64,000 bases of DNA from an uncultured Gammaproteobacteria bacterium (lineage in GTDB: Bacteria; Pseudomonadota; Gammaproteobacteria; Steroidobacterales; Foliamicaceae), in NCBI GenBank assembly GCA_951828235.1, contig OX639965.1, positions 2,894,129 to 2,958,128 of the forward strand, given 5' to 3'. Both the position numbers and the translations under genes were made by a program. Position 1 is the first letter of the stretch; every line of letters begins with the position of its first letter. Below, piece after piece: positions 1-64,000 of the stretch. Below the pieces are notes generated by a model. It ran no database searches, had not been told where the DNA came from, and saw nothing but the letters and a program-made list of their open reading frames with translations.

Positions 1-318
1 GCCGCTCTGGTCGCAGCGCAGGCTGAAGCTCATCTGTGTGTCCGACGCGGGAATCTTCAGTTCTTGCAGAAGCCGGGTGAATTGCGGGTAATTGGCCTCG
101 TTGAAGACCATGAAGCCGAGGTCCGCACGGTATTCCCGGCCAAAGCGCTCGAATTCGAGCGTGCGCGTATGTCCGCCCGGGCGGTTGCGCGCCTCGAACA
201 CGGTCACGTCATGGTCGCCATCCAGTTCCCTTGCGGCGGAAAGCCCGGATATTCCTGCACCTATTACGGCGATCCGCAGGCGGTTCCCCGGCCTGAGGCG
301 GGTCACTTCAACGTCCAT
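1..318 (-). CDS. NAD/FAD-binding amine-oxidase-like protein (COG2907), 3' end outside window
   Basis: The first 106 codons are present; the gene runs off the left edge. The start is the ATG at 318. A Rossmann motif for FAD, VIGAGISGLSAA, lies near residues 18-29, followed by a glycine-rich stretch (RPGGHTRT) and then FMVFNEANYPQFTRLL and MSFSLRC. These are typical of the COG2907 'predicted NAD/FAD-binding protein' family, which often sits with cyclopropane-fatty-acid or lipid-modifying genes. It is divergent from the fatty-acid desaturase at 389, which fits a lipid-modification role. The true substrate is unknown. The family assignment comes from recognised motifs and is fairly secure; the function is not. 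Confidence 0.8.
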   Translation of the reverse strand, partial: MDVEVTRLRPGNRLRIAVIGAGISGLSAARELDGDHDVTVFEARNRPGGHTRTLEFERFGREYRADLGFMVFNEANYPQFTRLLQELKIPASDTQMSFSLRCDQSG

Positions 319-323
319 CCGGC

Positions 324-329
324 TATAAT
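324..329 (+). promoter_or_regulatory. Possible -10 box for the desaturase gene
   Basis: A perfect TATAAT lies 60 bases upstream of the desaturase start, in the gap between two divergent genes. No convincing -35 box is seen 17 bases upstream, so this is a tentative call. Confidence 0.35.
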
Positions 330-388
330 TCGGAGTTCTCGCGCGCACCGGATTCAGGTGCCGGCAGCAAGGAGCCCGGGAGGATCAA

Positions 389-1258
389 TTGGCAACAACT
401 GCGACGCGAAAGGCGCAACATAAGGCTCGGGCAGTAATCATAGGCATGATTGCCTTTCACCTGGCTTGCCTGGGCGCCATTTACACCGGCGTGAGCAAGG
501 CGGCCGGGATAGTCGCAGGCGTGCTCTACTTCCTGAGGGCTTTCGGCGTCACCGCGGGTTTTCACCGCCTGCTCGCCCACTCCTCCTACAGCGCATCGCG
601 TCCCGTGCGCTTCCTGCTTACTTTCCTCGGAAGCTGCGCCACCCAGGGCGGTCCATTGTGGTGGGCGTCGCATCATCGCCGCCACCATCGCTATTCCGAA
701 CGCGAAGGCGACGTGCATTCGCCTGTTCAGCGTGGCTTCTGGTATGCGCATATCGGATGGATGTGGGATGCGGTGTGCTTCGGGGGCAATTACGCAAACA
801 TCAAGGACTTGCACCGTTATCCGGAAATCCGGATTCTACAGAAAGGCTACGTTTTCCTGATCCTGGCCCAGGCCGCTGCCCTGTTCGGCCTGGGCGCGCT
901 GCTGAACTGGCTCAACCCGGGCCTGGGAACCAGCGGACTGCAGATGCTCGTGTGGGGATTCTTCATCAGCACCGTCGCCCTGTGGCACGCCACGTTCATG
1001 GTGAATTCGGTCTGCCACCTGTGGGGTACCCGGCCCAACCCGGCCGGAGACGGCAGCCGCAACAACTTCCTGGTGGCCCTGCTGACACTCGGCGAGGGCT
1101 GGCACAACAACCACCACCGCTGGGCCTATTCGGCGCGCCACGGCCTGCGCTGGTGGCAGCTCGACATCACCTGGCTGGGCCTGCTGCTGATGAAGCAACT
1201 CCGACTGGTGCGCGATCTGCGCTTGCCCGCAAGAAGGGTCGCAGCCGCGCAAGCCTGA
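389..1258 (+). CDS. Acyl-CoA / fatty-acid desaturase (membrane di-iron)
   Basis: This integral membrane desaturase is expected to insert a cis double bond into a fatty-acyl chain using a di-iron centre. All three histidine boxes of the delta-9 acyl-CoA desaturase family are present: HRLLAH at residues 59-64, HRRHH at 96-100 and HNNHH at 239-243. Hydrophobic segments flank them, for example about residues 15-50 and 150-200. The length of 289 aa matches the short bacterial members that lack a cytochrome b5 domain. I chose the TTG at 389 because a purine-rich site (GGGAGGA) lies five bases upstream and no better ATG fits. It is divergent from the COG2907 gene and convergent with the DUF4166 gene. 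Confidence 0.92.
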   Translation: MATTATRKAQHKARAVIIGMIAFHLACLGAIYTGVSKAAGIVAGVLYFLRAFGVTAGFHRLLAHSSYSASRPVRFLLTFLGSCATQGGPLWWASHHRRHHRYSEREGDVHSPVQRGFWYAHIGWMWDAVCFGGNYANIKDLHRYPEIRILQKGYVFLILAQAAALFGLGALLNWLNPGLGTSGLQMLVWGFFISTVALWHATFMVNSVCHLWGTRPNPAGDGSRNNFLVALLTLGEGWHNNHHRWAYSARHGLRWWQLDITWLGLLLMKQLRLVRDLRLPARRVAAAQA

Positions 1259-1259
1259 T

Positions 1260-1280
1260 CGGCCTCCCCGTTCGAGGCCG
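1260..1280. terminator. Hairpin between convergent genes
   Basis: CGGCCTC and GAGGCCG form a perfect 7-bp stem around a 7-base loop directly after the desaturase stop codon. There is no T-run, so it may act as a weak bidirectional terminator or simply an RNA 3'-end stabiliser. Confidence 0.35.
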
Positions 1281-1313
1281 GGCCACGCAATCCCGGCAAC
1301 CGCACAACCCACT

Positions 1314-3005
1314 TCACTGGTCCGGTGGCTGCAGGTAGCCCTGGTACCGAATGACAAAGCCTGCCAATGGAAGACGGACCTCTACATCAAACCAGAATCG
1401 ATTGTCTTTCTCGAATTCGTAAGAATCTCCGCGGGGCGCCAAACCCCGCGGCAGCGGTATTCCGAAGAAGCTCCATCTGCGCATCACCAGGTTCATCCGG
1501 CCGCCTTCCGGAATCAGGGCCATTCCGAACACCAGGGGACCGAACCGCTCGCACAACAAGTGCTCGAAGCGCCCGGATCCCGCCGTGAAGGCGCTGGAGA
1601 AGACCTGGCCTCCGAAATCGCGCGTCCACTTATCGTAATTCCCGAAGCGCTCGAACGTCACCGATACAGGCACGTCCTTTCCGGCAGCAGGAAACCGCAT
1701 GATCCATGCCAGCATTCGCGCCAGCACTCTCCTGCCCCGCGTGATGGAAGCCGTGCCGCTGATCGTCAGCTTAGGCCCTGCCCCGTGCACGTCCCTCAGA
1801 ACGGCGGAAACTGACTGCCAGGCTGTCCCAAGAATCCGCGCATGCAGGCATCGACCGTCGGATTGCGCGTAATGTCGTGTGCCAAGGAAGACAGGCCGGT
1901 TCGCGAATACGCGCCTGTAGTCGGACAGCTCCAGTTCCGCCGTCGCAGACCGGGCGCCAGCGTCGGGCGGGCGGCCATCCAGCCAATTACGGACGATCGC
2001 CTCCACCGCCATCGAGGGAATGTAGAGTCCGTGATGGCCTTCCGCCAGGAGGTGCCCCGAGCGGAGGACGCTGGCTCCGTCCGCATCCGTGCCGTTCACC
2101 TCAACGAACATGCCGCCTCGATGTTCGCCCCAACGGACGCTGTTGGCCGTGGCGTGAATGAGCCGCGCCAGCGGCGCCAGAGAAGGAACCAGTCCCATTT
2201 CCACGAGCCGCGCAAAACCGCGCAGCAAGAAATGTAGAATCGCGGGCTCCGGGGCTGCGCCCATCCAGACGTTCCGCACTTCGGGCCACTCATCGGCCAG
2301 CAATTGAAGGTCCGGCACGTTGACCAGAGAGAACTTGCGCGGAAACAGCGCCACTTTGCCCGGCGGTGCAATGGTGAACCGCCTTGTTTCCCGCAAGGCG
2401 CGCGCGCTTTGCTCGCGGCCTTGCCGCCGTAGCGGGATTCCCTTGCCCGCGTAACCTGCAATGGCACGGATCACGTTGTACCCGACGCCGGCGTAGGGCG
2501 ATGGCGCAATCCCTCCCGTAATCGAATCAATGCGCCGGAAATCGGTTGTGAGATCGCGAACCATGGCGGCCGACAGCACGGGAAAGCTGCTGACGCCCGA
2601 CAATACCACCAGCCCCCTTGCTTTCGCCGCCGCATCAAACTGCCGGACTCCCCGAACGAACTCGGGGCTGTCCGCGAGATCCAGATAGTGTGTGCGCGTG
2701 GCCAGCGCGGCCTTGACCACGCGATAGGGATCCTCGCCGTATGCCTGAAACGGTCCGGACGCATCCACAACGATATGCGGATTGACCTTCTCGACTTGCC
2801 GGGCCACGTCCCGATCGCGGTCCACAGCCAGTGCTTCACGAGCGGCTCCGGGTGGAAGCGCGTGGCAGAGAGCCAGCGCGGCGGACTTGGAGCGGCCGGC
2901 GATTACAAGACCGATTCGCTGTTCGCGACAAAGCAATTCGACCAGTCGGCCGCCAAATGTGCCGTAACCCCCGATGATGAGCAAGCGGAGGTGCTGGTTC
3001 TTCAC
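1314..3005 (-). CDS. Saccharopine dehydrogenase-like NAD-binding protein with C-terminal DUF4166
   Basis: The protein is 563 aa and starts at a GTG. The N-terminal half is a Rossmann fold with a GGYGTFGG dinucleotide motif at residues 12-19, followed by the DASGPFQAYG stretch typical of saccharopine-dehydrogenase-like proteins. The C-terminal third (from about residue 375, VFLGTRHYAQ) looks like DUF4166, including the FERFGNYDKWTRDFGG stretch. This two-domain architecture is known in proteobacteria but has no established reaction. It lies downstream of ccmI on the same strand with a 45-base gap that holds a small hairpin, so it could be read through from the ccm operon. The domain call is solid; the function is unknown. 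Confidence 0.8.
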   Translation of the reverse strand: MKNQHLRLLIIGGYGTFGGRLVELLCREQRIGLVIAGRSKSAALALCHALPPGAAREALAVDRDRDVARQVEKVNPHIVVDASGPFQAYGEDPYRVVKAALATRTHYLDLADSPEFVRGVRQFDAAAKARGLVVLSGVSSFPVLSAAMVRDLTTDFRRIDSITGGIAPSPYAGVGYNVIRAIAGYAGKGIPLRRQGREQSARALRETRRFTIAPPGKVALFPRKFSLVNVPDLQLLADEWPEVRNVWMGAAPEPAILHFLLRGFARLVEMGLVPSLAPLARLIHATANSVRWGEHRGGMFVEVNGTDADGASVLRSGHLLAEGHHGLYIPSMAVEAIVRNWLDGRPPDAGARSATAELELSDYRRVFANRPVFLGTRHYAQSDGRCLHARILGTAWQSVSAVLRDVHGAGPKLTISGTASITRGRRVLARMLAWIMRFPAAGKDVPVSVTFERFGNYDKWTRDFGGQVFSSAFTAGSGRFEHLLCERFGPLVFGMALIPEGGRMNLVMRRWSFFGIPLPRGLAPRGDSYEFEKDNRFWFDVEVRLPLAGFVIRYQGYLQPPDQ

Positions 3006-3020
3006 GTTACTTTTCTGGAT

Positions 3021-3038
3021 GAGGGCGGGGACGCCCTC
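3021..3038. repeat. Short GC-rich hairpin of a REP-like type
   Basis: GAGGGC and GCCCTC form a 6-bp stem in the gap between ccmI and the DUF4166 gene. The core GGGACGCCCTC recurs in the gaps at 8590-8606 (opposite strand) and 55858-55877. Whether this is a true repeat family or GC-rich coincidence cannot be settled from three copies. Confidence 0.35.
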
Positions 3039-3050
3039 TCTCCGGGGGCG

Positions 3051-4055
3051 CTAGGGCTGATAAACGAGTTGGAGCTCCAGGGGGCCCTGCCCCGCCTGCC
3101 AGGCGCCCTGCGCCTCGTAGTCGCCGGCGCCGCGCGTGGTCTGGCCGCTGGCGGACAGGCGGGCGGTTATCGCCAGTTCCGGCTGATCGGAGATCTTTGC
3201 CCCGGGGAGCATGGCGTCGGCGTCGCTCAGCCCGACATCCAGCGGAAAACCGGGGCCGTCAACTCGCTGCGCAGCCAGCGGAGGGCCAGCCTGGCCAGGT
3301 ATGCGTGCGACGACGAACAGGACCGCGCCCGGCGGGGGAGACGCCGGAGGGCCCAGGCTCAGGCGAAGCGTCACATTGCCTGCCTCGGCCGAGGCTTCAG
3401 CGGCTCCCGCTCTGGCTCCAAGGCGATTCAGTTCGCCCTCGACGATGGCCCGCACCTCGGGCGTGACCGGGCCTTCCAGCATCGCCGTCCATCGCTGCAC
3501 GGCAATTATGTCCTGGCCCGTCGCGCTGGCCCGCAGGCCGCCGTACCAAAGCCCCTTGGGGTTCGACGGATCCGCGGCAAGCACCTGCTCGACCATGTCG
3601 CCCGCGTCCTCCAGCAGGCGCTGTGGATTGCCCAGTATCATCGCCTCGGCCTTGCCCATGAGTGCGTCGATGTCCTGTCCGCCGGTCAGGTCCAGCACCC
3701 GGTCGAAAGCCTGCACGGCCTCGGGATAACGCTCAACCTGGGCATAGGAGGCACCGAGCAGCATCCAGCCCCTCGGGTCCTCCGGCGACGCTTCCAGCCT
3801 TGCGCGCAAGGGCCCGATCAGCTCTTCCACCGTCGCAGGCGAACCGTCCTCGCCGGTTTCAAGGCCCGCATGCCCCCACTCGTAATTGCTGGACTGCAGG
3901 TAAATCAGCGCGGCCAGGACCGGAATCAGCAGGCAGGATGCGGTCAAGGCCGCGGTGCTGGCAGGTTTGCCGCGGTCGCGCCACAGAGCCGGCGCAACGC
4001 AGGCCAGCGCCGCTACGGCCAAAACCACGCAGACTACGGCGAAACCGGCTACCAC
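3051..4055 (-). CDS. ccmI: Cytochrome c maturation protein CcmI (TPR apocytochrome chaperone)
   Basis: CcmI holds unfolded apocytochrome c and presents it to the CcmFH haem ligation complex in the periplasm. The 334-aa product has two N-terminal membrane segments (about residues 3-24 and 37-54). A TPR region follows (about 80-190, with GWMLLGASYAQVERYPEAVQAF-type helices), then a C-terminal beta-rich domain. It is shorter than many CcmI proteins of about 400 aa, but the three parts are recognisable. It starts at a GTG 16 bases after ccmH and is the last ccm gene. The start could lie a little further downstream. Confidence 0.88.
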   Translation of the reverse strand: MVAGFAVVCVVLAVAALACVAPALWRDRGKPASTAALTASCLLIPVLAALIYLQSSNYEWGHAGLETGEDGSPATVEELIGPLRARLEASPEDPRGWMLLGASYAQVERYPEAVQAFDRVLDLTGGQDIDALMGKAEAMILGNPQRLLEDAGDMVEQVLAADPSNPKGLWYGGLRASATGQDIIAVQRWTAMLEGPVTPEVRAIVEGELNRLGARAGAAEASAEAGNVTLRLSLGPPASPPPGAVLFVVARIPGQAGPPLAAQRVDGPGFPLDVGLSDADAMLPGAKISDQPELAITARLSASGQTTRGAGDYEAQGAWQAGQGPLELQLVYQP

Positions 4056-4071
4056 GACTCAGCTTCCAGCC

Positions 4072-4479
4072 CTATTCCTCATCGGGAATAGGCATTTGCA
4101 TACGGCGCCGAATGACCAGCGCTATTGCGCCCAGCGCCAGCAGCACGATCACGCCCGGGCCGATCCACAGCAGCAGCGTATTGGGCGCCAGCCGGGGCCG
4201 GTAAAGGGCGAAGTCGCCATACCGGTCCAGCAGAAACTGTTTTACATCCCCCTCGCTTGCGCCCTCTTCCACCATGCGGCGCAGTTCGCGGCGCATGTCC
4301 CTGGCGAGCGGCGCATCGGAATCGGCCAGGTTCTGGTTCTGGCAGACCATGCAGCGCACTTCCTCCAGCAGCTTGCGGTAGAGGCTCTGCTGTTCCGCGG
4401 TCTCAAGCGGCGCTTCCGTGTCCACGGCGGTGGCGGTCGCCGCCACCAGCACAAGCAGAACTGCAGCCAGTTTTCTCAT
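4072..4479 (-). CDS. ccmH: Cytochrome c maturation thiol-oxidoreductase CcmH
   Basis: CcmH reduces the apocytochrome CXXCH cysteines and helps CcmF attach haem. The 135-aa protein has a signal peptide (residues 1-18) and the family motif RCMVCQNQN with redox cysteines C43 and C46. A three-helix bundle follows, then a C-terminal membrane anchor (about 103-122). This is the short CcmH/CcmL form, with the TPR part encoded separately as ccmI. Its ATG overlaps the ccmG stop codon by four bases (ATGA), so translation is coupled. Confidence 0.95.
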   Translation of the reverse strand: MRKLAAVLLVLVAATATAVDTEAPLETAEQQSLYRKLLEEVRCMVCQNQNLADSDAPLARDMRRELRRMVEEGASEGDVKQFLLDRYGDFALYRPRLAPNTLLLWIGPGVIVLLALGAIALVIRRRMQMPIPDEE

Positions 4480-5021
4480 GGCGTATTGCCCTCAAGCACC
4501 GGCAGGAACACCTCCGCGAATACGGCGCCGTCGAGCGGGCCCACGTGCCGATACAGCACGATGCCGTCGGCGTCGATCAGAAAGGTTTCCGGCGCCCCGT
4601 AGACACCCCAGTCGATTCCCGCGCGGCCGTCGGCATCCACGGCGATGATCCGGTAGGGATTGCCGCGCAGTTGCAGCCATTCCAGGGCGTCGGAGTAGCC
4701 GTCCTTCCAGTTCAGTCCGTACAGCGGAGCGCCGGCGCGCCCCAGCGCCATGAGGAACTCGTGTTCGACCAGACAGCCGGAACACCAGCTTGCCCAAACG
4801 TTCAGCATCCAGGGACCTTCCTCTACGTCCTGCAACGCAAAGGTGGCGTTCGGGTCCAGCAGCTCCGGCAGCGAGAACTCCGGCGCCGGACGCCCGACAA
4901 GCGGCGACGGCACCAGGCTGGGGTCGCGCCCCAGGCTGACGGCGAAGAAATACACCATCACCAGCAGGACCGCGCATGGCAGCAGCAGAAGCCAGCGTAT
5001 CCGCTTGCGTTCCCCGCTCAC
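4476..5021 (-). CDS. ccmG: Periplasmic thioredoxin-like CcmG/DsbE
   Basis: CcmG is a membrane-anchored thioredoxin fold that passes reducing power to apocytochrome c. The 181-aa product has one N-terminal membrane helix (about residues 9-28), then VGRPAPEFSLP. The active site WASWCSGC has cysteines C80 and C83, and a cis-proline loop GAPETFLID follows. The dipeptide between the cysteines is Ser-Gly, without the proline common in CcmG (for example CPTC). The GTG start overlaps the ccmF stop codon (GTGA). The family call is secure from fold motifs and position. Confidence 0.93.
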   Translation of the reverse strand: MSGERKRIRWLLLLPCAVLLVMVYFFAVSLGRDPSLVPSPLVGRPAPEFSLPELLDPNATFALQDVEEGPWMLNVWASWCSGCLVEHEFLMALGRAGAPLYGLNWKDGYSDALEWLQLRGNPYRIIAVDADGRAGIDWGVYGAPETFLIDADGIVLYRHVGPLDGAVFAEVFLPVLEGNTP

Positions 5022-6949
5022 GGCTCATCTCTCCCGGGTGCGGCCGGCCGGTAGCGCCGATCCGAGATCGCCAGCAGTCCGCCCAGACCCATGATCAGGG
5101 CCCCAAGCCAGATAAACCGCACCAGCGGCTTGACCTGCACGCGAACGCTCCAGGCCCCCTCGCCGATCGGCTCACCGAGCGCGACAAACAGGTCATGGCG
5201 CCATCCCGCGTCGATTCCCGCTTCGGTCATCGGGCTCTGCTGCACTTCATACACGCGTTTTTGCGGATAGAGCGTGGTGACCGGCCGGCCATCGCGCGAA
5301 ACTCGTACGATGCCCTGCGCGGCCCGGTAGTTAGGGCCCTGGACGTCCTCGATCCGATCAAGCTGGAATTCGTATCCGGACACTTCAAGGCTTTCGCCCA
5401 GGGCCAGGCTACGGTCGGTCTCCACTCCCCAGGCGGAAACCACGACGATGCCCAGCGTCGTAACGCCCAGCCCGCAATGCGCCACCTGCATGCCCCAGGT
5501 CGAACGCCGTGGCATTGGACCGCGCCTGAGCAGCCAGGCAACCGGGTCGCGCAGCGCCGAGGCAATGACCCATACGGCGATGAGTATCCCGATGCCTGTC
5601 AGTATTCCCGCAAATCCGTAAGCCGCGACCGTGAGGACGATTCCTGCAAGAACCGCAACGGCGGCGGGTACCCTTAGCTTGCGCCCCCAGGCGGCGGTAT
5701 CGGTCGCCTTCCAGGAAGCGTGCATGCCCGCGCCCACCACCAGCAACAGCGGCAGCATGGGGAGAATGAAGACCAGGTTGAAATACGGCGGTCCCACCGA
5801 GATCTTGCCCATGTCCAGCGCGTCCAGCGCCAGCGGGTAGAGCGTGCCGAACAGCACCAGTACCGTGGCGGCGCTGAGCAGGACCGTGTTGACCAGCAGC
5901 GCGGACTCGCGTGAAACCAGCTTGAACCCGGTCTGCGGATTGGTGGCTGCGTTCCTGAACGCGTACAGCAGCAGCGCGCCACCCATCACGATCGCCAGGA
6001 ACACCAGAATGAAAAGCCCGCGCGCCGGGTCGCTGGCGAAGGCATGCACCGACACGAGCACGCCGGAGCGGACCAGGAAGGTGCCGAGCAGGCTCAGACC
6101 GAAGGCGGCGATCGCCAGCAGCAGCGTCGTGTTGCCGAAAAGTCCGCGGCGCTCGGTTACCGCCAGCGTATGTATCAGCGCTGTCCCGGCCAGCCACGGC
6201 ATGAACGAGGCATTCTCCACCGGGTCCCAAAACCACCATCCGCCCCAGCCAAGCTCGTAATACGCCCACCAGCTCCCCAGGGCGATGCCTACCGTGAGGA
6301 ACATCCAGGCCGCTGTGGTCCACGGGCGCGTCCAGCGCGCCCAGCGCCGATCCAGCCGCCCGCTCAGCAGTGCGGCAATCGCGAAAGCGAAGGGCACGGC
6401 AAGCCCCACGTAGCCCATGTACAGCAACGGGGGGTGTATCGCCAGGGCCGGATCCTGCAGCAGCGGGTTGAGGTCGGCGCCGTCTGCCGCCGCCGGAAAG
6501 AGCCTCATGAACGGGTTGGAAGTAAGCAGGATAAACAGCAGAAAGCCGATGCTTACCAGCCCCAGCACGCCGAGGACCCGTGCTCTCAGCACCTGCGGCA
6601 GCGTGCGGCTCGCCAACGCCACGGCCGCCGTCCAGGCACTCAGGATGAGTTGCCAGAGGACCAGCGAACCTTCGTGGGCGCCCCATATCGCCGCGAAGCG
6701 GTACATGGCCGGCAGCTTCAGGTTCGAGTGCAGGGCCACGTATTGGACGCTGAAGTCGTGACGGAAGAAGCTGACCGCCAGCATGGCGAACGCCAGGGCG
6801 GTAAACGCAAGCATCCCCAGGGCGCAGGGCCGGGCCACGTCCATCCAGCGGGCGTTGCCCGCATGCGCCCCGGCCAGCGGGAACACGGCCAGCGCTATCG
6901 CCAGGCACAAGGCGAGCGCCAGGCTGATCTGGCCGATTTCAGGAACCAT
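5018..6949 (-). CDS. ccmF: Haem lyase subunit CcmF
   Basis: CcmF is the large membrane protein that attaches haem to apocytochrome c together with CcmH and CcmI. The roughly 643-aa protein has many hydrophobic helices and the diagnostic tryptophan-rich motif WGGWWFWDPVENASFMPWL, which belongs to the haem-handling WWD family. The ATG at 6949 gives the usual N terminus MVPEIGQISLALAL; a GTG two codons upstream (6955) is the alternative. A 184-base gap to ccmE holds a long palindromic repeat, the largest spacing inside the ccm cluster apart from the insertion sequence. Confidence 0.96.
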   Translation of the reverse strand: MVPEIGQISLALALCLAIALAVFPLAGAHAGNARWMDVARPCALGMLAFTALAFAMLAVSFFRHDFSVQYVALHSNLKLPAMYRFAAIWGAHEGSLVLWQLILSAWTAAVALASRTLPQVLRARVLGVLGLVSIGFLLFILLTSNPFMRLFPAAADGADLNPLLQDPALAIHPPLLYMGYVGLAVPFAFAIAALLSGRLDRRWARWTRPWTTAAWMFLTVGIALGSWWAYYELGWGGWWFWDPVENASFMPWLAGTALIHTLAVTERRGLFGNTTLLLAIAAFGLSLLGTFLVRSGVLVSVHAFASDPARGLFILVFLAIVMGGALLLYAFRNAATNPQTGFKLVSRESALLVNTVLLSAATVLVLFGTLYPLALDALDMGKISVGPPYFNLVFILPMLPLLLVVGAGMHASWKATDTAAWGRKLRVPAAVAVLAGIVLTVAAYGFAGILTGIGILIAVWVIASALRDPVAWLLRRGPMPRRSTWGMQVAHCGLGVTTLGIVVVSAWGVETDRSLALGESLEVSGYEFQLDRIEDVQGPNYRAAQGIVRVSRDGRPVTTLYPQKRVYEVQQSPMTEAGIDAGWRHDLFVALGEPIGEGAWSVRVQVKPLVRFIWLGALIMGLGGLLAISDRRYRPAAPGRDEP

Positions 6950-6987
6950 GGGCACAGCCTTTCCGGGGAGCGCCTATGCGCTGGCGA

Positions 6988-7097
6988 GCCGGGCATCTTG
7001 CCGGCTCCTTCCGGGAGTTTGTGAGCCAGGGATGGCGGAACAAAGCTCCATGGATGGATTCATGCGGCTCCCGGAAGGAGCCGGCAAGATGCCCGGC
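6988..7097. repeat. Long palindromic repeat, copy 1
   Basis: The arms 6988-7017 and 7068-7097 are a perfect 30-bp inverted repeat around a 50-base loop, lying between ccmE and ccmF. A second copy lies at 57064-57196. The two share the inner 11 bp of the stem (CCTTCCGGGAG and its complement) and most of the loop (including ACAAAGCTCCATGGATGG). The outer 19 bp of each arm are unrelated between copies yet self-complementary within each copy. No gene is seen here. See findings. Confidence 0.85.
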
Positions 7098-7133
7098 GAA
7101 CATCGTAAGTTGTGTTCTATGCAAGGGAGGGCG

Positions 7134-7580
7134 TCAGGGGAGGGAAGCGTCCGGGGGGTGTCCCCGTTCTTCCAGCATCTCCGCGACTTCCGGCGGCATG
7201 TAGTTCTCGTCGTGGCGGGCGAGGACTTCGTCGGCCTGGAACAGGCCGTCCGCGCCCACCGCACCGTGGGCCACCACGCCCTGCCCTTCGCGGAACAGGT
7301 CCGGCAGGACGCCGGCGTAGGCCACGGTAATGGTGCGATCCAGGTCGGTCACGTCGAAACGCACTTCCAGCGAACCGGGCGTGCGACGCACGCTGCCGCG
7401 CTCAACCAGGCCGCCAACGCGCAGGCGCCTGCCTTCAGGCGCCTCGCCCGCGGCAATCTGGGTTGGCGTATAAAAATAAAGCATGTTCTGCTCGAAAGCG
7501 GTCAGCACAAGCGCCGTCGCCGCCACCAGGCAAACAAGCCCGCTGGTCATCGCCACCATCCGCCGCCGGCGCGGAGTCAT
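7134..7580 (-). CDS. ccmE: Haem chaperone CcmE
   Basis: CcmE covalently carries haem in the periplasm from the CcmABCD complex to CcmF. The 148-aa protein has an N-terminal membrane anchor (about residues 8-28) and a beta-barrel OB fold with RLRVGGLVERGSV. The haem-binding site is ARHDENYMPP, with haem-linking His123 and Tyr127. This is the bacterial HXXXY type. Its ATG overlaps the ccmD stop codon by four bases. Confidence 0.96.
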   Translation of the reverse strand: MTPRRRRMVAMTSGLVCLVAATALVLTAFEQNMLYFYTPTQIAAGEAPEGRRLRVGGLVERGSVRRTPGSLEVRFDVTDLDRTITVAYAGVLPDLFREGQGVVAHGAVGADGLFQADEVLARHDENYMPPEVAEMLEERGHPPDASLP

Positions 7581-7780
7581 GCGCGCGACTCCCGGGCGCG
7601 TGACACGCGCAACTCCCAGGCGCCCTCTTCCGGCGCGACATTCCGGTGCCGAATCTGACGATGCACGCCGTGCAAGCGCCGGCGCGCGGTCAGCATCAAT
7701 CCCGCCAGGATCGCAAACGAAAGCCCCACGCAGGGCCAGACAAACGCGCCGTATCCGCCCATGGCCAGAAATTCGCTCAT
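7577..7780 (-). CDS. ccmD: Small membrane protein CcmD
   Basis: This 67-aa product begins MSEFLAMGGYGAFVWP, with a single membrane helix (about residues 10-31) followed by a basic tail (TARRRLHGVHRQ). That is the standard CcmD pattern. CcmD helps release holo-CcmE from the CcmABC transporter complex. It overlaps both neighbours by four bases: its start overlaps the ccmC stop and its stop overlaps the ccmE start. The C-terminal extension after residue 45 is a little longer than usual. Confidence 0.9.
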   Translation of the reverse strand: MSEFLAMGGYGAFVWPCVGLSFAILAGLMLTARRRLHGVHRQIRHRNVAPEEGAWELRVSRARESRA

Positions 7781-8526
7781 GCGCCCACCGCCACCACGTC
7801 GCGCACCCAGCGGGCGCCCCGCTCGCGCAACAGCACTTCCGCCCGTGCCCGGGTCAACATAACCGCAAGGGAAAACAGCACCGCACCCACTATCATGACC
7901 AGCAGGGGCCAAAGCATATCCCAGGTAATCGCCGGCGCCGCAAGGCGGGAAATGGTCGGTCCCTGGTGCAGGCTGCTCCACCATTCCACCGAGAACTTGA
8001 TGATGGGCAGGTTCACTACGCCCACCACGGCGAGAATGCCGGCCGCGCGGTCCGCGGTCGAACGCTCCTCCAGCGAGGCGTGCAGCAGCATGTAACCCAG
8101 GTAGAGGAAGAACATCACCAGGACCGAGGTCAGCCGCGCGTCGCCCCAGCTCCAATACGCGCCCCACATGGGCTTGCCCCACAGCATGCCGGTCGCCAGA
8201 GCAAGCCCCGTAAACGCCAGGCCCACCGGCGCGGCGGCCGCGGCGATGGCATAGGCGAGCTTCATTCGCCACACCAGTCCGATCGCCGAGCCGATGGCCA
8301 TCAGGGCGTATAGCTGCATCGCCAGATAGGCGGCCGGGACGTGGAAGTAGATGATGCGGTAGGCATCGCCCTGCTGGTAGTCCGGCGGCGCAAGCAGCAA
8401 CCCCCCGAAAGTCCCGACGGCGATGGCCGCAAGACCCGCCCCAAGCATCCAGGGCTCGATGCGCGCCGCAATCCGGTAGAAATGGGGCGGCGAGGCAAGC
8501 TTGTGAAGCCAGTTGGGAAGTCGCAT
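7777..8526 (-). CDS. ccmC: Haem handling membrane protein CcmC
   Basis: CcmC binds haem on the outer face of the membrane and loads it onto CcmE. The 249-aa protein has about six membrane helices and the WWD-family motif in the form WGAYWSWGDARLTS, followed by VLVMFFLYLGYMLL. It is the first ccm gene downstream of the inserted transposable element, so ccmC to ccmI may depend on a promoter in or near that element. A TAAAAT-like sequence around 8572-8580 on the minus strand is a weak candidate. Confidence 0.95.
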   Translation of the reverse strand: MRLPNWLHKLASPPHFYRIAARIEPWMLGAGLAAIAVGTFGGLLLAPPDYQQGDAYRIIYFHVPAAYLAMQLYALMAIGSAIGLVWRMKLAYAIAAAAAPVGLAFTGLALATGMLWGKPMWGAYWSWGDARLTSVLVMFFLYLGYMLLHASLEERSTADRAAGILAVVGVVNLPIIKFSVEWWSSLHQGPTISRLAAPAITWDMLWPLLVMIVGAVLFSLAVMLTRARAEVLLRERGARWVRDVVAVGA

Positions 8527-8589
8527 CTTGGGCAGCCGGATGGGATGAGGACCAGGCGAAGTTCAGCCCCCTATTTTAGCTTGTGAGTT

Positions 8590-8606
8590 GGGCGGGAGGG
8601 CGTCCC
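8590..8606. repeat. Short GC-rich hairpin of a REP-like type
   Basis: The sequence GGCGGGAGGGCGTCCC just upstream of the insertion sequence contains, on the minus strand, the GGGACGCCCTC core also seen at 3021-3038 and 55858-55877. Confidence 0.3.
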
Positions 8607-8701
8607 AGCCTTGTCCAATGAGACATGAGCCTGAACGAGTGACGTAGATCCAACGAGAGATGAGCCTGTAGGCGTGCGTTTGGGATCATCGGAGGATGAT
8701 C

Positions 8702-9958
8702 GTGACGCTACACACCGAACGGGTTCGGACTTTGGAAGAGGTTCGCGCCTTTGTTGAGGGCAGCGAGGCGGTGGACTTTGCCGTCTCCGACCGCGAGGGG
8801 ATCTACCGCTTGATTCGTCGCACGCTGGTGCGGCTGGATTATCCCTGTTTGGGCAAGGCGGACAAGGGGCTGGTGAAGCGCTACCTGGGCAAGGTGACGG
8901 GGCTGTCGCGGGCGCAGTTGACGCGCCTGATCGCCCAGCACCGGGTGACCGGCCGGATCGAGGACCGCCGCGGCGGGGCGCCGGCGAAGCCGTTTGCGCG
9001 CCGGTACACGCGCGCCGACATCCGGCGCCTGGCGGAGGTCGACGCCGCCCTGGGCCAGATGTCCGGCGCCGCCACGCGTTGTGTGCTGCGCCGCCAATGG
9101 GAGATGTTCGGCGACCGGCGCTTTGAGCGCCTGTCAAAACTGTCCAATGGGCACCTGTATAACCTGCGCAAGTCGTTGACCTACCGCAACGTGCGCCAGG
9201 TCTTCGAGCGCACCCGCCCCAGTGCGGTGGCCATCGGGGTGCGGCGGCGGCCCGAGCCCAGGGGCCGGCCGGGGTTCTTGCGCGTAGACACCGTGCACCA
9301 GGGCGATCAGGACGGCGTCAAGGGGATCTATCACATCAACGTGGTGGATGAGATCACGCAATACCAGCATGTGGGCAGTATGGCGGCGATCTCGGAGGCC
9401 TTCCTGATCCCGGCGCTTGAAGACCTCATCGAGGCCTTTCCCTTTGACGTTATGGGGTTCCACGCCGACAACGGCTCCGAGTACATCAACCACCAGGTCG
9501 CGGCGCTTTTGGAGAAGCTGCACATCGGCGACTTCACCAAGTCCCGGGCCCGCCAATCCCACGACAACGCCCTGGTCGAGAGCAAGAACGCCTCGGTGAT
9601 CCGCAAGTGGCTCGGCTACAGCCATATCCCGATACGCTTCGTTGAAGCGGTAAACGCCTTCAACCGGGACTCACTGTCGCCGTTTCTCAACCACCACCGC
9701 CCGTGCCTGTTCCCCATCGAGGTCATCGACGCCAAAGGCCGGGTGCGCAAGCGCTACCGCGACGATAACGTAATGACGCCCTACCAGAAGCTGAAGTCGC
9801 TGGACAACGCCGAACAGCACCTGCGCCCCGGCGTCACCTTCGAACAGCTCGACGCCGTGGCCCTCAAGATCAGCGACTTCGAAGCCGCGCAAGCCGTGAC
9901 CCGCGCACGCAATCACCTGTTCCAGCAGATCGGCAAGGCCATCGCCACCGCGGCCTGA
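8702..9958 (+). CDS. DDE transposase with integrase catalytic core
   Basis: The product of about 418 aa has an N-terminal helical DNA-binding part, which includes SRAQLTRLIAQHRVTG. An rve-type catalytic domain follows, with acidic residues in RVDTVHQGD, GFHADNGSEY and NALVESKNA. These are D198, D258 and E295 when counted from the ATG at 8696, giving a D-36-E spacing. I prefer the GTG at 8702 because GGAGG (8691-8695) abuts the ATG but lies six bases from the GTG. The reading frame is intact, so the enzyme may be active. It resembles IS481/ISNCY-type integrase-like transposases; the exact family was not determined. Confidence 0.88.
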   Translation: MTLHTERVRTLEEVRAFVEGSEAVDFAVSDREGIYRLIRRTLVRLDYPCLGKADKGLVKRYLGKVTGLSRAQLTRLIAQHRVTGRIEDRRGGAPAKPFARRYTRADIRRLAEVDAALGQMSGAATRCVLRRQWEMFGDRRFERLSKLSNGHLYNLRKSLTYRNVRQVFERTRPSAVAIGVRRRPEPRGRPGFLRVDTVHQGDQDGVKGIYHINVVDEITQYQHVGSMAAISEAFLIPALEDLIEAFPFDVMGFHADNGSEYINHQVAALLEKLHIGDFTKSRARQSHDNALVESKNASVIRKWLGYSHIPIRFVEAVNAFNRDSLSPFLNHHRPCLFPIEVIDAKGRVRKRYRDDNVMTPYQKLKSLDNAEQHLRPGVTFEQLDAVALKISDFEAAQAVTRARNHLFQQIGKAIATAA

Positions 9959-9978
9959 GCGCCTTTCCTTTAAAGCCC

Positions 9979-10115
9979 GTCCTGTGGAGTTGTGGACGAG
10001 TCCTGCGGAACGGCCCGCGCCCTTACGGGACGTGGGGTCAGCCCGTGGATAATGCGACCGCGTTACCCACCGCCTGACCCCACTCGCGAGCCTCTCGACC
10101 ACAACTCCACAGGAC
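9979..10115. repeat. Nested hairpin downstream of the transposase
   Basis: A 22-bp inverted repeat with one mismatch (9979-10000 and 10094-10115) encloses a second perfect 10-bp inverted repeat, GTGGGGTCAG and CTGACCCCAC (10032-10041 and 10074-10083). A further imperfect stem lies between these. The whole 137 bases could fold as one long hairpin. It lies inside the insertion sequence, after the transposase stop codon. From there to ccmB (10116-10294) I see only the element's right end and no gene. Confidence 0.75.
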
Positions 10116-10294
10116 CCGCCACCAATGATCTTGGATCAGGAAGAAAAAACCCGGCGCACAACCCTTGAACACCCATCGCACAGACCTCAAGATACAGACC
10201 CTTTCAACAATAATCCCAAACACGCCGACCGCTTACAACCAACACAACGCTTCAGGCTCATGTCCGTATTGGATTGCGCTGTCCCGCCCTCCTT

Positions 10295-10960
10295 TCAGTC
10301 CGCCGTAGCGCGGAGCGCAGCGCCCGCAGCCCAGGGCAGCAGCCCCAGAGCCAGCAGAAGAAAAGCCCCGAGCATCATCAGCGGCGCGCCGACCGGCAGG
10401 CCGTCAACCGCCAATTCCGTCCCCCTGACCCCAAAAAGCAGTACCGGCAATGACAGCGGCAAAACCAGCAGCGCCAGCAATCCCACGCCGCGGCGCAATC
10501 CCGCGGTCAGCGCCGCGGCCACGGTCGCCAGCAGGATCAGCGCCGGCGTCCCCAGCGCCAGGGTGGCCGGAAGGACCAGCAGTGCAAGTCCTTCCATCCC
10601 GTAGCTGGCGGCAAGCAGCGGCGAGAGCAGCACCAGGGGAAGCCCGAATACGCACCAGTTGGCGCCCGCCTTGGCCAGCGCAAGCCAGGCCGGATCCACC
10701 GGGCTCAGGAGCATCAGGTCAAGCGTCCCGTCCTCCCGGTCGGGTTGAAACAACAGCGGCATGGCGATCAGCATCGAAAGGAACGCCACCACCCAGATCA
10801 CCCCTGCACCCCACCGTGCGAGCAGCTCAGGCTCCAGTCCCGCAACGATCGAAAAAAGGGACGTGGAGATAAGAAAAAATACAATATTAATAATAATATG
10901 TATCCACTTCTTAAAGTAGATCAAGAATTCCTGCTGCAATACTGACAGCCAGATTCTCAT
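10295..10960 (-). CDS. ccmB: Haem exporter ABC membrane subunit CcmB
   Basis: CcmB is the membrane partner of the CcmA ATPase; together they power release of haem-loaded CcmE. The 221-aa protein has six hydrophobic helices and the family stretch FQPDREDGTLDLMLLSP near residue 70. Its stop lies 20 bases from the inserted element, so the element landed at the gene boundary and left ccmB intact. The first 35 codons are strikingly AT-rich compared with the rest of the gene (QEFLIYFKKWIHIIINIVFF). The ATG overlaps the ccmA stop codon by four bases. Confidence 0.93.
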   Translation of the reverse strand: MRIWLSVLQQEFLIYFKKWIHIIINIVFFLISTSLFSIVAGLEPELLARWGAGVIWVVAFLSMLIAMPLLFQPDREDGTLDLMLLSPVDPAWLALAKAGANWCVFGLPLVLLSPLLAASYGMEGLALLVLPATLALGTPALILLATVAAALTAGLRRGVGLLALLVLPLSLPVLLFGVRGTELAVDGLPVGAPLMMLGAFLLLALGLLPWAAGAALRATAD

Positions 10961-11571
10961 CCCCGCACACCAAGAAACAATTCAGAAACCTGTACCTGGA
11001 ATTGCCAATCCATCCGATGTCCCGCCAACACCGCGCACCCGCCTGCGCCGAGATGCGAATCCAGTTCCTGCTGCAGCCACTCCCTGCCCTGTGCGTCGAG
11101 GTTCGCATCCGGTTCGTCCAACAACCACAACGGGGGGCCGGAACCAATCAGGCCGGCCAGCGCCAGGCGCCGGCGTTGTCCGTACGACAATTGCGAGGCG
11201 GTTCGCTCCTCAAGTCCGCCCAGGCCCGCCTTCTCCAGCAACTCGCCTTCCCTTCCGCCTGAGCCTGCCAGCCGCAGCGCAAACGCCAGGTTGCGGCGCA
11301 CGCTCAGTTCGCCCTTGACGCCATCCTTGTGGCCCAGCCACCCCAGGCAACGCAGATAGCGTGCCGGGTCGCTGCGGAAGCCCACACCATTCAGTTCAAC
11401 CGTTCCGGTTTCCAGCGGCAGCAGTCCTGCCAGCGCCCGCAACAGGGAAGTCTTGCCGGAACCGTTCGGCCCCTTCAGCAGCAGCAGGGAACCCGGCGCC
11501 AGGCTGAAGGACAGTTCATGGAAAAGGCGCCGTTCCCCGCGCCAGAGACTCAGCCCTTGCGCCGCAAGCAT
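10957..11571 (-). CDS. ccmA: Haem exporter ABC ATPase CcmA
   Basis: This 204-aa ABC ATPase has Walker A GPNGSGKT (residues 34-41), the signature LSYGQRRRL (128-136) and Walker B LWLLDEPDANLD (148-159). The LSYGQ signature and short length are typical of CcmA. It is the first gene of the ccm operon and lies 33 bases downstream of the oxidoreductase gene on the same strand, so the two may share a transcript. Confidence 0.95.
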   Translation of the reverse strand: MLAAQGLSLWRGERRLFHELSFSLAPGSLLLLKGPNGSGKTSLLRALAGLLPLETGTVELNGVGFRSDPARYLRCLGWLGHKDGVKGELSVRRNLAFALRLAGSGGREGELLEKAGLGGLEERTASQLSYGQRRRLALAGLIGSGPPLWLLDEPDANLDAQGREWLQQELDSHLGAGGCAVLAGHRMDWQFQVQVSELFLGVRG

Positions 11572-11604
11572 GGTGGTTTCCAGTGCTGGTGCCGGGGCAC
11601 GACG

Positions 11605-12612
11605 CTAGTCGATTCTCACCAACAGCTTGCCGAAATGCTCGCCCCGGGTTATCGAACCGATGGCCTCAGGGCCTTCAGACAAGGCGTACTCGCGGTCTAT
11701 AACGGCGGAAATCCCATGCATGATCAGGTGTGCGCTCAACGCCCGGTGGTCGTCGCGGGCGCCCACCGTAATTCCATGGATGCCGGCGCATTTTCCGATC
11801 AGGCCCATGGCGTTCAACTCGGCGCTCACGCCGCCCAGCGCACCCAGGACCCCGATGGACCCGCCGAGACCCAGGGCCTGCAGCGACTGACCCAGCGTGC
11901 CCATTCCGCCGGTCTCCACCACAACATCCACGCCGCCCCCGGCGCGCTGGAAGGCCTCCGCCCCCCACTCCGGCGTCTGCTTGTAGTTGATCGTCTCGTC
12001 CGCGCCCAGTTCCCTGGCGCGCTCCAGCTTCTCGTCGCTGGAAGAGGTGATGACCGCAGTCGCCCCGAAGGATTTTGCGAGTTGCAGACCAAAGATGGAC
12101 ACGCCGCCGGTGCCCAGCAGCAGCACCCTGGAGTCCGGCCCAACGGGACCGCCACAATGCAGCGCGGTCCAGGCGGTCACGCCCGCGCAGGCCAGCGAGG
12201 CTGCCGTTTCCGTGCTCATTCCGGCCGGCACGGGCAACAATGCCGATTCCGGGAATACCCCCAATTCGGTGAGAGCCCCCGGCGCCTCGCATCCCGTGGT
12301 GCGGGTTCGCACGCCAGGTCGCACCGGCTGCGATTCCCAGTCCTGCCAGAACACCGTCATGACGCGGTCGCCCGGCTGAAACTGCGTGACCTCCGCGCCT
12401 ACCGATTCCACCTCCCCTGCCCCGTCGGACAACGGTATCAGCGGGTAGTCCTTGCCGCCGCCGTAGATGCCGGCGCAGATCATGAAATCCCGGTAGTTGA
12501 TCGCGGCCGCCTGCATCCGCACACGCACCTCGCCCTGCCCGGGCTCCGGCGCTGCGCCTGAAAAGACTTGAAGGTTTTCAAGGCCGGACGCCGTCAACTG
12601 CACGCACTGCAT
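11605..12612 (-). CDS. Zinc-independent medium-chain alcohol dehydrogenase / quinone oxidoreductase family
   Basis: The 335-aa protein has an N-terminal GroES-like domain (AAAINYRDFMICAGIYGG) and a Rossmann fold with the nucleotide motif LLLGTGGVSIFGLQLAKSFGA around residue 170. The cysteine cluster that binds structural zinc in classical alcohol dehydrogenases is not seen, so it belongs with the NADPH:quinone-oxidoreductase-like branch. The start is the ATG at 12612. The substrate is unknown. It is upstream of ccmA on the same strand. Confidence 0.85.
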   Translation of the reverse strand: MQCVQLTASGLENLQVFSGAAPEPGQGEVRVRMQAAAINYRDFMICAGIYGGGKDYPLIPLSDGAGEVESVGAEVTQFQPGDRVMTVFWQDWESQPVRPGVRTRTTGCEAPGALTELGVFPESALLPVPAGMSTETAASLACAGVTAWTALHCGGPVGPDSRVLLLGTGGVSIFGLQLAKSFGATAVITSSSDEKLERARELGADETINYKQTPEWGAEAFQRAGGGVDVVVETGGMGTLGQSLQALGLGGSIGVLGALGGVSAELNAMGLIGKCAGIHGITVGARDDHRALSAHLIMHGISAVIDREYALSEGPEAIGSITRGEHFGKLLVRID

Positions 12613-12784
12613 AAGTTTCTCCCTTGCAAGGTTCCAGATGAATTGGAGCTAGAGGGCGGATTGTGCCCTATTCCCCCCTGGAAAGGCGTTCAATTCGCTG
12701 ACGCTTCCTCCACTAGCCAAGATCGCCGATTCTGTATAGCCTTAGGGTGACAGGGTATTCACACATTGACCGGGGACCGGGACC

Positions 12785-13909
12785 ATGCAGAAACCGACAC
12801 TGAAGGACGTTTACCGCCCTACCCATGACGAGGCGGCAAGGCACGCATTTGTAGGTGCGTTGAAGGGTTACGTGAATGGCCCGCTGGAGGCGCGTCTTGC
12901 AGACCATTACGAGGAACGCGTCAAACCTGCCTTCGTGGAAACCCACGGGCGCGCACCGGAGAACCGCCTGGACGGAACCAAAGCTTTTCGCGGGGACCAC
13001 CTGTATCAGCTCTGGGGCAGCTCGGTGTTTACCTCCCAGGACCTCATGTGGGAGACGGTGGGCGAGACCTGCGATCGTCTGCTGCCTGCATTTGAAGCGC
13101 GCCGGCAGGCACTGGCGGAAAAGGAACCGCTGGGGCGTCTCGAAATCGAGGAAGACTTCGTGCCGCCGGATCCCATTCGCCGCGTGGAGATACATCGCCA
13201 GCCCGGCGGCTATTTCGGGCAATCCGGCGATACAAGCCTGCGTCTGGGCATGGACTACATGGGAACGGGCGAGCTTTATCGTGCCGCCAAGGGCCTGTCC
13301 GAAGGCGACGAGGTCGGGGACCCCGGAATGGGGAAATACCTCCTCGGCGCTCTTGGACGCCGGTTTCCCGATGTCAATCCGGCCTCCGTGCTCGACCTGG
13401 GCTGCGGCGTCGGCGTCCACACCGTGGCCTACAAGCAGGCATTTCCGGATGCGGAGGTGTGGGGCGTGGACCTGTCCGCGCCTTTCCTGCGGTTCGCCCA
13501 TGTGTGGGCCGAAGACAAGGGCCTGGCGATCAACTACCGGCAGGCGTGCGCGAGCAAGACCGGCTTCGCCGACGGCCACTTCGACCTGATCGTCTCGCAC
13601 ATCATGTTCCATGAAACCTGGCATGACGTGCTGCCCGGCATCATGGCCGAAGCCCATCGCCTGCTCGCGCCCGGCGGGATCTTTCTGAACGCCGATGTGC
13701 CGTATCAGCCCGAACGCCTGTCGATGACCAAGCAGGTCACCAACCACTGGCAAGTCGTTAACAACGGTGAACCGTTCTGGACCGGCTTTGCCGATACCGA
13801 TGTCCGCGAGTCCCTGATCGATGGCGGCTTCGACGCGCAAGACGTGTTCGCGGAGTACGACCCCCTGGGTTCGGGCGAGTACTTCATCTTCGGCGGGGTC
13901 AAGGCTTGA
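12785..13909 (+). CDS. Class I SAM-dependent methyltransferase
   Basis: The protein is 374 aa. An N-terminal helical extension of about 190 residues precedes a methyltransferase core with motif I VLDLGCGVGVHT and an acidic loop VWGVDLSAPF. The motif IV-like region is DLIVSHIMFHETWHDVLPG, followed by ALRLLAPGG-type residues (EAHRLLAPGGIF). The N-terminal half is not recognised and may select the substrate. The ATG at 12785 sits in the sequence GACCATGCAGAAACC. The downstream small gene starts at its stop codon, so the two are probably co-translated. Confidence 0.83.
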   Translation: MQKPTLKDVYRPTHDEAARHAFVGALKGYVNGPLEARLADHYEERVKPAFVETHGRAPENRLDGTKAFRGDHLYQLWGSSVFTSQDLMWETVGETCDRLLPAFEARRQALAEKEPLGRLEIEEDFVPPDPIRRVEIHRQPGGYFGQSGDTSLRLGMDYMGTGELYRAAKGLSEGDEVGDPGMGKYLLGALGRRFPDVNPASVLDLGCGVGVHTVAYKQAFPDAEVWGVDLSAPFLRFAHVWAEDKGLAINYRQACASKTGFADGHFDLIVSHIMFHETWHDVLPGIMAEAHRLLAPGGIFLNADVPYQPERLSMTKQVTNHWQVVNNGEPFWTGFADTDVRESLIDGGFDAQDVFAEYDPLGSGEYFIFGGVKA

Positions 13910-14190
13910 TGGCGGCAGGCAACGACGAGAGCAGCCGGCCCTTCAAGCTGGCGCGGCCGCACCAGCTGAAGGAGCTCGGGCCCGATCAACTGGTTGCCGT
14001 CATATGGCGCCTCGCAATGGAAATCTGCGTGCTGCGCGACCGCCTCGGCACGCATGAAAGTCTGTTTGCCGAGAAGAACCTGCTTTCGCGGGACGACATC
14101 GAAGCCTATTCCCCCTCAAAGGACGAATCTGCCGCTCGCCTGAAGGCCCGCACCGAACTGATCGAGAACATCATCAACGACCTGAGTTAG
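13909..14190 (+). CDS. Small conserved-looking protein of unknown function, coupled to the methyltransferase
   Basis: This 93-aa protein begins MAAGNDESSRPF and has no signal peptide or membrane helix. It is rich in charged residues and predicted helices (QLKELGPDQLVAVIWRLAME, then LKARTELIENIINDL). The ATG overlaps the methyltransferase stop codon by one base (TGATG). A TTG one codon earlier is the alternative start. I do not recognise the family. The tight coupling suggests a partner or regulator of the methyltransferase, but that is inference. Confidence 0.65.
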   Translation: MAAGNDESSRPFKLARPHQLKELGPDQLVAVIWRLAMEICVLRDRLGTHESLFAEKNLLSRDDIEAYSPSKDESAARLKARTELIENIINDLS

Positions 14191-14447
14191 CCCGAAACGC
14201 GCGCTACCCGCATGGCCGTTGACGTGCAAGGTACCGCACAGCGGGACGCGTTTCCGCGACTCGTTGCCTGCCGATTCACTGCCGGCGCCTCCACGTCGGA
14301 CACGCTGCTCATCATCGGCAACCTGCTTCGGAGCGCCGACGGTGCACAGTAAGAAGGCGCCATGCTGATTTCCGATAGCAGGAATACCAAATCCAGAGAT
14401 AGACTCACCGAGTTGTCGTGTGACAGGCGACGGCTTACAGTCATGCT
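14191..14447. other. 257-base gap with no recognised feature
   Basis: I see no gene, RNA or repeat here. The last 30 bases probably contain the promoter of the HigBA pair, but no clear -35/-10 pair stands out. Confidence 0.4.
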
Positions 14448-14726
14448 ATGATCACGTCGTTTCGCCATCGCGGTCTGAAAGCTCTCCATGAGGGAAGAAC
14501 AGCGCGACGGGTAGGCCCGGCGCATGTCCAGAAGCTGCGGGACATCCTTGCGGCGCTTGATGCCAGCCGGGGGCCGGAAGGCATGAACCTGCCCGGATTT
14601 CGCCTGCACGAACTGAAGGGGACGCTGAAAGGACACTACGCGGTCTCGGTTTCGGGCAATTGGCGCGTGACGTTTCGGTTCGCGGACGGCATGGCGGTCG
14701 ATGTGGACTACGTGGACTATCACTGA
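14448..14726 (+). CDS. higB: HigB-type toxin (RelE/ParE superfamily)
   Basis: The 92-aa protein shows the HigB pattern: N-terminal MITSFRHRGLKALHE, a central LPGFRLHELKG stretch and the C-terminal beta strands YAVSVSGNWRVTFRF. HigB toxins cut mRNA on the ribosome. It has the usual toxin-first order, with the antitoxin 11 bases downstream. It is intact and of normal length. A second, different HigBA pair is at 38.7-39.3 kb. Confidence 0.9.
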   Translation: MITSFRHRGLKALHEGRTARRVGPAHVQKLRDILAALDASRGPEGMNLPGFRLHELKGTLKGHYAVSVSGNWRVTFRFADGMAVDVDYVDYH

Positions 14727-14737
14727 GGAGACCCGTC

Positions 14738-15025
14738 ATGGGCATGCACAATCCACCGCATCCAGGAGGCATCTTGAAGCGGCAGTGTCTCGAACCATTG
14801 GGGCTTACCGTGACACGTGCTGCCCAAGGGCTAGGCGTCACGCGCCAGGCACTGTCGGAGTTGATCAACGAGCGCGCTGGGGTCTCAGTGGAGATGGCGA
14901 TCCGATTGGCGAAGGCATTCGGCTCTACGCCCGAGACCTGGCTAGCAATGCAGATGGCCTATGACCTTTGGCAAGCGCAGAAACGCGCTCAAGACATCTC
15001 GGTGGAACAATTCGCGACCGCGTAA
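14738..15025 (+). CDS. higA: HigA-type antitoxin (XRE helix-turn-helix)
   Basis: The 95-aa protein has the HigA layout: HPGGILKRQCLEPLGLTVTRAA, then a helix-turn-helix (LGVTRQALSELINERAGVS) and FGSTPETWLAMQMAYDLW. It neutralises HigB and represses the operon. The ATG at 14738 is chosen because TGAGGAG lies seven bases upstream and it gives the canonical N terminus; upstream in-frame starts would overlap higB. The C-terminal tail is ordinary. Confidence 0.9.
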   Translation: MGMHNPPHPGGILKRQCLEPLGLTVTRAAQGLGVTRQALSELINERAGVSVEMAIRLAKAFGSTPETWLAMQMAYDLWQAQKRAQDISVEQFATA

Positions 15026-15050
15026 ATCACGAGGCAATGAGGAACCAGCC

Positions 15051-15929
15051 ATGTGCGACGACCGAACATTCAGGGAATCCGACGAGTATCTGAAGAACCG
15101 GAACGACCTGACGCGGCGCAAATTCAACGCGCTATCGGCGGGGGCCGGGCTTTCAATGCTCCTGCCGCGGGGCGCCGGTGCCGAGGAGGTCACGGAGCAG
15201 GACGTGGAAGTCACCACGCCCGATGGCGTGGCGGACTGCTACTTCGTGCATCCCGCGTCCGGGCGCCATCCCGGCGTCCTGGTGTGGCCGGACATTCTGG
15301 GCCTGCGGCCCTCATACCGGCAGATAGGCCGGCGCCTCGCCGAGTCGGGCTACTCGGTTCTCGTCGTCAATCCCTTCTACCGCTCGGCCCGCTCACCGGT
15401 CGTGCCCGAAGGCGCGACTTTTCAGGACGAGTCGGTCAGGAACAAGGTTTTTCCTCTCGCCCGCCAACTTAATGCCGAAACCCATGTCACCGACGCGCGG
15501 GCTTTTGTCGACTTCCTCGACTCACAGGCGGCAATTGATCCGGCTCGCAAGATGGGCACCACCGGATACTGCATGGGAGGTCCGATCACCATGCGCACCG
15601 CGTGGGCGCGCGCGGACCGTATCGGCGCCGGCGCCTCATTCCACGGCGGCGGACTCGTGACCGACCGGCCGGACAGTCCCCATTTACTCGTCTCGGAAAT
15701 GGACGCGCACTACCTGTTCGCCATCGCCGAGAACGACGACGACAACGAACCTGAAGTGAAGAAAGTGCTGCGCGAGACCTTCGCGGCCGCGGAACTTCCC
15801 GCTGAAATCGAGGTCTACGAGGGGGCGCTGCACGGCTGGTGTTCGCTGGATTCGTCCGTCTACAACGAGGCGCTGGCCGAACGGGCCTGGAGCCGCCTGC
15901 TCGTTTTGTTCGAAACGGCGCTTGCCTGA
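15051..15929 (+). CDS. Dienelactone hydrolase-like alpha/beta hydrolase with Tat-like signal
   Basis: The 292-aa protein has a DLH fold. The nucleophile elbow GYCMGG carries cysteine, as in dienelactone hydrolases. The acid and histidine of the triad are plausibly in FAIAENDDD and EGALHGWCS. The N terminus DLTRRKFNALSAGAGLSML resembles a twin-arginine export signal, so the protein may act in the periplasm. The ATG at 15051 follows a GAGG motif. It lies 25 bases after higA on the same strand but has no obvious link to it. The true substrate is unknown. Confidence 0.83.
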   Translation: MCDDRTFRESDEYLKNRNDLTRRKFNALSAGAGLSMLLPRGAGAEEVTEQDVEVTTPDGVADCYFVHPASGRHPGVLVWPDILGLRPSYRQIGRRLAESGYSVLVVNPFYRSARSPVVPEGATFQDESVRNKVFPLARQLNAETHVTDARAFVDFLDSQAAIDPARKMGTTGYCMGGPITMRTAWARADRIGAGASFHGGGLVTDRPDSPHLLVSEMDAHYLFAIAENDDDNEPEVKKVLRETFAAAELPAEIEVYEGALHGWCSLDSSVYNEALAERAWSRLLVLFETALA

Positions 15930-15958
15930 CGCGAGCCCAGGCAATCACCATCTCGGGA

Positions 15959-16705
15959 TCAGTTTTCAACGCGCTGAAGGATAAAGAACGTATATCCCGC
16001 CTCATCAGAGTAACGCCGTGAGATGTCGATTTCCTCCTGAATACTCTCAAGGACTTTCAGGACGCCGGCGTCACGATGTCCCGCAAGTTCCGCTAAGCGT
16101 GCTTCAAGCGGAACGTAGTAGGCGTCGTGTCCTTCCCTGGGCACACGGAAGCTGCTGACCACCCGATATCCAATAGCCTCGGCACAAGAGCGAATCGAAT
16201 TTTCGTTCGCCATTTCCGGGTATTCGGTCGCCCAGAATCGGCTCGGTGTCTCCGAAGGATCGTCTGTCCACCAGGTGAAGTCGCTGAATGCGACGCAGCC
16301 AGCCGGGCGAAGCCAGCGACGCCACGTGGCCAGCGCACACTGGATGCCTATGACATAGATGGAACCTTCGGCCCAGATGAGATCCATGCTTTTTTCGGCG
16401 ACCTCGATGGCGGCCATGTCCCCCAGCAATGGATAGATGCGGTTTGCTACGCCAGTAATGCGCGCGTCTCTGGCCAGATTCTCAAGAAACGGGGCATGAA
16501 TATCCACAGCCGTAACATGCGCATCCTGAAGCGTTTCCGCCAGAATCAGGGTCGTGCGACCGTGCCCTACTCCCAAGTCAAGAACCTGTAGAACAGAATC
16601 GCAGCACGGAACCGCGTCAAGTGCACGCAGTGTTGAAGCGTCATTGCCCGGGGCGCCTTGCGACAGGGGGCTAAAGATCTCGTATATGAGGTCGTCGGTA
16701 CTCAT
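15959..16705 (-). CDS. Class I SAM-dependent methyltransferase
   Basis: The 248-aa protein has motif I VLDLGVGHGRTT and motif II VTAVDIHAPF, then a stretch with DLIWAEGSIYVIG and the post-motif WLRPAGCVAFSDF. I chose the ATG at 16705 because GGAGGCGG lies directly upstream; a TTG ten codons earlier is the alternative. Base composition is somewhat less G+C-rich than neighbouring genes, hinting at a separate origin. It is convergent with the hydrolase, with only 29 bases between them. The substrate is unknown. Confidence 0.82.
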   Translation of the reverse strand: MSTDDLIYEIFSPLSQGAPGNDASTLRALDAVPCCDSVLQVLDLGVGHGRTTLILAETLQDAHVTAVDIHAPFLENLARDARITGVANRIYPLLGDMAAIEVAEKSMDLIWAEGSIYVIGIQCALATWRRWLRPAGCVAFSDFTWWTDDPSETPSRFWATEYPEMANENSIRSCAEAIGYRVVSSFRVPREGHDAYYVPLEARLAELAGHRDAGVLKVLESIQEEIDISRRYSDEAGYTFFILQRVEN

Positions 16706-16744
16706 CCGCCTCCAGGTCCGTTTTTTTTCGCACAACCTACCCTT

Positions 16745-17923
16745 CTAGAGGTTTGAAACGAAATGGCCGATTCGATCCATGCCCTCCTCAATACGCGATT
16801 GATCAAGCGCAAATGAAATCCTGACAAATCCCTCCCCTGCATTGCCGAAACTGTTCCCGGCTATCAGAGCAACTCCTGTTTCCGTCAGAAGGCGATCCTG
16901 AAAGATGCGCCCCGACAATCCCGTATTCGTGATATTCGGAAAAACATAGAACGCGCCGCCGGGCGCCTGGCACGAAAACCAGGAAAGCCCATTCAGCCGG
17001 TCAACCAGCTGCGTTCGGCGCGACGCAAATTCCGACACCATTGCGGATACAGTGTCCTGCGGCCCCTCCAGCGCTGCCAGACCGCCCATCTGAGCGGCGG
17101 TATTCACGCAGGAATGACTGTTGATGGCGAGCCGCGAGACTACATCCATGAGTTGCCGGGGCCATACCGAGTATCCCAGGCGCCATCCCGTCATCGCGTA
17201 GGTCTTGCTCCAACCGTTGAGCACGATCAACCGGTCGCGAATATCCGGGTACTCAAGAAGGCTCACAGGGCGGGATTCATCAAAATAGATCTGGTCGTAG
17301 ATCTCGTCGGACAGAATGGCGACCTGGGGATGGTCCAATAGTCCCTCGACCAGTCGGTCCATGTCCTGCCCGGCAGTTACGCCGCCGGTCGGATTGGCGG
17401 GTGAATTCAGGATGATGAGGCGCGTGCGCTCCGTGACCTGCGACAGAACAGACTCGGGATCGAGAGAAAAACCACGCGATTCCTCCAGGCGATAGGGGAT
17501 CGCCCCCGCTCCGGAAAAATCAATCATTGAGCGATAGATCGGAAACCCGGGATCCGGGTAAAGGATTTCCGCCTCGGACTCGCCGAACATGAGCATCGCG
17601 AAGAACATGACCGGTTTGGCGCCGGGAGTGACCAAGATCAGGTCGGGCGCGACATCGATTCCGAGCCGCCGGTGCAAATTGGCTGCAACCGCTTCGCGAA
17701 GGGCCGGCAGACCCGGCGGATCGGTATAGCCGTGATGAGCGTCCCGCAGCGCTTTGCGGGCCGCCTCAATCGCCGTCTCCGGCGGTTGAGCGTCAGGCTG
17801 TCCTATACCCAGGTTGATGACGTCGCAGCCATCCGCCGCCATTCGGTTCGCACGCATGAGGACGTCAAATGCGCTTTCGGTTCCCAGGCGACTCATTCGC
17901 GCGGCAAGCGTCAATTCGTTCAT
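16745..17923 (-). CDS. PLP-dependent class I/II aminotransferase
   Basis: The 392-aa protein is a fold-type I aminotransferase. It contains VINLGIGQPDAQPPE, LNSPANPTGGV and the PLP-lysine motif LNGWSKTYAMTGWRLGY, with the lysine in WSK. The substrate-arginine motif FVRISFA lies near the C terminus. Length is normal. It resembles aspartate/aromatic-type aminotransferases, but the amino acid used cannot be read from the sequence. It is unrelated in position to the second aminotransferase at 49.8 kb. It is divergent from the glycogen cluster. Confidence 0.9.
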   Translation of the reverse strand: MNELTLAARMSRLGTESAFDVLMRANRMAADGCDVINLGIGQPDAQPPETAIEAARKALRDAHHGYTDPPGLPALREAVAANLHRRLGIDVAPDLILVTPGAKPVMFFAMLMFGESEAEILYPDPGFPIYRSMIDFSGAGAIPYRLEESRGFSLDPESVLSQVTERTRLIILNSPANPTGGVTAGQDMDRLVEGLLDHPQVAILSDEIYDQIYFDESRPVSLLEYPDIRDRLIVLNGWSKTYAMTGWRLGYSVWPRQLMDVVSRLAINSHSCVNTAAQMGGLAALEGPQDTVSAMVSEFASRRTQLVDRLNGLSWFSCQAPGGAFYVFPNITNTGLSGRIFQDRLLTETGVALIAGNSFGNAGEGFVRISFALDQSRIEEGMDRIGHFVSNL

Positions 17924-18121
17924 TTCGCGCGCCTCCCCGGGTCCAGTTCAACGTTGCGACGATTCCTCTCAGCGTACCAGAGTATTGTGCGGAACTCCTT
18001 GTGATCCTGGCAGTGCGTTGAGGCGGGCCCTGGAGAGTAAGATTGCGCCCGGGCGCTTCGTGACCGGAGCGGTCGAGGCACGCTCGCGTGTCGGCGCGCC
18101 CCAAATTCCAGAGAGGCACGA

Positions 18122-19390
18122 ATGAAAACATTCGCAGGGACAAGCGGCCCACTGACCCGCCAGTCGATGGCTTTCGTACTCGCCGGAGGGCGGGGAAGGC
18201 GCCTGGAGGAGCTGACGGACAGGCGGGCGAAACCGGCGGTCTTCTTTGGCGGCAAGAGCCGCATCATCGACTTCGCCTTGTCCAATGCCGTCAATTCGGG
18301 CATTCGCCGCATCGGCGTGGCCACGCAGTACAAGGCCCACAGCCTGATTCGTCATCTGCAACGCGGCTGGAACTTCTTTCAGGCCGAACGCAACGAGATG
18401 CTCGACGTGCTGCCCGCTTCCCAGCGGGTCGACGAGGGACGTTGGTATCTCGGCACGGTTGATGCCGTCACGCAGAACATCGACATCATCGAGAGCTACG
18501 GGGTGCGCTACATCGTTGTCCTCGCCGGCGACCACGTCTACAAGATGGACTACGGCGTCATGCTGGCGCAGCATGTCAACTCCGGCGCCGACGTAACGGT
18601 CGGATGCATCGAGGTGCCGCGCGCGGAGGCGACGGGCTTTGGCGTGATGGACGTGGACGAGAGCAGCCGCATCGTCCGTTTCGTCGAAAAGCCGGCCGAC
18701 CCTCCCGGCATTCCCGGCGACCCGGAGAAAGCTCTCGCGTCCATGGGAATATACGCCTTCGAGACTCGCTTTCTGATCGAGCAGTTACACCGGGACGCGG
18801 CAGATCCGGAGTCGGACCACGACTTCGGCGGCGACCTCATTCCCTACCTGGTGGAAAACGGCAAGGCGGTGGTCCACCGCTTCTCCGACTCTTGCGTCAT
18901 GACGGGTTCCGAACCGCGCCCCTACTGGCGCGATGTCGGCACTGTCGATTCCTTCTGGCTCGCCAACATCGACCTGACCGAGTTTGAGCCGGAACTCGAC
19001 ATCTATTCCCGCAACTGGCCCATCTGGACCTACGCCGAAGTGACGCCGCCGGCCAAGTTCATTCATGATGAAAAGGACCGGCGCGGCTCCGCGGTCTCCT
19101 CCATGGTCTCCGGCGGCTGCATCGTCTCGGGTTCCAATGTCCATCAGAGCCTGCTTTTCACTGGTGTTCATTGCCGCTCCGGCAGCCAGCTCAAGGGAGT
19201 AGTGGCCCTGCCCAACAGCGTCATCAACCGCAATGCGCGCCTGACCCGGGTGGTCCTGGACCGGGGCGTGAACATTCCCGAAGGCCTGGTGGCGGGCGAA
19301 GACCCGGAAGAAGACGCGAAACGATTCCGGGTCACCCATGGGGGCACCACGCTCATAACGCAGCCGATGATCGACGCGCTTGGCGGCTGA
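18122..19390 (+). CDS. glgC: Glucose-1-phosphate adenylyltransferase GlgC
   Basis: GlgC makes ADP-glucose, the first committed step of glycogen synthesis. The 422-aa protein has [35 protein letters not shown] and [13 protein letters not shown], and a C-terminal left-handed beta-helix region ([18 protein letters not shown]). It is the first gene of a seven-gene cluster on the same strand. Two separate fragments of this gene, of 93 and about 77 bases, occur elsewhere in the window (33703-33795 and 39907-39985). Confidence 0.97.
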
Positions 19391-19427
19391 TCGCCCCGGG
19401 CAGGGACGGAACAGGAACCCGCTTCTT

Positions 19428-20873
19428 ATGAAGGTGCTGTCGGTCGCTTCCGAGTGTGGGCCCTTCGTCAAGACGGGTGGCCTCGCGGACGTGGTCGGCG
19501 CCCTGCCGGCCGCGCTGGCCCCGCTCGGCGTCGAGATGCGGGTCCTGGCGCCGGGCTATCCCGCCATGATCGCGGCGCTTCCGGATGACGCCGAGGTGCA
19601 TGAACTCGCCCGCCTGCCCGGAGGGAGAGCGCGGCTTTTGACAGGACAGGCCGCGGGGATCGAGGCCATGGTTCTGGATTCTCCCCGACTCTTCGACCGG
19701 CCCGGCAATCCTTATCTTGGTCCCGACGGCAGGGACTGGCACGACAACCACCTGCGCTTCGGCGCCTTGGGCCGCCTCACCGCGCGCATCGCCACCGAGG
19801 GCGTCGGCGGCTGGAAGCCGGACGTGGTGCACCTGCACGACTGGCAGGCGGGCCTCGCCGCAGTCTGGCTCAGATTCGGCCGCCGGCGGGCTCCGCCCAG
19901 CCTGCTGACGATCCACAACATCGCTTTTCAGGGCCTCTTTCCTGCGGAAACAATCGTAACCCTGAGGCTGCCGAAGGCCGGGTTCCACCCCGAGGGTTTC
20001 GAATTCTTCGGACAGCTCGGCTTCCTCAAGGCCGGCCTAGTTTATGCGGACCGAATCTCGACGGTGAGCCCGACCTATGCCCGGGAACTCACGGACCCCG
20101 AGTTCGGCATGGGGCTCGAAGGGGTCATCGAAGCGCGGCGCGCGGAGATGCACGGCATCCTCAACGGCATCGACCGGGAGGCCTGGAATCCCGAAAGCGA
20201 CCTCCATATCGCGTCGCGCTATTCCGCCGCGAGTCCGGCCGGAAAGGACGCAAATCGCGTTGCCCTGGCCCGGCGGTTCGGGCTCCATGCCGCCCCCGAG
20301 GCCCCTCTATTCTGCGTCGTAAGCCGCCTCACCCGGCAGAAGGGGCTGGACCTGCTGCTGGAGGCGCTGCCCCGATTGCTGGCGCGCGGCGCAAGCCTGG
20401 CCCTGCTCGGCTCGGGCGACCCGAACCTGGAAAGCGCGTTCCGGGAGGCGGCCGATCAGAATCCCGAACGGATCGGGGTGGTCATCGGCTGGGACGAGCC
20501 CCTGGCGCACCTGATGCAGGCCGGCGCCGACGTCATCTTGGTCCCGTCACGCTTCGAACCCTGCGGCCTCACCCAGCTCTGCGGTCTGCGCTACGGGGCC
20601 CTGCCGGTGGTCGCAAGAACCGGCGGCCTGGCGGACACGGTGATCGATGCCAACGATGCGGCGCTTCGGGAAGGAGTGGCCACCGGCTTCCAGTTCCCCG
20701 CAGGGTCCTCCGCAGCGCTCGCCGAAGCCATCGACCGGGCCTGCGACGCCTTCGCCAACGGGAAGGTCTGGTCGGCCATGGTAGGCCACGCCATGCGCCA
20801 TCCGGTGGGTTGGGAAGAATCCGCCCACGCCTACGCCAGGCTCTACGCGGAGATGACGGAGAGCGCGCCGTGA
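19428..20873 (+). CDS. glgA: ADP-glucose glycogen synthase GlgA
   Basis: GlgA is a GT5 glycosyltransferase that adds glucose from ADP-glucose to glycogen. The 481-aa protein begins MKVLSVASECGPFVKTGGLADVVGALP, which contains the KTGGL ADP-glucose-binding motif (written here as one motif split by VGALP). The C-terminal domain has VVSRLTRQKGLDLL and PSRFEPCGLTQLCGLRYG. The ATG at 19428 gives the standard N terminus and leaves a 37-base gap after glgC. Its stop overlaps the glgX start by four bases. Confidence 0.96.
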   Translation: MKVLSVASECGPFVKTGGLADVVGALPAALAPLGVEMRVLAPGYPAMIAALPDDAEVHELARLPGGRARLLTGQAAGIEAMVLDSPRLFDRPGNPYLGPDGRDWHDNHLRFGALGRLTARIATEGVGGWKPDVVHLHDWQAGLAAVWLRFGRRRAPPSLLTIHNIAFQGLFPAETIVTLRLPKAGFHPEGFEFFGQLGFLKAGLVYADRISTVSPTYARELTDPEFGMGLEGVIEARRAEMHGILNGIDREAWNPESDLHIASRYSAASPAGKDANRVALARRFGLHAAPEAPLFCVVSRLTRQKGLDLLLEALPRLLARGASLALLGSGDPNLESAFREAADQNPERIGVVIGWDEPLAHLMQAGADVILVPSRFEPCGLTQLCGLRYGALPVVARTGGLADTVIDANDAALREGVATGFQFPAGSSAALAEAIDRACDAFANGKVWSAMVGHAMRHPVGWEESAHAYARLYAEMTESAP

Positions 20874-22965
20874 CGCCGCAAGCGGGGAGCAGGCTGCAGG
20901 CGGGGAGGCCGGATCCCCTGGGCGTGCACTGGGACGGCGAAGGCGCGAACGTGGCCGTGTTCTCGGAGCACGCAACCTGTATGGAACTCTGCCTGTTCTC
21001 GGAAGACGGCCGACGGGAGACCGAGCGCCTGGTCCTTCCGGAACGAAGCGGACCCGTCTGGCACGCCTACGTGCCGGACCTCGCGCCGGGCGCGCTGTAC
21101 GGGCTGCGCGCCCACGGGCCCTATGCGCCCAATGAGGGGCATCGCTTCAATCCCAACAAGCTGCTGCTCGACCCCTACGCCCGGGCCCTGCATGGACACT
21201 TTGCCGCCGGCGACGAGTGCCTCGGCTACGATCCCGCGTCGCCGGAGGGAGACCTCTCCTTCTCGCGCACAGACAGTGCGCCGGCCATGCCGAAGTGCGT
21301 GGTGACGGCGCCCGCCCCGCCGGTGCCGGCCGGAGAGCGGCCGGACACGCCCTGGTCGGAAACCGTGATCTACGAAGCCCACCCCAAGGGGCTCACCCGT
21401 CTGTGGACCTCGCTGCCCGAGGAGCTGCGCGGCACCTACGAGGGCCTTGCGGCAGAGCCGGTGCTGGAATATCTCGTCTCGCTGGGCGTCACCGCGCTGG
21501 AACTGCTGCCCGTGCACGCCTTCCTGGACGATCGCTGGCTGCTCGAGAAAGGGCTGTTGAACTACTGGGGCTACAACAGTATCGCTTTCTTCGCCCTCGA
21601 GCCGCGCTATTTAGGGCCGGCGGGACCGTCCGGCTTTCGCGAGGCAGTGCGCAAACTCCACGCCGCCGGGCTCGAGGTGATCCTGGACGTGGTCTACAAC
21701 CACAGCGCCGAAGGCGATCAAACGGGGCCTACCCTCTCGTTCCGCGGTCTGGACAATGCCGCCTACTATCGCCTGCGCGAAGGCCAGGAGCGCTACTACT
21801 GCAACGACAGCGGCTGCGGCAACACGCTCGATGTCTCCCACCCCTACGTGCTGCGCCTGGTGCTGGACAGCCTGCGCTGGTGGGTGGAGGCCATGGGGGT
21901 CGACGGTTTCCGGTTCGATCTGGCCACGACCCTGGGCCGGGAAGCCCATGGCTTCGACCCTCGTGGCGGCTTCCTCGACGCCCTGCGCCAGGATCCGGTG
22001 CTGAACCGAGCGAAGCTGATCGTGGAGCCCTGGGACCTGGGACCCGGCGGCTACCGGCTGGGCGAGTTTCCGCCCGTGTTCGCCGAGTGGAACGACGCCT
22101 TTCGCGACGGGATGCGGCGCTTCTGGCGCGGCGATGCGCACGGCGCCCAGCACATGGCCGAGCGGCTGCTTGGATCGGCCGGCACCTTCGACCGCGACGG
22201 ACGCAGGAGCTGGTCCTCGGTGAACTTCATCGCCTGCCACGATGGCTTTACCCTGGCCGATGTCACCGCATACGGCGAAAAATGCAATGAGGCGAACGGC
22301 GAGGACAACCGGGACGGCCACCAGGAGAACCTGAGCGATAACTGCGGCGTGGAAGGCGCGAGCGGGGATTCGGAAATCCGCAGGCGCCGGGACCGGCGGC
22401 GGCGCAACCTGCTCGCCAGCGTCTTCCTGGCGCAGGGCACGCCCATGCTGCGTGCCGGAGACGAGGTGGCCGACAGCCAGAGGGGCAACAACAACGCCTG
22501 GTGCCAGGACAACGAGGTCGGCTGGATCGACTGGGCAGCTTCCGACACGAATCTGCTTCGATTCACCCGCCGGCTGATCGCCCTGCGCCGGACTCACTCC
22601 TGCCTGCGGCAGAGCCGCTTCCTGCGTGGACGGGAACGCGCCGAGGACGGGATGCCTGATGTCCAGTGGTTCGGTCTTGGGGGCGGTCCGATCGACTGGG
22701 GAGATCCAGGACTTGACGGCTTCTGCGTGCTGCTCAGGGAGTCCGCCGAGACGCCAGCCTTTGCTGTCAACGGCGAGTGCATGGCGCTCGCCTTCAATCG
22801 ATCGTCCGCGGAGGTCTCGACCCGGCTGCCCGCGCTCGCCTACGGCTGCGTGTGGCTGCGCGTTCTCGACACAGCCCGTCCGGAGGCCCCCCAGACACCT
22901 TGCAGCGACCTTCTGCAACCGGTATCGCCGGAGTCGATCGTCGCCTTTGAAGCCGGAGCCGGGCC

Positions 22966-22969
<4 letters not shown>
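20870..22969 (+). CDS. glgX: Glycogen debranching enzyme GlgX
   Basis: GlgX hydrolyses alpha-1,6 branches of limit dextrin left by GlgP. The 699-aa protein has an N-terminal CBM48-like domain and then a GH13 barrel. Conserved blocks are VYNHSAEG, DGFRFDLATTLG (nucleophile Asp), KLIVEPWDLGPGGY (acid Glu) and IACHDGFTL. The GTG start at 20870 is chosen because it overlaps the glgA stop (GTGA), in keeping with the other junctions of the cluster. Its own stop overlaps malQ. Confidence 0.95.
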
Positions 22970-29083
<6,114 letters not shown>

Positions 29084-29097
29084 GCAGGCCCCGGCAC

Positions 29098-31299
29098 ATG
29101 GTCCGGCCCCTCAACGACCCCGCCCAAAGCGCGGCCCTTGCCCGCGGGGAGCATGACGATCCCTTCGCCTACCTGGGACCCCACCGCCTGGGCGAGGGGG
29201 CCTGGGCGCTGCGGGTCTTCCGGCCCGGCGTGGAGACGGTGACCATGCTGCCCGGCCGCGAGGCCGAGGACCGCGGTCCGGTGGTGCTTGAACCCTTCGA
29301 GCAGGAGGGACTGTTCGCCGCCAGGCTCCGGAGCGACCCGGGCGCGTATCGCCTGAGAATACGCAGCGGAGACATCACCTGGGAGGAGGAAGATCCCTTC
29401 CGCTTCGGCCCGGTGCTTGGGGAGATCGACGAGCATCTGCTGAGCGAAGGCTCTCACCTGGATCTCTGGAAGGTGCTTGGCGCCCACCCCCTTTCCAAAG
29501 ACGGTGTCGCCGGCGTGCACTTCGCGGTCTGGGCGCCCAATGGGCGGCGTGTTTCCGTCGTCGGTGATTTCAATCACTGGGACGGGCGCCGCCACCCGAT
29601 GCGCCGGCGCGGATCGACCGGGGTGTGGGAGATCTTTCTGCCCGGCGTCTCCGAGGGCGACCGCTACAAGTTCGCATTGAGGGGCGTGGATGGCGCCATG
29701 CTGCCGCTCAAGGCCGATCCGATGGGCTTCGGGGCCGAGCACCCGCCGGCCACCGCGTCCATCGTGCGAGAACTCGGTGGGAAGGAGTGGCGCGATGCCG
29801 GCTGGATAGACAAGCGGGGAGAAGCGATCCGGCACGACCGGCCCATCGCCATCTACGAGGCGCACCTCGGCTCCTGGAAACGGGCGGACCAGGGAACGGG
29901 GCCGCTCAGCTACCGCGAGCTGGCCGGGGAGCTGGTGCCCTACGTGCGCGACATGGGGTTCACCCACATCGAGGTGACGCCGGTTTCAGAGCATCCTTAC
30001 GACGGCTCCTGGGGCTATCAGCCCATAGGACTCTACGCACCGACCATACGTCACGGCACCCTCGGAGATTTCCGCGACTTTGTGGAGGCCTGCCATGCCG
30101 CGGAGCTCGGCCTGATCCTCGACTGGGTGCCCGCTCACTTCCCCTCCGACCTGCATGGACTGGGGCGCTTCGACGGCACCTCGCTCTATGAGTACGCCGA
30201 TCCACGCGAGGGTCATCATCAGGACTGGAAAACGCTGATCTACAACTACGCCCGACACGAAGTCCGCAACTACCTGGTCGCCAATGCCCTCTACTGGCTT
30301 GAGGAGTATCACGTCGACGGCCTGCGGGTGGATGCCGTTTCCTCCATGCTCTACCGCGACTACTCGCGCGCGGAGGGCGAGTGGAAGCCGAACGTCCACG
30401 GCGGGCGCGAGAACCTGGAAGCCATCGCCTTCCTGAAGCGCATGAACGAGGTGGTTTACGACCACTGCGAGGGCATCGCCACCTTCGCCGAGGAATCGAC
30501 CTCCTTTCCGGGGATCTCCCGGCCCACCAGCGCGGGCGGGCTCGGCTTCGGCTACAAGTGGAACATGGGCTGGATGAACGACACCCTCGACTACATGGGT
30601 CGCGATCCGGTCCACCGAAAGCATCACCATCACCAGATGACCTTCGGCATTCATTACGCGTTCTCGGAGAACTTCGTGCTGCCGCTCAGCCACGACGAGG
30701 TGGTGCACGGCAAGGGCTCGCTGCTGGCGAGGATGCCGGGCGACGAAGAACAGCGCTTCGCCAACCTGCGCGCCTACTTCGCATTCATGTGGGGGCATCC
30801 CGGCAAGAAGCTCCTCTTCATGGGCCAGGAATTCGCGCAATCGCACGAATGGAACCATGACGCGAGCCTTGACTGGCATCTGCTCGGGGAGCCGCGCCAC
30901 GCCGGCGTGCAGAGGCTGGTCCGCGACCTGAACCACCTCTACCGGAGCACTCCAGCACTCCACGAACTGGACTGCGACAAGACGGGCTTCGAGTGGATCG
31001 AGGCCGAAGCTGCCGAGGAGTCCCTCTACGCCTGGCTGCGCCGGGGCCGGGGCAACGCCGCGCCGGTCGTCGTCGTGTGCAACTTCACTCCGGTGGAGCG
31101 GGCGCCGCAGCGGCTCGGTGTGCCGGCGGCCGGCCGCTGGATAGAACGCATCAATACCGACGCCGCCGAGTACGGCGGCCAGGGCCGGGGCAACTTCGGC
31201 GGCGTACCGAGCGAAGCCGTCGAATACCAGCGCCGTTCAGACTCCATCGAGATCCGACTGCCGCCGCTCTCGACGCTGATCTTCGAGCTCGAACGTTAG
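29098..31299 (+). CDS. glgB: 1,4-alpha-glucan branching enzyme GlgB
   Basis: GlgB introduces alpha-1,6 branches into glycogen. The 733-aa protein has two N-terminal beta domains, the second being CBM48-like (FAVWAPNGRRVSVVGDFNHW). The GH13 barrel carries DGLRVDAVSSMLYRDYSR (nucleophile Asp), ATFAEESTSFPG (acid Glu) and LPLSHDEVVHGKGSL. The ATG at 29098 lies 14 bases after glgP. It is the last gene of the cluster; no strong terminator is seen after it, and insertion-sequence-end-like motifs follow at 31311. Confidence 0.96.
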   Translation: MVRPLNDPAQSAALARGEHDDPFAYLGPHRLGEGAWALRVFRPGVETVTMLPGREAEDRGPVVLEPFEQEGLFAARLRSDPGAYRLRIRSGDITWEEEDPFRFGPVLGEIDEHLLSEGSHLDLWKVLGAHPLSKDGVAGVHFAVWAPNGRRVSVVGDFNHWDGRRHPMRRRGSTGVWEIFLPGVSEGDRYKFALRGVDGAMLPLKADPMGFGAEHPPATASIVRELGGKEWRDAGWIDKRGEAIRHDRPIAIYEAHLGSWKRADQGTGPLSYRELAGELVPYVRDMGFTHIEVTPVSEHPYDGSWGYQPIGLYAPTIRHGTLGDFRDFVEACHAAELGLILDWVPAHFPSDLHGLGRFDGTSLYEYADPREGHHQDWKTLIYNYARHEVRNYLVANALYWLEEYHVDGLRVDAVSSMLYRDYSRAEGEWKPNVHGGRENLEAIAFLKRMNEVVYDHCEGIATFAEESTSFPGISRPTSAGGLGFGYKWNMGWMNDTLDYMGRDPVHRKHHHHQMTFGIHYAFSENFVLPLSHDEVVHGKGSLLARMPGDEEQRFANLRAYFAFMWGHPGKKLLFMGQEFAQSHEWNHDASLDWHLLGEPRHAGVQRLVRDLNHLYRSTPALHELDCDKTGFEWIEAEAAEESLYAWLRRGRGNAAPVVVVCNFTPVERAPQRLGVPAAGRWIERINTDAAEYGGQGRGNFGGVPSEAVEYQRRSDSIEIRLPPLSTLIFELER

Positions 31300-31310
31300 G
31301 CGCCCCCAAA

Positions 31311-31354
31311 CCGGACAGTTTATTTGTTCTAAAACCGGACATTTCTATTTATTG
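31311..31354. repeat. Two insertion-sequence-end-like motifs
   Basis: Two direct copies of a CCGGACA-plus-T-rich motif lie here: CCGGACAGTTTATTTGTT at 31311-31328 and CCGGACATTTCTATTTATTG at 31335-31354. A similar motif recurs at 39329-39346 and a weaker one near 40007-40026. They resemble ends of transposable elements but no transposase is next to them. Confidence 0.4.
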
Positions 31355-31390
31355 CCAACACGCGACCCCGATCGTTGTTGACTGAGGCAA

Positions 31391-31421
31391 TTAATCTGCT
31401 TAGCATCAAAGTTAATCTGCT
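31391..31421 (+). promoter_or_regulatory. Direct repeat, possible operator upstream of the TonB receptor
   Basis: TTAATCTGCT occurs at 31391-31400 and again at 31412-31421. The start-to-start spacing is 21 bases, two helical turns, and the pair lies 60-90 bases before the receptor start. This spacing suits binding of a regulator dimer, but the regulator is unknown. Confidence 0.35.
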
Positions 31422-31480
31422 GGCATGATCGTCGGTCTGTGCATAAGCAGAATATTTAACATAAGTAGAGGATTATTGAC

Positions 31481-33679
31481 ATGCAATGCCGATATCTGTT
31501 CTGGTGCCTTATTGGCCTCTTGTTCTCAGCCGAATACGCAGCAGCCCAAAGTGTGACGCTCGAGGAAATTGTCGTTACGTCACAGAAGCGGGAAGAGTCA
31601 TTGCAATCGGTACCTATTCCCGTGTCGGCCCTGGGCGTCGAACAGTTACAGGACCGGCAAATAGTCGAAGGTCAGGACCTCGAGCGCTACGTTCCAAGCC
31701 TGAAGATGACTTACAACATAACGCAGCCCACAAACCTGTCAGCCTCCCTGCGCGGTTCTCTGGTCCAGGATGCATCGCTGGCCGTGGCGGAATCGCCCTT
31801 CGGCATTTACGTGGACGACGTTTATATAGGCCGGTTGAACGGCAACAATGTACGTCTTGCCGATGTGGAACGGATCGAAGTGCTGCGCGGACCTCAGGGC
31901 ACCCTTTACGGCCGGAACACTTTAGCCGGCGCCATTCGTTTTATCAGCCGTGACCCAGGTGAAGAAACCTGGCTGAAAGCGTCCGCCGGGTTCGGGAATT
32001 ACGATCAATATGAAGCTTCGGCCAGCGCCGGCGGTCCTCTTGGGGACGAGTTCGCCGGTTCTCTCGCTCTGCAATTCAACGGGCATAGCGGATACGGGAC
32101 AAACCTGGCTACAAATTCCAACATCGGTGAACAGAAGAATTGGGCGGCACGGGCCAAACTGCGCTACATGGGCGGCGAGAACTTTGATGCCACCGTCAAC
32201 GTGTCGTATGCCGACAGCCAGAATGACGCCGTCACGATGGTCGGCGCCACCACACCCGATGTGCCGCTCAATCGACAGCATACGGCGAGCGACCTCGTCC
32301 CCACCTTTGGGGGCCTCTATGATGTCTCCATTCCCGACCGGGACTACAGTGGCGGCGGCCGGACGGACATCACCAACCAACCCCGGGGCGATACGGAACA
32401 GCTCGTCACGTCTCTCACAATGTCCTATGACTTTGAGGACACGACATTGAAGTCCATTACGGGGTACGTTGACACGTCTGATTTCTGGGCCAACGATTTT
32501 TCGGGCAGCGGCGCTATTCTGGCTTCAATTGGTACCGACTCCGGACAATTCAGCCAGGAATTACAGCTACAGGGTAGTGCTATTGACGACAGGCTGAACT
32601 ACATATTGGGCGCATTTTATTTTGAGGAAGACTCCACTCAGGACATTGGCTGGTTTTTCGCGTCCGTTGGCGGCACCGTGTCCAGGAGCTCTATCGATGT
32701 CAGTACGGAATCCTATGCGGTCTTCGGTCAGGCTGACTACGCCATCACCGACAGGCTGAACATTACCGGCGGCATCCGCTGGATCAGCGATGAAAAAGAC
32801 TGGCAATTCGACTTTCAGCTGCTGTTTATCCCACTGCCGCCGGAAGTCATCGTAGAAGCTCTGGAATTTGATGCGTGGACGCCCAAGATCGGCCTTGATT
32901 ATGAGGTGGACACCTCGGGACCCGTCGATAGCCTCCTGCTCTACACGTCGGCTGCCAAGGGATTCAAGTCAGGCGGATTCAACGGCATCAACATCTTCAA
33001 CACGAGTGTCGCTCAATCCAGTTACGGGCCGGAAACCAACTGGACCTATGAAATCGGCTTCAAGATGGAAATGTTTGATAATCGGTTCCGTCTGAATTCC
33101 AACTACTTCATCAATCGGGGCACCGATATAACACTCAACGCAAACGTTATCGTCAATGGCAATCCGACCTTTCCTGTCCAAAACGCCGGAAATGTGACCA
33201 TCAAGGGGCTTGAGCTGGAGAGTACTGCAATTTTGTTTGAAGGCTTTACCGCTTTCGTCACAGGAACATTTCTGGATGGCAAGTTCCGTGAAATTGATCC
33301 AACCACCGCGCCGGCAAACTCGTTAGCGGCCTTTGGCGTAGAAGCGGAACCACCCCAGACTGCGGACTTCGCGTTCACTGTCGGCTTTGATTACATCCAT
33401 GATTTCGACCTGGCCGGCCGGGCGGCAGCGATCAAACTGGGCCTGGATTACTACCATACCGATGAGTATGTCCTCGTTGCTACGCAAGAGTTTTTGATAG
33501 ACCCTTATAACCGCATCAATGCTTATGTTGGCCTGGAGTTCAATGAACGATGGGAAGCGCGCCTTGCCATACAGAACCTTGAGGATGACCGCAGCTTCAT
33601 CACCGGGTCACGAGGCCTTGGCGGCTCTATCGCCCTACCGCCACGCACATACAAACTCACGCTGAACTACAGCATGTGA
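31481..33679 (+). CDS. TonB-dependent outer-membrane receptor
   Basis: The 732-aa protein has a signal peptide ending after AEYAAA. A TonB-box-like [13 protein letters not shown] comes next, then a plug domain with VPIPVSALG and [10 protein letters not shown] (the latter followed by [20 protein letters not shown]). The rest is a beta barrel ending in [10 protein letters not shown]. It has the form of the IroN/FyuA-like receptors common in marine Gammaproteobacteria. The substrate is not evident and no degradative genes lie next to it. G+C content is lower than in the glycogen cluster. Confidence 0.9.
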
Positions 33680-33702
33680 ATTACCGGTCGCAATTGGCCA
33701 TT

Positions 33703-33795
33703 TGACCCGGCAGTCGATGGCTTACGTACTCGCCGGAGAGCGGGGAAGGCGCCTGGAGGAGCTGACGGACAAGCGGGCGAAACCGGCGGTCTTCT
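33703..33795 (+). pseudogene. 93-base fragment of glgC
   Basis: The sequence matches 18153-18245, the 5' part of glgC, with four differences in 93 bases. In frame it reads [21 protein letters not shown] followed by the same residues as GlgC, with a Gly-to-Glu change in the GGRG nucleotide loop. It has no start or stop of its own and ends abruptly on both sides. It lies between the TonB receptor and the next small gene. Confidence 0.85.
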
Positions 33796-33820
33796 CTCAC
33801 CGGCGTCCGTCGCGGATTGG

Positions 33821-34132
33821 TCAGCCCTCTTCTTCGGTCCTGGGCAGTACGTTTGCCTGAGACCCTGCATCCGGGGGCAGCGCAAGGTTGCCCTCTATTC
33901 TTGCAACCCTTTCGCGCAGACTCACAAGGTCCCCGCTGATATTCTCTAGTCGGATGTTGACCTCTGCGAAGCGGCCATTGACTTCCGCAAAGCCACTGCG
34001 AAGCTCGGCCCTGACATCCGCCATATCGCTGCGCTGCTGGGCCTGTCCCTGGAAAACCGCGCCCAGCAGAAGAGCTACCGCAGCGATCGCCGCGGAAACC
34101 TTTCCGGCGTTGATCCATGCGCTCCTGCTCAC
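33821..34132 (-). CDS. Small membrane-anchored coiled-coil protein
   Basis: The 103-aa protein has one membrane helix near the N terminus ([18 protein letters not shown], about residues 12-29). It continues as a heptad-rich helix ([19 protein letters not shown] and onward to about residue 75), then a short acidic tail. The start is a GTG at 34132 with GAGGG upstream; a longer in-frame reading back to 34186 is possible. It is divergent from the LysM-helicase gene, which also has a membrane helix followed by a coiled coil. Whether the two interact is speculation. I do not recognise the family. Confidence 0.6.
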
Positions 34133-34359
34133 TGGACTACCCTCATGATGGACAATACGCTCGACAATATCACAGCCGGGCCACAAGGTCGCGCTGAAAT
34201 GCTCATCAAATCATCGAAGAAAGGCGCTTGATGCGGAACCCGCCCCAACTGGGCGAACTGCCCCGCGAGAGCATAAGCATTCGCGCACTGTAACAAAGCC
34301 CAACCAATCCCCAAGCTCCCAATGTCGTTGATTGATGGCGCTATTGGGCGAGAACCAGC

Positions 34360-37299
34360 ATGACCGAAATCGTAGTGACGCACGTCGAGCCCGGAGAAAC
34401 GCTTTCCGAGATTGCGGGCCGCTATGGCGTCAGCGTGGACGCATTGCAGCAATGGAACGGAATCGAGAATCCTGACTTGGTGCTGGTTGGCCAGAGGCTC
34501 GTTGTTTACACGGCGGCGGAAGCGACCGAGTCTTTCGCCTCCGAAGATGCTATGTCCCAGGCAGCACCTGGTCTCGACGTGGCGCTTGGCTCTTGGGGTG
34601 TTTGGATGGGGGGCCTCATCGTTCTGGCGCTTCTGCTGTTTATGGTCCACCGCAAACGAAGCGCACGACTTGGCCGGCAGCGACGGGAGCAGGCCGCACA
34701 AGCCGCACGACTCGGCTGGTGGCGCGCGGAGTTGGCCGCACAAGCCGAGAGGCTCCATTCTGTGCATGAGCGCCTCGCTCAGCTCGCGGACCCTCCCCGA
34801 TACATGGCGCGCAGCCTCTTTTCCCGCTTGGAACGCGACGCCCGGAACGTGGCTGCCTCACTGTCGTCGCGTTGGCCCGAGCAATTGTCCGGAACCACAG
34901 AAATCCGAATGTTGGACGGAATACGCCGCTTCTTGAGGGACCCTACAGGTCACAGAATCACGGCCAACAACACCTTCATAACAAATGAGTTGGTCCACTC
35001 ACGGAAGTTCTTCGACCGGGTCGAGGCACATCCCCTTACGAAAGAACAACGAAAAGCGGTCGTCGTTGACGAAGACCATAACCTGGTTGTCGCCGCTGCG
35101 GGCAGCGGCAAGACATCGGTAATCGTGGCCAAGTCCGGTTGGCTTTTGCGGAAGAGGTACCGGCACCCATCGGAACTCTTGCTGCTCGCCTTCGCGAAGG
35201 ATGCCCAGAGGGAGATGAAGGCGAGAGTCCACCGATGCCTCGGCGCCAAGGCAACATCCAGCCTCACGGTGCGAACCTTCCACAGCCTGGGTTTGTCGAT
35301 CATCGGTGAGGTCGAAGGGAAACGCCCGTCGCTGGCCAAGGTAGCCGAGGACGACATGGCGATGTACGAATTGCTTAGGCGCATCATCGCCGACCTGCTC
35401 GTAAATCCCAAATTCGCGGCGGTCATGTTGACATGGTTCCAGGATCACTTTGGCCCTTATGAGAGCGAGCACGAGTTCCAAAACCGGGGTGAATATTGGA
35501 ACTATGTCCGAGCGATCGAGCTACGTTCGTTGAAGGGCGAGTTGGTCAAGAGCTATGAGGAGTGCGAGATCGCAAATTTTCTCTACCTCAACGGCGTCAC
35601 CTACGAATATGAGCGCCCCTATGAGCACAACACCGCTACATCGGAGAAACAACAATATCGACCCGACTTCTACCTCCCTGACGCTGGAATCTATATAGAA
35701 CACTTTGCACTCAATGCGTCGGGAGACACCCCTCCGTTTATCGACCGAGAAGAGTATCTCCGATCGATGAGCTGGAAGCGCCAACTCCACGACCAACACG
35801 ATACCGTCCTGGTCGAGACCTTCAGCCACGAAAAATCCGCCGGTAAATTGATTGAAAATCTGATCGCGAAGCTTGCCCAGCACGGCGCAGACTTTTCACC
35901 GATTCCTCCAGACGATGTCTTCAACGTCCTTGAGGAGCAAGGCCGGATCGATCCGTTTACGCGCTTGGTCGCCACTTTCCTTAACCACTACAAGGGCTCC
36001 CAGCTGTCTCCCGGTGAACTGGCCGAGCGGGCCGCGGTATCCCCCGACCGACCGCGTGCCCAGGCTTTTGTTGCGCTGTTCAGGGCGGTCTTCGAGCGTT
36101 ACCAGGATTCGCTGACTCGCCTCCGGCAGATCGATTTTCACGACATGATCAACAGAGCAACGGAGCACGTGGAGAGCGGACGATATCGCAGCACCTTCGA
36201 TTACATTCTCGTCGACGAGTTCCAGGACATTTCTCCAGGTCGAGCGCGGCTTCTGAAAGCACTGCTGGACCAGTCACCCACCGCGCAACTGTTCGCCGTC
36301 GGCGACGATTGGCAGGCGATCTATCGATTTGCCGGCTCAGACATCGCCATCATGCGCGAAATCAAGGAGCGCTTCGGCGAGACCGAGCGTATCGACCTGA
36401 CGACAACTTTCCGGTGTGCGGATCGTATCGCCGAGGTCGCCGCCGAATTCGTGCTGCGCAATCCGGCACAGATTCACAAGAGCGTTACCTCGGTGCGCCA
36501 TGCGGACGGACCGTGTGTGCATATCGGTCTCCCCGGGGAGCAATCGACCGATCTGCTTACAGCAACGCTAAGGATGATTGCCGCCGATGCAGCTACGCGG
36601 CGTGAGGCACTGACTGTCCTGTTGCTCGGCCGCTACAGGCACACGAAACCGGAAAACATGGCCCAACTTTCGAGGGAACACCCCGAACTAAGCCTTTCCT
36701 ACAAGACCGTGCACGGCTCTAAGGGGCTTGAGACGGATTACGTCGTGGTGCTCGACATGTGCGCCGGCAAGCATGGTTTTCCTACCGGGAACGCCGATGA
36801 CCCGCTGCTCAATCTGGTCCTTGCTGCGCCGGAGACGTTTCCGCATTCAGAGGAGCGGCGCCTACTTTATGTCGCTATCACCCGCGCCAAGCGGGCTGCC
36901 TACCTATTGGCCGATGGCGTATCGCCGTCCCCATTCGTCACAGAACTGGCAAACGACGGATATGACGTTACCGTCTATGGTCGGCTCCAGAAGAGCGATG
37001 CTGCCTGCCCAGGGTGCGTTGCTGGACGTCTCGTGCGCCGCGAAAACAAGCAGAACGGGAGCGTGTTCTATGGCTGCTCGCACTACCCGTACTGCACGCA
37101 CATGCAACCCGCGTGTCCCCATTGCAGAATCGGATTGCCAGTAAAGGCCGCTGACACGTTCCGTTGCCGCGACTGCGGAAAAACCGTCGAGGCATGCCCG
37201 ACCTGCAACGGATGGCTGCGCACTATCAAAGGAGAATACGGACCGTTTCTCGGTTGCTCGAATTATCCGAACTGCGATTACACGAGAAAATTAATGTGA
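34360..37299 (+). CDS. LysM - membrane helix - helicase IV-like UvrD/Rep helicase - zinc-finger fusion protein
   Basis: The 979-aa protein combines unusual parts in order. A LysM domain spans residues 3-50 (THVEPGETLSEIAGRYGVS, ending VGQRLVVY). A membrane helix lies at about 81-97, then a basic coiled coil to about 145. A superfamily 1 helicase core resembling E. coli helicase IV follows: Walker A AAAGSGKTS at 245-253, an insertion with RPDFYLPDAG and IEHF at 434-449, Walker B VDEFQD at 618-623, VGDDWQAIYRFAGSD at 647-661 and YVAITRAKR at 837-845. The C terminus carries several topoisomerase-type cysteine pairs (CPGC 883-886, CPHC 919-922, CRDC 936-939, CPTC 946-949). The reading frame is intact. 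Role unknown; DNA repair or phage defence at the membrane are guesses. Confidence 0.85.
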   Translation: MTEIVVTHVEPGETLSEIAGRYGVSVDALQQWNGIENPDLVLVGQRLVVYTAAEATESFASEDAMSQAAPGLDVALGSWGVWMGGLIVLALLLFMVHRKRSARLGRQRREQAAQAARLGWWRAELAAQAERLHSVHERLAQLADPPRYMARSLFSRLERDARNVAASLSSRWPEQLSGTTEIRMLDGIRRFLRDPTGHRITANNTFITNELVHSRKFFDRVEAHPLTKEQRKAVVVDEDHNLVVAAAGSGKTSVIVAKSGWLLRKRYRHPSELLLLAFAKDAQREMKARVHRCLGAKATSSLTVRTFHSLGLSIIGEVEGKRPSLAKVAEDDMAMYELLRRIIADLLVNPKFAAVMLTWFQDHFGPYESEHEFQNRGEYWNYVRAIELRSLKGELVKSYEECEIANFLYLNGVTYEYERPYEHNTATSEKQQYRPDFYLPDAGIYIEHFALNASGDTPPFIDREEYLRSMSWKRQLHDQHDTVLVETFSHEKSAGKLIENLIAKLAQHGADFSPIPPDDVFNVLEEQGRIDPFTRLVATFLNHYKGSQLSPGELAERAAVSPDRPRAQAFVALFRAVFERYQDSLTRLRQIDFHDMINRATEHVESGRYRSTFDYILVDEFQDISPGRARLLKALLDQSPTAQLFAVGDDWQAIYRFAGSDIAIMREIKERFGETERIDLTTTFRCADRIAEVAAEFVLRNPAQIHKSVTSVRHADGPCVHIGLPGEQSTDLLTATLRMIAADAATRREALTVLLLGRYRHTKPENMAQLSREHPELSLSYKTVHGSKGLETDYVVVLDMCAGKHGFPTGNADDPLLNLVLAAPETFPHSEERRLLYVAITRAKRAAYLLADGVSPSPFVTELANDGYDVTVYGRLQKSDAACPGCVAGRLVRRENKQNGSVFYGCSHYPYCTHMQPACPHCRIGLPVKAADTFRCRDCGKTVEACPTCNGWLRTIKGEYGPFLGCSNYPNCDYTRKLM

Positions 37300-37332
37300 A
37301 ACATGTGCCACTGCGATGGTGGCAGCCGAGCA

Positions 37333-37365
37333 TTACGCCTTGATTGCATTGCAATCATCGCGTAA
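37333..37365. promoter_or_regulatory. Dyad operator of the FitAB pair
   Basis: TGATTGCA (37341-37348) and TGCAATCA (37350-37357) form a perfect 8-bp inverted repeat around one base. It is extended by TTACGC and GCGTAA on the outside, giving 14 of 16 matched positions per arm. It lies about 34 bases before the antitoxin. Ribbon-helix-helix antitoxins of this family bind such dyads to repress their own operon. Confidence 0.7.
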
Positions 37366-37398
37366 ATTTGGATTGCTGCACTGTCGGAGGACAAGACC

Positions 37399-37641
37399 AT
37401 AGCGAGCATCACGATCCGAAATCTAGACGACGAGGTGAAGACCCAGTTGCGCGTGCGGGCGGCGGGCAACGGCCGTTCCATGGAAGAGGAAGCGCGATTG
37501 ATCCTGCGCGATGCCGTCGGGCGTAAGCCGAGTTCCAGAAACCTCGCGAGTATCGCCCGCTCGTACTTTGGCCCGACGAACGGCGTGGATTTGGAACTGC
37601 CGCCGCGCGGTCCGATGCGCCTGCCGCCGTCCTTCGATTGA
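37399..37641 (+). CDS. fitA: FitA-like ribbon-helix-helix antitoxin with an ATA at the expected start
   Basis: The 80-codon frame reads IASITIRNLDDEVKTQLRVR and then NGRSMEEEARLILRDAV, which matches FitA-type antitoxins that normally begin MASITIRNLDD. At the expected start the codon is ATA, eight bases after a good GGAGG (37386-37390). The first ordinary start codon in frame is a GTG at 37435, which would remove the DNA-binding strand SITIRNL. An intact dyad operator upstream suggests that the full-length protein is still made or was made recently. It neutralises the PIN-domain toxin encoded nine bases downstream. Confidence 0.75.
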   Translation: MASITIRNLDDEVKTQLRVRAAGNGRSMEEEARLILRDAVGRKPSSRNLASIARSYFGPTNGVDLELPPRGPMRLPPSFD

Positions 37642-37650
37642 GCGTCACTC

Positions 37651-38076
37651 GTGTCTGTGCTGTTGGACACGAACGTCGTGTCCCAGTTGATTCGCAAATC
37701 GCCCCACCCTGCCGTCGATGCGTGGGCCGCCGGCCATCCCCTCGAAGATCTGTTTTTCTCGGCGGTCGGCGAAGCGGAGCTGCGCTACGGCGCGGCGATT
37801 CTGACCGCCGGACGGCGCCGGGAAACGCTGATTGTGAAAATCGAGCGGATGCTGCGCGACGCCTTCGAGGGCCGAGTGCTGCCGTTCGACAGCGATGCAG
37901 CGCGTGATTATGCGCAGATTGCCGCCGCGCGCCGGTCGGCCGGGCGCCCCATAGCGCCGGCAGACTGTCAGATTGCGGCGATAGCCCGCTCTCGCGGCAT
38001 GGTCGTGGCGACGCGCGACGTCAGGGACTTCGAGGACCTCGACATCGAGATCGTGGATCCCTGGTCAGTCTCATGA
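37651..38076 (+). CDS. fitB: FitB/VapC-type PIN-domain toxin
   Basis: The 141-aa protein is a PIN-domain ribonuclease. It starts MSVLLDTNVVSQLIRK with acidic residue D6. It then has VGEAELRYG (E41/E43), APADCQIAAIA (D105) and TRDVRDFEDL (D123), the set that binds the catalytic metal. The final segment IEIVDPW is typical of FitB. The start is a GTG at 37651. It is intact, so loss of its antitoxin would be expected to be harmful, which bears on the ATA start question. Confidence 0.9.
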   Translation: MSVLLDTNVVSQLIRKSPHPAVDAWAAGHPLEDLFFSAVGEAELRYGAAILTAGRRRETLIVKIERMLRDAFEGRVLPFDSDAARDYAQIAAARRSAGRPIAPADCQIAAIARSRGMVVATRDVRDFEDLDIEIVDPWSVS

Positions 38077-38089
38077 TCGACGCGAACTG

Positions 38090-38697
38090 ATGCGCCTTTC
38101 CTGGAACGAGGTCCAGGTTCGCGCGGCCACCTTCGCCGAGGAATGGAGCAAAGCGGTTCGCGAGACGAGCGAGACGCACAGTTTCTACAACGCTTTCTTC
38201 CGCGTGTTCGGCGTGGAGCGCCGCTCGGTAGCGCGCTATGAGGAGCACGTAGCCAAACTGGACGACAGTTCAGGCTTCATCGACCTGTTCTGGCCCGGCG
38301 TCCTTATCGTCGAGCAGAAAAGCGCCGGCCGCGATCTCCAGAAAGCCTACGGTCAGGCCGGCGAATATTTCGACGCACTCAAGGAACGCGACCGGCTCCG
38401 CGCGGTTTCAGTAGTGGCGACCTCGACTTGTCAAAGTTGGACAATCTCGCGCAGGCCGTCCTGGACGCCCGCGTCGAATGGTCTGACTCCTCTCTGGCTA
38501 ATCTCTACGACCCTGAGTTGATGCCTCCCAACCTGCGCCGCGCCCACCAAGCCCTGGATCGCGCCGTGGACCGCCTCTACCAGCATGGCGGCTTCTCTTC
38601 CGAACGCGAGCGCGTCGAACATCTGTTCGCGCTCTACGAGAAAATGCGCGCTCCGTTGACAATGAGCGCGAATCACAAAGTGCGACGAGAGCAATGA
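38090..38697 (+). pseudogene. Deleted MmeI-like type IIL restriction-modification gene
   Basis: The first part (38090 to about 38414) encodes the N-terminal nuclease-side region of MmeI-like class I DNA methyltransferase/restriction enzymes. Its markers are AATFAEEWSKAV, SFYNAFFRVFGVERR and GFIDLFWPGVLIVEQKSAGRDL, the last written in two overlapping pieces of fewer than 20 residues. From about 38428, in a different frame, comes the C-terminal end of the same family (LDNLAQAVLDARVEW, SLANLYDPELMPPNLRRAH, LDRAVDRLYQ). The methyltransferase and target-recognition parts, many hundreds of residues, are gone. This is one internal deletion with a frameshift, leaving a non-functional relic. Confidence 0.85.
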
Positions 38698-38703
38698 AGC
38701 ATC

Positions 38704-38985
38704 TCAGGCAGCCCTGAAAGTCTTGATCATGCGGAGGTCCAGCACCTTTGCGGCCTCTTCCAGATCGTAACTTGCCTGAAGGTTCAGCCAGAATTCTGGC
38801 GAAGTTCCGAAGAACTTGGCCAGGCGCAAGGCCGAATTCGCGGTAATCGAACGTTTGCCGTGAACGATTTCATTTACGGCACGGGGTGACATGCCGATTT
38901 CCCTGCCAAGCCGATTCTGGCTAATGCCCAGCTCTAACAGGAACTCCTCAAGAAGTACCTCTCCCGGATGTATATTCTTCAACAT
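38704..38985 (-). CDS. higA: HigA-type antitoxin (XRE helix-turn-helix), second pair
   Basis: The 93-aa protein begins MLKNIHPGEVLLEEFLLELG. It has a helix-turn-helix (ISQNRLGREIGMSPRAVNEI) and then SITANSALRLAKFFGTSPEF followed by WLNLQASYDLE. It is distinct in sequence from the HigA at 14.7 kb. It is downstream of its toxin by nine bases and represses the operon through the dyad at 39287-39305. Confidence 0.92.
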   Translation of the reverse strand: MLKNIHPGEVLLEEFLLELGISQNRLGREIGMSPRAVNEIVHGKRSITANSALRLAKFFGTSPEFWLNLQASYDLEEAAKVLDLRMIKTFRAA

Positions 38986-38994
38986 CGTGCGCCT

Positions 38995-39276
38995 CTAGTG
39001 ATAATCGACGATTTGCACCGCGGTTGCGGAACTGTCCCGCCATTCGAAGCAGATCCGCCACCGGTCATTCACGCGGATGCTATATTGCCCGCGCCGGTTT
39101 CCGCGGAGCTTTTCCAGACGGTTGGACCGTGGCGCTCGCAAGTCTTCGAGAACATCGGCGGCGTCAAGCATTCGCAGTTTCCGGCGTGCGCGCTGTTGGA
39201 TTTCCGCTGGCAAATCCTTTGCGCGTTGACCGTTGAATATGGATTCGGCGCGCTTGTCCTTAAACGACCCGATCAC
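38995..39276 (-). CDS. higB: HigB-type toxin, second pair
   Basis: The 93-aa RelE-like toxin begins MIGSFKDKRAESIFNGQ and contains LDAADVLEDLRAPRSNRLE and YSIRVNDRWRICFEW, ending in VQIVDYH. This is the full HigB pattern with normal length. It lies before its antitoxin on the minus strand. It differs clearly from the HigB at 14.4 kb. Confidence 0.92.
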   Translation of the reverse strand: MIGSFKDKRAESIFNGQRAKDLPAEIQQRARRKLRMLDAADVLEDLRAPRSNRLEKLRGNRRGQYSIRVNDRWRICFEWRDSSATAVQIVDYH

Positions 39277-39286
39277 TAACCCAAAG

Positions 39287-39305
39287 TATAACGTGATGCG
39301 TTATA
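39287..39305. promoter_or_regulatory. Dyad operator upstream of higBA
   Basis: TATAACG and CGTTATA form a perfect 7-bp inverted repeat around a 5-base spacer. The dyad ends ten bases from the higB start and overlaps TATA-like promoter sequence, as expected for HigA autoregulation. Confidence 0.6.
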
Positions 39306-39312
39306 GTATGCA

Positions 39313-39369
39313 ACATACATTCACATCACGGACAGTTCTATTTGTCCGCAACACATACATTCACATCAC
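39313..39369. repeat. 17-bp direct repeat around an insertion-sequence-end-like motif
   Basis: ACATACATTCACATCAC occurs at 39313-39329 and again at 39353-39369. Between them lies GGACAGTTCTATTTGTCC, which resembles the motifs at 31311-31354. This could be the footprint of an excised element or a slipped duplication. Confidence 0.55.
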
Positions 39370-39421
39370 ACGGGAGCGGCCATGAGGCACTGAATGGGGG
39401 GACTCCAGCGCACAACTGTGC

Positions 39422-39737
39422 TGCCCGGGGCCGGACTCGAACCGACACGGGGTTTCCCCCGGGGGATTTTCTTACCCTCTACGGCTTTCGCCGCGGGAGG
39501 CACACGGCGTGCCTCCCTTTGGGGTCTGGACTTTCCCTCTGCCGTATCGCCTTTCGGCGACGTAGGCCGGAGCCGTCAAGTCTCTACACTTTCCCCTTGT
39601 TTCAAAGGGCTTAGCTCGGGATTGCCACCACCTTGCGTGCTGAGGTTTCCCCGAATTTGACTCCTGGTACATCGGACGGTTTCCCGGCCGGCGCTCAATA
39701 TCAAGTCCCCTGCGTATACCTGTTTCGCCACCCGGGC
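39422..39737 (-). tRNA. tRNA-Leu(UAA) interrupted by a group I intron
   Basis: The 5' exon (39737-39703, 35 bases) and 3' exon (39470-39422, 49 bases) join into an 84-base class II tRNA. The acceptor arms GCCCGGG and CCCGGGC pair perfectly and the discriminator is A. The anticodon stem is GGGGA with TCCCC around the loop CUUAAAA, which gives anticodon UAA. The variable arm is GGGG-GAAA-CCCC and the T-arm is GTCGG-TTCGAGT-CCGGC. CCA is not encoded. The intron lies after U34, the same place as in cyanobacterial tRNA-Leu(UAA). Confidence 0.93.
39471..39702 (-). ncRNA. Group I intron (self-splicing type) in the anticodon of tRNA-Leu
   Basis: The 232-base insert starts after U34 and ends in G, as group I introns do. 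Core elements are present in order on the minus strand. P is AATTCGGGGAAACCT (39657-39643). Q is GGCAATCCCGAGCTAAGCCC (39627-39608). R is GTGTAGAGACTTGACGGC (39589-39572). S is near GGGAAAGTCCAGACC (about 39537-39523). The 5' splice-site helix forms between exon CUU and intron GAG with a U-G wobble at the splice site. The pattern is that of the small IC3-like introns known from cyanobacterial tRNA-Leu. No homing endonuclease is encoded. Confidence 0.92.
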
Positions 39738-39804
39738 GTAGGCTAGCAGTTTAGCAAAGCTGGGAGAGAGGCCGAGACGCCCTCTTCCCCAGGTCAGCGC
39801 AGCA

Positions 39805-40026
39805 AGCTCCAATGCACGACGAATATCAGGAAGGGGGCTAGGGAGATGCGCTAAACATCCCTACGCCGATGTCCGGCGAGAAGAGCGCCTGTCCCAGCGC
39901 CATCAGGACGCCGTAGGCCATCTTGTAGACGTGGTGGCCAGCGAGGACAACGATGTAGCGCGCACCCTGTAGCTCTCTATGATGTTTCCATTCCCGACCA
40001 GGTTTTCCAAACCGGATCAGTTTCTT
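39805..40026. pseudogene. Mosaic of fragments of other genes in this window
   Basis: Between the intron-bearing tRNA and abiEi (39738-40154) I find no gene but several fragments. 39809-39840 (minus) resembles the 3' end of the transporter gene (PFLIFVVHWSLLR against PFLILVVLWGLLR). 39863-39914 (minus) matches 42083-42134 of the same gene with three differences in 52 bases. 39907-39985 (minus) matches glgC 18483-18559 with about five substitutions and a 2-base insertion. 39975-39999 (plus) matches 32315-32339 of the TonB receptor with one difference in 25. Neighbouring fragments meet at short shared sequences. Around 40007-40026 there is a weak insertion-sequence-end-like motif. Confidence 0.75.
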
Positions 40027-40095
40027 ACGACACTCCCTGCCCGACTACTTCCCAATCCCGACTGAGTCGGCAGATCGCTGAGCCAAACTACATTG

Positions 40096-40135
40096 AACTA
40101 CCTGTTTTTCACGAAATACGTGAATTTCTGTAGTT
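40096..40135. promoter_or_regulatory. Dyad operator upstream of abiEi
   Basis: TTCACG (40108-40113) and CGTGAA (40119-40124) form an inner inverted repeat around AAATA. AACTAC (40096-40101) and GTAGTT (40130-40135) form an outer one. AbiEi-type antitoxins repress their operon by binding inverted repeats in this position. Confidence 0.6.
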
Positions 40136-40154
40136 TTTATGTATCATCTGCCTC

Positions 40155-40952
40155 ATGGCCTCAAAGCTCTCCCAAGCACGCCAACGCCTGAGTTTCGTAC
40201 TCAGAAACACCGGCCCGACTTTCACCGTTGCCGATGTCACCGATCTCCTGGGTCTGGAGCGCGTCGAGGCGTCGAAAATACTCTCGCGCTGGGCGGCTCA
40301 AGGGTGGGTGGTTCGTCTCCGCCGCGGGCTGTACGCTGCCGTGCCCCTGAAGTCTTCCAGCGGCGAAGTGGTCCTGGAGAATCCCTGGCTGATTGTCCCC
40401 GCCCTGTTCCACGAGGCGTATGTCGGAGGTTGGTCCGCGGCCGAGCATTGGGACCTGACCGAGCAAGTCTTTTCGAGTGTCTGCGTGCTGACCGCCGATA
40501 AGATCCGCAGCAAGGACCAGACTATCGGCGGCATCCGATTCGTTCTGACCTCCATGCGCAAAGACAGGCACTTTGGCACACGATTCGAGTGGGTCGGGAA
40601 CCAGCGGATCGTGGTCTCCGATCCTGAGAAGACCATCGTCGATATGTTTTACAAGCCAAGCCTTGGCGGCGGCATACAGCACGCGACCGAGTGCTTTCGG
40701 AATCTGATCCGCGGCTCACAAGGCAATACGGCAAAGCTGGCCGAATACGCCGAGCGCTTCAGCAGTGGCGCGGTGAACAAGCGGCTCGGGCTCATGGCCG
40801 AAGCGGCGGGCTTGGATGAGTTTGCCGAAAAGCTCTATGCAGGTAAGTCGGCCGGTAATGTTCAACTTGATCCAAGAAATCCCGGCGACAAACTGGTAAC
40901 TCGATGGGGCGTGTGGGTTCCAGCACATTGGGAGCGGTGGGCCCGCGAATGA
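40155..40952 (+). CDS. abiEi: AbiEi-type antitoxin / transcriptional repressor
   Basis: The 265-aa protein has an N-terminal winged helix (FTVADVTDLLGLERVEASKI, then WVVRLRRGLYAAVP). The C-terminal AbiEi domain includes WSAAEHWDLTEQVF and DPEKTIVDMFYKP. AbiE systems are type IV toxin-antitoxin abortive-infection modules. The antitoxin is full length and has a dyad operator upstream. Its stop overlaps the toxin start codon (ATGA), but the toxin is truncated. Confidence 0.9.
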   Translation: MASKLSQARQRLSFVLRNTGPTFTVADVTDLLGLERVEASKILSRWAAQGWVVRLRRGLYAAVPLKSSSGEVVLENPWLIVPALFHEAYVGGWSAAEHWDLTEQVFSSVCVLTADKIRSKDQTIGGIRFVLTSMRKDRHFGTRFEWVGNQRIVVSDPEKTIVDMFYKPSLGGGIQHATECFRNLIRGSQGNTAKLAEYAERFSSGAVNKRLGLMAEAAGLDEFAEKLYAGKSAGNVQLDPRNPGDKLVTRWGVWVPAHWERWARE

Positions 40953-41314
40953 TCGACGAGAGCGAAATCCACGAGGTAGCCAACGAAACCGGCCTCAGCC
41001 CGTACGTAATCGAGAAGGACTACGTGATCGGCTGGGTATTGGCCGGCATCTACAACCATCCCGACATTCGAGAAGCCTGGGTCTTCAAGGGCGGGACGTG
41101 CCTGAAGAAGTGCTTCTTCGAAACCCATCGGTTCTCGGAAGATCTTGACTTCACGTTGCGTGACCCGGCGCATCTCGACGAGGTTTTCTTGGCCCAGGTT
41201 CTTGCCGAAGTCGCGGATTGGGTGTACCAGAATGCCAGATTGAACAAGCACAAGAACAAGACAGGATGGGACTGTCCGGGAAGAATCGGGTGGCTAGCCA
41301 GAGCTAACTGGTAG
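40949..41314 (+). pseudogene. abiEii: Truncated AbiEii nucleotidyltransferase toxin
   Basis: The first 113 or so residues follow the AbiEii/AbiGii family. VFKGGTCLKK carries the GGT nucleotide-binding motif (residues 48-50). RFSEDLDFTL carries the metal-binding acidic pair D65/D67. The usual protein is near 290 aa; this one turns into unrelated sequence (WLARANW) and stops at residue 121. Just after the break lie two GGCTAGCC palindromes (about 41290-41321), which may mark the recombination point. The polymerase-like core is incomplete, so toxicity is unlikely. Confidence 0.85.
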
Positions 41315-41421
41315 GCTAGCCGCATCGGCGAAAAGCTCCGGCTATTCAGTCGAACGAATTGAATGTCTGTCCAAAGTGCTAGCTGCAATATCTCACCGAC
41401 AATTGGAAAGGGCCCTCGCCT

Positions 41422-42780
41422 TCAGGCAAGAACATCGCGCAGCAGCCCCCAAAGGACGACCAGTATCAGGAAGGGCGCCACCCACAGCAGCGCGCGCCAT
41501 ACTCGAAGGAGCGATCCGTCCAGGGCCGTTTCGCTGTGTGCCGAGGCAATCGACCAGAAATAGCCGAGGAACACGGCCAGTAGCAGGGCGTTGACCGGAA
41601 GCAGAAGGTTGGCCACAAGGAAGTCGACGATCTGGAACAGGCCCATCTCGCTGAGCACGCCGCCGAACGGCTTCACGTCGGCCCATACGTTGAACGAGAG
41701 CACGAAGACGAGGCCGACCGCCCAGGTCAGAAGGCCCATGAAAAGGGTGGCAAGCGGCCGTGAGAGGCGCGTATCGCGCGACAGCCACGCCACCGCCGGC
41801 TCGATCATGCCGAATCCCGTCGTGATTGCGGCCAGGCTCAGCATCACGAAGAACAGGGTCCCCAGCACCACTCCGCCGGGCATGCCCGCGAATGCTACCG
41901 GCAGGGTTTCAAAGATCAGCCCGGGCCCGCTGTTGGCTTCAAGGCCCACGGCGAAAACGATCGGGAAGATCGCCATACCCGCGAGCAGGGCCACCATCGA
42001 GTCGGCTCCCGCGATGATGGCTCCCGCTCGTGGCAGCGAAACTCGCTGCGGCACGTAAGCCCCGTAGGTGATGAGCATGCCCACGCCGATGGCCAGCGAG
42101 AAGAGCGCCTGTCCGAGCGCCATCAGGACGCCGTCGAGCGTCAAAGCGGAAAAGTCGGCGCTGAACAGGAACGCCATTCCCCTGCCGAAGTCGCCCGCGA
42201 TCGCGGCCCAGGCCACCAGCACGAGCAGCAGGGCGAGAAGGCCGGGCATCATCAGCTTGCTGGCCCGCTCCAGGCCCTTGCGGACGCCGCCGGCGATGAC
42301 CGTCACCACGATGGCGATGAACAGACCATGCCAGAACATGAGGCGCAGGGGATTGCTCAAAAGCGCCCCGAACAGTTCCTGCGATCCTTCGGCGCTGATG
42401 CCCCGGAACGTGCCCTGCGCCGCCAGCAGCGTGTAGTTGAGCGACCAGCCGGCGACAATGCTGTAGTAGGTGATGCCCACCAGCGGTACGAGGATCGACA
42501 GCCAGCCGATGGCCACCCATGCGCCGCTACGCCCCTCGCGCGACGCCACTTCGCGCATCGTGTAGACGGCATTTCGGCCACCGCGACGGCCCAGGGCCAG
42601 TTCGCCGATCACCAGCGGCAGGCCCAGCAGCAACACCCAGCCGACGTAGACCAGCACGAAAGCGCTGCCGCCGTTGCTGCCGGCAATGTAGGGGAAGCGC
42701 CACAGGTTGCCCAAACCTACGGCGGCGCCCACCGAGGCCATCAGGAAGCCCCGCGTGGAGGACCAGGTTTCGGTCTTCAT
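41422..42780 (-). CDS. Neurotransmitter:sodium symporter family transporter
   Basis: The 452-aa inner-membrane protein has the family N terminus ASVGAAVGLGNLWRFPYIAG followed by NGGSAFVLVY, which is the sodium- and substrate-binding region of helix 1. It has about 11-12 membrane helices, with GITYYSIVAGW in helix 3. Such proteins import amino acids or related compounds with sodium. The ATG at 42780 is chosen because it places MKTETWSSTRG directly before helix 1; an upstream start at 42822 would read through a hairpin. It follows the TonB receptor gene on the same strand, suggesting shared uptake of one substrate. Confidence 0.93.
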   Translation of the reverse strand: MKTETWSSTRGFLMASVGAAVGLGNLWRFPYIAGSNGGSAFVLVYVGWVLLLGLPLVIGELALGRRGGRNAVYTMREVASREGRSGAWVAIGWLSILVPLVGITYYSIVAGWSLNYTLLAAQGTFRGISAEGSQELFGALLSNPLRLMFWHGLFIAIVVTVIAGGVRKGLERASKLMMPGLLALLLVLVAWAAIAGDFGRGMAFLFSADFSALTLDGVLMALGQALFSLAIGVGMLITYGAYVPQRVSLPRAGAIIAGADSMVALLAGMAIFPIVFAVGLEANSGPGLIFETLPVAFAGMPGGVVLGTLFFVMLSLAAITTGFGMIEPAVAWLSRDTRLSRPLATLFMGLLTWAVGLVFVLSFNVWADVKPFGGVLSEMGLFQIVDFLVANLLLPVNALLLAVFLGYFWSIASAHSETALDGSLLRVWRALLWVAPFLILVVLWGLLRDVLA

Positions 42781-42791
42781 GGCAAGAGAAT

Positions 42792-42820
42792 GCCACTCCC
42801 CCGCAGACCGGGGGAGTGGC
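42792..42820. terminator. Strong hairpin between TonB receptor and transporter
   Basis: GCCACTCCCCC and GGGGGAGTGGC pair perfectly over 11 bp around a 7-base loop. There is no T-run on either side. It may attenuate transcription from the receptor gene into the transporter gene or stabilise an mRNA end. Confidence 0.5.
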
Positions 42821-42856
42821 AAGAGGTTCCCCTCCTCTTAAAGGGGATGAATTGGT

Positions 42857-45286
42857 TTAGCCGCCGAACGCCTGCGTTACCGCAAGGCCGATGGTGCGGG
42901 GACGGCTCGTAACCTTGTAGGTCGGCTGTCCGCCACCAACGCCGATTGCGATGTCCGGCTGCTCGTCGGCGATGTTCTCAAGGAACAGCTGCAGGTCCAG
43001 CCCACGATCCTGGTTGCTGAATCCCAGGCGGGCGTTGAAGAGCTGGAAGGAGTCCTTGAAGCGGTTGTTGCCCGCGTCGGGCCGCAGTTGCGTCCAGGAA
43101 CTGCCCTTGTGGCTGCCTTCCACGCGCACGAAGGCGTCCCAGCCGGCGATGGGCGGTGTGAAGTTGTACTGCGCCATGAAGCTTGCGGTCATCTCGGGAA
43201 TCTCCGGAATCAGGTCGCCGGCCTTGCCCGGTGCGACTACCGACTCGGACACCTGGTCCTCCGAGAGCTCTCGCTTGCCGAGATAGGTCACCGCCGCGGT
43301 GAGGTCCAGGTTGCCGATGCGCCCGATGATCTCGGTCTCAATCCCGTTCACCTCGGCCTCACCGGCGTTACCGATAAAGCCGAATGCGCCGGTCGGGTCC
43401 TGGCCGGCCACCTGCAGGTTCTCCCAGATCATGAAGAACGCCGCATTGTTCCATTGCAAGGCGCCGCCCATCCACTGCGACTTCACGCCGATTTCGTAGC
43501 TGGTGACCTGGTCGGCCTCGAACAGAGGCGGTACACCGGCCTCCGCCGACGCAGGGTTGTTGATGATGCCGGGATTGTTGGTGCCGCCCAGCCGGTAGCC
43601 CTCGGACCGCGTCCCGTAAACCGTCAGCTCCTCGTTGGGCTGCCAGCGCAGAACGACCCGGGTGGTGATCTCGTCGTCATCGATTTCAAGTTCGTCCGTG
43701 CGGCCGTCCGGCGGGTTCGGCGCGAAAGCCGCAAAATTGAAGACCGTGTCGCCGATCTCGAACTGCTCCACCTTGAACCAGCGTATGCCTACGCCCAGTT
43801 CCCACTGGTCGTTGAACTGGTAGCTGGCGTCGGCGAACACCGCGCTCTCCGTGATGTCCTTGTCGGCGAAGCGGGCGAAAACGCAGGGGTGGCATCCGGG
43901 AATGCCGGCGCCTGGTTCGCTGGTCGGCGGGATGGTGTACGGCGTGCCCGGATCGTAGGTCATGCCCATGGTGTTGATGACCGGAACGAAGCTTTGGAAA
44001 ACGGTATTCCGCTCGCGCGTGAAAACGCCGCCTACCCACTGCAGCGCGCTATCCCCGGCCGACGTCAGCCGCACTTCGAACGCATCCTGTTCCAGGCTCT
44101 GCCGCTGGTCCGTCAATGCGTAAATCAGGTCGGCCCGCTCGGTGAAGAAGTTGAACGATTCGCTGCTGTTGTTCTGGTAGAGGAAGGTAATGATCCAGGT
44201 GGAGTCGAATTTGTACTCGAAATCACGCTCATACCGCGAAGCGCTGGCCGTCAGCGTGGCGAAGCCCAGGTCCAGGTCGCCAGTGACGCTGAAGATGTTC
44301 TGCTCGTCGGGCTTGAAGGTCTGCGCGTAGTCTCCCACCAGGAACTCGCCGGTGTGGAAGTGCGTGAACGCTGCGACAGCGTCCTTGTCGCCGTTGTCGC
44401 TTACGCCCCGCTCGCCGTACGTGTCGTACGGGTGATAGCGGTTATCGCCCGCAAGGTAGCGGTCCTGCCACCAGTACTGGGCGTTCAGCGTAAACGTATC
44501 GCTGGGCCGCCAGAGGAAATTGGCCCGCAACCCGCGCGTATCGACGTAGTTGAAGTCCTCGAGGTTGAGGCAGGCAAGTTCCACGCCCGGATCGCGGGGG
44601 TCTTCCGCCGCGTTCACCGGACGGCAACGGTTGTTCTCCAGCCAGCCGGCATCCTCGACGTTGTAGGCCACCAGGCGCATTCCGATTGTTTCGGACAGGG
44701 GCAGATTGACCACGCCGTGGCCGCTCCAGTTGTAGTCATTGGAGTGCGACGTCTGACCGAGCTGACCGCCCACCGTGGCGCTGAATGCTTCCAGGTCCGG
44801 CTTGGCGGTGATGAAACGCATGGTGCCGCTTTGCGAATTGGCGCCGAAAGTCGTGCCCTGCGGTCCGCGCAGCGCCTCGATCCGTTCCATGTCGAACAGC
44901 TTCAGGTCGGTAGTCTGCGAACCGCTGTTGGAACTGGCGCTCTGGATGCCGGGCAACGGCACCTCGTCGTAATACACGGCGACCTGCTGCTGGCCGGCGG
45001 ACTGGATGCCGCGCATGACGTAGCGGCGCTGACCGGGGCCGGTGTCGAGGAAAGTCAGGCCCGGCACCTGGTAGGCAAAGTCCTCGAAATCAAGCACCTG
45101 CATGGCCTGCAGGGTATCCGCGGTGAATGCGGTGACGGTGATAGGCACATCCTGAAGGCGTTCCGCGCCAAACTTACGGGCGGTGACCACGATCTCCTCG
45201 ATCGCTCCTTCTGAATCCTGCGCGTATCCGGGGACGCCAATCAGCAACATTGCCGCGGCTCCCAACAAAGTAATACGAAGCCTCAT
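42857..45286 (-). CDS. TonB-dependent outer-membrane receptor
   Basis: The 809-aa protein has a signal peptide (MRLRITLLGAAAMLLIGVPG), then EEIVVTARKFGAERLQDVP and a plug domain with MRGIQSAGQQ and MERIEALRGPQGTTFGANSQ. A large beta barrel ends near RTIGLAVTQAFGG. A GGAGGG site precedes the ATG at 45286. It belongs to the FecA/BtuB-like receptors abundant in oligotrophic marine bacteria. The neighbouring transporter, amidohydrolases and esterase suggest uptake of an amide- or ester-containing compound, but the substrate is not readable. Confidence 0.93.
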   Translation of the reverse strand: MRLRITLLGAAAMLLIGVPGYAQDSEGAIEEIVVTARKFGAERLQDVPITVTAFTADTLQAMQVLDFEDFAYQVPGLTFLDTGPGQRRYVMRGIQSAGQQQVAVYYDEVPLPGIQSASSNSGSQTTDLKLFDMERIEALRGPQGTTFGANSQSGTMRFITAKPDLEAFSATVGGQLGQTSHSNDYNWSGHGVVNLPLSETIGMRLVAYNVEDAGWLENNRCRPVNAAEDPRDPGVELACLNLEDFNYVDTRGLRANFLWRPSDTFTLNAQYWWQDRYLAGDNRYHPYDTYGERGVSDNGDKDAVAAFTHFHTGEFLVGDYAQTFKPDEQNIFSVTGDLDLGFATLTASASRYERDFEYKFDSTWIITFLYQNNSSESFNFFTERADLIYALTDQRQSLEQDAFEVRLTSAGDSALQWVGGVFTRERNTVFQSFVPVINTMGMTYDPGTPYTIPPTSEPGAGIPGCHPCVFARFADKDITESAVFADASYQFNDQWELGVGIRWFKVEQFEIGDTVFNFAAFAPNPPDGRTDELEIDDDEITTRVVLRWQPNEELTVYGTRSEGYRLGGTNNPGIINNPASAEAGVPPLFEADQVTSYEIGVKSQWMGGALQWNNAAFFMIWENLQVAGQDPTGAFGFIGNAGEAEVNGIETEIIGRIGNLDLTAAVTYLGKRELSEDQVSESVVAPGKAGDLIPEIPEMTASFMAQYNFTPPIAGWDAFVRVEGSHKGSSWTQLRPDAGNNRFKDSFQLFNARLGFSNQDRGLDLQLFLENIADEQPDIAIGVGGGQPTYKVTSRPRTIGLAVTQAFGG

Positions 45287-45442
45287 GGCGATGTCCCTCC
45301 AAAAACTGGGTCTTGGATTCTAGCACGCGGCCAAAAGTGCCGTAATATCGAAAATCAACAGTGTTGCAAAGCCTTTCCCGGCTTTTCGGTCGGGGCGCAG
45401 GAAGCCTGATACACTGCCGGAAGAGTCTTGAGGAGGGCCATC

Positions 45443-46810
45443 ATGTCACGCACCCTACGCCTCCTTTTCGCCGTTGGTTTTCTGTCGCTTGCCGTTCCCG
45501 CTTCCGCGGCCGACTACAACCGCCCTCCAGATTACCGGCCGTTTTCCGGCTACACGCTGATCCATGCCGGCACCCTGCTGCCGGTGCCGGGCGAAGCGCC
45601 GGCAGACCGGCAGACCGTGATCGTGCGCGAAGGACATGTGATTGCGATCGAAGACGGCTGGATTGAGCAATGGTCCGGCGACGCTGAGGCGCCCGTCAGG
45701 GTGGTCGATCTGAGCGACAAGTTCGTGATGCCTGGCTTTATCGACCTGCACGTTCACCTGCTGTCGCAATCAGGCGGTGACCGCAAGGGCGAGTTTGTCG
45801 AGCGGTCCGACTCCTATTTCGCCCTGCAGGGGTCGCAGTTCGCGCGCTGGACACTGGAGGCCGGGTTTACCACCGTGCGCGACCTCGGCGCCCGCGGCCA
45901 GGCCATCTTCGCATTGCGAGACGGCGTGCGCGACGGGCTGGTTCCCGGCCCCCGGATCCTGGCGGCCGGACAGGCCATTACGCCCAGCGGCGGTCACGGC
46001 GACATTCACGGCTATCGCACCGAAATCCTTCAGGCTCTGCCGGCCCTGGGCACCTGCGACGGTTCGGACGATTGCCGCAGGGCCGTGCGCCAGATGGTCA
46101 AGCGGGGCGCCGACGTGATCAAGGTGACGGCGACCGGCGGCGTATTGAGCGAAACCGCGACCGGAACCGGCCAGCAGTTCACTCAGGAAGAATTGAACGC
46201 AATTGCGGAAACCGCGCATTTGCTGGGCCGCAAGGTCACCGCGCATGCTCACGCCAAGGAAGGCATAGAGGCGGCCTTGCGGGCGGGCTTTGATTCGATC
46301 GAGCATTCCATGTGGGCCGACGAGGGAACGATGGAACTGTTCCTGGAAACCGGCGCGTGGATGGTGCCCACCGTTTATCCCATTACCGCGGTCGGCGACA
46401 CGCCCGAGAAGATGAAGGCGGGTCCTTTCGGCAACCTGCCGCCCCCGGTCATGGAGAAACTGCTGCAGCTCGGTCGCCAGCCCAAGGACATGGTTGCGCT
46501 GGCGCACAGCATGGGCGTGAAGGTTGCCCTGGGCACCGACTCCGCTGTGTCGCCGCACGGTGAGAACGCCAACGAATTCATCGAATACGTCAACGCCGGC
46601 ATGACGCCCATGCAGGCCCTGATGTCGGGCACGGTTCACGCCGCGGAAGCCACCGGCATCGCCGATCAGACGGGCGACCTGCAGCCGGGCAAGGCCGCCG
46701 ACCTGGTCGGGCTGGCGGCCAACCCGCTTGAAGACATCAGCGCGGTGCTGGACGTGCGCTTCGTAATGCGCGACGGCATCGTATTCAAACACCTGGAGAA
46801 CCAAGAATGA
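45443..46810 (+). CDS. Secreted metal-dependent amidohydrolase (imidazolonepropionase-like)
   Basis: The 455-aa protein has a signal peptide (LLFAVGFLSLAVPASAA). The amidohydrolase metal ligands are visible: IDLHVHLL, a likely carbamylated lysine in DVIKVTATGG, histidines in VTAHAHAKEG and SIEHSMW, and the aspartate in LGTDSAVSPHG. The C terminus has GDLQPGKAADLVGL. Members hydrolyse cyclic amides or dipeptides such as Xaa-Pro. The ATG at 45443 follows GAGGAGGG. It is divergent from the TonB receptor and directly upstream of a second member of the family. Confidence 0.92.
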   Translation: MSRTLRLLFAVGFLSLAVPASAADYNRPPDYRPFSGYTLIHAGTLLPVPGEAPADRQTVIVREGHVIAIEDGWIEQWSGDAEAPVRVVDLSDKFVMPGFIDLHVHLLSQSGGDRKGEFVERSDSYFALQGSQFARWTLEAGFTTVRDLGARGQAIFALRDGVRDGLVPGPRILAAGQAITPSGGHGDIHGYRTEILQALPALGTCDGSDDCRRAVRQMVKRGADVIKVTATGGVLSETATGTGQQFTQEELNAIAETAHLLGRKVTAHAHAKEGIEAALRAGFDSIEHSMWADEGTMELFLETGAWMVPTVYPITAVGDTPEKMKAGPFGNLPPPVMEKLLQLGRQPKDMVALAHSMGVKVALGTDSAVSPHGENANEFIEYVNAGMTPMQALMSGTVHAAEATGIADQTGDLQPGKAADLVGLAANPLEDISAVLDVRFVMRDGIVFKHLENQE

Positions 46811-46831
46811 CTTGCATGAACCCGCCCGGGA

Positions 46832-46850
46832 GAGAGGGCACTGCCCTCTC
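46832..46850. repeat. 9-bp hairpin between the two amidohydrolase genes
   Basis: GAGAGGGCA and TGCCCTCTC pair perfectly around one base. The stretch 46811-46869 also contains GGTCCCGCCCTCC, so it looks like intergenic GC-rich repeat sequence rather than coding sequence. Confidence 0.4.
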
Positions 46851-46869
46851 GGCGGTCCCGCCCTCCACG

Positions 46870-48225
46870 ATGGCGAGACGCCTTCGCTCCCGTGTCTACG
46901 CCACACTGCTCTTTGCATTTGCAGCGGCTTCCACGGCCGGCGCGCAAGACCTCCTGATCGAAAACGTGACGCTGCTGGACGGCACAGGTGCGCCGGCCGT
47001 TTCCGGCGCTTGGATAGCGGTGGAGGGCGGGCGCATCAGCGCAATAGACGACGCCCCGCTGGAGGCCCCGGACGGCGCCAACGTGCTGAATGGCGAGGGC
47101 CGCTACCTGATGCCGGGCATGGTGGACATGCACATTCACTTGCGCGGCGGCGTGCGCACCCCGCCGGAAGGGCTGCAGGAACCGCCCTCCCCGGATTTCG
47201 AAGCCGGCCTGCAGGCGCTGCACGGCTACTTGTACAGCGGCTTCACCCTGCTCTACGACGCCGGGAATGACCCGGATTTCATCCTGGAACTGAGGAGGCA
47301 GGAACGCGCGGGAGAAATCGAAAGCCCCCGTATTTTCGCAACCGGCGGAATCGTGACCTATCCGGGCAGCCATGGCAGTTCCGCCGGCGCCACGCTGGTC
47401 GATGACTGGCCCGAGGCCAAGCCGCTGCTGGACGCGCACATCGCGCGCCAACCCGACGTGCTCAAGCTCACCTACGAGGAGCGCGGCTGGGGCTCGCGGC
47501 CCACCATCCCGCGCCTGCCCGTGGACCTGATGCAGAGCATCGTGGAGTACTACAACGAGCGCGGCATCCGCACCACCGTGCACACCTCCAGCGAACTGCG
47601 TGCCCGCCAGGCCATTTTCGCCGGCGTGGATACGCTGGCGCACCCCATCATCCAGGGCCCGGTTACCGAGGAATTCGCCCGCCTGATGGCCGCCAAGCGC
47701 GTTCCCATGGTTACCACGCTCACCATCGGCGAGAACTATGCGCGGCTGGTCGAACAGCCCGAGTACCTGGATCAGCCGCTCTATCAGGCCACGATCGACC
47801 CTGACGAAATCGAGACACTCAAGACCGAGACGCGCGCGGAATACGAAGCCCGCCCCTGGACCTGGTGGATGAAGGTCATGACCGAAATCGCCCAGGAAAA
47901 CGTGCGCATGGTCCACGCCGCGGGCGGCGTGCTGGTGGCGGGATCGGACCAGACCACCGGACCTGCGGCGCACCGCGAACTCGAACTGCTGCAGGACGCC
48001 GGAATCGCCCCCTCCGACATCATCCCGATCGCCACGCTGAACGGTGCAGTTTTCCTGGGGCGCGAGAAGGACCTGGGCTCAATCGAAGTGGGCAAACTGG
48101 CCGACATGGTCCTGCTTTCCGCCAACCCGGCCGAGGACATCAACAACGCCAAGGCCATCGTGGAAGTCATCAAGGGCGGCCGCGTCATCGACCGCTCCGC
48201 CCTGAGCCTCCCCGTCAACCGCTAA
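46870..48225 (+). CDS. Secreted metal-dependent amidohydrolase, second copy
   Basis: The 451-aa protein has a signal peptide (YATLLFAFAAASTAGA). Metal-site motifs are VDMHIHLRGG, DVLKLTYEERG (lysine), TTVHTSSE and TLAHPII (histidines) and VAGSDQTTG (aspartate). It ends with IEVGKLADMVLLSANPAED. I chose the ATG at 46870 because the signal peptide follows at once and the preceding stretch looks like a hairpin-rich gap. A start at 46807 overlapping the first amidohydrolase stop is possible and would be translationally coupled. The two amidohydrolases differ clearly, so they probably act on related but different substrates. Confidence 0.88.
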   Translation: MARRLRSRVYATLLFAFAAASTAGAQDLLIENVTLLDGTGAPAVSGAWIAVEGGRISAIDDAPLEAPDGANVLNGEGRYLMPGMVDMHIHLRGGVRTPPEGLQEPPSPDFEAGLQALHGYLYSGFTLLYDAGNDPDFILELRRQERAGEIESPRIFATGGIVTYPGSHGSSAGATLVDDWPEAKPLLDAHIARQPDVLKLTYEERGWGSRPTIPRLPVDLMQSIVEYYNERGIRTTVHTSSELRARQAIFAGVDTLAHPIIQGPVTEEFARLMAAKRVPMVTTLTIGENYARLVEQPEYLDQPLYQATIDPDEIETLKTETRAEYEARPWTWWMKVMTEIAQENVRMVHAAGGVLVAGSDQTTGPAAHRELELLQDAGIAPSDIIPIATLNGAVFLGREKDLGSIEVGKLADMVLLSANPAEDINNAKAIVEVIKGGRVIDRSALSLPVNR

Positions 48226-48254
48226 CACGGGTAGGCGCACCAGGCAGGTTACCT

Positions 48255-49802
48255 CTAGTCGGCAGGTGTAGCGGCGCTGCGTATTCTTTGCCGGTAACGG
48301 GCTTCGATGAAATCGAGCCGCTCCCGGGCGATGCCCCGGCGCACTTCGTCTCTAATGCCGAACACAAGCCAGCGGTCGTCGTCCTCCCGGTATTCGGGCC
48401 ATTGCAGGCGCGCCTTCCGGTTGGGATTGCCGTTTCGCGCAAAGTCGAGCCAATAGCCGAGCAGGCGGCCCGCCAAGGCCCGCTGCCCGGCATCGGGTAA
48501 ATCCGCTCCGGAGAAAAGCAGCCTGCGGTCGTAGCCGTGCGGCGCGCCCGGCGAGTCGTACGGGGGGCCGAAGACGGGCAGATCCAGATAGTAAAGCCAT
48601 GCCGGCGAGCTCTTGCGCGCCATTCCCAGCGCTAGCGTCCGGGCGGCAAGCAGATAGCGATTGTCGCCAAACAGGCGCTTGACGCCGATTTCCGGGGACT
48701 TGTCGAAGTCGTCCCGGTAGAGCGTCCGCGCGGCTGGATAATCCACGTCCCAGATGCGCACGTACTCCTCCACCGATATCCCCGAAACCGGCATGATCAT
48801 TCCTTCGAAGCTGTTTCCGCCGGTCATTACGGGGACGTCATGCTGTTCGCCCGCCAGGAACAGAATACCGGGTTCTTCACGCAGCGTCGCGCCATCGACC
48901 AGCGGCAGGTGGAAACCCTCCACCGCTCTCATCAGCGCCAGGGCGTCCAGGGCCCGCAATTCTTCGGCCGTTTCCGCATCGGGAGAAACGCGGTCAATCA
49001 GTTGCCGCGCCAGTAACTCCGCGCTTTGCGCAGGATTCAGGTACATGTCCAGCGGAGCCGGCGCGGGAGCGTTGACGGTGCGCGGCAGGGCCCAGGTGCC
49101 ATAGCCGCTCTGCGCGATCGCGCCGTGGAACAAGCCTTGCGCCGCGTCGTTCGCCAGCAGCATGCTCACCGCCATCCCACCCGCGGACACGCCGAAGACA
49201 GTGACCCTGCCCGGATCGCCCCCAAAGGCGGAAATGTTGTCCCGCACCCATTCCAGCGCCGTGACCATGTCCAACAGCCCAAAGTTGGCTACCGGGCCCT
49301 CAAGCGCCGGATGCCCGAAAAATCCGAGCGGTCCCAGCCGGTAGTTGATCGAAACGAAGACAACGCCCCGGGCCGCGAACAGTTCGCCCTGCACATCGCC
49401 GGAGCCCGCGACGAATCCGCCGCCGTGAATCCAGACCATGACGGGACGGGCGTTGTCGTCAACTGCGGGCGTCCAGACATTGAGCGTCAGGCAGTCTTCG
49501 TTCGCCGGCCTGGCGCCCCTTGACTGCGGACAAGGCGGCCCGAAATCCAGCGCCTGCCGCACGCCTTCATGCTTCGGCGCCGCCCGCGGCGGACGCCACC
49601 GCCAATCGCCCGCCGGCGACAGACCATAGGGGATGCCGCGAAAGGCATGAGCGCCGTTCTCAAGGGTTCCTTCATACGCGCCCCGCGGCGCCAGAACAAC
49701 GTTCTCGGCAGGTTCCGCACCTGCCTCGAGGGCGGGAAGCAAAAACGCGCAAAGCAGAAGGCGGGCGCCCGCCTTGCGGCTACGCGGAACATGCATTCTC
49801 AC
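48255..49802 (-). CDS. Secreted type-B carboxylesterase
   Basis: The 515-aa protein has an N-terminal signal peptide (LLLCAFLLPALEAGAE). The carboxylesterase/cholinesterase fold shows the oxyanion stretch VMVWIHGGGFVAGSG, the nucleophile elbow FGVSAGGMAVSM, a likely acid residue in GGNSFEGM and the histidine in APHGYDRRLLF. EDCLTLNVWTP is the family disulphide-loop motif. It is convergent with the amidohydrolase pair, 29 bases apart. The ester substrate is unknown. Confidence 0.92.
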   Translation of the reverse strand: MRMHVPRSRKAGARLLLCAFLLPALEAGAEPAENVVLAPRGAYEGTLENGAHAFRGIPYGLSPAGDWRWRPPRAAPKHEGVRQALDFGPPCPQSRGARPANEDCLTLNVWTPAVDDNARPVMVWIHGGGFVAGSGDVQGELFAARGVVFVSINYRLGPLGFFGHPALEGPVANFGLLDMVTALEWVRDNISAFGGDPGRVTVFGVSAGGMAVSMLLANDAAQGLFHGAIAQSGYGTWALPRTVNAPAPAPLDMYLNPAQSAELLARQLIDRVSPDAETAEELRALDALALMRAVEGFHLPLVDGATLREEPGILFLAGEQHDVPVMTGGNSFEGMIMPVSGISVEEYVRIWDVDYPAARTLYRDDFDKSPEIGVKRLFGDNRYLLAARTLALGMARKSSPAWLYYLDLPVFGPPYDSPGAPHGYDRRLLFSGADLPDAGQRALAGRLLGYWLDFARNGNPNRKARLQWPEYREDDDRWLVFGIRDEVRRGIARERLDFIEARYRQRIRSAATPAD

Positions 49803-49823
49803 GCCGGGGCCGTCAATGCGGTT

Positions 49824-50999
49824 CTATTCCCCGTGTGCCGCGAAGAAGGCGTGCATGCGGCTCATCGCTTCCTCAAGCCGCTCATAGGGCTCGGCACCGA
49901 AACACACGCGCAGGTGCCCCGCCCCTGCCTGCCCGTAGAAAGACCCTTCCTCCACGCAGACGCTGGTCTCCTTCAGCAGTTCCCGGGCCAGGGCGGCGTC
50001 ATCCCAGCCGGTCTCCGAGATGTCCGGGAAGGCGTAGATACTGCCTTCCGGCGCCGGACAGCGCACGCCCGGCATCGCGTTCATTCTTTCCACCACCAGG
50101 TCGCGGCGGCGGCAGTCCTCCCGGACCATCTCCGCCACCGCCTCCTGCGAACCCGACACGGCCGCCCGGCCACCCTCCTGGATGAACACGTTCACATGCG
50201 CGATGTCGTTCTTCGATATCTTCAGCATCGCGTCGATGAACCTCTTCGGCGCTGCGGCGTAGCCCATTCGCCAGCCGTCCATGGCGTAGGCCTTGGTGAA
50301 GGCAAAGTGGGTAATCGTTCGCTCCCACATACCCGGCAGCGAAGCGATGCTGACATGCCGCGCGCCGCCGAATACGATCTGCTCGTAGACCTCGTCGGAC
50401 ATCACCAGCAGGTCGTGTTCGATCGCGATGTCCGCCAGTTCCTGCAGTTCTGCTCGCGTATAGACCCGTCCGGTGGGGTTTGCCGGGTTGACCAGGATGA
50501 TCATCCGCGTGCGCGGACCCAGGCGTTCGCGGATTGCAGCCCCGTCAATCGCAAAGTCCCGCGACCGATCCAGCGGCGCCGTAACAACCACGCCGCCCGC
50601 CAGCTCGATCTTGTTGACGTGCTGCGGGTAATACGGAGACAGCAGCATGACCTCGTCGCCCGGATCCAGGGCGGCCATGCAGGTGATGTACGCGCCGTGC
50701 GTCAGTCCGCTGGTCACCAGGATCTCGTTCGGAGCCGCCTCGATGCCGTTCCGCGAGGCCAGCTTTTCCGCGAGCGCCCGCCGAAAAGGCTCGTTGCCCA
50801 GGAAGTCCCCGTAATGCACCATCCCGCCGTCCAGCGCCGCCTTGCAGGCTTCCTTGATGTGCGCGGGCGTATCGAAGTTGGGCATGCCGACCTCCAGGTG
50901 GATGACATCGACCCCCCGCGCCATCAGCGGGAGGGCCTCTTCGTACATGCCGAAGCTCTTCTCCGAGCTCTGCACGATTCGATCGGCAGGCCATTTCAT
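49824..50999 (-). CDS. PLP-dependent class I/II aminotransferase
   Basis: The 391-aa protein shows VIHLEVGMPNFDTP, ILVNPANPTGRVYT and the PLP-lysine motif FAFTKAYAMDGWRMGY; LRVCFGA near the C terminus supplies the carboxylate-binding arginine. The ATG at 50999 gives the usual N terminus (MKWPADRIVQSSEKS); an in-frame start at 51071 is less likely. It follows the sulfatase on the same strand. The amino-group donor cannot be read from the sequence. Confidence 0.9.
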   Translation of the reverse strand: MKWPADRIVQSSEKSFGMYEEALPLMARGVDVIHLEVGMPNFDTPAHIKEACKAALDGGMVHYGDFLGNEPFRRALAEKLASRNGIEAAPNEILVTSGLTHGAYITCMAALDPGDEVMLLSPYYPQHVNKIELAGGVVVTAPLDRSRDFAIDGAAIRERLGPRTRMIILVNPANPTGRVYTRAELQELADIAIEHDLLVMSDEVYEQIVFGGARHVSIASLPGMWERTITHFAFTKAYAMDGWRMGYAAAPKRFIDAMLKISKNDIAHVNVFIQEGGRAAVSGSQEAVAEMVREDCRRRDLVVERMNAMPGVRCPAPEGSIYAFPDISETGWDDAALARELLKETSVCVEEGSFYGQAGAGHLRVCFGAEPYERLEEAMSRMHAFFAAHGE

Positions 51000-51067
51000 A
51001 CGCAAGTCCGTGGTTTCGTTGTCAGTGATTATGCGTTGCGGGACGCGACGGCGAAATACGCTGCGCC

Positions 51068-52657
51068 TCAACGGTCCCGGAAAACCGCGTCCGGGTGCTC
51101 GACAAAAGGTTCGCGCCAGCCGGGAAACCGGTCGCTGAAAATTTCGTTTCGGCCGTAGTGACGGCCGAGCAGAATCGCCTTGGCCGATCCCCCATTCCAG
51201 AGGTCGTATTTCGGCGCCGAATACCGCGCGAAGAATTCCGTCAGACGCCGATCCAGTTCCGCCACCATGTCCGCGTGCGCCGGATCGTCGATGAGATTGT
51301 GCTTCTCTTCGGGATCCGCAACCAGGTCAAACAGCGTGTGAGGCTCGGCGGTATCGAACCTTTTCATATATTTCCAGCGCCCGGCGCGCACAACACGAAC
51401 AGTAACGAACTCGAAGAAGGCGGCATTGTCCCATTCCGGATCCGCGCCTTCGAGCATGGTGGCAAAGCTCCGGCCCGCGGAGTCCCGAATCTCAAGCTCC
51501 CCGAGCCCCAGGTACTCCAGCAGAGTCGGAAACATATCCACCTGGTTGATGAACTCCTCGCGGACCATTCCCTCCGGCACGCGTCCGGGCTGAGAGAACA
51601 TCAGCGGCACCTCCATGTTGACGCCGTGCACGGTGAACGGAAAGCTCCATGACGTATTGCCCCAGAGGCCGCCGTGCCCGAAGCGCGAACCCTGGTCGGA
51701 CGTGTAGATCACCAGCGTGTTCTCGCGCAGCCCCTGTTCGAAAAGGGAATCCAGCAGTCTCCCCACGCCGTCGTCCACCATCGTGGTTTCCGCCGCGGTA
51801 TTGATCATTGCAACGGGGTTGTTGATCGCGTTGATCGCCCGCCAGGCCGTGGTCCCTTCGCGCACCATTTCACCGGTCGGGCTGCGGCCGCGGGCCCAGG
51901 CTTCGAGATACGGATGAATGGGCTCGTGCGGCATCGAAGGGGTTGCCTGGCGGTAGCGCTCCGCGTGCCGGTTGCGCGGCGGCAAAAGCACCGTCGGAGG
52001 CAGCATGTACGGGCCGTTGTACGAGAGGTACAGGAAGAAGGGTTCATCCGCGCCCTGGCGCTGCTCGATGAACTCGATCGCCTTGTCCGTCCAGAAATCC
52101 GTCAGGTGCTGCTCGACGCGATAGCGCCGGCCGTTGTCGATGACTTCCTGGTCGTAAAAGGTGGTGGTATGGCCCGACGGGAAGGTCACCCACGAGGAGA
52201 AGCCGAGCTGCGGACGTTCGTGCCGTCCCAGGTGGTACTTGCCGACCAGGCCGGTGACATAGCCCGCGTCCGCCAGCGTTTGCGGCAGGTTGCGGAACTC
52301 CTCAATCGCCGACCAGCCTTCCAGTTCCGGCTGGCCGGGCAAGGCCACGTGTATCCCCGTCTGCGAAGGCATCAGGCCTGTAAGCAGAGCGGCGCGCGTG
52401 GGCGAACATACGCCGCTGGCCGCGAAGGCGTTGCGGAACAGGACGCCCGAACGGGCCAGCGCGTCGATGTTGGGCGTGGCGATCTCGCGGTTGCCGTAGG
52501 CTCCCAGCAGGCGCGCCGGCTGGTTGTCGGCAATGATGACGATGACATTCGGACGCTGTGCCGGGGTCGTTTCGGCGGCGGCCATACCCGGCAACTGGAC
52601 GGCAATAAAGAGTGCGAGACCGGCGAACGATCCGGCGGCTTTGACAGTGGTCGGCAT
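51068..52657 (-). CDS. Secreted sulfatase with formylglycine site
   Basis: The roughly 529-aa protein has a signal peptide (SFAGLALFIAVQLPGMAAA). The sulfatase signature CSPTRAALLTG contains the cysteine converted to formylglycine, and VGKYHLGRH follows. At the first metal site, where sulfatases usually have two adjacent aspartates, the sequence reads IIADNQPARLLGAYGN, with Asn in second place. The C-terminal part (DLVADPEEKHNLID) is typical of arylsulfatase-type enzymes. I chose the ATG at 52657 because it places the signal peptide at the N terminus; 52735 is the longer alternative. Sulfated algal glycans are likely substrates by analogy. Confidence 0.9.
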   Translation of the reverse strand: MPTTVKAAGSFAGLALFIAVQLPGMAAAETTPAQRPNVIVIIADNQPARLLGAYGNREIATPNIDALARSGVLFRNAFAASGVCSPTRAALLTGLMPSQTGIHVALPGQPELEGWSAIEEFRNLPQTLADAGYVTGLVGKYHLGRHERPQLGFSSWVTFPSGHTTTFYDQEVIDNGRRYRVEQHLTDFWTDKAIEFIEQRQGADEPFFLYLSYNGPYMLPPTVLLPPRNRHAERYRQATPSMPHEPIHPYLEAWARGRSPTGEMVREGTTAWRAINAINNPVAMINTAAETTMVDDGVGRLLDSLFEQGLRENTLVIYTSDQGSRFGHGGLWGNTSWSFPFTVHGVNMEVPLMFSQPGRVPEGMVREEFINQVDMFPTLLEYLGLGELEIRDSAGRSFATMLEGADPEWDNAAFFEFVTVRVVRAGRWKYMKRFDTAEPHTLFDLVADPEEKHNLIDDPAHADMVAELDRRLTEFFARYSAPKYDLWNGGSAKAILLGRHYGRNEIFSDRFPGWREPFVEHPDAVFRDR

Positions 52658-52826
52658 ACGCCGGGAGAATACCCGCTTGCAATTGGTGGGTGCAAAGGGG
52701 GCGCGGTCGCTTTCAAGGAGGGCAGTATTCCTCATCTGGCACCGCCTGAAATTCTACTCAGGTAAGTCTTTTCCAAGGTGCATATTGTGTACATAATTCT
52801 CCAACCCAAAGCATTAGAATGGCTTT

Positions 52827-54092
52827 GTGATCCGTCGCATCCAAGCTTTGAATTTTCGGTGCCTGCGGCACGTAGACGTAGCTCTAGACCGCTTTCAGGT
52901 ACTTGTTGGACCTAATGCAAGTGGGAAGAGCACGCTTTTTGATGTTGTTTCATTCCTCGCAGACTTGGTTCGAGACGGACTTGAAAGTGCGATAGAAAGG
53001 CGCACAAGCAACTTCCAAGACCTTGTCTGGGGTCGCCCAAACGAGCAACTCGGGTTTGAAATGGCACTTGAATTTGACGTGCCAGATGACCTAAAGAACA
53101 GCCTACCGCCAGACAAATCATTCGAGATTTTTCGATATGAAGTTGCGATAGAGGAGAACAAGAAGGGTGTAGCTATTCGCTCTGAGCGCGGACTGCTTCT
53201 TCCCAAGAGGGAAGTCGCTAGGCCACAAAAGGAGATTTTCCCATTACCCCTAAGCCCAGTTACCACGATACTTCTGGGCGGTCGGCAGCGCGGTGGCAGA
53301 TCAATAGTCAGCAAGTCAAGCGAGGGCAAGGACAACTACAACATCGAGGTTTCTCCAAAGTCTGGTAAGGGTTGGACAGTTAGTATCTCCTTTGGTCCAC
53401 ACCGCTCTGCACTGGGTAATCTGCCCGAGTCACCCGAAAGGTTTCCTGTTGCAACAAGAGTCAAGCGACTGCTTGAAACCAAGGTAAAACGGCTTTTCCT
53501 GGACAGCGCAAAGATGCGGTCGTCAAGTCCGCCTGAACTAAGACGAAATGGCCTGTCCTTTGACGGCGGCAACCTTCCTTGGGCAATAGAAGAGTTAAGG
53601 CAAAGCAATTGTGAGAGCTTTTCTGAGTGGCTCGCGCATGTCCAAACAACATTGGACGACATAAGGGACATTCGAGTAATCGATCGCGAAGACAACCGGC
53701 ATGCTCATCTTGCACTTCAATACGGCGCAGGGGTCGAAATTCCTTCTTGGACGGCTTCCGACGGAACCCTCCGATTCTTGGCATTGACAGTAATTCCATA
53801 TCTTGAAGAAACTGGAAACATTTACCTTCTTGAAGAGCCGGAAAATGGGATTCATCCCTTGGCACTTCAGGCTGTATACGACTCTCTTGCCTCAGCGTAC
53901 GATTCCCAAGCCCTGATTGCTACACATTCGCCGGTTTTCTTGAGCTTGGCTAGGCCTAGTGAGATTCTGTGTTTCGCAAAAGACGAACAAGGCGCTACGG
54001 ACATTATTCGGGGCGATGATCACCCGATGTTGCGGGATTGGCAGGAAACACAAGATTTGAGCCTGCTGTTTGCAACGGGTGTCATAGGCTAA
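52827..54092 (+). CDS. AAA ATPase of the AbiLii/OLD-like ABC class (putative defence)
   Basis: The 421-aa protein has an N-terminal RecF/SMC-like start (RRIQALNFRCLRHVDVAL), Walker A GPNASGKST at 28-36, an ABC signature-like SDGTLRFLAL at 311-320, Walker B IYLLEEPENGIHP at 332-344 and the switch histidine ATHSPVF at 365-371. It resembles the stand-alone ATPases found in phage-defence loci. G+C content and codon choice are clearly lower than in the genes on both sides. The partner gene starts four bases after its stop. Biological role is inferred, not shown. Confidence 0.85.
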   Translation: MIRRIQALNFRCLRHVDVALDRFQVLVGPNASGKSTLFDVVSFLADLVRDGLESAIERRTSNFQDLVWGRPNEQLGFEMALEFDVPDDLKNSLPPDKSFEIFRYEVAIEENKKGVAIRSERGLLLPKREVARPQKEIFPLPLSPVTTILLGGRQRGGRSIVSKSSEGKDNYNIEVSPKSGKGWTVSISFGPHRSALGNLPESPERFPVATRVKRLLETKVKRLFLDSAKMRSSSPPELRRNGLSFDGGNLPWAIEELRQSNCESFSEWLAHVQTTLDDIRDIRVIDREDNRHAHLALQYGAGVEIPSWTASDGTLRFLALTVIPYLEETGNIYLLEEPENGIHPLALQAVYDSLASAYDSQALIATHSPVFLSLARPSEILCFAKDEQGATDIIRGDDHPMLRDWQETQDLSLLFATGVIG

Positions 54093-54096
54093 GGGT

Positions 54097-54726
54097 GTGG
54101 ACAGGGATTTAGTCGTTCTAGTAGCAGACCGCCACATGGAGCGAGCATTCAAAGGCCTCTTAAGCCAGCAGGAGAAGCTTGCCATTCGGAACATTGACTA
54201 TCAAATATTGACACATCCCGGACATGACCCTGGGTGTCGAACACAAGCGGTCGAGTTGTTGAGGCCATTCTTGAGTAGCAGCAATTACGCAATCGTAGCC
54301 TTTGACTATCATGGTTGCGGTTCCAGTTTGATGCCTGCAGAAGTCCAAAGCAAAGTAGAAAGGCTACTATTCGTGAATGGATGGGAAAAACGCTCCCATG
54401 TGGTTGTCATTGATCCTGAACTGGAGGAATGGGTATGGGCGCCAAGTCCCCATGTATCAAGAGCGCTTGGTTGGGGAGATAACTTTGGCAACCTCAGGCG
54501 GTGGCTTCATGATCGGGGCCTATGGCCTTCAGGACGATCCAAGCCTATTGATCCAAAACGAGCTATGGAAACAGCGATGCGCAATGCACCAGGCGATAAG
54601 CGTCCGCGGCGCTCGTCAACAATATTCGAACGCATTGCCAAGTCTTCAGACCCAATGAACTGTTGTGATTCTGCTCTCTCGCAGCTACGAGAAACACTGC
54701 AGGCCTGGTTCCCGCGAGGAGACTAG
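54097..54726 (+). CDS. Partner protein of the ATPase (possible nuclease-like defence component)
   Basis: The 209-aa protein starts at a GTG four bases after the ATPase. It has VLVADRHMERAFKGLL at the N terminus, HPGHDPGC at 40-47, VAFDYHGCG at 67-75 and VVVIDPELEEWVWAPSPHV at 102-120. The acidic and histidine-rich motifs arranged around beta strands suggest a Toprim-like metal-dependent fold. I recall similar proteins beside ATPases in methylation-associated defence loci (MAD4-like), but cannot confirm this here. Lower G+C content matches the ATPase, so the two moved together. Confidence 0.7.
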   Translation: MDRDLVVLVADRHMERAFKGLLSQQEKLAIRNIDYQILTHPGHDPGCRTQAVELLRPFLSSSNYAIVAFDYHGCGSSLMPAEVQSKVERLLFVNGWEKRSHVVVIDPELEEWVWAPSPHVSRALGWGDNFGNLRRWLHDRGLWPSGRSKPIDPKRAMETAMRNAPGDKRPRRSSTIFERIAKSSDPMNCCDSALSQLRETLQAWFPRGD

Positions 54727-54759
54727 AAGGCAATCAATAGCCGTAATCTTGAGAGTCCT

Positions 54760-55830
54760 ATGAGCGACACGATCCAGGAACCCGTCATCGCCAGGTACAA
54801 GCCGTACTACGCTGAGCTTGAGAAGGGCAAGCGGTACTTCTGGTGCGCCTGCGGGCGGTCGAAGAGCCAGCCCTGGTGCGACGGCTCGCACAAGGGCACG
54901 GGCATCGCTCCCCTTCCCTACCAGGCGCAGGAAGACGGCGAGGAAGTCCTGTTCTGCGGTTGCAAGCGCACTTCCGACGTCCCCTTCTGCGACGGCAGCC
55001 ACAACAACCTCCGCGAAAGATACGAAACCGACGACCCCTTGAGCCCGGAGAACCAGGCAGTTCCTCTGGCCGAAGAAGCGTCGCCCGGACGCGTGGTGCT
55101 GGATGGAAGCTGCCGGGTCCACCGGGTCGGACGACTGCCCGACGAAGGCGCGGGCACCGTGGAGGTGCGCAAGCTGATCAGCCCGGAGGACGGCGCCGTG
55201 CATCAGTCGCAATTTCACCTGACGCTCCCGCCCGGCTATTCGCAGGCCATGGAGTTTCCGCGGCGCCAGGTGCTCCTGTTCGTGACCAGCGACTCGGGCG
55301 AACTCGCCATCGGGTCCCGCAAGTTTGCGCTCGATCCCTGCACCGGCGCATTCGTACGACCCGGGGAAGCCTTTGCGCTGACCGCCCCGCCCGACCGGCC
55401 GATGGGCGTCTATGCAAGCGTTTTTCCGCATGCTGACGGGCCACAGTGGCGGCGCGGCCTTGCCGACTACTTCGATTCCCACTATCCGGACCGCACCATC
55501 GCCACGGACAGGGACAAGGCCACTCCGATGGCCGACCGGTTCTTCCAGGTATTGATCGACAAGACCCAGGGATTCGAGAACGGCGCTCAGTTCATCGGCG
55601 AGATTCCGCTGTCGAAGGCCGTCGCCCACCGGCACCTCTACGAGGAAACGCTGATCGTGGTTTCCGGCGAGGGGTGTTTATGGACGGAGAACGTCAAGAC
55701 GTCCGTAGGCACGGGCGACGTGATCTTTCTGCCGCCGAAGCAGCGGCACTCGCTGGAGTGCACCGGCAAGGACGGCATGCTGGTCGCCGGGGTGATCTTT
55801 CCTGGCGACAATCCTTCAATCAACTACTGA
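54760..55830 (+). CDS. Double CDGSH iron-sulfur domain fused to a cupin
   Basis: The 356-aa protein carries two CDGSH iron-sulfur sites. The first is WCACGRSKSQPWCDGSH (C29, C31, C40, H44) and the second is FCGCKRTSDVPFCDGSH (C66, C68, C77, H81). Each binds one 2Fe-2S cluster through three cysteines and a histidine. The C-terminal part (about 240-350) is a cupin barrel with AHRHLYEETLIVVSGEG and FLPPKQRHSLECTG, giving plausible metal ligands. The fusion suggests redox sensing or oxygenation coupled to electron supply. No signal peptide. Substrate unknown. Confidence 0.88.
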   Translation: MSDTIQEPVIARYKPYYAELEKGKRYFWCACGRSKSQPWCDGSHKGTGIAPLPYQAQEDGEEVLFCGCKRTSDVPFCDGSHNNLRERYETDDPLSPENQAVPLAEEASPGRVVLDGSCRVHRVGRLPDEGAGTVEVRKLISPEDGAVHQSQFHLTLPPGYSQAMEFPRRQVLLFVTSDSGELAIGSRKFALDPCTGAFVRPGEAFALTAPPDRPMGVYASVFPHADGPQWRRGLADYFDSHYPDRTIATDRDKATPMADRFFQVLIDKTQGFENGAQFIGEIPLSKAVAHRHLYEETLIVVSGEGCLWTENVKTSVGTGDVIFLPPKQRHSLECTGKDGMLVAGVIFPGDNPSINY

Positions 55831-55857
55831 CACAGAGAGAAAGGCTTCCAGCACTCG

Positions 55858-55877
55858 GCGAGGGGCGGGACGCCCTC
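55858..55877. repeat. Short GC-rich hairpin of a REP-like type
   Basis: GAGGGGCGGGACGCCCTC between two convergent genes shares the GGGACGCCCTC core with 3021-3038 and 8590-8606. It may double as a transcription end for the convergent pair. Confidence 0.35.
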
Positions 55878-55899
55878 GTTCCCGGGGCAAGGAAAAACG

Positions 55900-56763
55900 T
55901 CAGCCGGTTGGTTTCACGAACAGAAGCGTGAAGCGGTCACTTTCCCCGATCGCCAGACTCTTTATCCGCTGGGCATCGTCCACCTCGGGCCAGCCTTCCA
56001 GCGCCAGGTAGCGAAGCGTGGGCGGCAGGCGCCAGACACGCTTGTCATAGTCCTTGTCGTCCATCGGGTTGTTGTTGATGTCACTGGTCGAGACCAGCTG
56101 CCATCCGGCCTCTTCGGCGAGCCTGATGGTATAGCCCTCATTGACGTAACCGGAAACGGCCTTGGGGTCTTGCCGGATCAATGGGTTTCCGCGGTGTTCC
56201 ACGATCCCCAGGTGGCCGCCGGGCCTGGCCGACACGTACATCATTTCCAGCATGTCGTGAATGCTGCCGCTGGTCATCCAGTTATGAATGTTTCTGAAGG
56301 TCAACACGAGATCGGCTGATCCTGGCTCAATGGGCCTGAAATTCTCCCCGCTGATGCCAACGACCTCGGCGTCGCCGAACAGATCCCTGTCGGTTTCGAT
56401 CAATTCCGCGAGATCGTCGTAAGCGCCCTTCGCCCACTCGCTGGTACTGGGGTCCCACATCGTGGCGTAGTACTTGCCCGTATTGGCAACAACCGGCGCA
56501 ATGATTTCCGTATACCATCCCCCCGTCGCATTGATTTCCAGCACGGTCATGTCTTCCTTGAGACCAAAGAAAGTCAGCGTTTCGTACGGGTTGCGATAGG
56601 CGTCCCTTGATCTTTTTTCTGCCGATCGATGTTCACCGGTGATGGCGGCCCGCAGGCGCGCGTCCGTGGCGTCCCCACCATGGCTGTCGGCGAGCGCAAA
56701 AGAACCGGAAAACGCCGTGGCAAGTGCAATGGCAAACACCAGGGGTTGTCGTATGAGTTTCAT
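55900..56763 (-). CDS. Periplasmic methyltransferase-like protein (COG4798 type)
   Basis: The 287-aa protein has a signal peptide (FAIALATAFSGSFALA), so it is exported although it has a methyltransferase fold. The motif I region is TVLEINATGGWYTEIIAP, less glycine-rich than usual. It is followed by DLVLTFRNIHNW and ARPGGHLGIVEHRGN. Such exported methyltransferase-like proteins form a known but functionally unclear group. The ATG at 56763 is chosen because it begins the signal peptide MKLIRQPLV. Two tRNA genes follow upstream on the same strand. Confidence 0.85.
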   Translation of the reverse strand: MKLIRQPLVFAIALATAFSGSFALADSHGGDATDARLRAAITGEHRSAEKRSRDAYRNPYETLTFFGLKEDMTVLEINATGGWYTEIIAPVVANTGKYYATMWDPSTSEWAKGAYDDLAELIETDRDLFGDAEVVGISGENFRPIEPGSADLVLTFRNIHNWMTSGSIHDMLEMMYVSARPGGHLGIVEHRGNPLIRQDPKAVSGYVNEGYTIRLAEEAGWQLVSTSDINNNPMDDKDYDKRVWRLPPTLRYLALEGWPEVDDAQRIKSLAIGESDRFTLLFVKPTG

Positions 56764-56800
56764 TTGCAGTTCCTTCCCGAATGCGGCCGTTGCCGGCGAT

Positions 56801-56874
56801 TGGAGGCCAGGGCCGGAATTGAACCGGCGTCCACGGATTTGCAGTCCGCTGCATCGCCACTCTGCCACCTGGCC
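56801..56874 (-). tRNA. tRNA-Cys(GCA)
   Basis: A 74-base tRNA with acceptor GGCCAGG paired to CCTGGCC, anticodon loop CTGCAAA (anticodon GCA), T-arm GCCGG-TTCAATT-CCGGC, discriminator U and encoded CCA. All arms pair. Confidence 0.96.
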
Positions 56875-56923
56875 CGGCTGTTCGGCAAAAGACGCCGGAC
56901 GGCGCTGGTTATTGCCGAAAAAA

Positions 56924-56998
56924 TGGAGCGGGAAACGGGACTTGAACCCGCGACCCCAACCTTGGCAAGGTTGTGCTCTACCACTGAGCTATTCCCGC
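56924..56998 (-). tRNA. tRNA-Gly(GCC)
   Basis: A 75-base tRNA with acceptor GCGGGAA paired to TTCCCGC, anticodon GCC inside CTTGCCAAGG and encoded CCA. It is 49 bases upstream of tRNA-Cys on the same strand and probably co-transcribed with it. Confidence 0.96.
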
Positions 56999-57063
56999 TC
57001 TGAGCGGCGCCGAGTCTAGCAGTAACGCCGCTTCCGGTTCAATAGATGCACCATACGGCCGCG

Positions 57064-57196
57064 CGCTGGCGCTGACGCACAGGCCTTCCGGGAGTTTGTG
57101 AGCCAGTGGGCGCCGATGACCCGGCGCTCACAGCGGAACAAAGCTCCATGGATGGATTCATGCGTCTCCCGGAAGGCCGGTGCGTCAGCGCCAGCG
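57064..57196. repeat. Long palindromic repeat, copy 2
   Basis: The arms 57064-57094 and 57166-57196 are a 31-bp inverted repeat with one mismatch around a 71-base loop. The inner 11 bp of the stem and most of the loop match copy 1 at 6988-7097. The outer 20 bp of each arm are different from copy 1 but complementary to each other. The loop has about 21 extra bases that contain a further small stem (GTGAGC with GCTCAC). It lies between the tRNA pair and the alginate operon. Confidence 0.85.
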
Positions 57197-57224
57197 GAGT
57201 TTACTGGCTTGTTGCATCGGCGAA

Positions 57225-57971
57225 TCAGGAGAAAAAGGTGCCGCCGTTGATGTCCACGCTCGCGCCGGTAATGAAACTGGCCCCGGGCGACGCCAGATAG
57301 GCCACCAGCTCCGCTACCTCTTCCGGGGTTCCCTCGCGCCGCAATGGCGTGCCCGCGGCGACATTCGCGCGCACGGCGTCCTTGGTAAAGGTATCGTGAA
57401 AGGTCGTGTCGATCATTCCCGGGCATACGCAATTTACCCGAATGCCCGCGGGTCCCAGTTCCTTGGCCATCGCCCGCGTAAGCGACATGACCGCACCCTT
57501 GGCTGTCGAGTAGGCCGCCGCACCCGGACCGCCCCCATCCCGGCCTGCCTGCGAGGCAAGATTGACGATGGATCCTCCTTCCGCCATGTGGGGAAGAACG
57601 CATTGCGTGGTCAGGAACGTGCTGGTGACATTAAGCCGAAGGACGTGTTCCAGGAACTCCTCGTCCATGTCCGGCAGCGCCTTGCGCGCTACGAGTCCGC
57701 CGACGACATTCACCAGCACATCAATGGAATCGCCATAGGCGCGGCGGGTCTCGGCCACCAGGTTCTCGACCGACTTCCGCTCGGTCATGTCGCCCGCGAC
57801 GGCGATCGCGGCGCCCCCTGCCTGACTGATGCTTTCGACGGTTTCCTCACCGGCTGCGGCATTGTTGTAGTAGTTGACGGCCACCCTGGCGCCGGCCCCG
57901 GCCAGGGCCAGCGACACGGCCCTGCCGATATCCCTGGATCCGCCGGCGACGATTGCTACCTTGCCTTCCAT
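57225..57971 (-). CDS. Short-chain dehydrogenase/reductase, probably the DEH reductase of alginate breakdown
   Basis: The 248-aa classical SDR has the cofactor motif VAGGSRDIGRAVS (TGxxxGIG-like), VNVVGG, the catalytic serine in IVNLASQAG and the Tyr-Lys pair in AAAYSTAKGAVMSLTRA. It ends near GASVDINGGTFFS. It is the last gene of the alginate operon, 14 bases after the PL17 lyase. In alginate degraders an SDR reduces the keto-uronate DEH to KDG, so that role is likely by context. No KDG kinase or aldolase gene is in the window. Confidence 0.88.
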   Translation of the reverse strand: MEGKVAIVAGGSRDIGRAVSLALAGAGARVAVNYYNNAAAGEETVESISQAGGAAIAVAGDMTERKSVENLVAETRRAYGDSIDVLVNVVGGLVARKALPDMDEEFLEHVLRLNVTSTFLTTQCVLPHMAEGGSIVNLASQAGRDGGGPGAAAYSTAKGAVMSLTRAMAKELGPAGIRVNCVCPGMIDTTFHDTFTKDAVRANVAAGTPLRREGTPEEVAELVAYLASPGASFITGASVDINGGTFFS

Positions 57972-57985
57972 ATTTATTTCCCCCT

Positions 57986-60208
57986 TCACTGATCTGAATT
58001 CTTCGAGGCCAGCAGACCGTTCTCGTCGAACAAGCCGAAGTAGCCCTTCCACACGAACTCGCGTCCGGCGATGCGGACGCTATGTTCCAGGTTCCCGTCC
58101 GGATTGTAGGAAAGCGCCAGGAATCGCTCCTCACGCTGCCTGTTGACAAGCCGGATCACATCGCGGCGGCCGTCGCTGTAGCGTTCGATCGAATCGATCG
58201 ATCCGTCACTGCCGATGGTGAATTCTTCCGTCGAGTTGTACTCGCCGTGCACTTCCAGCGTGGACAGGAAGGTGTTCCTGCTGCCATCCCTCAATCGAAG
58301 GATTACCGCCTGCTCCCGGCGCAGGTTCAGCTGCGGATCATTGGCGCCGAGTTCCGCCAGAACGACCTCAAGCGGTTCCTCGGCACTGGCGGACCAGGTA
58401 TAGAAACGATCGCCTGCCAGCCAGGTCAGTGAGAACAACTGACCCGCGGCCACTCCTGTCTCCGCCAGGCGCCACAGGTGTTGATAACCATTGGCCCCTC
58501 CAAGCGGTTGCAGGCTCTTCGTTTGCGCCTCAAGCGGCGGATCGCTGGTGATGAACTGGCCGTTGAAATGAAGCGGCAGATCGTATTTTCGTTGCCCGGA
58601 ACCGAAGACATTGAGCACGTCCACCACCACCGGTCCGCCGGCGACAATTCCGTCCAGCAACGCAAGGGTTCGATTGAACGCTACGTCCTCATAGGCATTT
58701 TCCATCGACGCCGCGGCAAGGTGAATCTCTCCGTCGCTGTGAAAAAACAGCATCTCCGGATGGAAACGCTCGGCAGTCGGCAGTCGGGCGCCGAAATGAC
58801 TCTCTTCATCCACGACCAGCGTGTTGTGGGCCACCGTCTGCTTGGCCCAGGTCTCGTTTTCGGGCAGATAGCGCCCGCCGTCCTTGGGCTCGATATTGAG
58901 AAAGCGCGCGGCGCCGTAGTCCGCCACGATCTCGCGGCCGTTATCGTAGAAGATCCAGTTGAGCTTGTCGAAATGGCCGTGCCCCATGCCCTGGGCCGTG
59001 GCTTTCAGCACCAGCGCCTGGTGCCCGGTCCCGGCGCCGTTGCGAAGAACCGCCAGGCCACCCTGCGTCCCGGACGGGCCGTCCCGGAAAAGCATCGAGC
59101 GATGCTCGTACGGCTGCGCCTCGCCGCGGTCCGCCGCCCGCGCCGCCGCGAAGCCATCGCCGGTAAGCACGTAGGCGCCTTGCCGCAGGGCCACGGAGAG
59201 CAACCGCGGATCACCGGTCAGCGCGTAGGCGAGGGGAACGCCGTAACGCAATTCCACGGTATCCAGTCCCTTTTCCCTGATCGCGTCATTGATCGGAAAG
59301 AACAGTCCGCCGTAGGAAAGCTCGATGCATGCGTAGATCGCCTTGAGCAGCAGGCCGTCGCGATACTCGAAGATCTTCAGTTCCGGATCGTTGTTCTGGA
59401 TGCTCCGGGCGAAAACGACCAGCGGCATCAGTGCGTAGCGCTGGTAGTACGGTCCCTCGGCGTAGTAGCCGTCCGGCGAGAGCAGCAGATCGAGCTGCCT
59501 GAGGAAACCGGCGCTGCCATCGCGATTGAGCCCGTAGAGCGAGGTCTCCACGTAAGAGCGGTCATCAAGCGTGTATCCCGTCATTCCGACGGCCGCCACC
59601 GCCCAGGTTCCGTGGTTGTGAATCCGGTCGAAAGTCTGCGGCGATTCCACCGACAGGAAATCGGCCATAGGCCGCAGCACTCCTCCTTCTATGATGGACC
59701 TGTCGTCATCGGAAAGCGTCTCGACAATCGCGTCATAGCCCTGGATGGCATGCACCAGCCACACCGATTCGTTCAGGCTCTGCCAGAACAGCCGGCCAGG
59801 CGTCTGCTCTTTCTTCCGGGGATGCTCGCCCAACTCCGGATACATTGCGGCGTAGGCCAACAACAACGATCGGGCATGTTCGGCGTAGCGCGCGGCGCCG
59901 GTCAGTTGATAGACGACACCGGCCTCGCGGATCGCGACTGCGTTGCTCTTGTGCTGCTCATGCGAGTAGCCGCCGCCGGCATCGGTGGGCGCGGGGACAT
60001 CGGGCGGGGAAGCGAAATAACGGTCGACGCGTGCCCGTGTCCGGTCCAGAGAGCGCATGAAGCTCGGCGATTCGCCCATCGTGCCGGTAATACTCGCGAC
60101 ATCCCCGGCGGTCAGCAGCAGGCGGGGATGAGATGCCCCGCCTTCCTGTGGCCAGCCGCCAATCACGAAGGCCGCGAGGGCCAAAACGGCAAAGGTATTC
60201 CGCTTCAA
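57986..60208 (-). CDS. PL17 alginate lyase (exolytic oligoalginate lyase)
   Basis: The 740-aa protein has a signal peptide-like N terminus (FAVLALAAFVIGGWP). An alpha/alpha toroid follows, with NHGTWAVAAVGMTG and GYYAEGPYYQRYALMP, which hold likely catalytic His and Tyr residues. The C-terminal part is a heparinase II/III-like beta domain (QGMGHGHFDKLNW, AHNTLVVDEESH). PL17 enzymes release single unsaturated uronates from oligoalginate in the periplasm. Its ATG overlaps the PL6 stop codon by four bases, so the two lyases are co-translated. Confidence 0.92.
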   Translation of the reverse strand: MKRNTFAVLALAAFVIGGWPQEGGASHPRLLLTAGDVASITGTMGESPSFMRSLDRTRARVDRYFASPPDVPAPTDAGGGYSHEQHKSNAVAIREAGVVYQLTGAARYAEHARSLLLAYAAMYPELGEHPRKKEQTPGRLFWQSLNESVWLVHAIQGYDAIVETLSDDDRSIIEGGVLRPMADFLSVESPQTFDRIHNHGTWAVAAVGMTGYTLDDRSYVETSLYGLNRDGSAGFLRQLDLLLSPDGYYAEGPYYQRYALMPLVVFARSIQNNDPELKIFEYRDGLLLKAIYACIELSYGGLFFPINDAIREKGLDTVELRYGVPLAYALTGDPRLLSVALRQGAYVLTGDGFAAARAADRGEAQPYEHRSMLFRDGPSGTQGGLAVLRNGAGTGHQALVLKATAQGMGHGHFDKLNWIFYDNGREIVADYGAARFLNIEPKDGGRYLPENETWAKQTVAHNTLVVDEESHFGARLPTAERFHPEMLFFHSDGEIHLAAASMENAYEDVAFNRTLALLDGIVAGGPVVVDVLNVFGSGQRKYDLPLHFNGQFITSDPPLEAQTKSLQPLGGANGYQHLWRLAETGVAAGQLFSLTWLAGDRFYTWSASAEEPLEVVLAELGANDPQLNLRREQAVILRLRDGSRNTFLSTLEVHGEYNSTEEFTIGSDGSIDSIERYSDGRRDVIRLVNRQREERFLALSYNPDGNLEHSVRIAGREFVWKGYFGLFDENGLLASKNSDQ

Positions 60209-62412
60209 GGGGCGCTGATCTCGCCGACAATCGGCTCCGGCGTGCCGGCAAACCGATTGCCTCCGATTCGCGTTACCGGATCGCCGACCGTGTGCGTTAC
60301 GCGGATCGGCCGGCTGTCGATGAATTCATTATCGTGAATGTCGGCCATTTGCACGCCCAGCAGCCGAATTGACGCGGCCGTCTTGTTGCGCGCGTTGTGG
60401 CCCACCGAATCCAGCACGCTGGAACGGATTTCCAGCCGGGGGCCGAAGGTGCTCTCATCCGTTCCGCCGCGGTAAATGTCAACCACGGCGCCGCCGATAT
60501 TGCTGAACCGGCTGTCGACTACTGAGATTACCTCGCCGTTATAGCGGCCCAGGTCATCGATTTCCCTGCTCATCGAAAGCACGCTGCCGCTGATGTCGCT
60601 GAATTCGGAGCGCGTGATGCGAATCGCATCCGCGAAGGTGTTCTTGGCCACCAACAGGAAATTGAAGGTGTAATTGACGTCCAGGTCGCTTACGGAGCAG
60701 TCCTCGACCGTCAGGGCGTAGTTGCTCGTCATCGAGTAGCGGCTGGTGCGTATCACCGAGTTGCCCGACATGTCGGGAGAAGCCGCGCCTGAAATTTCAA
60801 GGCCCGAAAGTTCGAGGCGCGCGCCATCGTCCAGCTCGAACAGCGCCGGGCGCTCGAACTCCAGCTTCACCGTTCCGCGGCCCTGCGCCGCGCGAATGCC
60901 CAGCGGCCGGTCGATCACGATCGTCTTCCTGACCCGGTAAGAGCCGGGGGCCACTTCCAGGATCGAACCGGCCTGGGCGCGACTGGCGGCATTGAACAGG
61001 GCATCCTCGCCCGGGCTGACGACAATTGTTGCTGAGGGCGCCTGGGAGGGTGCCGGCTTCGGGTACCAGGCCACCCCGGTATCGTCCTTGTCCAGCACCT
61101 GGAGGTCGGCGCGAACGCCAACGGAAGCAAGTTCGTCGCCGGCCGGATACATCAGCCCGTTCTCGGCCATATGCATCTCGATCGGGGAGTTCGCAAAACC
61201 CTGCCCTATGGGCATTTTCCCGACCGCGTTGGACGCATTGCCCTCAAAGGAAATTCCACTGATGTCGTCATGCACGCGGATGACGTTCTCCCCGTCGCGG
61301 TTGAACACCAGGTTGGCGCGGAACATGCTGTCGATCGGCGTCGCCGAGCGCTCGTCGTCGCTGCCCCCGGCCATTTCGATGTAGTCGCACTCGATAATCG
61401 AGTTGTTCTCCATCAGCACGTCCTCGACCTGGTGATAGCGGTTGAGCGGCGAATCCGGAACGCCGTTCATGACCGTGAAGGCGGCCCCGAAGCGGTAGCC
61501 GGTAAGCCCGTGCAGGTAGTTGTTGCGGACCACATGCCCCTTGTTGATGACCCGTATGCCGCCGGTATTGGGAACGCCGTTGCCGAGAAAGACGTTGTCC
61601 TCGATCACGGCGTTGTTGCCGTGACGCATCGTTAGCGTGCCGCGCGATTCCAGGAACAGGTTTCCGCGGTAGGTATTGCCGCCTGACTTGTTGGAAATGA
61701 TCTCCAGCTCGCCGTCGCAGCGATCGAATACGTTGTTCTCCACGACGGTCAGCGAATCGGTGAGCGAGTAGTGGCTGGTGCCGATTCGCAGCGTTTCGCC
61801 GCCATTGGAACCGAGAATCGGGCGCGGGCCGAAGTAATTGTGGTCGATGCGGTGGTGGTTTCGCTGATTCTCCTCGCCGTCCAGCCGCACGGCCATGGTC
61901 ACGCCGAGATTACCCTTGCCCTCGAGGTGGTTGTGGTCGAAGCGATTGTGGCGCCCGAACATCAGCACCCAGAAATCAATCTCGTGCCGCTCCAGCTTGT
62001 TGAACCGGTCTATGACCGTCCCAGTCACCCTCGAGTAGTTGGCAGGCTCCCCCTTCGTGCGCCGAAACGAGATTACGGTATTGGTGGGCGAGTAGCCGTC
62101 CCTGAACACCAGCCCCGACACGACCAGGTGCTCGCCCGCCAGGCGCAGATTGGACTGCCCGCTGATCACGACCTCGCCTTTGGTCTCGGCTGTCAGCGTG
62201 ATCGGCTGTTCCGGCAACCCGGTTCCGGTGAACAGAATCTCGAAATCGCGCCAGACGCCGTTGGCGAGCACGATGACGTCACCTGGATTCGCGCGCTTGA
62301 CCGCATCACGGTACTCGTCCTGATTCCTGACCAGCGTCTCGGTTGCGGATAAGCCTCCCGCCGCGAGAATGGCGAGCGCGGAAGCTACCAGAAATTTCCG
62401 GCACCGGCACAT
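60205..62412 (-). CDS. PL6 alginate lyase
   Basis: The 735-aa protein has a signal peptide (KFLVASALAILAAGGLSA) and a parallel beta-helix typical of PL6. Recognisable blocks are FWVLMFGRHNRFDHNHLEG, SNGGETLRIGTSHYS, EIISNKSGGNTYRGN (catalytic Lys) and TLTMRHGNNAVI (catalytic Arg). The second half is another right-handed beta-helix, making this the long two-domain form. The ATG at 62412 is the signal peptide start; longer upstream readings are not supported. It follows the GntR regulator by 32 bases. Confidence 0.93.
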   Translation of the reverse strand: MCRCRKFLVASALAILAAGGLSATETLVRNQDEYRDAVKRANPGDVIVLANGVWRDFEILFTGTGLPEQPITLTAETKGEVVISGQSNLRLAGEHLVVSGLVFRDGYSPTNTVISFRRTKGEPANYSRVTGTVIDRFNKLERHEIDFWVLMFGRHNRFDHNHLEGKGNLGVTMAVRLDGEENQRNHHRIDHNYFGPRPILGSNGGETLRIGTSHYSLTDSLTVVENNVFDRCDGELEIISNKSGGNTYRGNLFLESRGTLTMRHGNNAVIEDNVFLGNGVPNTGGIRVINKGHVVRNNYLHGLTGYRFGAAFTVMNGVPDSPLNRYHQVEDVLMENNSIIECDYIEMAGGSDDERSATPIDSMFRANLVFNRDGENVIRVHDDISGISFEGNASNAVGKMPIGQGFANSPIEMHMAENGLMYPAGDELASVGVRADLQVLDKDDTGVAWYPKPAPSQAPSATIVVSPGEDALFNAASRAQAGSILEVAPGSYRVRKTIVIDRPLGIRAAQGRGTVKLEFERPALFELDDGARLELSGLEISGAASPDMSGNSVIRTSRYSMTSNYALTVEDCSVSDLDVNYTFNFLLVAKNTFADAIRITRSEFSDISGSVLSMSREIDDLGRYNGEVISVVDSRFSNIGGAVVDIYRGGTDESTFGPRLEIRSSVLDSVGHNARNKTAASIRLLGVQMADIHDNEFIDSRPIRVTHTVGDPVTRIGGNRFAGTPEPIVGEISAP

Positions 62413-62444
62413 AAGAGGACTCCTGACTTCGTGGGGCCTGTCAG

Positions 62445-63191
62445 CTAAATCCGCGCGCTCTTCAGGAAACGCTCCCGGCTCTCGCTGGCCTTCCTGCGGA
62501 CATCCTTCAGCGCATTCTGCTCGGTCACGTCGAGCATCGATTCCAGCAGTCGCGTAAAGTGCTTTCTCATCGCCAGCCGCGCCTGCGCGGGATTGCGGCT
62601 GTGCAGCGCATCGAGGATTTCGCGGTGTTCTCCTCCGCGTGCCGTCGCGTCTTCCGAGCACACGGAGTCATAGACCTTCTTGACCGGCGCCAGCTCCATG
62701 CGCATCCGCCAGAGCTTTTCGACAATGTAATAGAGCACGGAATTCCCGGCGGCGGCGGCAATGGTCAGGTGGAAGTCCCGGTCGGCGAGTTCCGCCTCAT
62801 CGGGGTTGTCGTGGTCGTCGCTGCTCATTTCCTCGATGAGGTGCTCAAGCTCAGCCAGCGTTGCGTCGCTGATATCGGGCGCCGCCAGCGCCGCCACTTC
62901 GGACTCGAACAGCGACCGCGCCTCGGTCAGTTCGAGCGCGCTTGCCTTGGGAAGCACGTCTACTTGAGAGACTGCGGCGTCCAGCACGTGCGCGCCGGAT
63001 CCGGCCCGCACCTCGAGCCGCCCGAGAGCCTGCAGTGAAATCAACGCCTGGCGGATCGTAACCCGGCTGACGTTGAATTGTTCTGCAAGTTCCCGTTCGC
63101 CTGGCAAGCGGGTGCCGGGCGGATACACGCCCTTTTCCAACCGACGCGCAATCCTTTGCGCAACGGACTCATACAGCTTCTGCCCCTTCAT
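62445..63191 (-). CDS. GntR-family regulator, FadR subfamily with FCD domain
   Basis: The 248-aa regulator has an N-terminal winged helix (GVYPPGTRLPGERELAEQF, then NVSRVTIRQALISLQALG). The C-terminal FCD effector domain contains LADRDFHLTIAAAAGN, GGEHREILDAL and AMRKHFTRLLE, which supply acidic and histidine metal ligands. FCD regulators of uronate and alginate pathways respond to breakdown products. It is inside the operon, 12 bases after the TonB receptor, so it probably regulates the operon itself. No clear operator is seen in the short gaps. Confidence 0.92.
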   Translation of the reverse strand: MKGQKLYESVAQRIARRLEKGVYPPGTRLPGERELAEQFNVSRVTIRQALISLQALGRLEVRAGSGAHVLDAAVSQVDVLPKASALELTEARSLFESEVAALAAPDISDATLAELEHLIEEMSSDDHDNPDEAELADRDFHLTIAAAAGNSVLYYIVEKLWRMRMELAPVKKVYDSVCSEDATARGGEHREILDALHSRNPAQARLAMRKHFTRLLESMLDVTEQNALKDVRRKASESRERFLKSARI

Positions 63192-63203
63192 CGCCCCGGC
63201 GAA

Positions 63204-64000
63204 TCAATTGAACTTGGCCCGGACGCCTACGAACAAGCGCGGGCCGTACTCCAGGGTTTGAACCACCTGACCTTCCAATCCACGAAAATCGATACGAGGC
63301 TCGCCAAGCACGTTAATGCCTTCCACCGACAGTTGAATACTGTCGGTGATGTCGTATCTCAAGCGAACGTCAACCGTCTTGTAGTCATCCACGTAGCGAA
63401 TGCGGGCGCCCGTATCGCGACCGTATCCCTGGAAGTATCCGGAGCGCGCCTTGAAAATCGCCTGCACATTGAAGCGATCATTTTGCCAGTAAATCTGCGT
63501 TGCGCTGGTATGACGCGACAGCCCCCACAACCCGGCGGGCGGCAACAGGCCCAGGAGTGGAGTCGCATTACCATCGGCATCAAAGGCAATACCGTCGCCG
63601 CCGTGTCCATCTTCGAATTCAAAGTCGGAGTCCGCATAGTTGTAGCTGATCTTCCCGCCGAAGCCGCCCAAAAATCCGGGCAGATAGTCGAACGAATGCG
63701 TCGCGGTGACTTCAAGTCCAGTGAGGTCGCTCTCCTTATCGGAAACCTGCGTGGTTCTCACTGAGCCGGTCACGACGTTTCCGTCAATCAGGAAGTCTTC
63801 CGGCTGGTAGGCGTTCTCGAAAGCGCCCTGAAAGCGTTTCCAATAGACGCCGGCCGCCAGCAACGTATCTTCGTTGGCATACCATTCCAGACCAACATCG
63901 ACATTCCAGGATGGCAGGGCCTGCAATTTCGGGTTGCCCGACGAGCTGATGCCATACACCGCCTCTTCCAGACTGCCGTAGCCGGAGTCCACATCATCCG
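63204..64000 (-). CDS. TonB-dependent outer-membrane receptor, C-terminal part (gene continues past window end)
   Basis: The last 264 or so residues of a receptor barrel are present, with outer-membrane beta strands such as RFNVQAIFKARSGYFQG and YKTVDVRLRYDITDSIQLSV. It ends in FVGVRAKFN, with a terminal aromatic motif close to the usual barrel end. The 5' part is outside the window. Being first in the alginate operon, it is probably the alginate-oligomer importer of the outer membrane. Partner ABC or MFS permeases are not in the window. Confidence 0.9.
   Translation of the reverse strand, partial: DDVDSGYGSLEEAVYGISSSGNPKLQALPSWNVDVGLEWYANEDTLLAAGVYWKRFQGAFENAYQPEDFLIDGNVVTGSVRTTQVSDKESDLTGLEVTATHSFDYLPGFLGGFGGKISYNYADSDFEFEDGHGGDGIAFDADGNATPLLGLLPPAGLWGLSRHTSATQIYWQNDRFNVQAIFKARSGYFQGYGRDTGARIRYVDDYKTVDVRLRYDITDSIQLSVEGINVLGEPRIDFRGLEGQVVQTLEYGPRLFVGVRAKFN

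Follow-up and report, generated by a model that had tools for sequence, protein, structure and literature searches.

A dispersed hairpin repeat family in Gammaproteobacteria with a constrained, TwoAYGGAY-like head and a stem whose arms change in step

Two hairpins in a 64,000-nt stretch of a gammaproteobacterial genome (hereafter the window) belong to a dispersed family of short repeats, in which a constrained head sits on a stem whose two arms change together, pair by pair, at approximately the neutral rate. Our preferred explanation, to which we assign a probability of roughly 60%, is a mobile-type repeat with a TwoAYGGAY-like head, whose stem of about 30 bp is kept palindromic by copying from arm to arm and whose head is held by selection. 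The observations behind it concern family membership, copy number, presence and absence between species, covariation, the rate and spectrum of arm changes, and strand-biased mismatches. Under this explanation, repeats would be gained and lost between close species, and the head on the outer stem would be a pair of ANGGAY hairpins, which are sites of CsrA/RsmA type. During DNA replication, template switching or hairpin correction would carry a mutation over from one arm to the other, and selection, acting most probably on the folded strand that carries the GGA loops, would keep the head. With such copying, each neutral mutation would soon appear as a compensated pair, and the stem would stay a near-perfect palindrome.

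Two hairpins in the window and their family

A repeat search of the window delimited both hairpins. Copy 1 (6988-7097) has a 30-bp outer stem, in which the 3' arm (7068-7097) is the exact complement of the 5' arm (6988-7017; 30 of 30 pairs), around a 50-nt loop (7018-7067). Copy 2 (57064-57196) has 31-nt arms (57064-57094 and 57166-57196) with 30 of 31 positions paired and a 71-nt loop. All these parts are given on the plus strand, which is the strand with the GGA loops (the GGA strand). In the alignment, the loop of copy 1 forms the head with two small hairpins: hairpin 1, GCC-AGGGAT-GGC (7025-7036), whose ANGGAY hexaloop is a putative CsrA-type site, and hairpin 2, TCC-ATGGAT-GGA (7047-7058), with an ANGGAY hexaloop on a stem supported by covariation. 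Probable tandem G-A pairs join 7023-7024 with 7038-7039. In the sequence of copy 2, hairpin 2 reads the same (57145-57156), and a nested hairpin, GTGGGCGCC-GATGACCC-GGCGCTCAC (57106-57131), stands where hairpin 1 otherwise has its AGGGAT loop. The two copies agree in their inner stem and in most of the loop, copy 2 differing by this 26-nt nested hairpin, a variant that also occurs in L014, L016, L017 and L019-L021.

The initial annotation had described two long hairpins with a common inner stem and loop and with self-complementary outer arms, and the pairing counts bear this out. It had also pointed to a peptide phrase, HESIHGALFR, on the minus strand; the phrase can be read in both copies, as a mere by-product of identical DNA that no gene supports. 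A covariance model built from 61 copies, with copy 1 in the training set and copy 2 outside it, recovered copy 1 at E = 5.7e-27 (6991-7094) and copy 2 at E = 4.1e-21 (57068-57192), so both hairpins are far beyond chance.

The window's own genome (G000) is one contig of 3.11 Mb. A BLAST search of it with the core of copy 1 gave 45 matches at 30 loci, or about 27 loci after pieces were joined, and at every strong locus the sequence folds into a long stem that carries the same head. The repeat is thus a multi-copy family, as had been proposed; neither constant outer arms nor a restriction to two copies was found. Across the nine genomes of the genus (G000-G008), the covariance model gave 28 to at least 51 matches per genome, rough counts that include some opposite-strand matches of strong copies; one genome that is 66% complete had 30. 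At E<=1e-4, matches occurred in 18 of 78 genomes of the order, including all nine of the genus, with fewer copies in some genomes of other families.

Most of these copies were found by their pairing. We also searched for exact matches to a 19-base loop motif, which is blind to the arms and thus provides a sample independent of pairing. Among the matches listed, the same hairpins appeared in Marinobacter, Pseudoxanthomonas and gammaproteobacterial MAGs, and nearly all listed non-coding matches had stems of 18-32 bp with 0-3 mismatches, which is the same picture. The family is also sporadic beyond Marinobacter and Pseudoxanthomonas. Phage and plasmid collections yielded no phage match and one weak match to a Halomonas replicon, and no named equivalent of the family was found in the open-access literature.

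Two other repeats were seen in passing. A second, smaller hairpin family has 23-bp arms differing from copy to copy, a conserved loop of about 51 nt (aaggcgcgtcccgccgggaatgg...ggggcgcaacgcc) and the flanks GCATCA and CCTTCGGGAGCG; its copies lie at L142:5898-5995, L142:6003-6099 and L153:7326-7423 (G000 positions 2800339, 2800444 and 3081767) and, in other genomes, at G001:C51:52366 and G005:C5:176125. The other is an element of 166 bp bounded by perfect 19-bp terminal inverted repeats (CTAGCAGCCCGTGGCAGAA); its two copies have opposite orientations (G000:C1:2863012-2863177, L145, and 2885204-2885369, L146), and it looks like a MITE.

Homology and paired change of the arms

The outer arms had been called unrelated between copies. 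This holds for the window pair alone, in which the outer columns agree at 8 of 20 positions; across the family, the arms are homologous in register. Copy 1 and L043 (the same locus as L002) match at 24 of 30 arm columns, with all six differences compensated and one difference in the loop, and copy 2 and L204 match at 26 of 31 (five differ). When 186 distinct copies were aligned from the inner end, they showed a common arm start (mostly GCC or CGC), a common inner segment CTTCCGGGAG and a C/T-rich 5' side. Start, end and register of the arms are the same from locus to locus, and the copies form graded series, so that the outer arms are homologous across the family and drift by paired changes. 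The idea that arms are made from scratch at each landing was dropped after the comparison of nearest neighbours and orthologs.

Covariation was analyzed in a gapless alignment of 61 copies. Changes on both sides were found in 25 of 27 outer pairs, and 98.8% of outer cells were paired, compared with 44-51% overall when partners were slid. None of 500 shuffles reached the observed covariation score. The covariation of outer stems within copies, suspected from two copies, is therefore strong. G-U pairs were rare in the outer stem (10 of 1,647 cells).

To relate arm change to the surrounding DNA, we used 12 pairs of orthologous copies with matching 250-nt flanks, comprising 340 arm columns; this is a small set in which several pairs have a member in common, and the rates are given without correction. 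Differences on both sides were found in 32 columns (9.4%) and on one side in 8 (2.4%), against about 24% single-sided columns expected for independent arms changing at the flank rate. The flanks differed at 11.9% of sites and the loops at 3.3%. Transition-type changes made up 19 of 32 double changes at orthologs (59%) and 43 of 74 in nearest neighbours (58%), close to the baseline of flank substitutions (343 of 607, 56.5%), and there is no excess of G-U-compatible changes among the double changes. Two-step compensation under selection is expected to lag behind neutral change and to favour transitions with a G-U intermediate. Because double changes instead occur at about the flank rate and with the flank spectrum, and G-U is rare, one mutation copied into the other arm fits better. 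The simplest reading is apparently that one arm takes a single ordinary mutation and then serves as the template from which the other is rewritten. A Marinobacter site present in six species gives a striking example, in which the loop is identical at 51-53 of 53 positions and the flanks are 80-90% identical, yet a block in the middle of the arm is different in each species and still complementary.

Of the earlier suggestion that a copying mechanism makes new arms, the copying thus has evidence in double changes at about the flank rate, whereas the arms are not newly generated. We infer copying from the pattern of differences between copies, as distinct from a copying event caught directly, and rapid two-step compensation in large populations is a less likely alternative. 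Template switching during replication is the known process with this effect; it has been proposed as the source of instant compensatory changes in rRNA genes (PMC8794818), and it would be a suitable copier here. As in hairpins corrected by template switching (PMC8794818; quasipalindrome correction), instant compensatory changes would keep the stems perfect. That process was described for rRNA genes and Escherichia coli reporters, whereas here it would act in dispersed copies.

The head and its relation to TwoAYGGAY and CsrA

On the GGA strand, the two small hairpins have stems that covary (columns 36-45, 57-68 and 58-67) and ANGGAY loops that are fixed. In the 61-copy alignment, the pairs of hairpin 1 are kept in 100% of cases, its middle pair alternating among C-G, G-C and A-U, and hairpin 2 covaries at 57-68 (U-A or C-G) and 58-67 (C-G or A-U). 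Columns 33-34 and 48-49 are nearly invariant G and A, which we take as probable tandem G-A pairs. Hairpin 1 is without GGA in about a quarter of the G000 copies, and in some copies, of which copy 2 is one, its place is taken by a longer nested hairpin that lacks GGA.

This arrangement resembles TwoAYGGAY (Rfam RF01731), a predicted CsrA binder for which tandem GAs are mentioned and whose external stem is described as not well conserved (PMC4333381); Rfam places it in clan CL00106 together with CsrA-binding RNAs. Both have two AYGGAY-type hairpins on one strand inside an external stem. The repeat differs in that one loop is often AGGGAT, so that the motif is strictly ANGGAY, in its high copy number with gain and loss, and in its G+C-rich, hypervariable stem. 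The RF01731 model gave full-length alignments on the expected strand with both hairpins in eight of the nine genus genomes (G000-G006 and G008), and its alignment of L256 covers small hairpin 1. All scores were below threshold: the gathering cut-off of 43 bits was reached in none of 29 genomes, with a best score of 33.5 in the genus and 41.3 in G010, and no window copy was among the RF01731 matches at E<=5. The head may therefore work like, or descend from, TwoAYGGAY, and we do not file it as a member. The 41.3-bit match, in another family of the order (L294:1498-1624; G010:C155:8078-8228), has a 24-bp stem and a GCCATGGATGGC hairpin. Rfam matches to microRNAs were long-stem artefacts below cut-off.

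The head loops match the consensus RUACARGGAUGU obtained by CsrA SELEX (PMC7652899), though not in all copies. In the commonest class with two sites, the GGAs are 19-20 nt apart, within the reported bridging range of 10-63 nt, and the repeat, if not every copy, presents GGA in hexaloops of short hairpins paired at bridging distance. A csrA gene is present in G000 (G000:C1:1849569-1849727, E 2e-24) and in all eight congeners. CsrB, RsmY and RsmZ, which sequester CsrA/RsmA, likewise present pairs of short hairpins with GGA in the hexaloop; the repeat differs from them in having no promoter or terminator, only two sites per unit and a dispersed distribution, and its CsrA binding is putative. After removal of repeated cases, the rare mismatches, read on the GGA strand, comprised 33 G.T against 9 A.C and 30 purine-purine against 3 pyrimidine-pyrimidine. 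These are the types that a folded GGA strand tolerates, which supports folding of that strand, as RNA or as single-stranded DNA. The proposal of a structured RNA thus gains from the conserved head and the mismatch bias; the pairing of the stem alone is no proof of it, and the bias fits single-stranded DNA as well.

Occupancy of sites, mobility and competing explanations

Copy 1 is located within the ccmE-ccmF operon and is oriented antisense to both ccmF (5018-6955, minus strand; Pfam CcmF_C and Cytochrom_C_asm; ORF as listed, with the start probably at the ATG at 6949) and ccmE (7134-7580, minus strand; Pfam CcmE). The region 6950-7129 is absent from the orthologous gap of six congeners (G001, G002, G003, G006, G007 and G008), where about 17-24 bp without palindrome or arm sequence separate the genes; in this gap, G005 carries another hairpin and G004 shows a remnant. 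Copy 2 is flanked by a tRNA gene and a gene for an SDR dehydrogenase. Its region (approximately 57047-57221) is absent in G006, where the flanks are joined directly, and G005 has two other hairpins at the site. The same pattern of occupied and empty sites was seen elsewhere, and individual copies are not conserved between species. A site common to G005, G006 and G007 is empty in G003, indicating that losses occur too. The inserted stretch varies, and at some sites it stands in place of a few bases. At the sites of copies 1 and 2, and also at G003 281802/G005 40661, G006 267967/G005 182137 and G006 52764/G001 7245, one and the same gap was occupied by different family elements in different species; such gaps may be hot spots, places of replacement, or just the few that tolerate an insertion.

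Based on crude gene calls, 138 copies had callable neighbours, of which 60 lay between convergent genes, 69 between tandem genes and 9 between divergent genes, against a baseline, taken from the sampled stretches, in which convergent gaps make up about 24% of intergenic length and divergent gaps about 23%; the nearest gene end was a 3' end in 108 of the 138. The tandem copies (27 sense, 42 antisense) show no bias to the transcribed sense. This placement looks like avoidance of promoters; it does not point to the GGA strand as the transcribed sense. Each of the two window copies runs antisense to its neighbours, which, together with the missing sense bias, weakens a CsrA role borne by mRNA. One Marinobacter copy (L225:1467-1571) lies antisense and in frame inside the panE/apbA (ketopantoate reductase) coding region, which stays open in six species (orthologs L176, L197, L220, L249 and L254), and adds a segment like CEYVLVRSVPPSMAPQ.

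Occupation in one genome and emptiness in close relatives is the behaviour by which MITEs are recognized, and mobility would be the cause of gain. Like MITEs and the REP/BIME elements of RAYT systems, the repeat is short, intergenic, palindromic and multi-copy, with occupancy differing between close species. It differs in its stems of about 30 bp, in that no consistent target-site duplication or terminal repeat was found (the flank consensus is weak and differs between subfamilies), and in that no Y1 transposase (Y1_Tnp, PF01797) is present in G000 or its eight congeners. The RAYT-type transposase suggested earlier thus found no support in G000-G008, and a REP/RAYT element was rejected. No integron attC core boxes were seen by eye in the flanks. 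Rickettsia palindromic elements are presumably similar in that a palindromic repeat lies in frame inside a protein gene, as in the Marinobacter panE/apbA; most copies here are intergenic, and the likeness is one of placement.

One competing explanation is a purely MITE-like DNA element, in which a recombinase reads the single-stranded hairpin, the GGA loops are its recognition sites and RNA has no role. We regard this as possible at perhaps one chance in a handful or slightly better. Presence and absence between congeners, orientation regardless of genes, the open panE copy and strand-specific mismatches, which would also suit a single-stranded DNA substrate, agree with it, whereas the absence of a Y1 transposase from the genus does not, nor does the failure to find a consistent target duplication or terminal repeat, and the likeness to a predicted CsrA motif would be a coincidence. 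We favour CsrA over a recombinase as the putative reader of the head. Somewhat less likely is a classical functional RNA, the whole hairpin being a CsrA-binding sponge or UTR element whose pairing is selected through G-U intermediates. The paired ANGGAY hairpins of SELEX type at bridging distance, the sub-threshold TwoAYGGAY matches, the conserved loops and the mismatch bias would all be expected of it. The outer stem nearly without G-U is not, nor are double changes that are neither slower than the flanks nor richer in transitions, tandem sites without sense bias, and copies that are not conserved between species.

It is improbable that selection has spread the repeat as a bidirectional transcription terminator or as a protector of mRNA 3' ends. 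The excess of convergent neighbours and nearby 3' gene ends in the crude gene calls would suit it, but a bias to gene ends can be mere promoter avoidance, copy 1 lies inside an operon, and a T-run (at least 5 T in the first 9 nt after the stem) follows 0 of 173 copies on the GGA strand and 14 on the other; an intrinsic terminator was accordingly rejected. Least credible of all is insertion into existing palindromes, or the formation of arms by inverted copying of target DNA, which the initial annotation had entertained as landing in palindromes. Different arms at different sites suggest it at first sight, but in up to six congeners the empty sites are free of palindromes and of arm sequence, and the arms keep start, end and register across loci. 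For the sites examined it is refuted, and so are a palindrome-associated element (PATE) that would insert into existing palindromes and an inverted target duplication.

Base-pair covariation is the standard proof that an RNA structure is functional. Here almost every outer column covaries, yet the changes proceed at the flank rate and with the flank spectrum and hardly any G-U, which points to a process of DNA copying; the pairing of a stem alone is thus no proof of RNA function. If arm-to-arm copying is the true explanation, the family would be a natural test bed for the origin of compensatory changes, with many independent copies and orthologs, and a warning for RNA discovery based on covariation. 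More speculatively, and in our view doubtfully, a mobile hairpin whose stem is rewritten from arm to arm at the neutral rate could also carry a CsrA-binding head, tens of copies acting together on the CsrA pool. Our results show that a motif of CsrA type, similar to TwoAYGGAY, is carried by a dispersed repeat in several Gammaproteobacteria, and thereby make the predicted binding of CsrA testable in culturable Marinobacter.

Follow-up and report, generated by a model that had tools for sequence, protein, structure and literature searches.

The trnL(UAA) intron of cyanobacteria and plastids is inserted after U34 of the tRNA. A 231-nt intron in the same tRNA gene was reportedly described by Vepritskiy et al. 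in 2002 from a deep-subsurface Pseudomonas, and the core of the Azoarcus-type tRNA-Ile(CAU) intron is similar to that of the intron analyzed here. According to a published report, Thiomargarita nelsonii and Beggiatoa 'BOGUAY' have interrupted tRNA-Leu-TAA genes as well (PMC4853749). Among bacterial introns with endonuclease genes, one example for tRNA hosts in a 2007 compilation is a PD-(D/E)XK enzyme in tRNA-fMet (PMC1995217).

The window, a stretch of 64,000 nucleotides from the genome of an uncultured gammaproteobacterium (contig OX639965.1), contains an interrupted gene of this kind. ARAGORN with introns allowed predicts a tRNA-Leu(UAA) gene split by a 232-nt intron after gene position 35, that is, after U34; run without introns, the program misses the gene. 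The joined exons (84 nt) refold as a tRNA-Leu(UAA) cloverleaf, and the junction (...CUU / AAAA...) yields the UAA anticodon loop, with the insertion site between U34 and A35 (Table 1). An earlier note, made from the letters alone, had placed the gene at exactly these boundaries, 39422-39737, and had described the well-formed 84-base tRNA and the insertion after U34; all this is reproduced here, and the gammaproteobacterial character that it assigned to the host is supported as well.

Table 1. Features of the interrupted tRNA-Leu(UAA) locus, in window coordinates, and of related introns
Feature	Position	Strand	Evidence or remark
Interrupted tRNA-Leu(UAA) gene	39422..39737	-	ARAGORN intron mode; in 9/9 genomes of the family
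5' exon, 35 nt, ends ...GGGGACUU (U34)	39703..39737	-	ARAGORN
Group I intron, 232 nt, GAUAUUGAG...GGGUAAG, last base G	39471..39702	-	ARAGORN; RF00028 E=1.2e-7; covariation
3' exon, 49 nt, starts AAAAUCCCC; CCA not encoded, next bases GCA	39422..39470	-	
P1, exon CUU paired with internal guide GAG; U-G wobble at splice site	39694..39705	-	U-G in 68/68 introns
P3, 5' strand GGAGUC; 3' strand 39569-39574	39659..39664	-	Covarying pairs A-U/G-C
P7, 5' strand GACUU; 3' strand AAGUC 39529-39533	39578..39582	-	Read from sequence
P8 hairpin CCUACG...UACGG	39543..39565	-	Pairs from 68-intron alignment
P6a hairpin, short loop without ORF	39593..39609	-	Site of the HNH gene in relatives
tRNA-Cys(GCA) and tRNA-Gly(GCC)	56801..56998	-	ARAGORN; 17 kb upstream of the Leu gene, same strand
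Antisense HNH gene in P6a loop (relatives)			L130, L131, L133, L136, L138, L145, L148, L156, L157, L161, L162, L170, L184, L192, L207

At the gathering cutoff of 50, the Rfam model RF00028 (Intron_gpI) gives no match. Under an E-value threshold, the P3-P7 core is detected at 39572-39661 on the minus strand (36.1 bits, E=1.2e-7), a partial match to model positions 53-154 of 253 that scores below the gathering cutoff; this is the Rfam search that the earlier note had proposed. The minimum free energy of the gene is low relative to dinucleotide shuffles (z=-4.3), and the comparative support is much stronger than this score. We aligned 68 distinct introns of the main lineage, drawn from the order and from named contigs, each with the final three exon bases on its 5' side and the initial six on its 3' side. 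The RNAalifold consensus of this alignment comprises 54 pairs, with 96.1% of the cells paired and two-sided changes in 31 pairs, values that pertain to a structure derived from the same alignment and include the relatedness among the introns. Helices P2, P3, P4, P5, P6a, P8, P9 and P9.1 are seen in this consensus, and the weight of the covariation, as judged from the aligned sequences, rests on two-sided changes in P3, P4, P6a, P8 and P9 to P9.1. The core motif WGTGTAGAGACTTGACGGC is present in every main-lineage intron, and P7 is the guanosine-binding helix. The U-G pair at the 5' splice site is invariant and the window intron ends in G; along with a P3-P9 core that shows compensatory changes, these features identify the 232-base insert as a group I intron, as the note had proposed on the basis of the core elements, the terminal G and the wobble pair. 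The P8 motif is similar to that reported for the Pseudomonas D0715 intron (CCUA.G...UA.GG), and the layout resembles that of the Azoarcus intron, which would be a candidate trait of subgroup IC3. There is no endonuclease ORF within the 232 nt of the window intron; such genes are present only in its relatives.

The tRNA searches (46 places) found no second tRNA-Leu(UAA) in the single-contig genome of 3,114,442 bases (3.11 Mb). The intact leucine tRNAs of this genome read CAA, UAG, CAG and GAG, so that the split gene is the sole one for UAA, and UUA codons are in use (10 among 7,531 codons in 14 ORFs of the window). Because no other gene supplies this tRNA, the transcript must splice. As we infer from established group I chemistry, the internal guide GAG would pair with the exon CUU, and free guanosine bound at P7 would attack the U-G wobble site, directly 3' of U34; once released, U34 would in turn attack after the terminal G of the intron, joining the exons into the mature tRNA, to which a nucleotidyltransferase would afterwards add CCA. 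Two nucleotidyltransferases of the PolyA_pol type are encoded in the genome. A dead copy, that is, a degenerate intron in a pseudogene tRNA, could be suspected from the missing CCA at the 3' end and from the RF00028 score below the cutoff. This reading is, however, extremely improbable: 11 of the 45 other tRNAs checked with ARAGORN do not encode the full CCA either, the core and the splice sites are conserved in nine genomes with compensatory changes, and the gene is the only tRNA-Leu(UAA) gene of a genome in which UUA codons are used. The pseudogene reading was therefore rejected on the grounds of sole gene copy, conservation and covariation, and the search for a second gene, which the note had named as a check, came out in favor of a live locus.

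Within the order (196 genomes), full-length or nearly full-length matches to the intron are found in the family of the window's genome (hereafter f1) and in three other families (f6, f11 and f15). All nine sampled f1 genomes carry the intron, and no intronless f1 genome was found. Across 21 genomes of the order, p-distances between introns track those of rpoB (Mantel r=0.68, 0 of 5000 permutations), and the mean distances within f1 are nearly the same (0.077 for rpoB, 0.079 for the intron). The f1 introns form one clade with a support of 100/100, and those of f6 and of f11 form clades as well. In several relatives, congeners of intron-bearing species among them (G161, G163, G080, G121, G025), ARAGORN confirmed tRNA-Leu(UAA) genes that have no intron, and parsimony on the rpoB tree implies 8 changes between presence and absence. 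Given the occupancy of the entire sampled family and the divergence that tracks rpoB, the intron appears to be old and mainly vertically inherited, with repeated loss or gain between sister species.

The surroundings of the gene point to a conserved locus. In 24 intron-bearing loci, tRNA-Gly(GCC) and tRNA-Cys(GCA) lie upstream of the leucine gene within ~2.3 kb, and in 6 further ones, tRNA-Cys alone is upstream; this Gly-Cys-Leu order corresponds to glyW-cysT-leuZ of E. coli. Since the Gly-Cys pair of the window is encoded on the same strand as the Leu gene but 17 kb upstream, an insertion or rearrangement has apparently broken up the operon (39703-56801, a gap of ~17 kb).

Beyond the order, the core motif was scanned over the GTDB species genomes and found on at least 119 contigs, mostly of Gammaproteobacteria. 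Among the 80 motif contigs listed, 63 are labelled Gammaproteobacteria and 54 read directly as tRNA-Leu(UAA) with an intron; most of the remaining ones have the same exon junctions with an ORF inside. The hosts among the contigs listed include Peristeroidobacter soli, Thiohalophilus thiocyanatoxydans, Thiohalomonas, Acidiferrobacteraceae, Porticoccaceae, Thiotrichaceae and Muproteobacteria. The motif occurs in 15 of the 369 genomes of an even sample of the class and, in a phylum sample of 397 genomes, only in the window's own genome. As far as the motif scan indicates, tRNA-Leu(UAA) introns are widespread but patchy in Gammaproteobacteria, scattered through the class and no rarity. The suggestion of the earlier note that this is an unusual place for a proteobacterial intron is contradicted both by these contigs and by the Thiomargarita and Beggiatoa genes (PMC4853749).

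Several matches call for separate mention. A match in Acidimicrobiaceae (L202), which has the core motif without the exons, was dismissed as a chance match. The ARAGORN calls of tRNA-Phe(GAA) for L088-L091 and of tRNA-Gln(CUG) for L096 are boundary slips, the junctions reading tRNA-Leu(UAA) and tRNA-Ile(CAU), respectively. Outside Proteobacteria, the same core motif occurs in a Leu tRNA intron of Lewinella and of another Bacteroidia MAG (L134, L176), where the splice boundary appears to be shifted by one base; the intron of L176 contains an HNH-family-like ORF. In one genome (G069), tRNA-Leu(UAA) and tRNA-Leu(CAA) are each interrupted by a group I intron, both at the corresponding position (L095, L073). 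On the 1.26-Mb plasmid of the alphaproteobacterium Tritonibacter mobilis (L254), the same core motif belongs to a group I intron in an apparent tRNA-Thr(UGU). Gordonia phage Daredevil (L255) has a 238-nt group I intron in a phage tRNA-Lys(UUU), and further phage matches (Vibrio, Bacillus) span only ~50 nt of the core; according to a 2014 review, the phage introns then known were all in protein-coding genes (PMC3984707).

In at least 15 related tRNA-Leu(UAA) introns, mostly of ~680-740 nt, the P6a loop holds an ORF of 134-158 aa in antisense orientation (Table 1). These ORFs match HNH endonuclease families (phrog_10822 in PHROG, E=2.5e-47; HNH_3 in Pfam), and truncated HNH remnants are found in three more introns (L166, L197, L198). 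Introns with an HNH gene are dispersed over the intron tree, with 9 changes. A second branch of tRNA-Leu(UAA) introns is found on conjugative plasmids of Bradyrhizobium and on plasmids of E. coli, Klebsiella, Acinetobacter and Aeromonas. On the latter plasmids, a complete tRNA-Leu(UAA) gene with a ~212-nt group I intron adjoins aac(3)-II type genes (aac(3)-IId type) in each of the six records examined for this linkage (L248, L249, L251, L252, L253, L304). The E. coli form is present in 635 of 5,426 complete genomes, with 589 plasmid and 81 chromosomal locations, and is unannotated, with no tRNA feature, in the records inspected. A literature search of partial coverage returned no paper on HNH-bearing or plasmid-borne tRNA-Leu(UAA) relatives, which may be new.

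These observations bear on the question of vertical persistence or horizontal transfer that the earlier note had raised, and the answer is mixed: within the order, intron and host mainly share their descent, with losses or gains between sister species, and a separate lineage is carried by plasmids. Support is weak for several of the deep branches in the intron tree, which leaves room for old transfers between families. In particular, homing, or recombination at the tRNA locus, might have brought the intron into f1 from a different lineage of Gammaproteobacteria, such as an f15-like donor, with vertical descent only thereafter. The f1 intron is indeed nearest to that of f15 (78% over the gene; mean p-distance 0.25, compared with 0.27 for f6 and 0.31 for f11) while the rpoB distances of f1 to these three families are about the same, and the scatter of HNH-bearing relatives in the intron tree points in the same direction. 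Such differences are small for a 230-nt sequence, however, the stem of the f1 introns is long in both trees and all f1 genomes found carry the intron, so that a donor of this kind is rather unlikely. Current mobility of the window intron in its species, with an endonuclease supplied in trans, could be imagined from the HNH genes of its relatives but is quite improbable, considering that the introns of the window's family lack an ORF and that their divergence follows the host genomes. There is perhaps an even chance that the window intron is a settled, ORF-less representative of a homing family of tRNA-Leu(UAA) introns that extends through the class, some members of which have an antisense P6a HNH gene and go through cycles of gain, decay and loss, with a sister lineage on conjugative plasmids that spread in clinical Enterobacteria next to aac(3)-IId.

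We favor, with high confidence, the reading that the genome's only tRNA-Leu(UAA) gene is interrupted in its anticodon loop by a group I intron, predicted to be self-splicing, that lacks an endonuclease gene and has been passed on together with the locus from a time before the radiation of the genus. This reading is favored by the ARAGORN boundaries, the RF00028 core match, the two-sided changes in 31 of 54 pairs, the U-G pair and the terminal G; by the sole UAA gene, the UUA usage and the presence of the intron throughout the sampled family; and by the f1 intron clade, the correlation with rpoB and the Gly-Cys-Leu order in relatives. The Rfam score below the curated cutoff, the patchy presence in the order and the weak deep branches of the intron tree were counted against it. 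The anatomy, conservation and covariation of the window intron, its sole-copy host gene and its congruence with the host tree are direct observations.

Among the known systems, Thiomargarita and Beggiatoa are likewise gammaproteobacterial hosts with the same tRNA gene interrupted, a likeness by description; the respective paper provides neither a secondary structure nor an intron type (PMC4853749). Thiomargarita also has three 23S rRNA introns, like the window's genome (PMC4853749). In the latter, the 23S gene of the rRNA operon (4,672 nt, at ~767-772 kb of C1; L071:982-5653) contains three group I introns (RF00028 80, 31 and 30 bits) and two LAGLIDADG ORFs of ~160 aa each. The cyanobacterial and plastid trnL(UAA) intron shares the tRNA, the patchy distribution and the variable P6 region (PMC4476775), and is likened to the window intron by these traits. 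The Azoarcus-type tRNA-Ile(CAU) intron is likewise a small tRNA intron but differs in the tRNA and the guide, and two tRNA-Ile(CAU) introns of the window's order (L096, L097) are more distant in the intron tree. The Pseudomonas intron reportedly shares the class and the host gene and has a similar length and P8 motif. Altogether, the comparison corrects the view that, a few rare cases apart, tRNA-Leu(UAA) introns belong to cyanobacteria: in Gammaproteobacteria, they occupy a locus of the glyW-cysT-leuZ type in many hosts and include endonuclease-bearing and plasmid-borne members, and the many pairs of sister species make vertical persistence versus transfer of tRNA introns testable. The window intron belongs to an already known type, of which its locus is an ordinary, well-preserved example.
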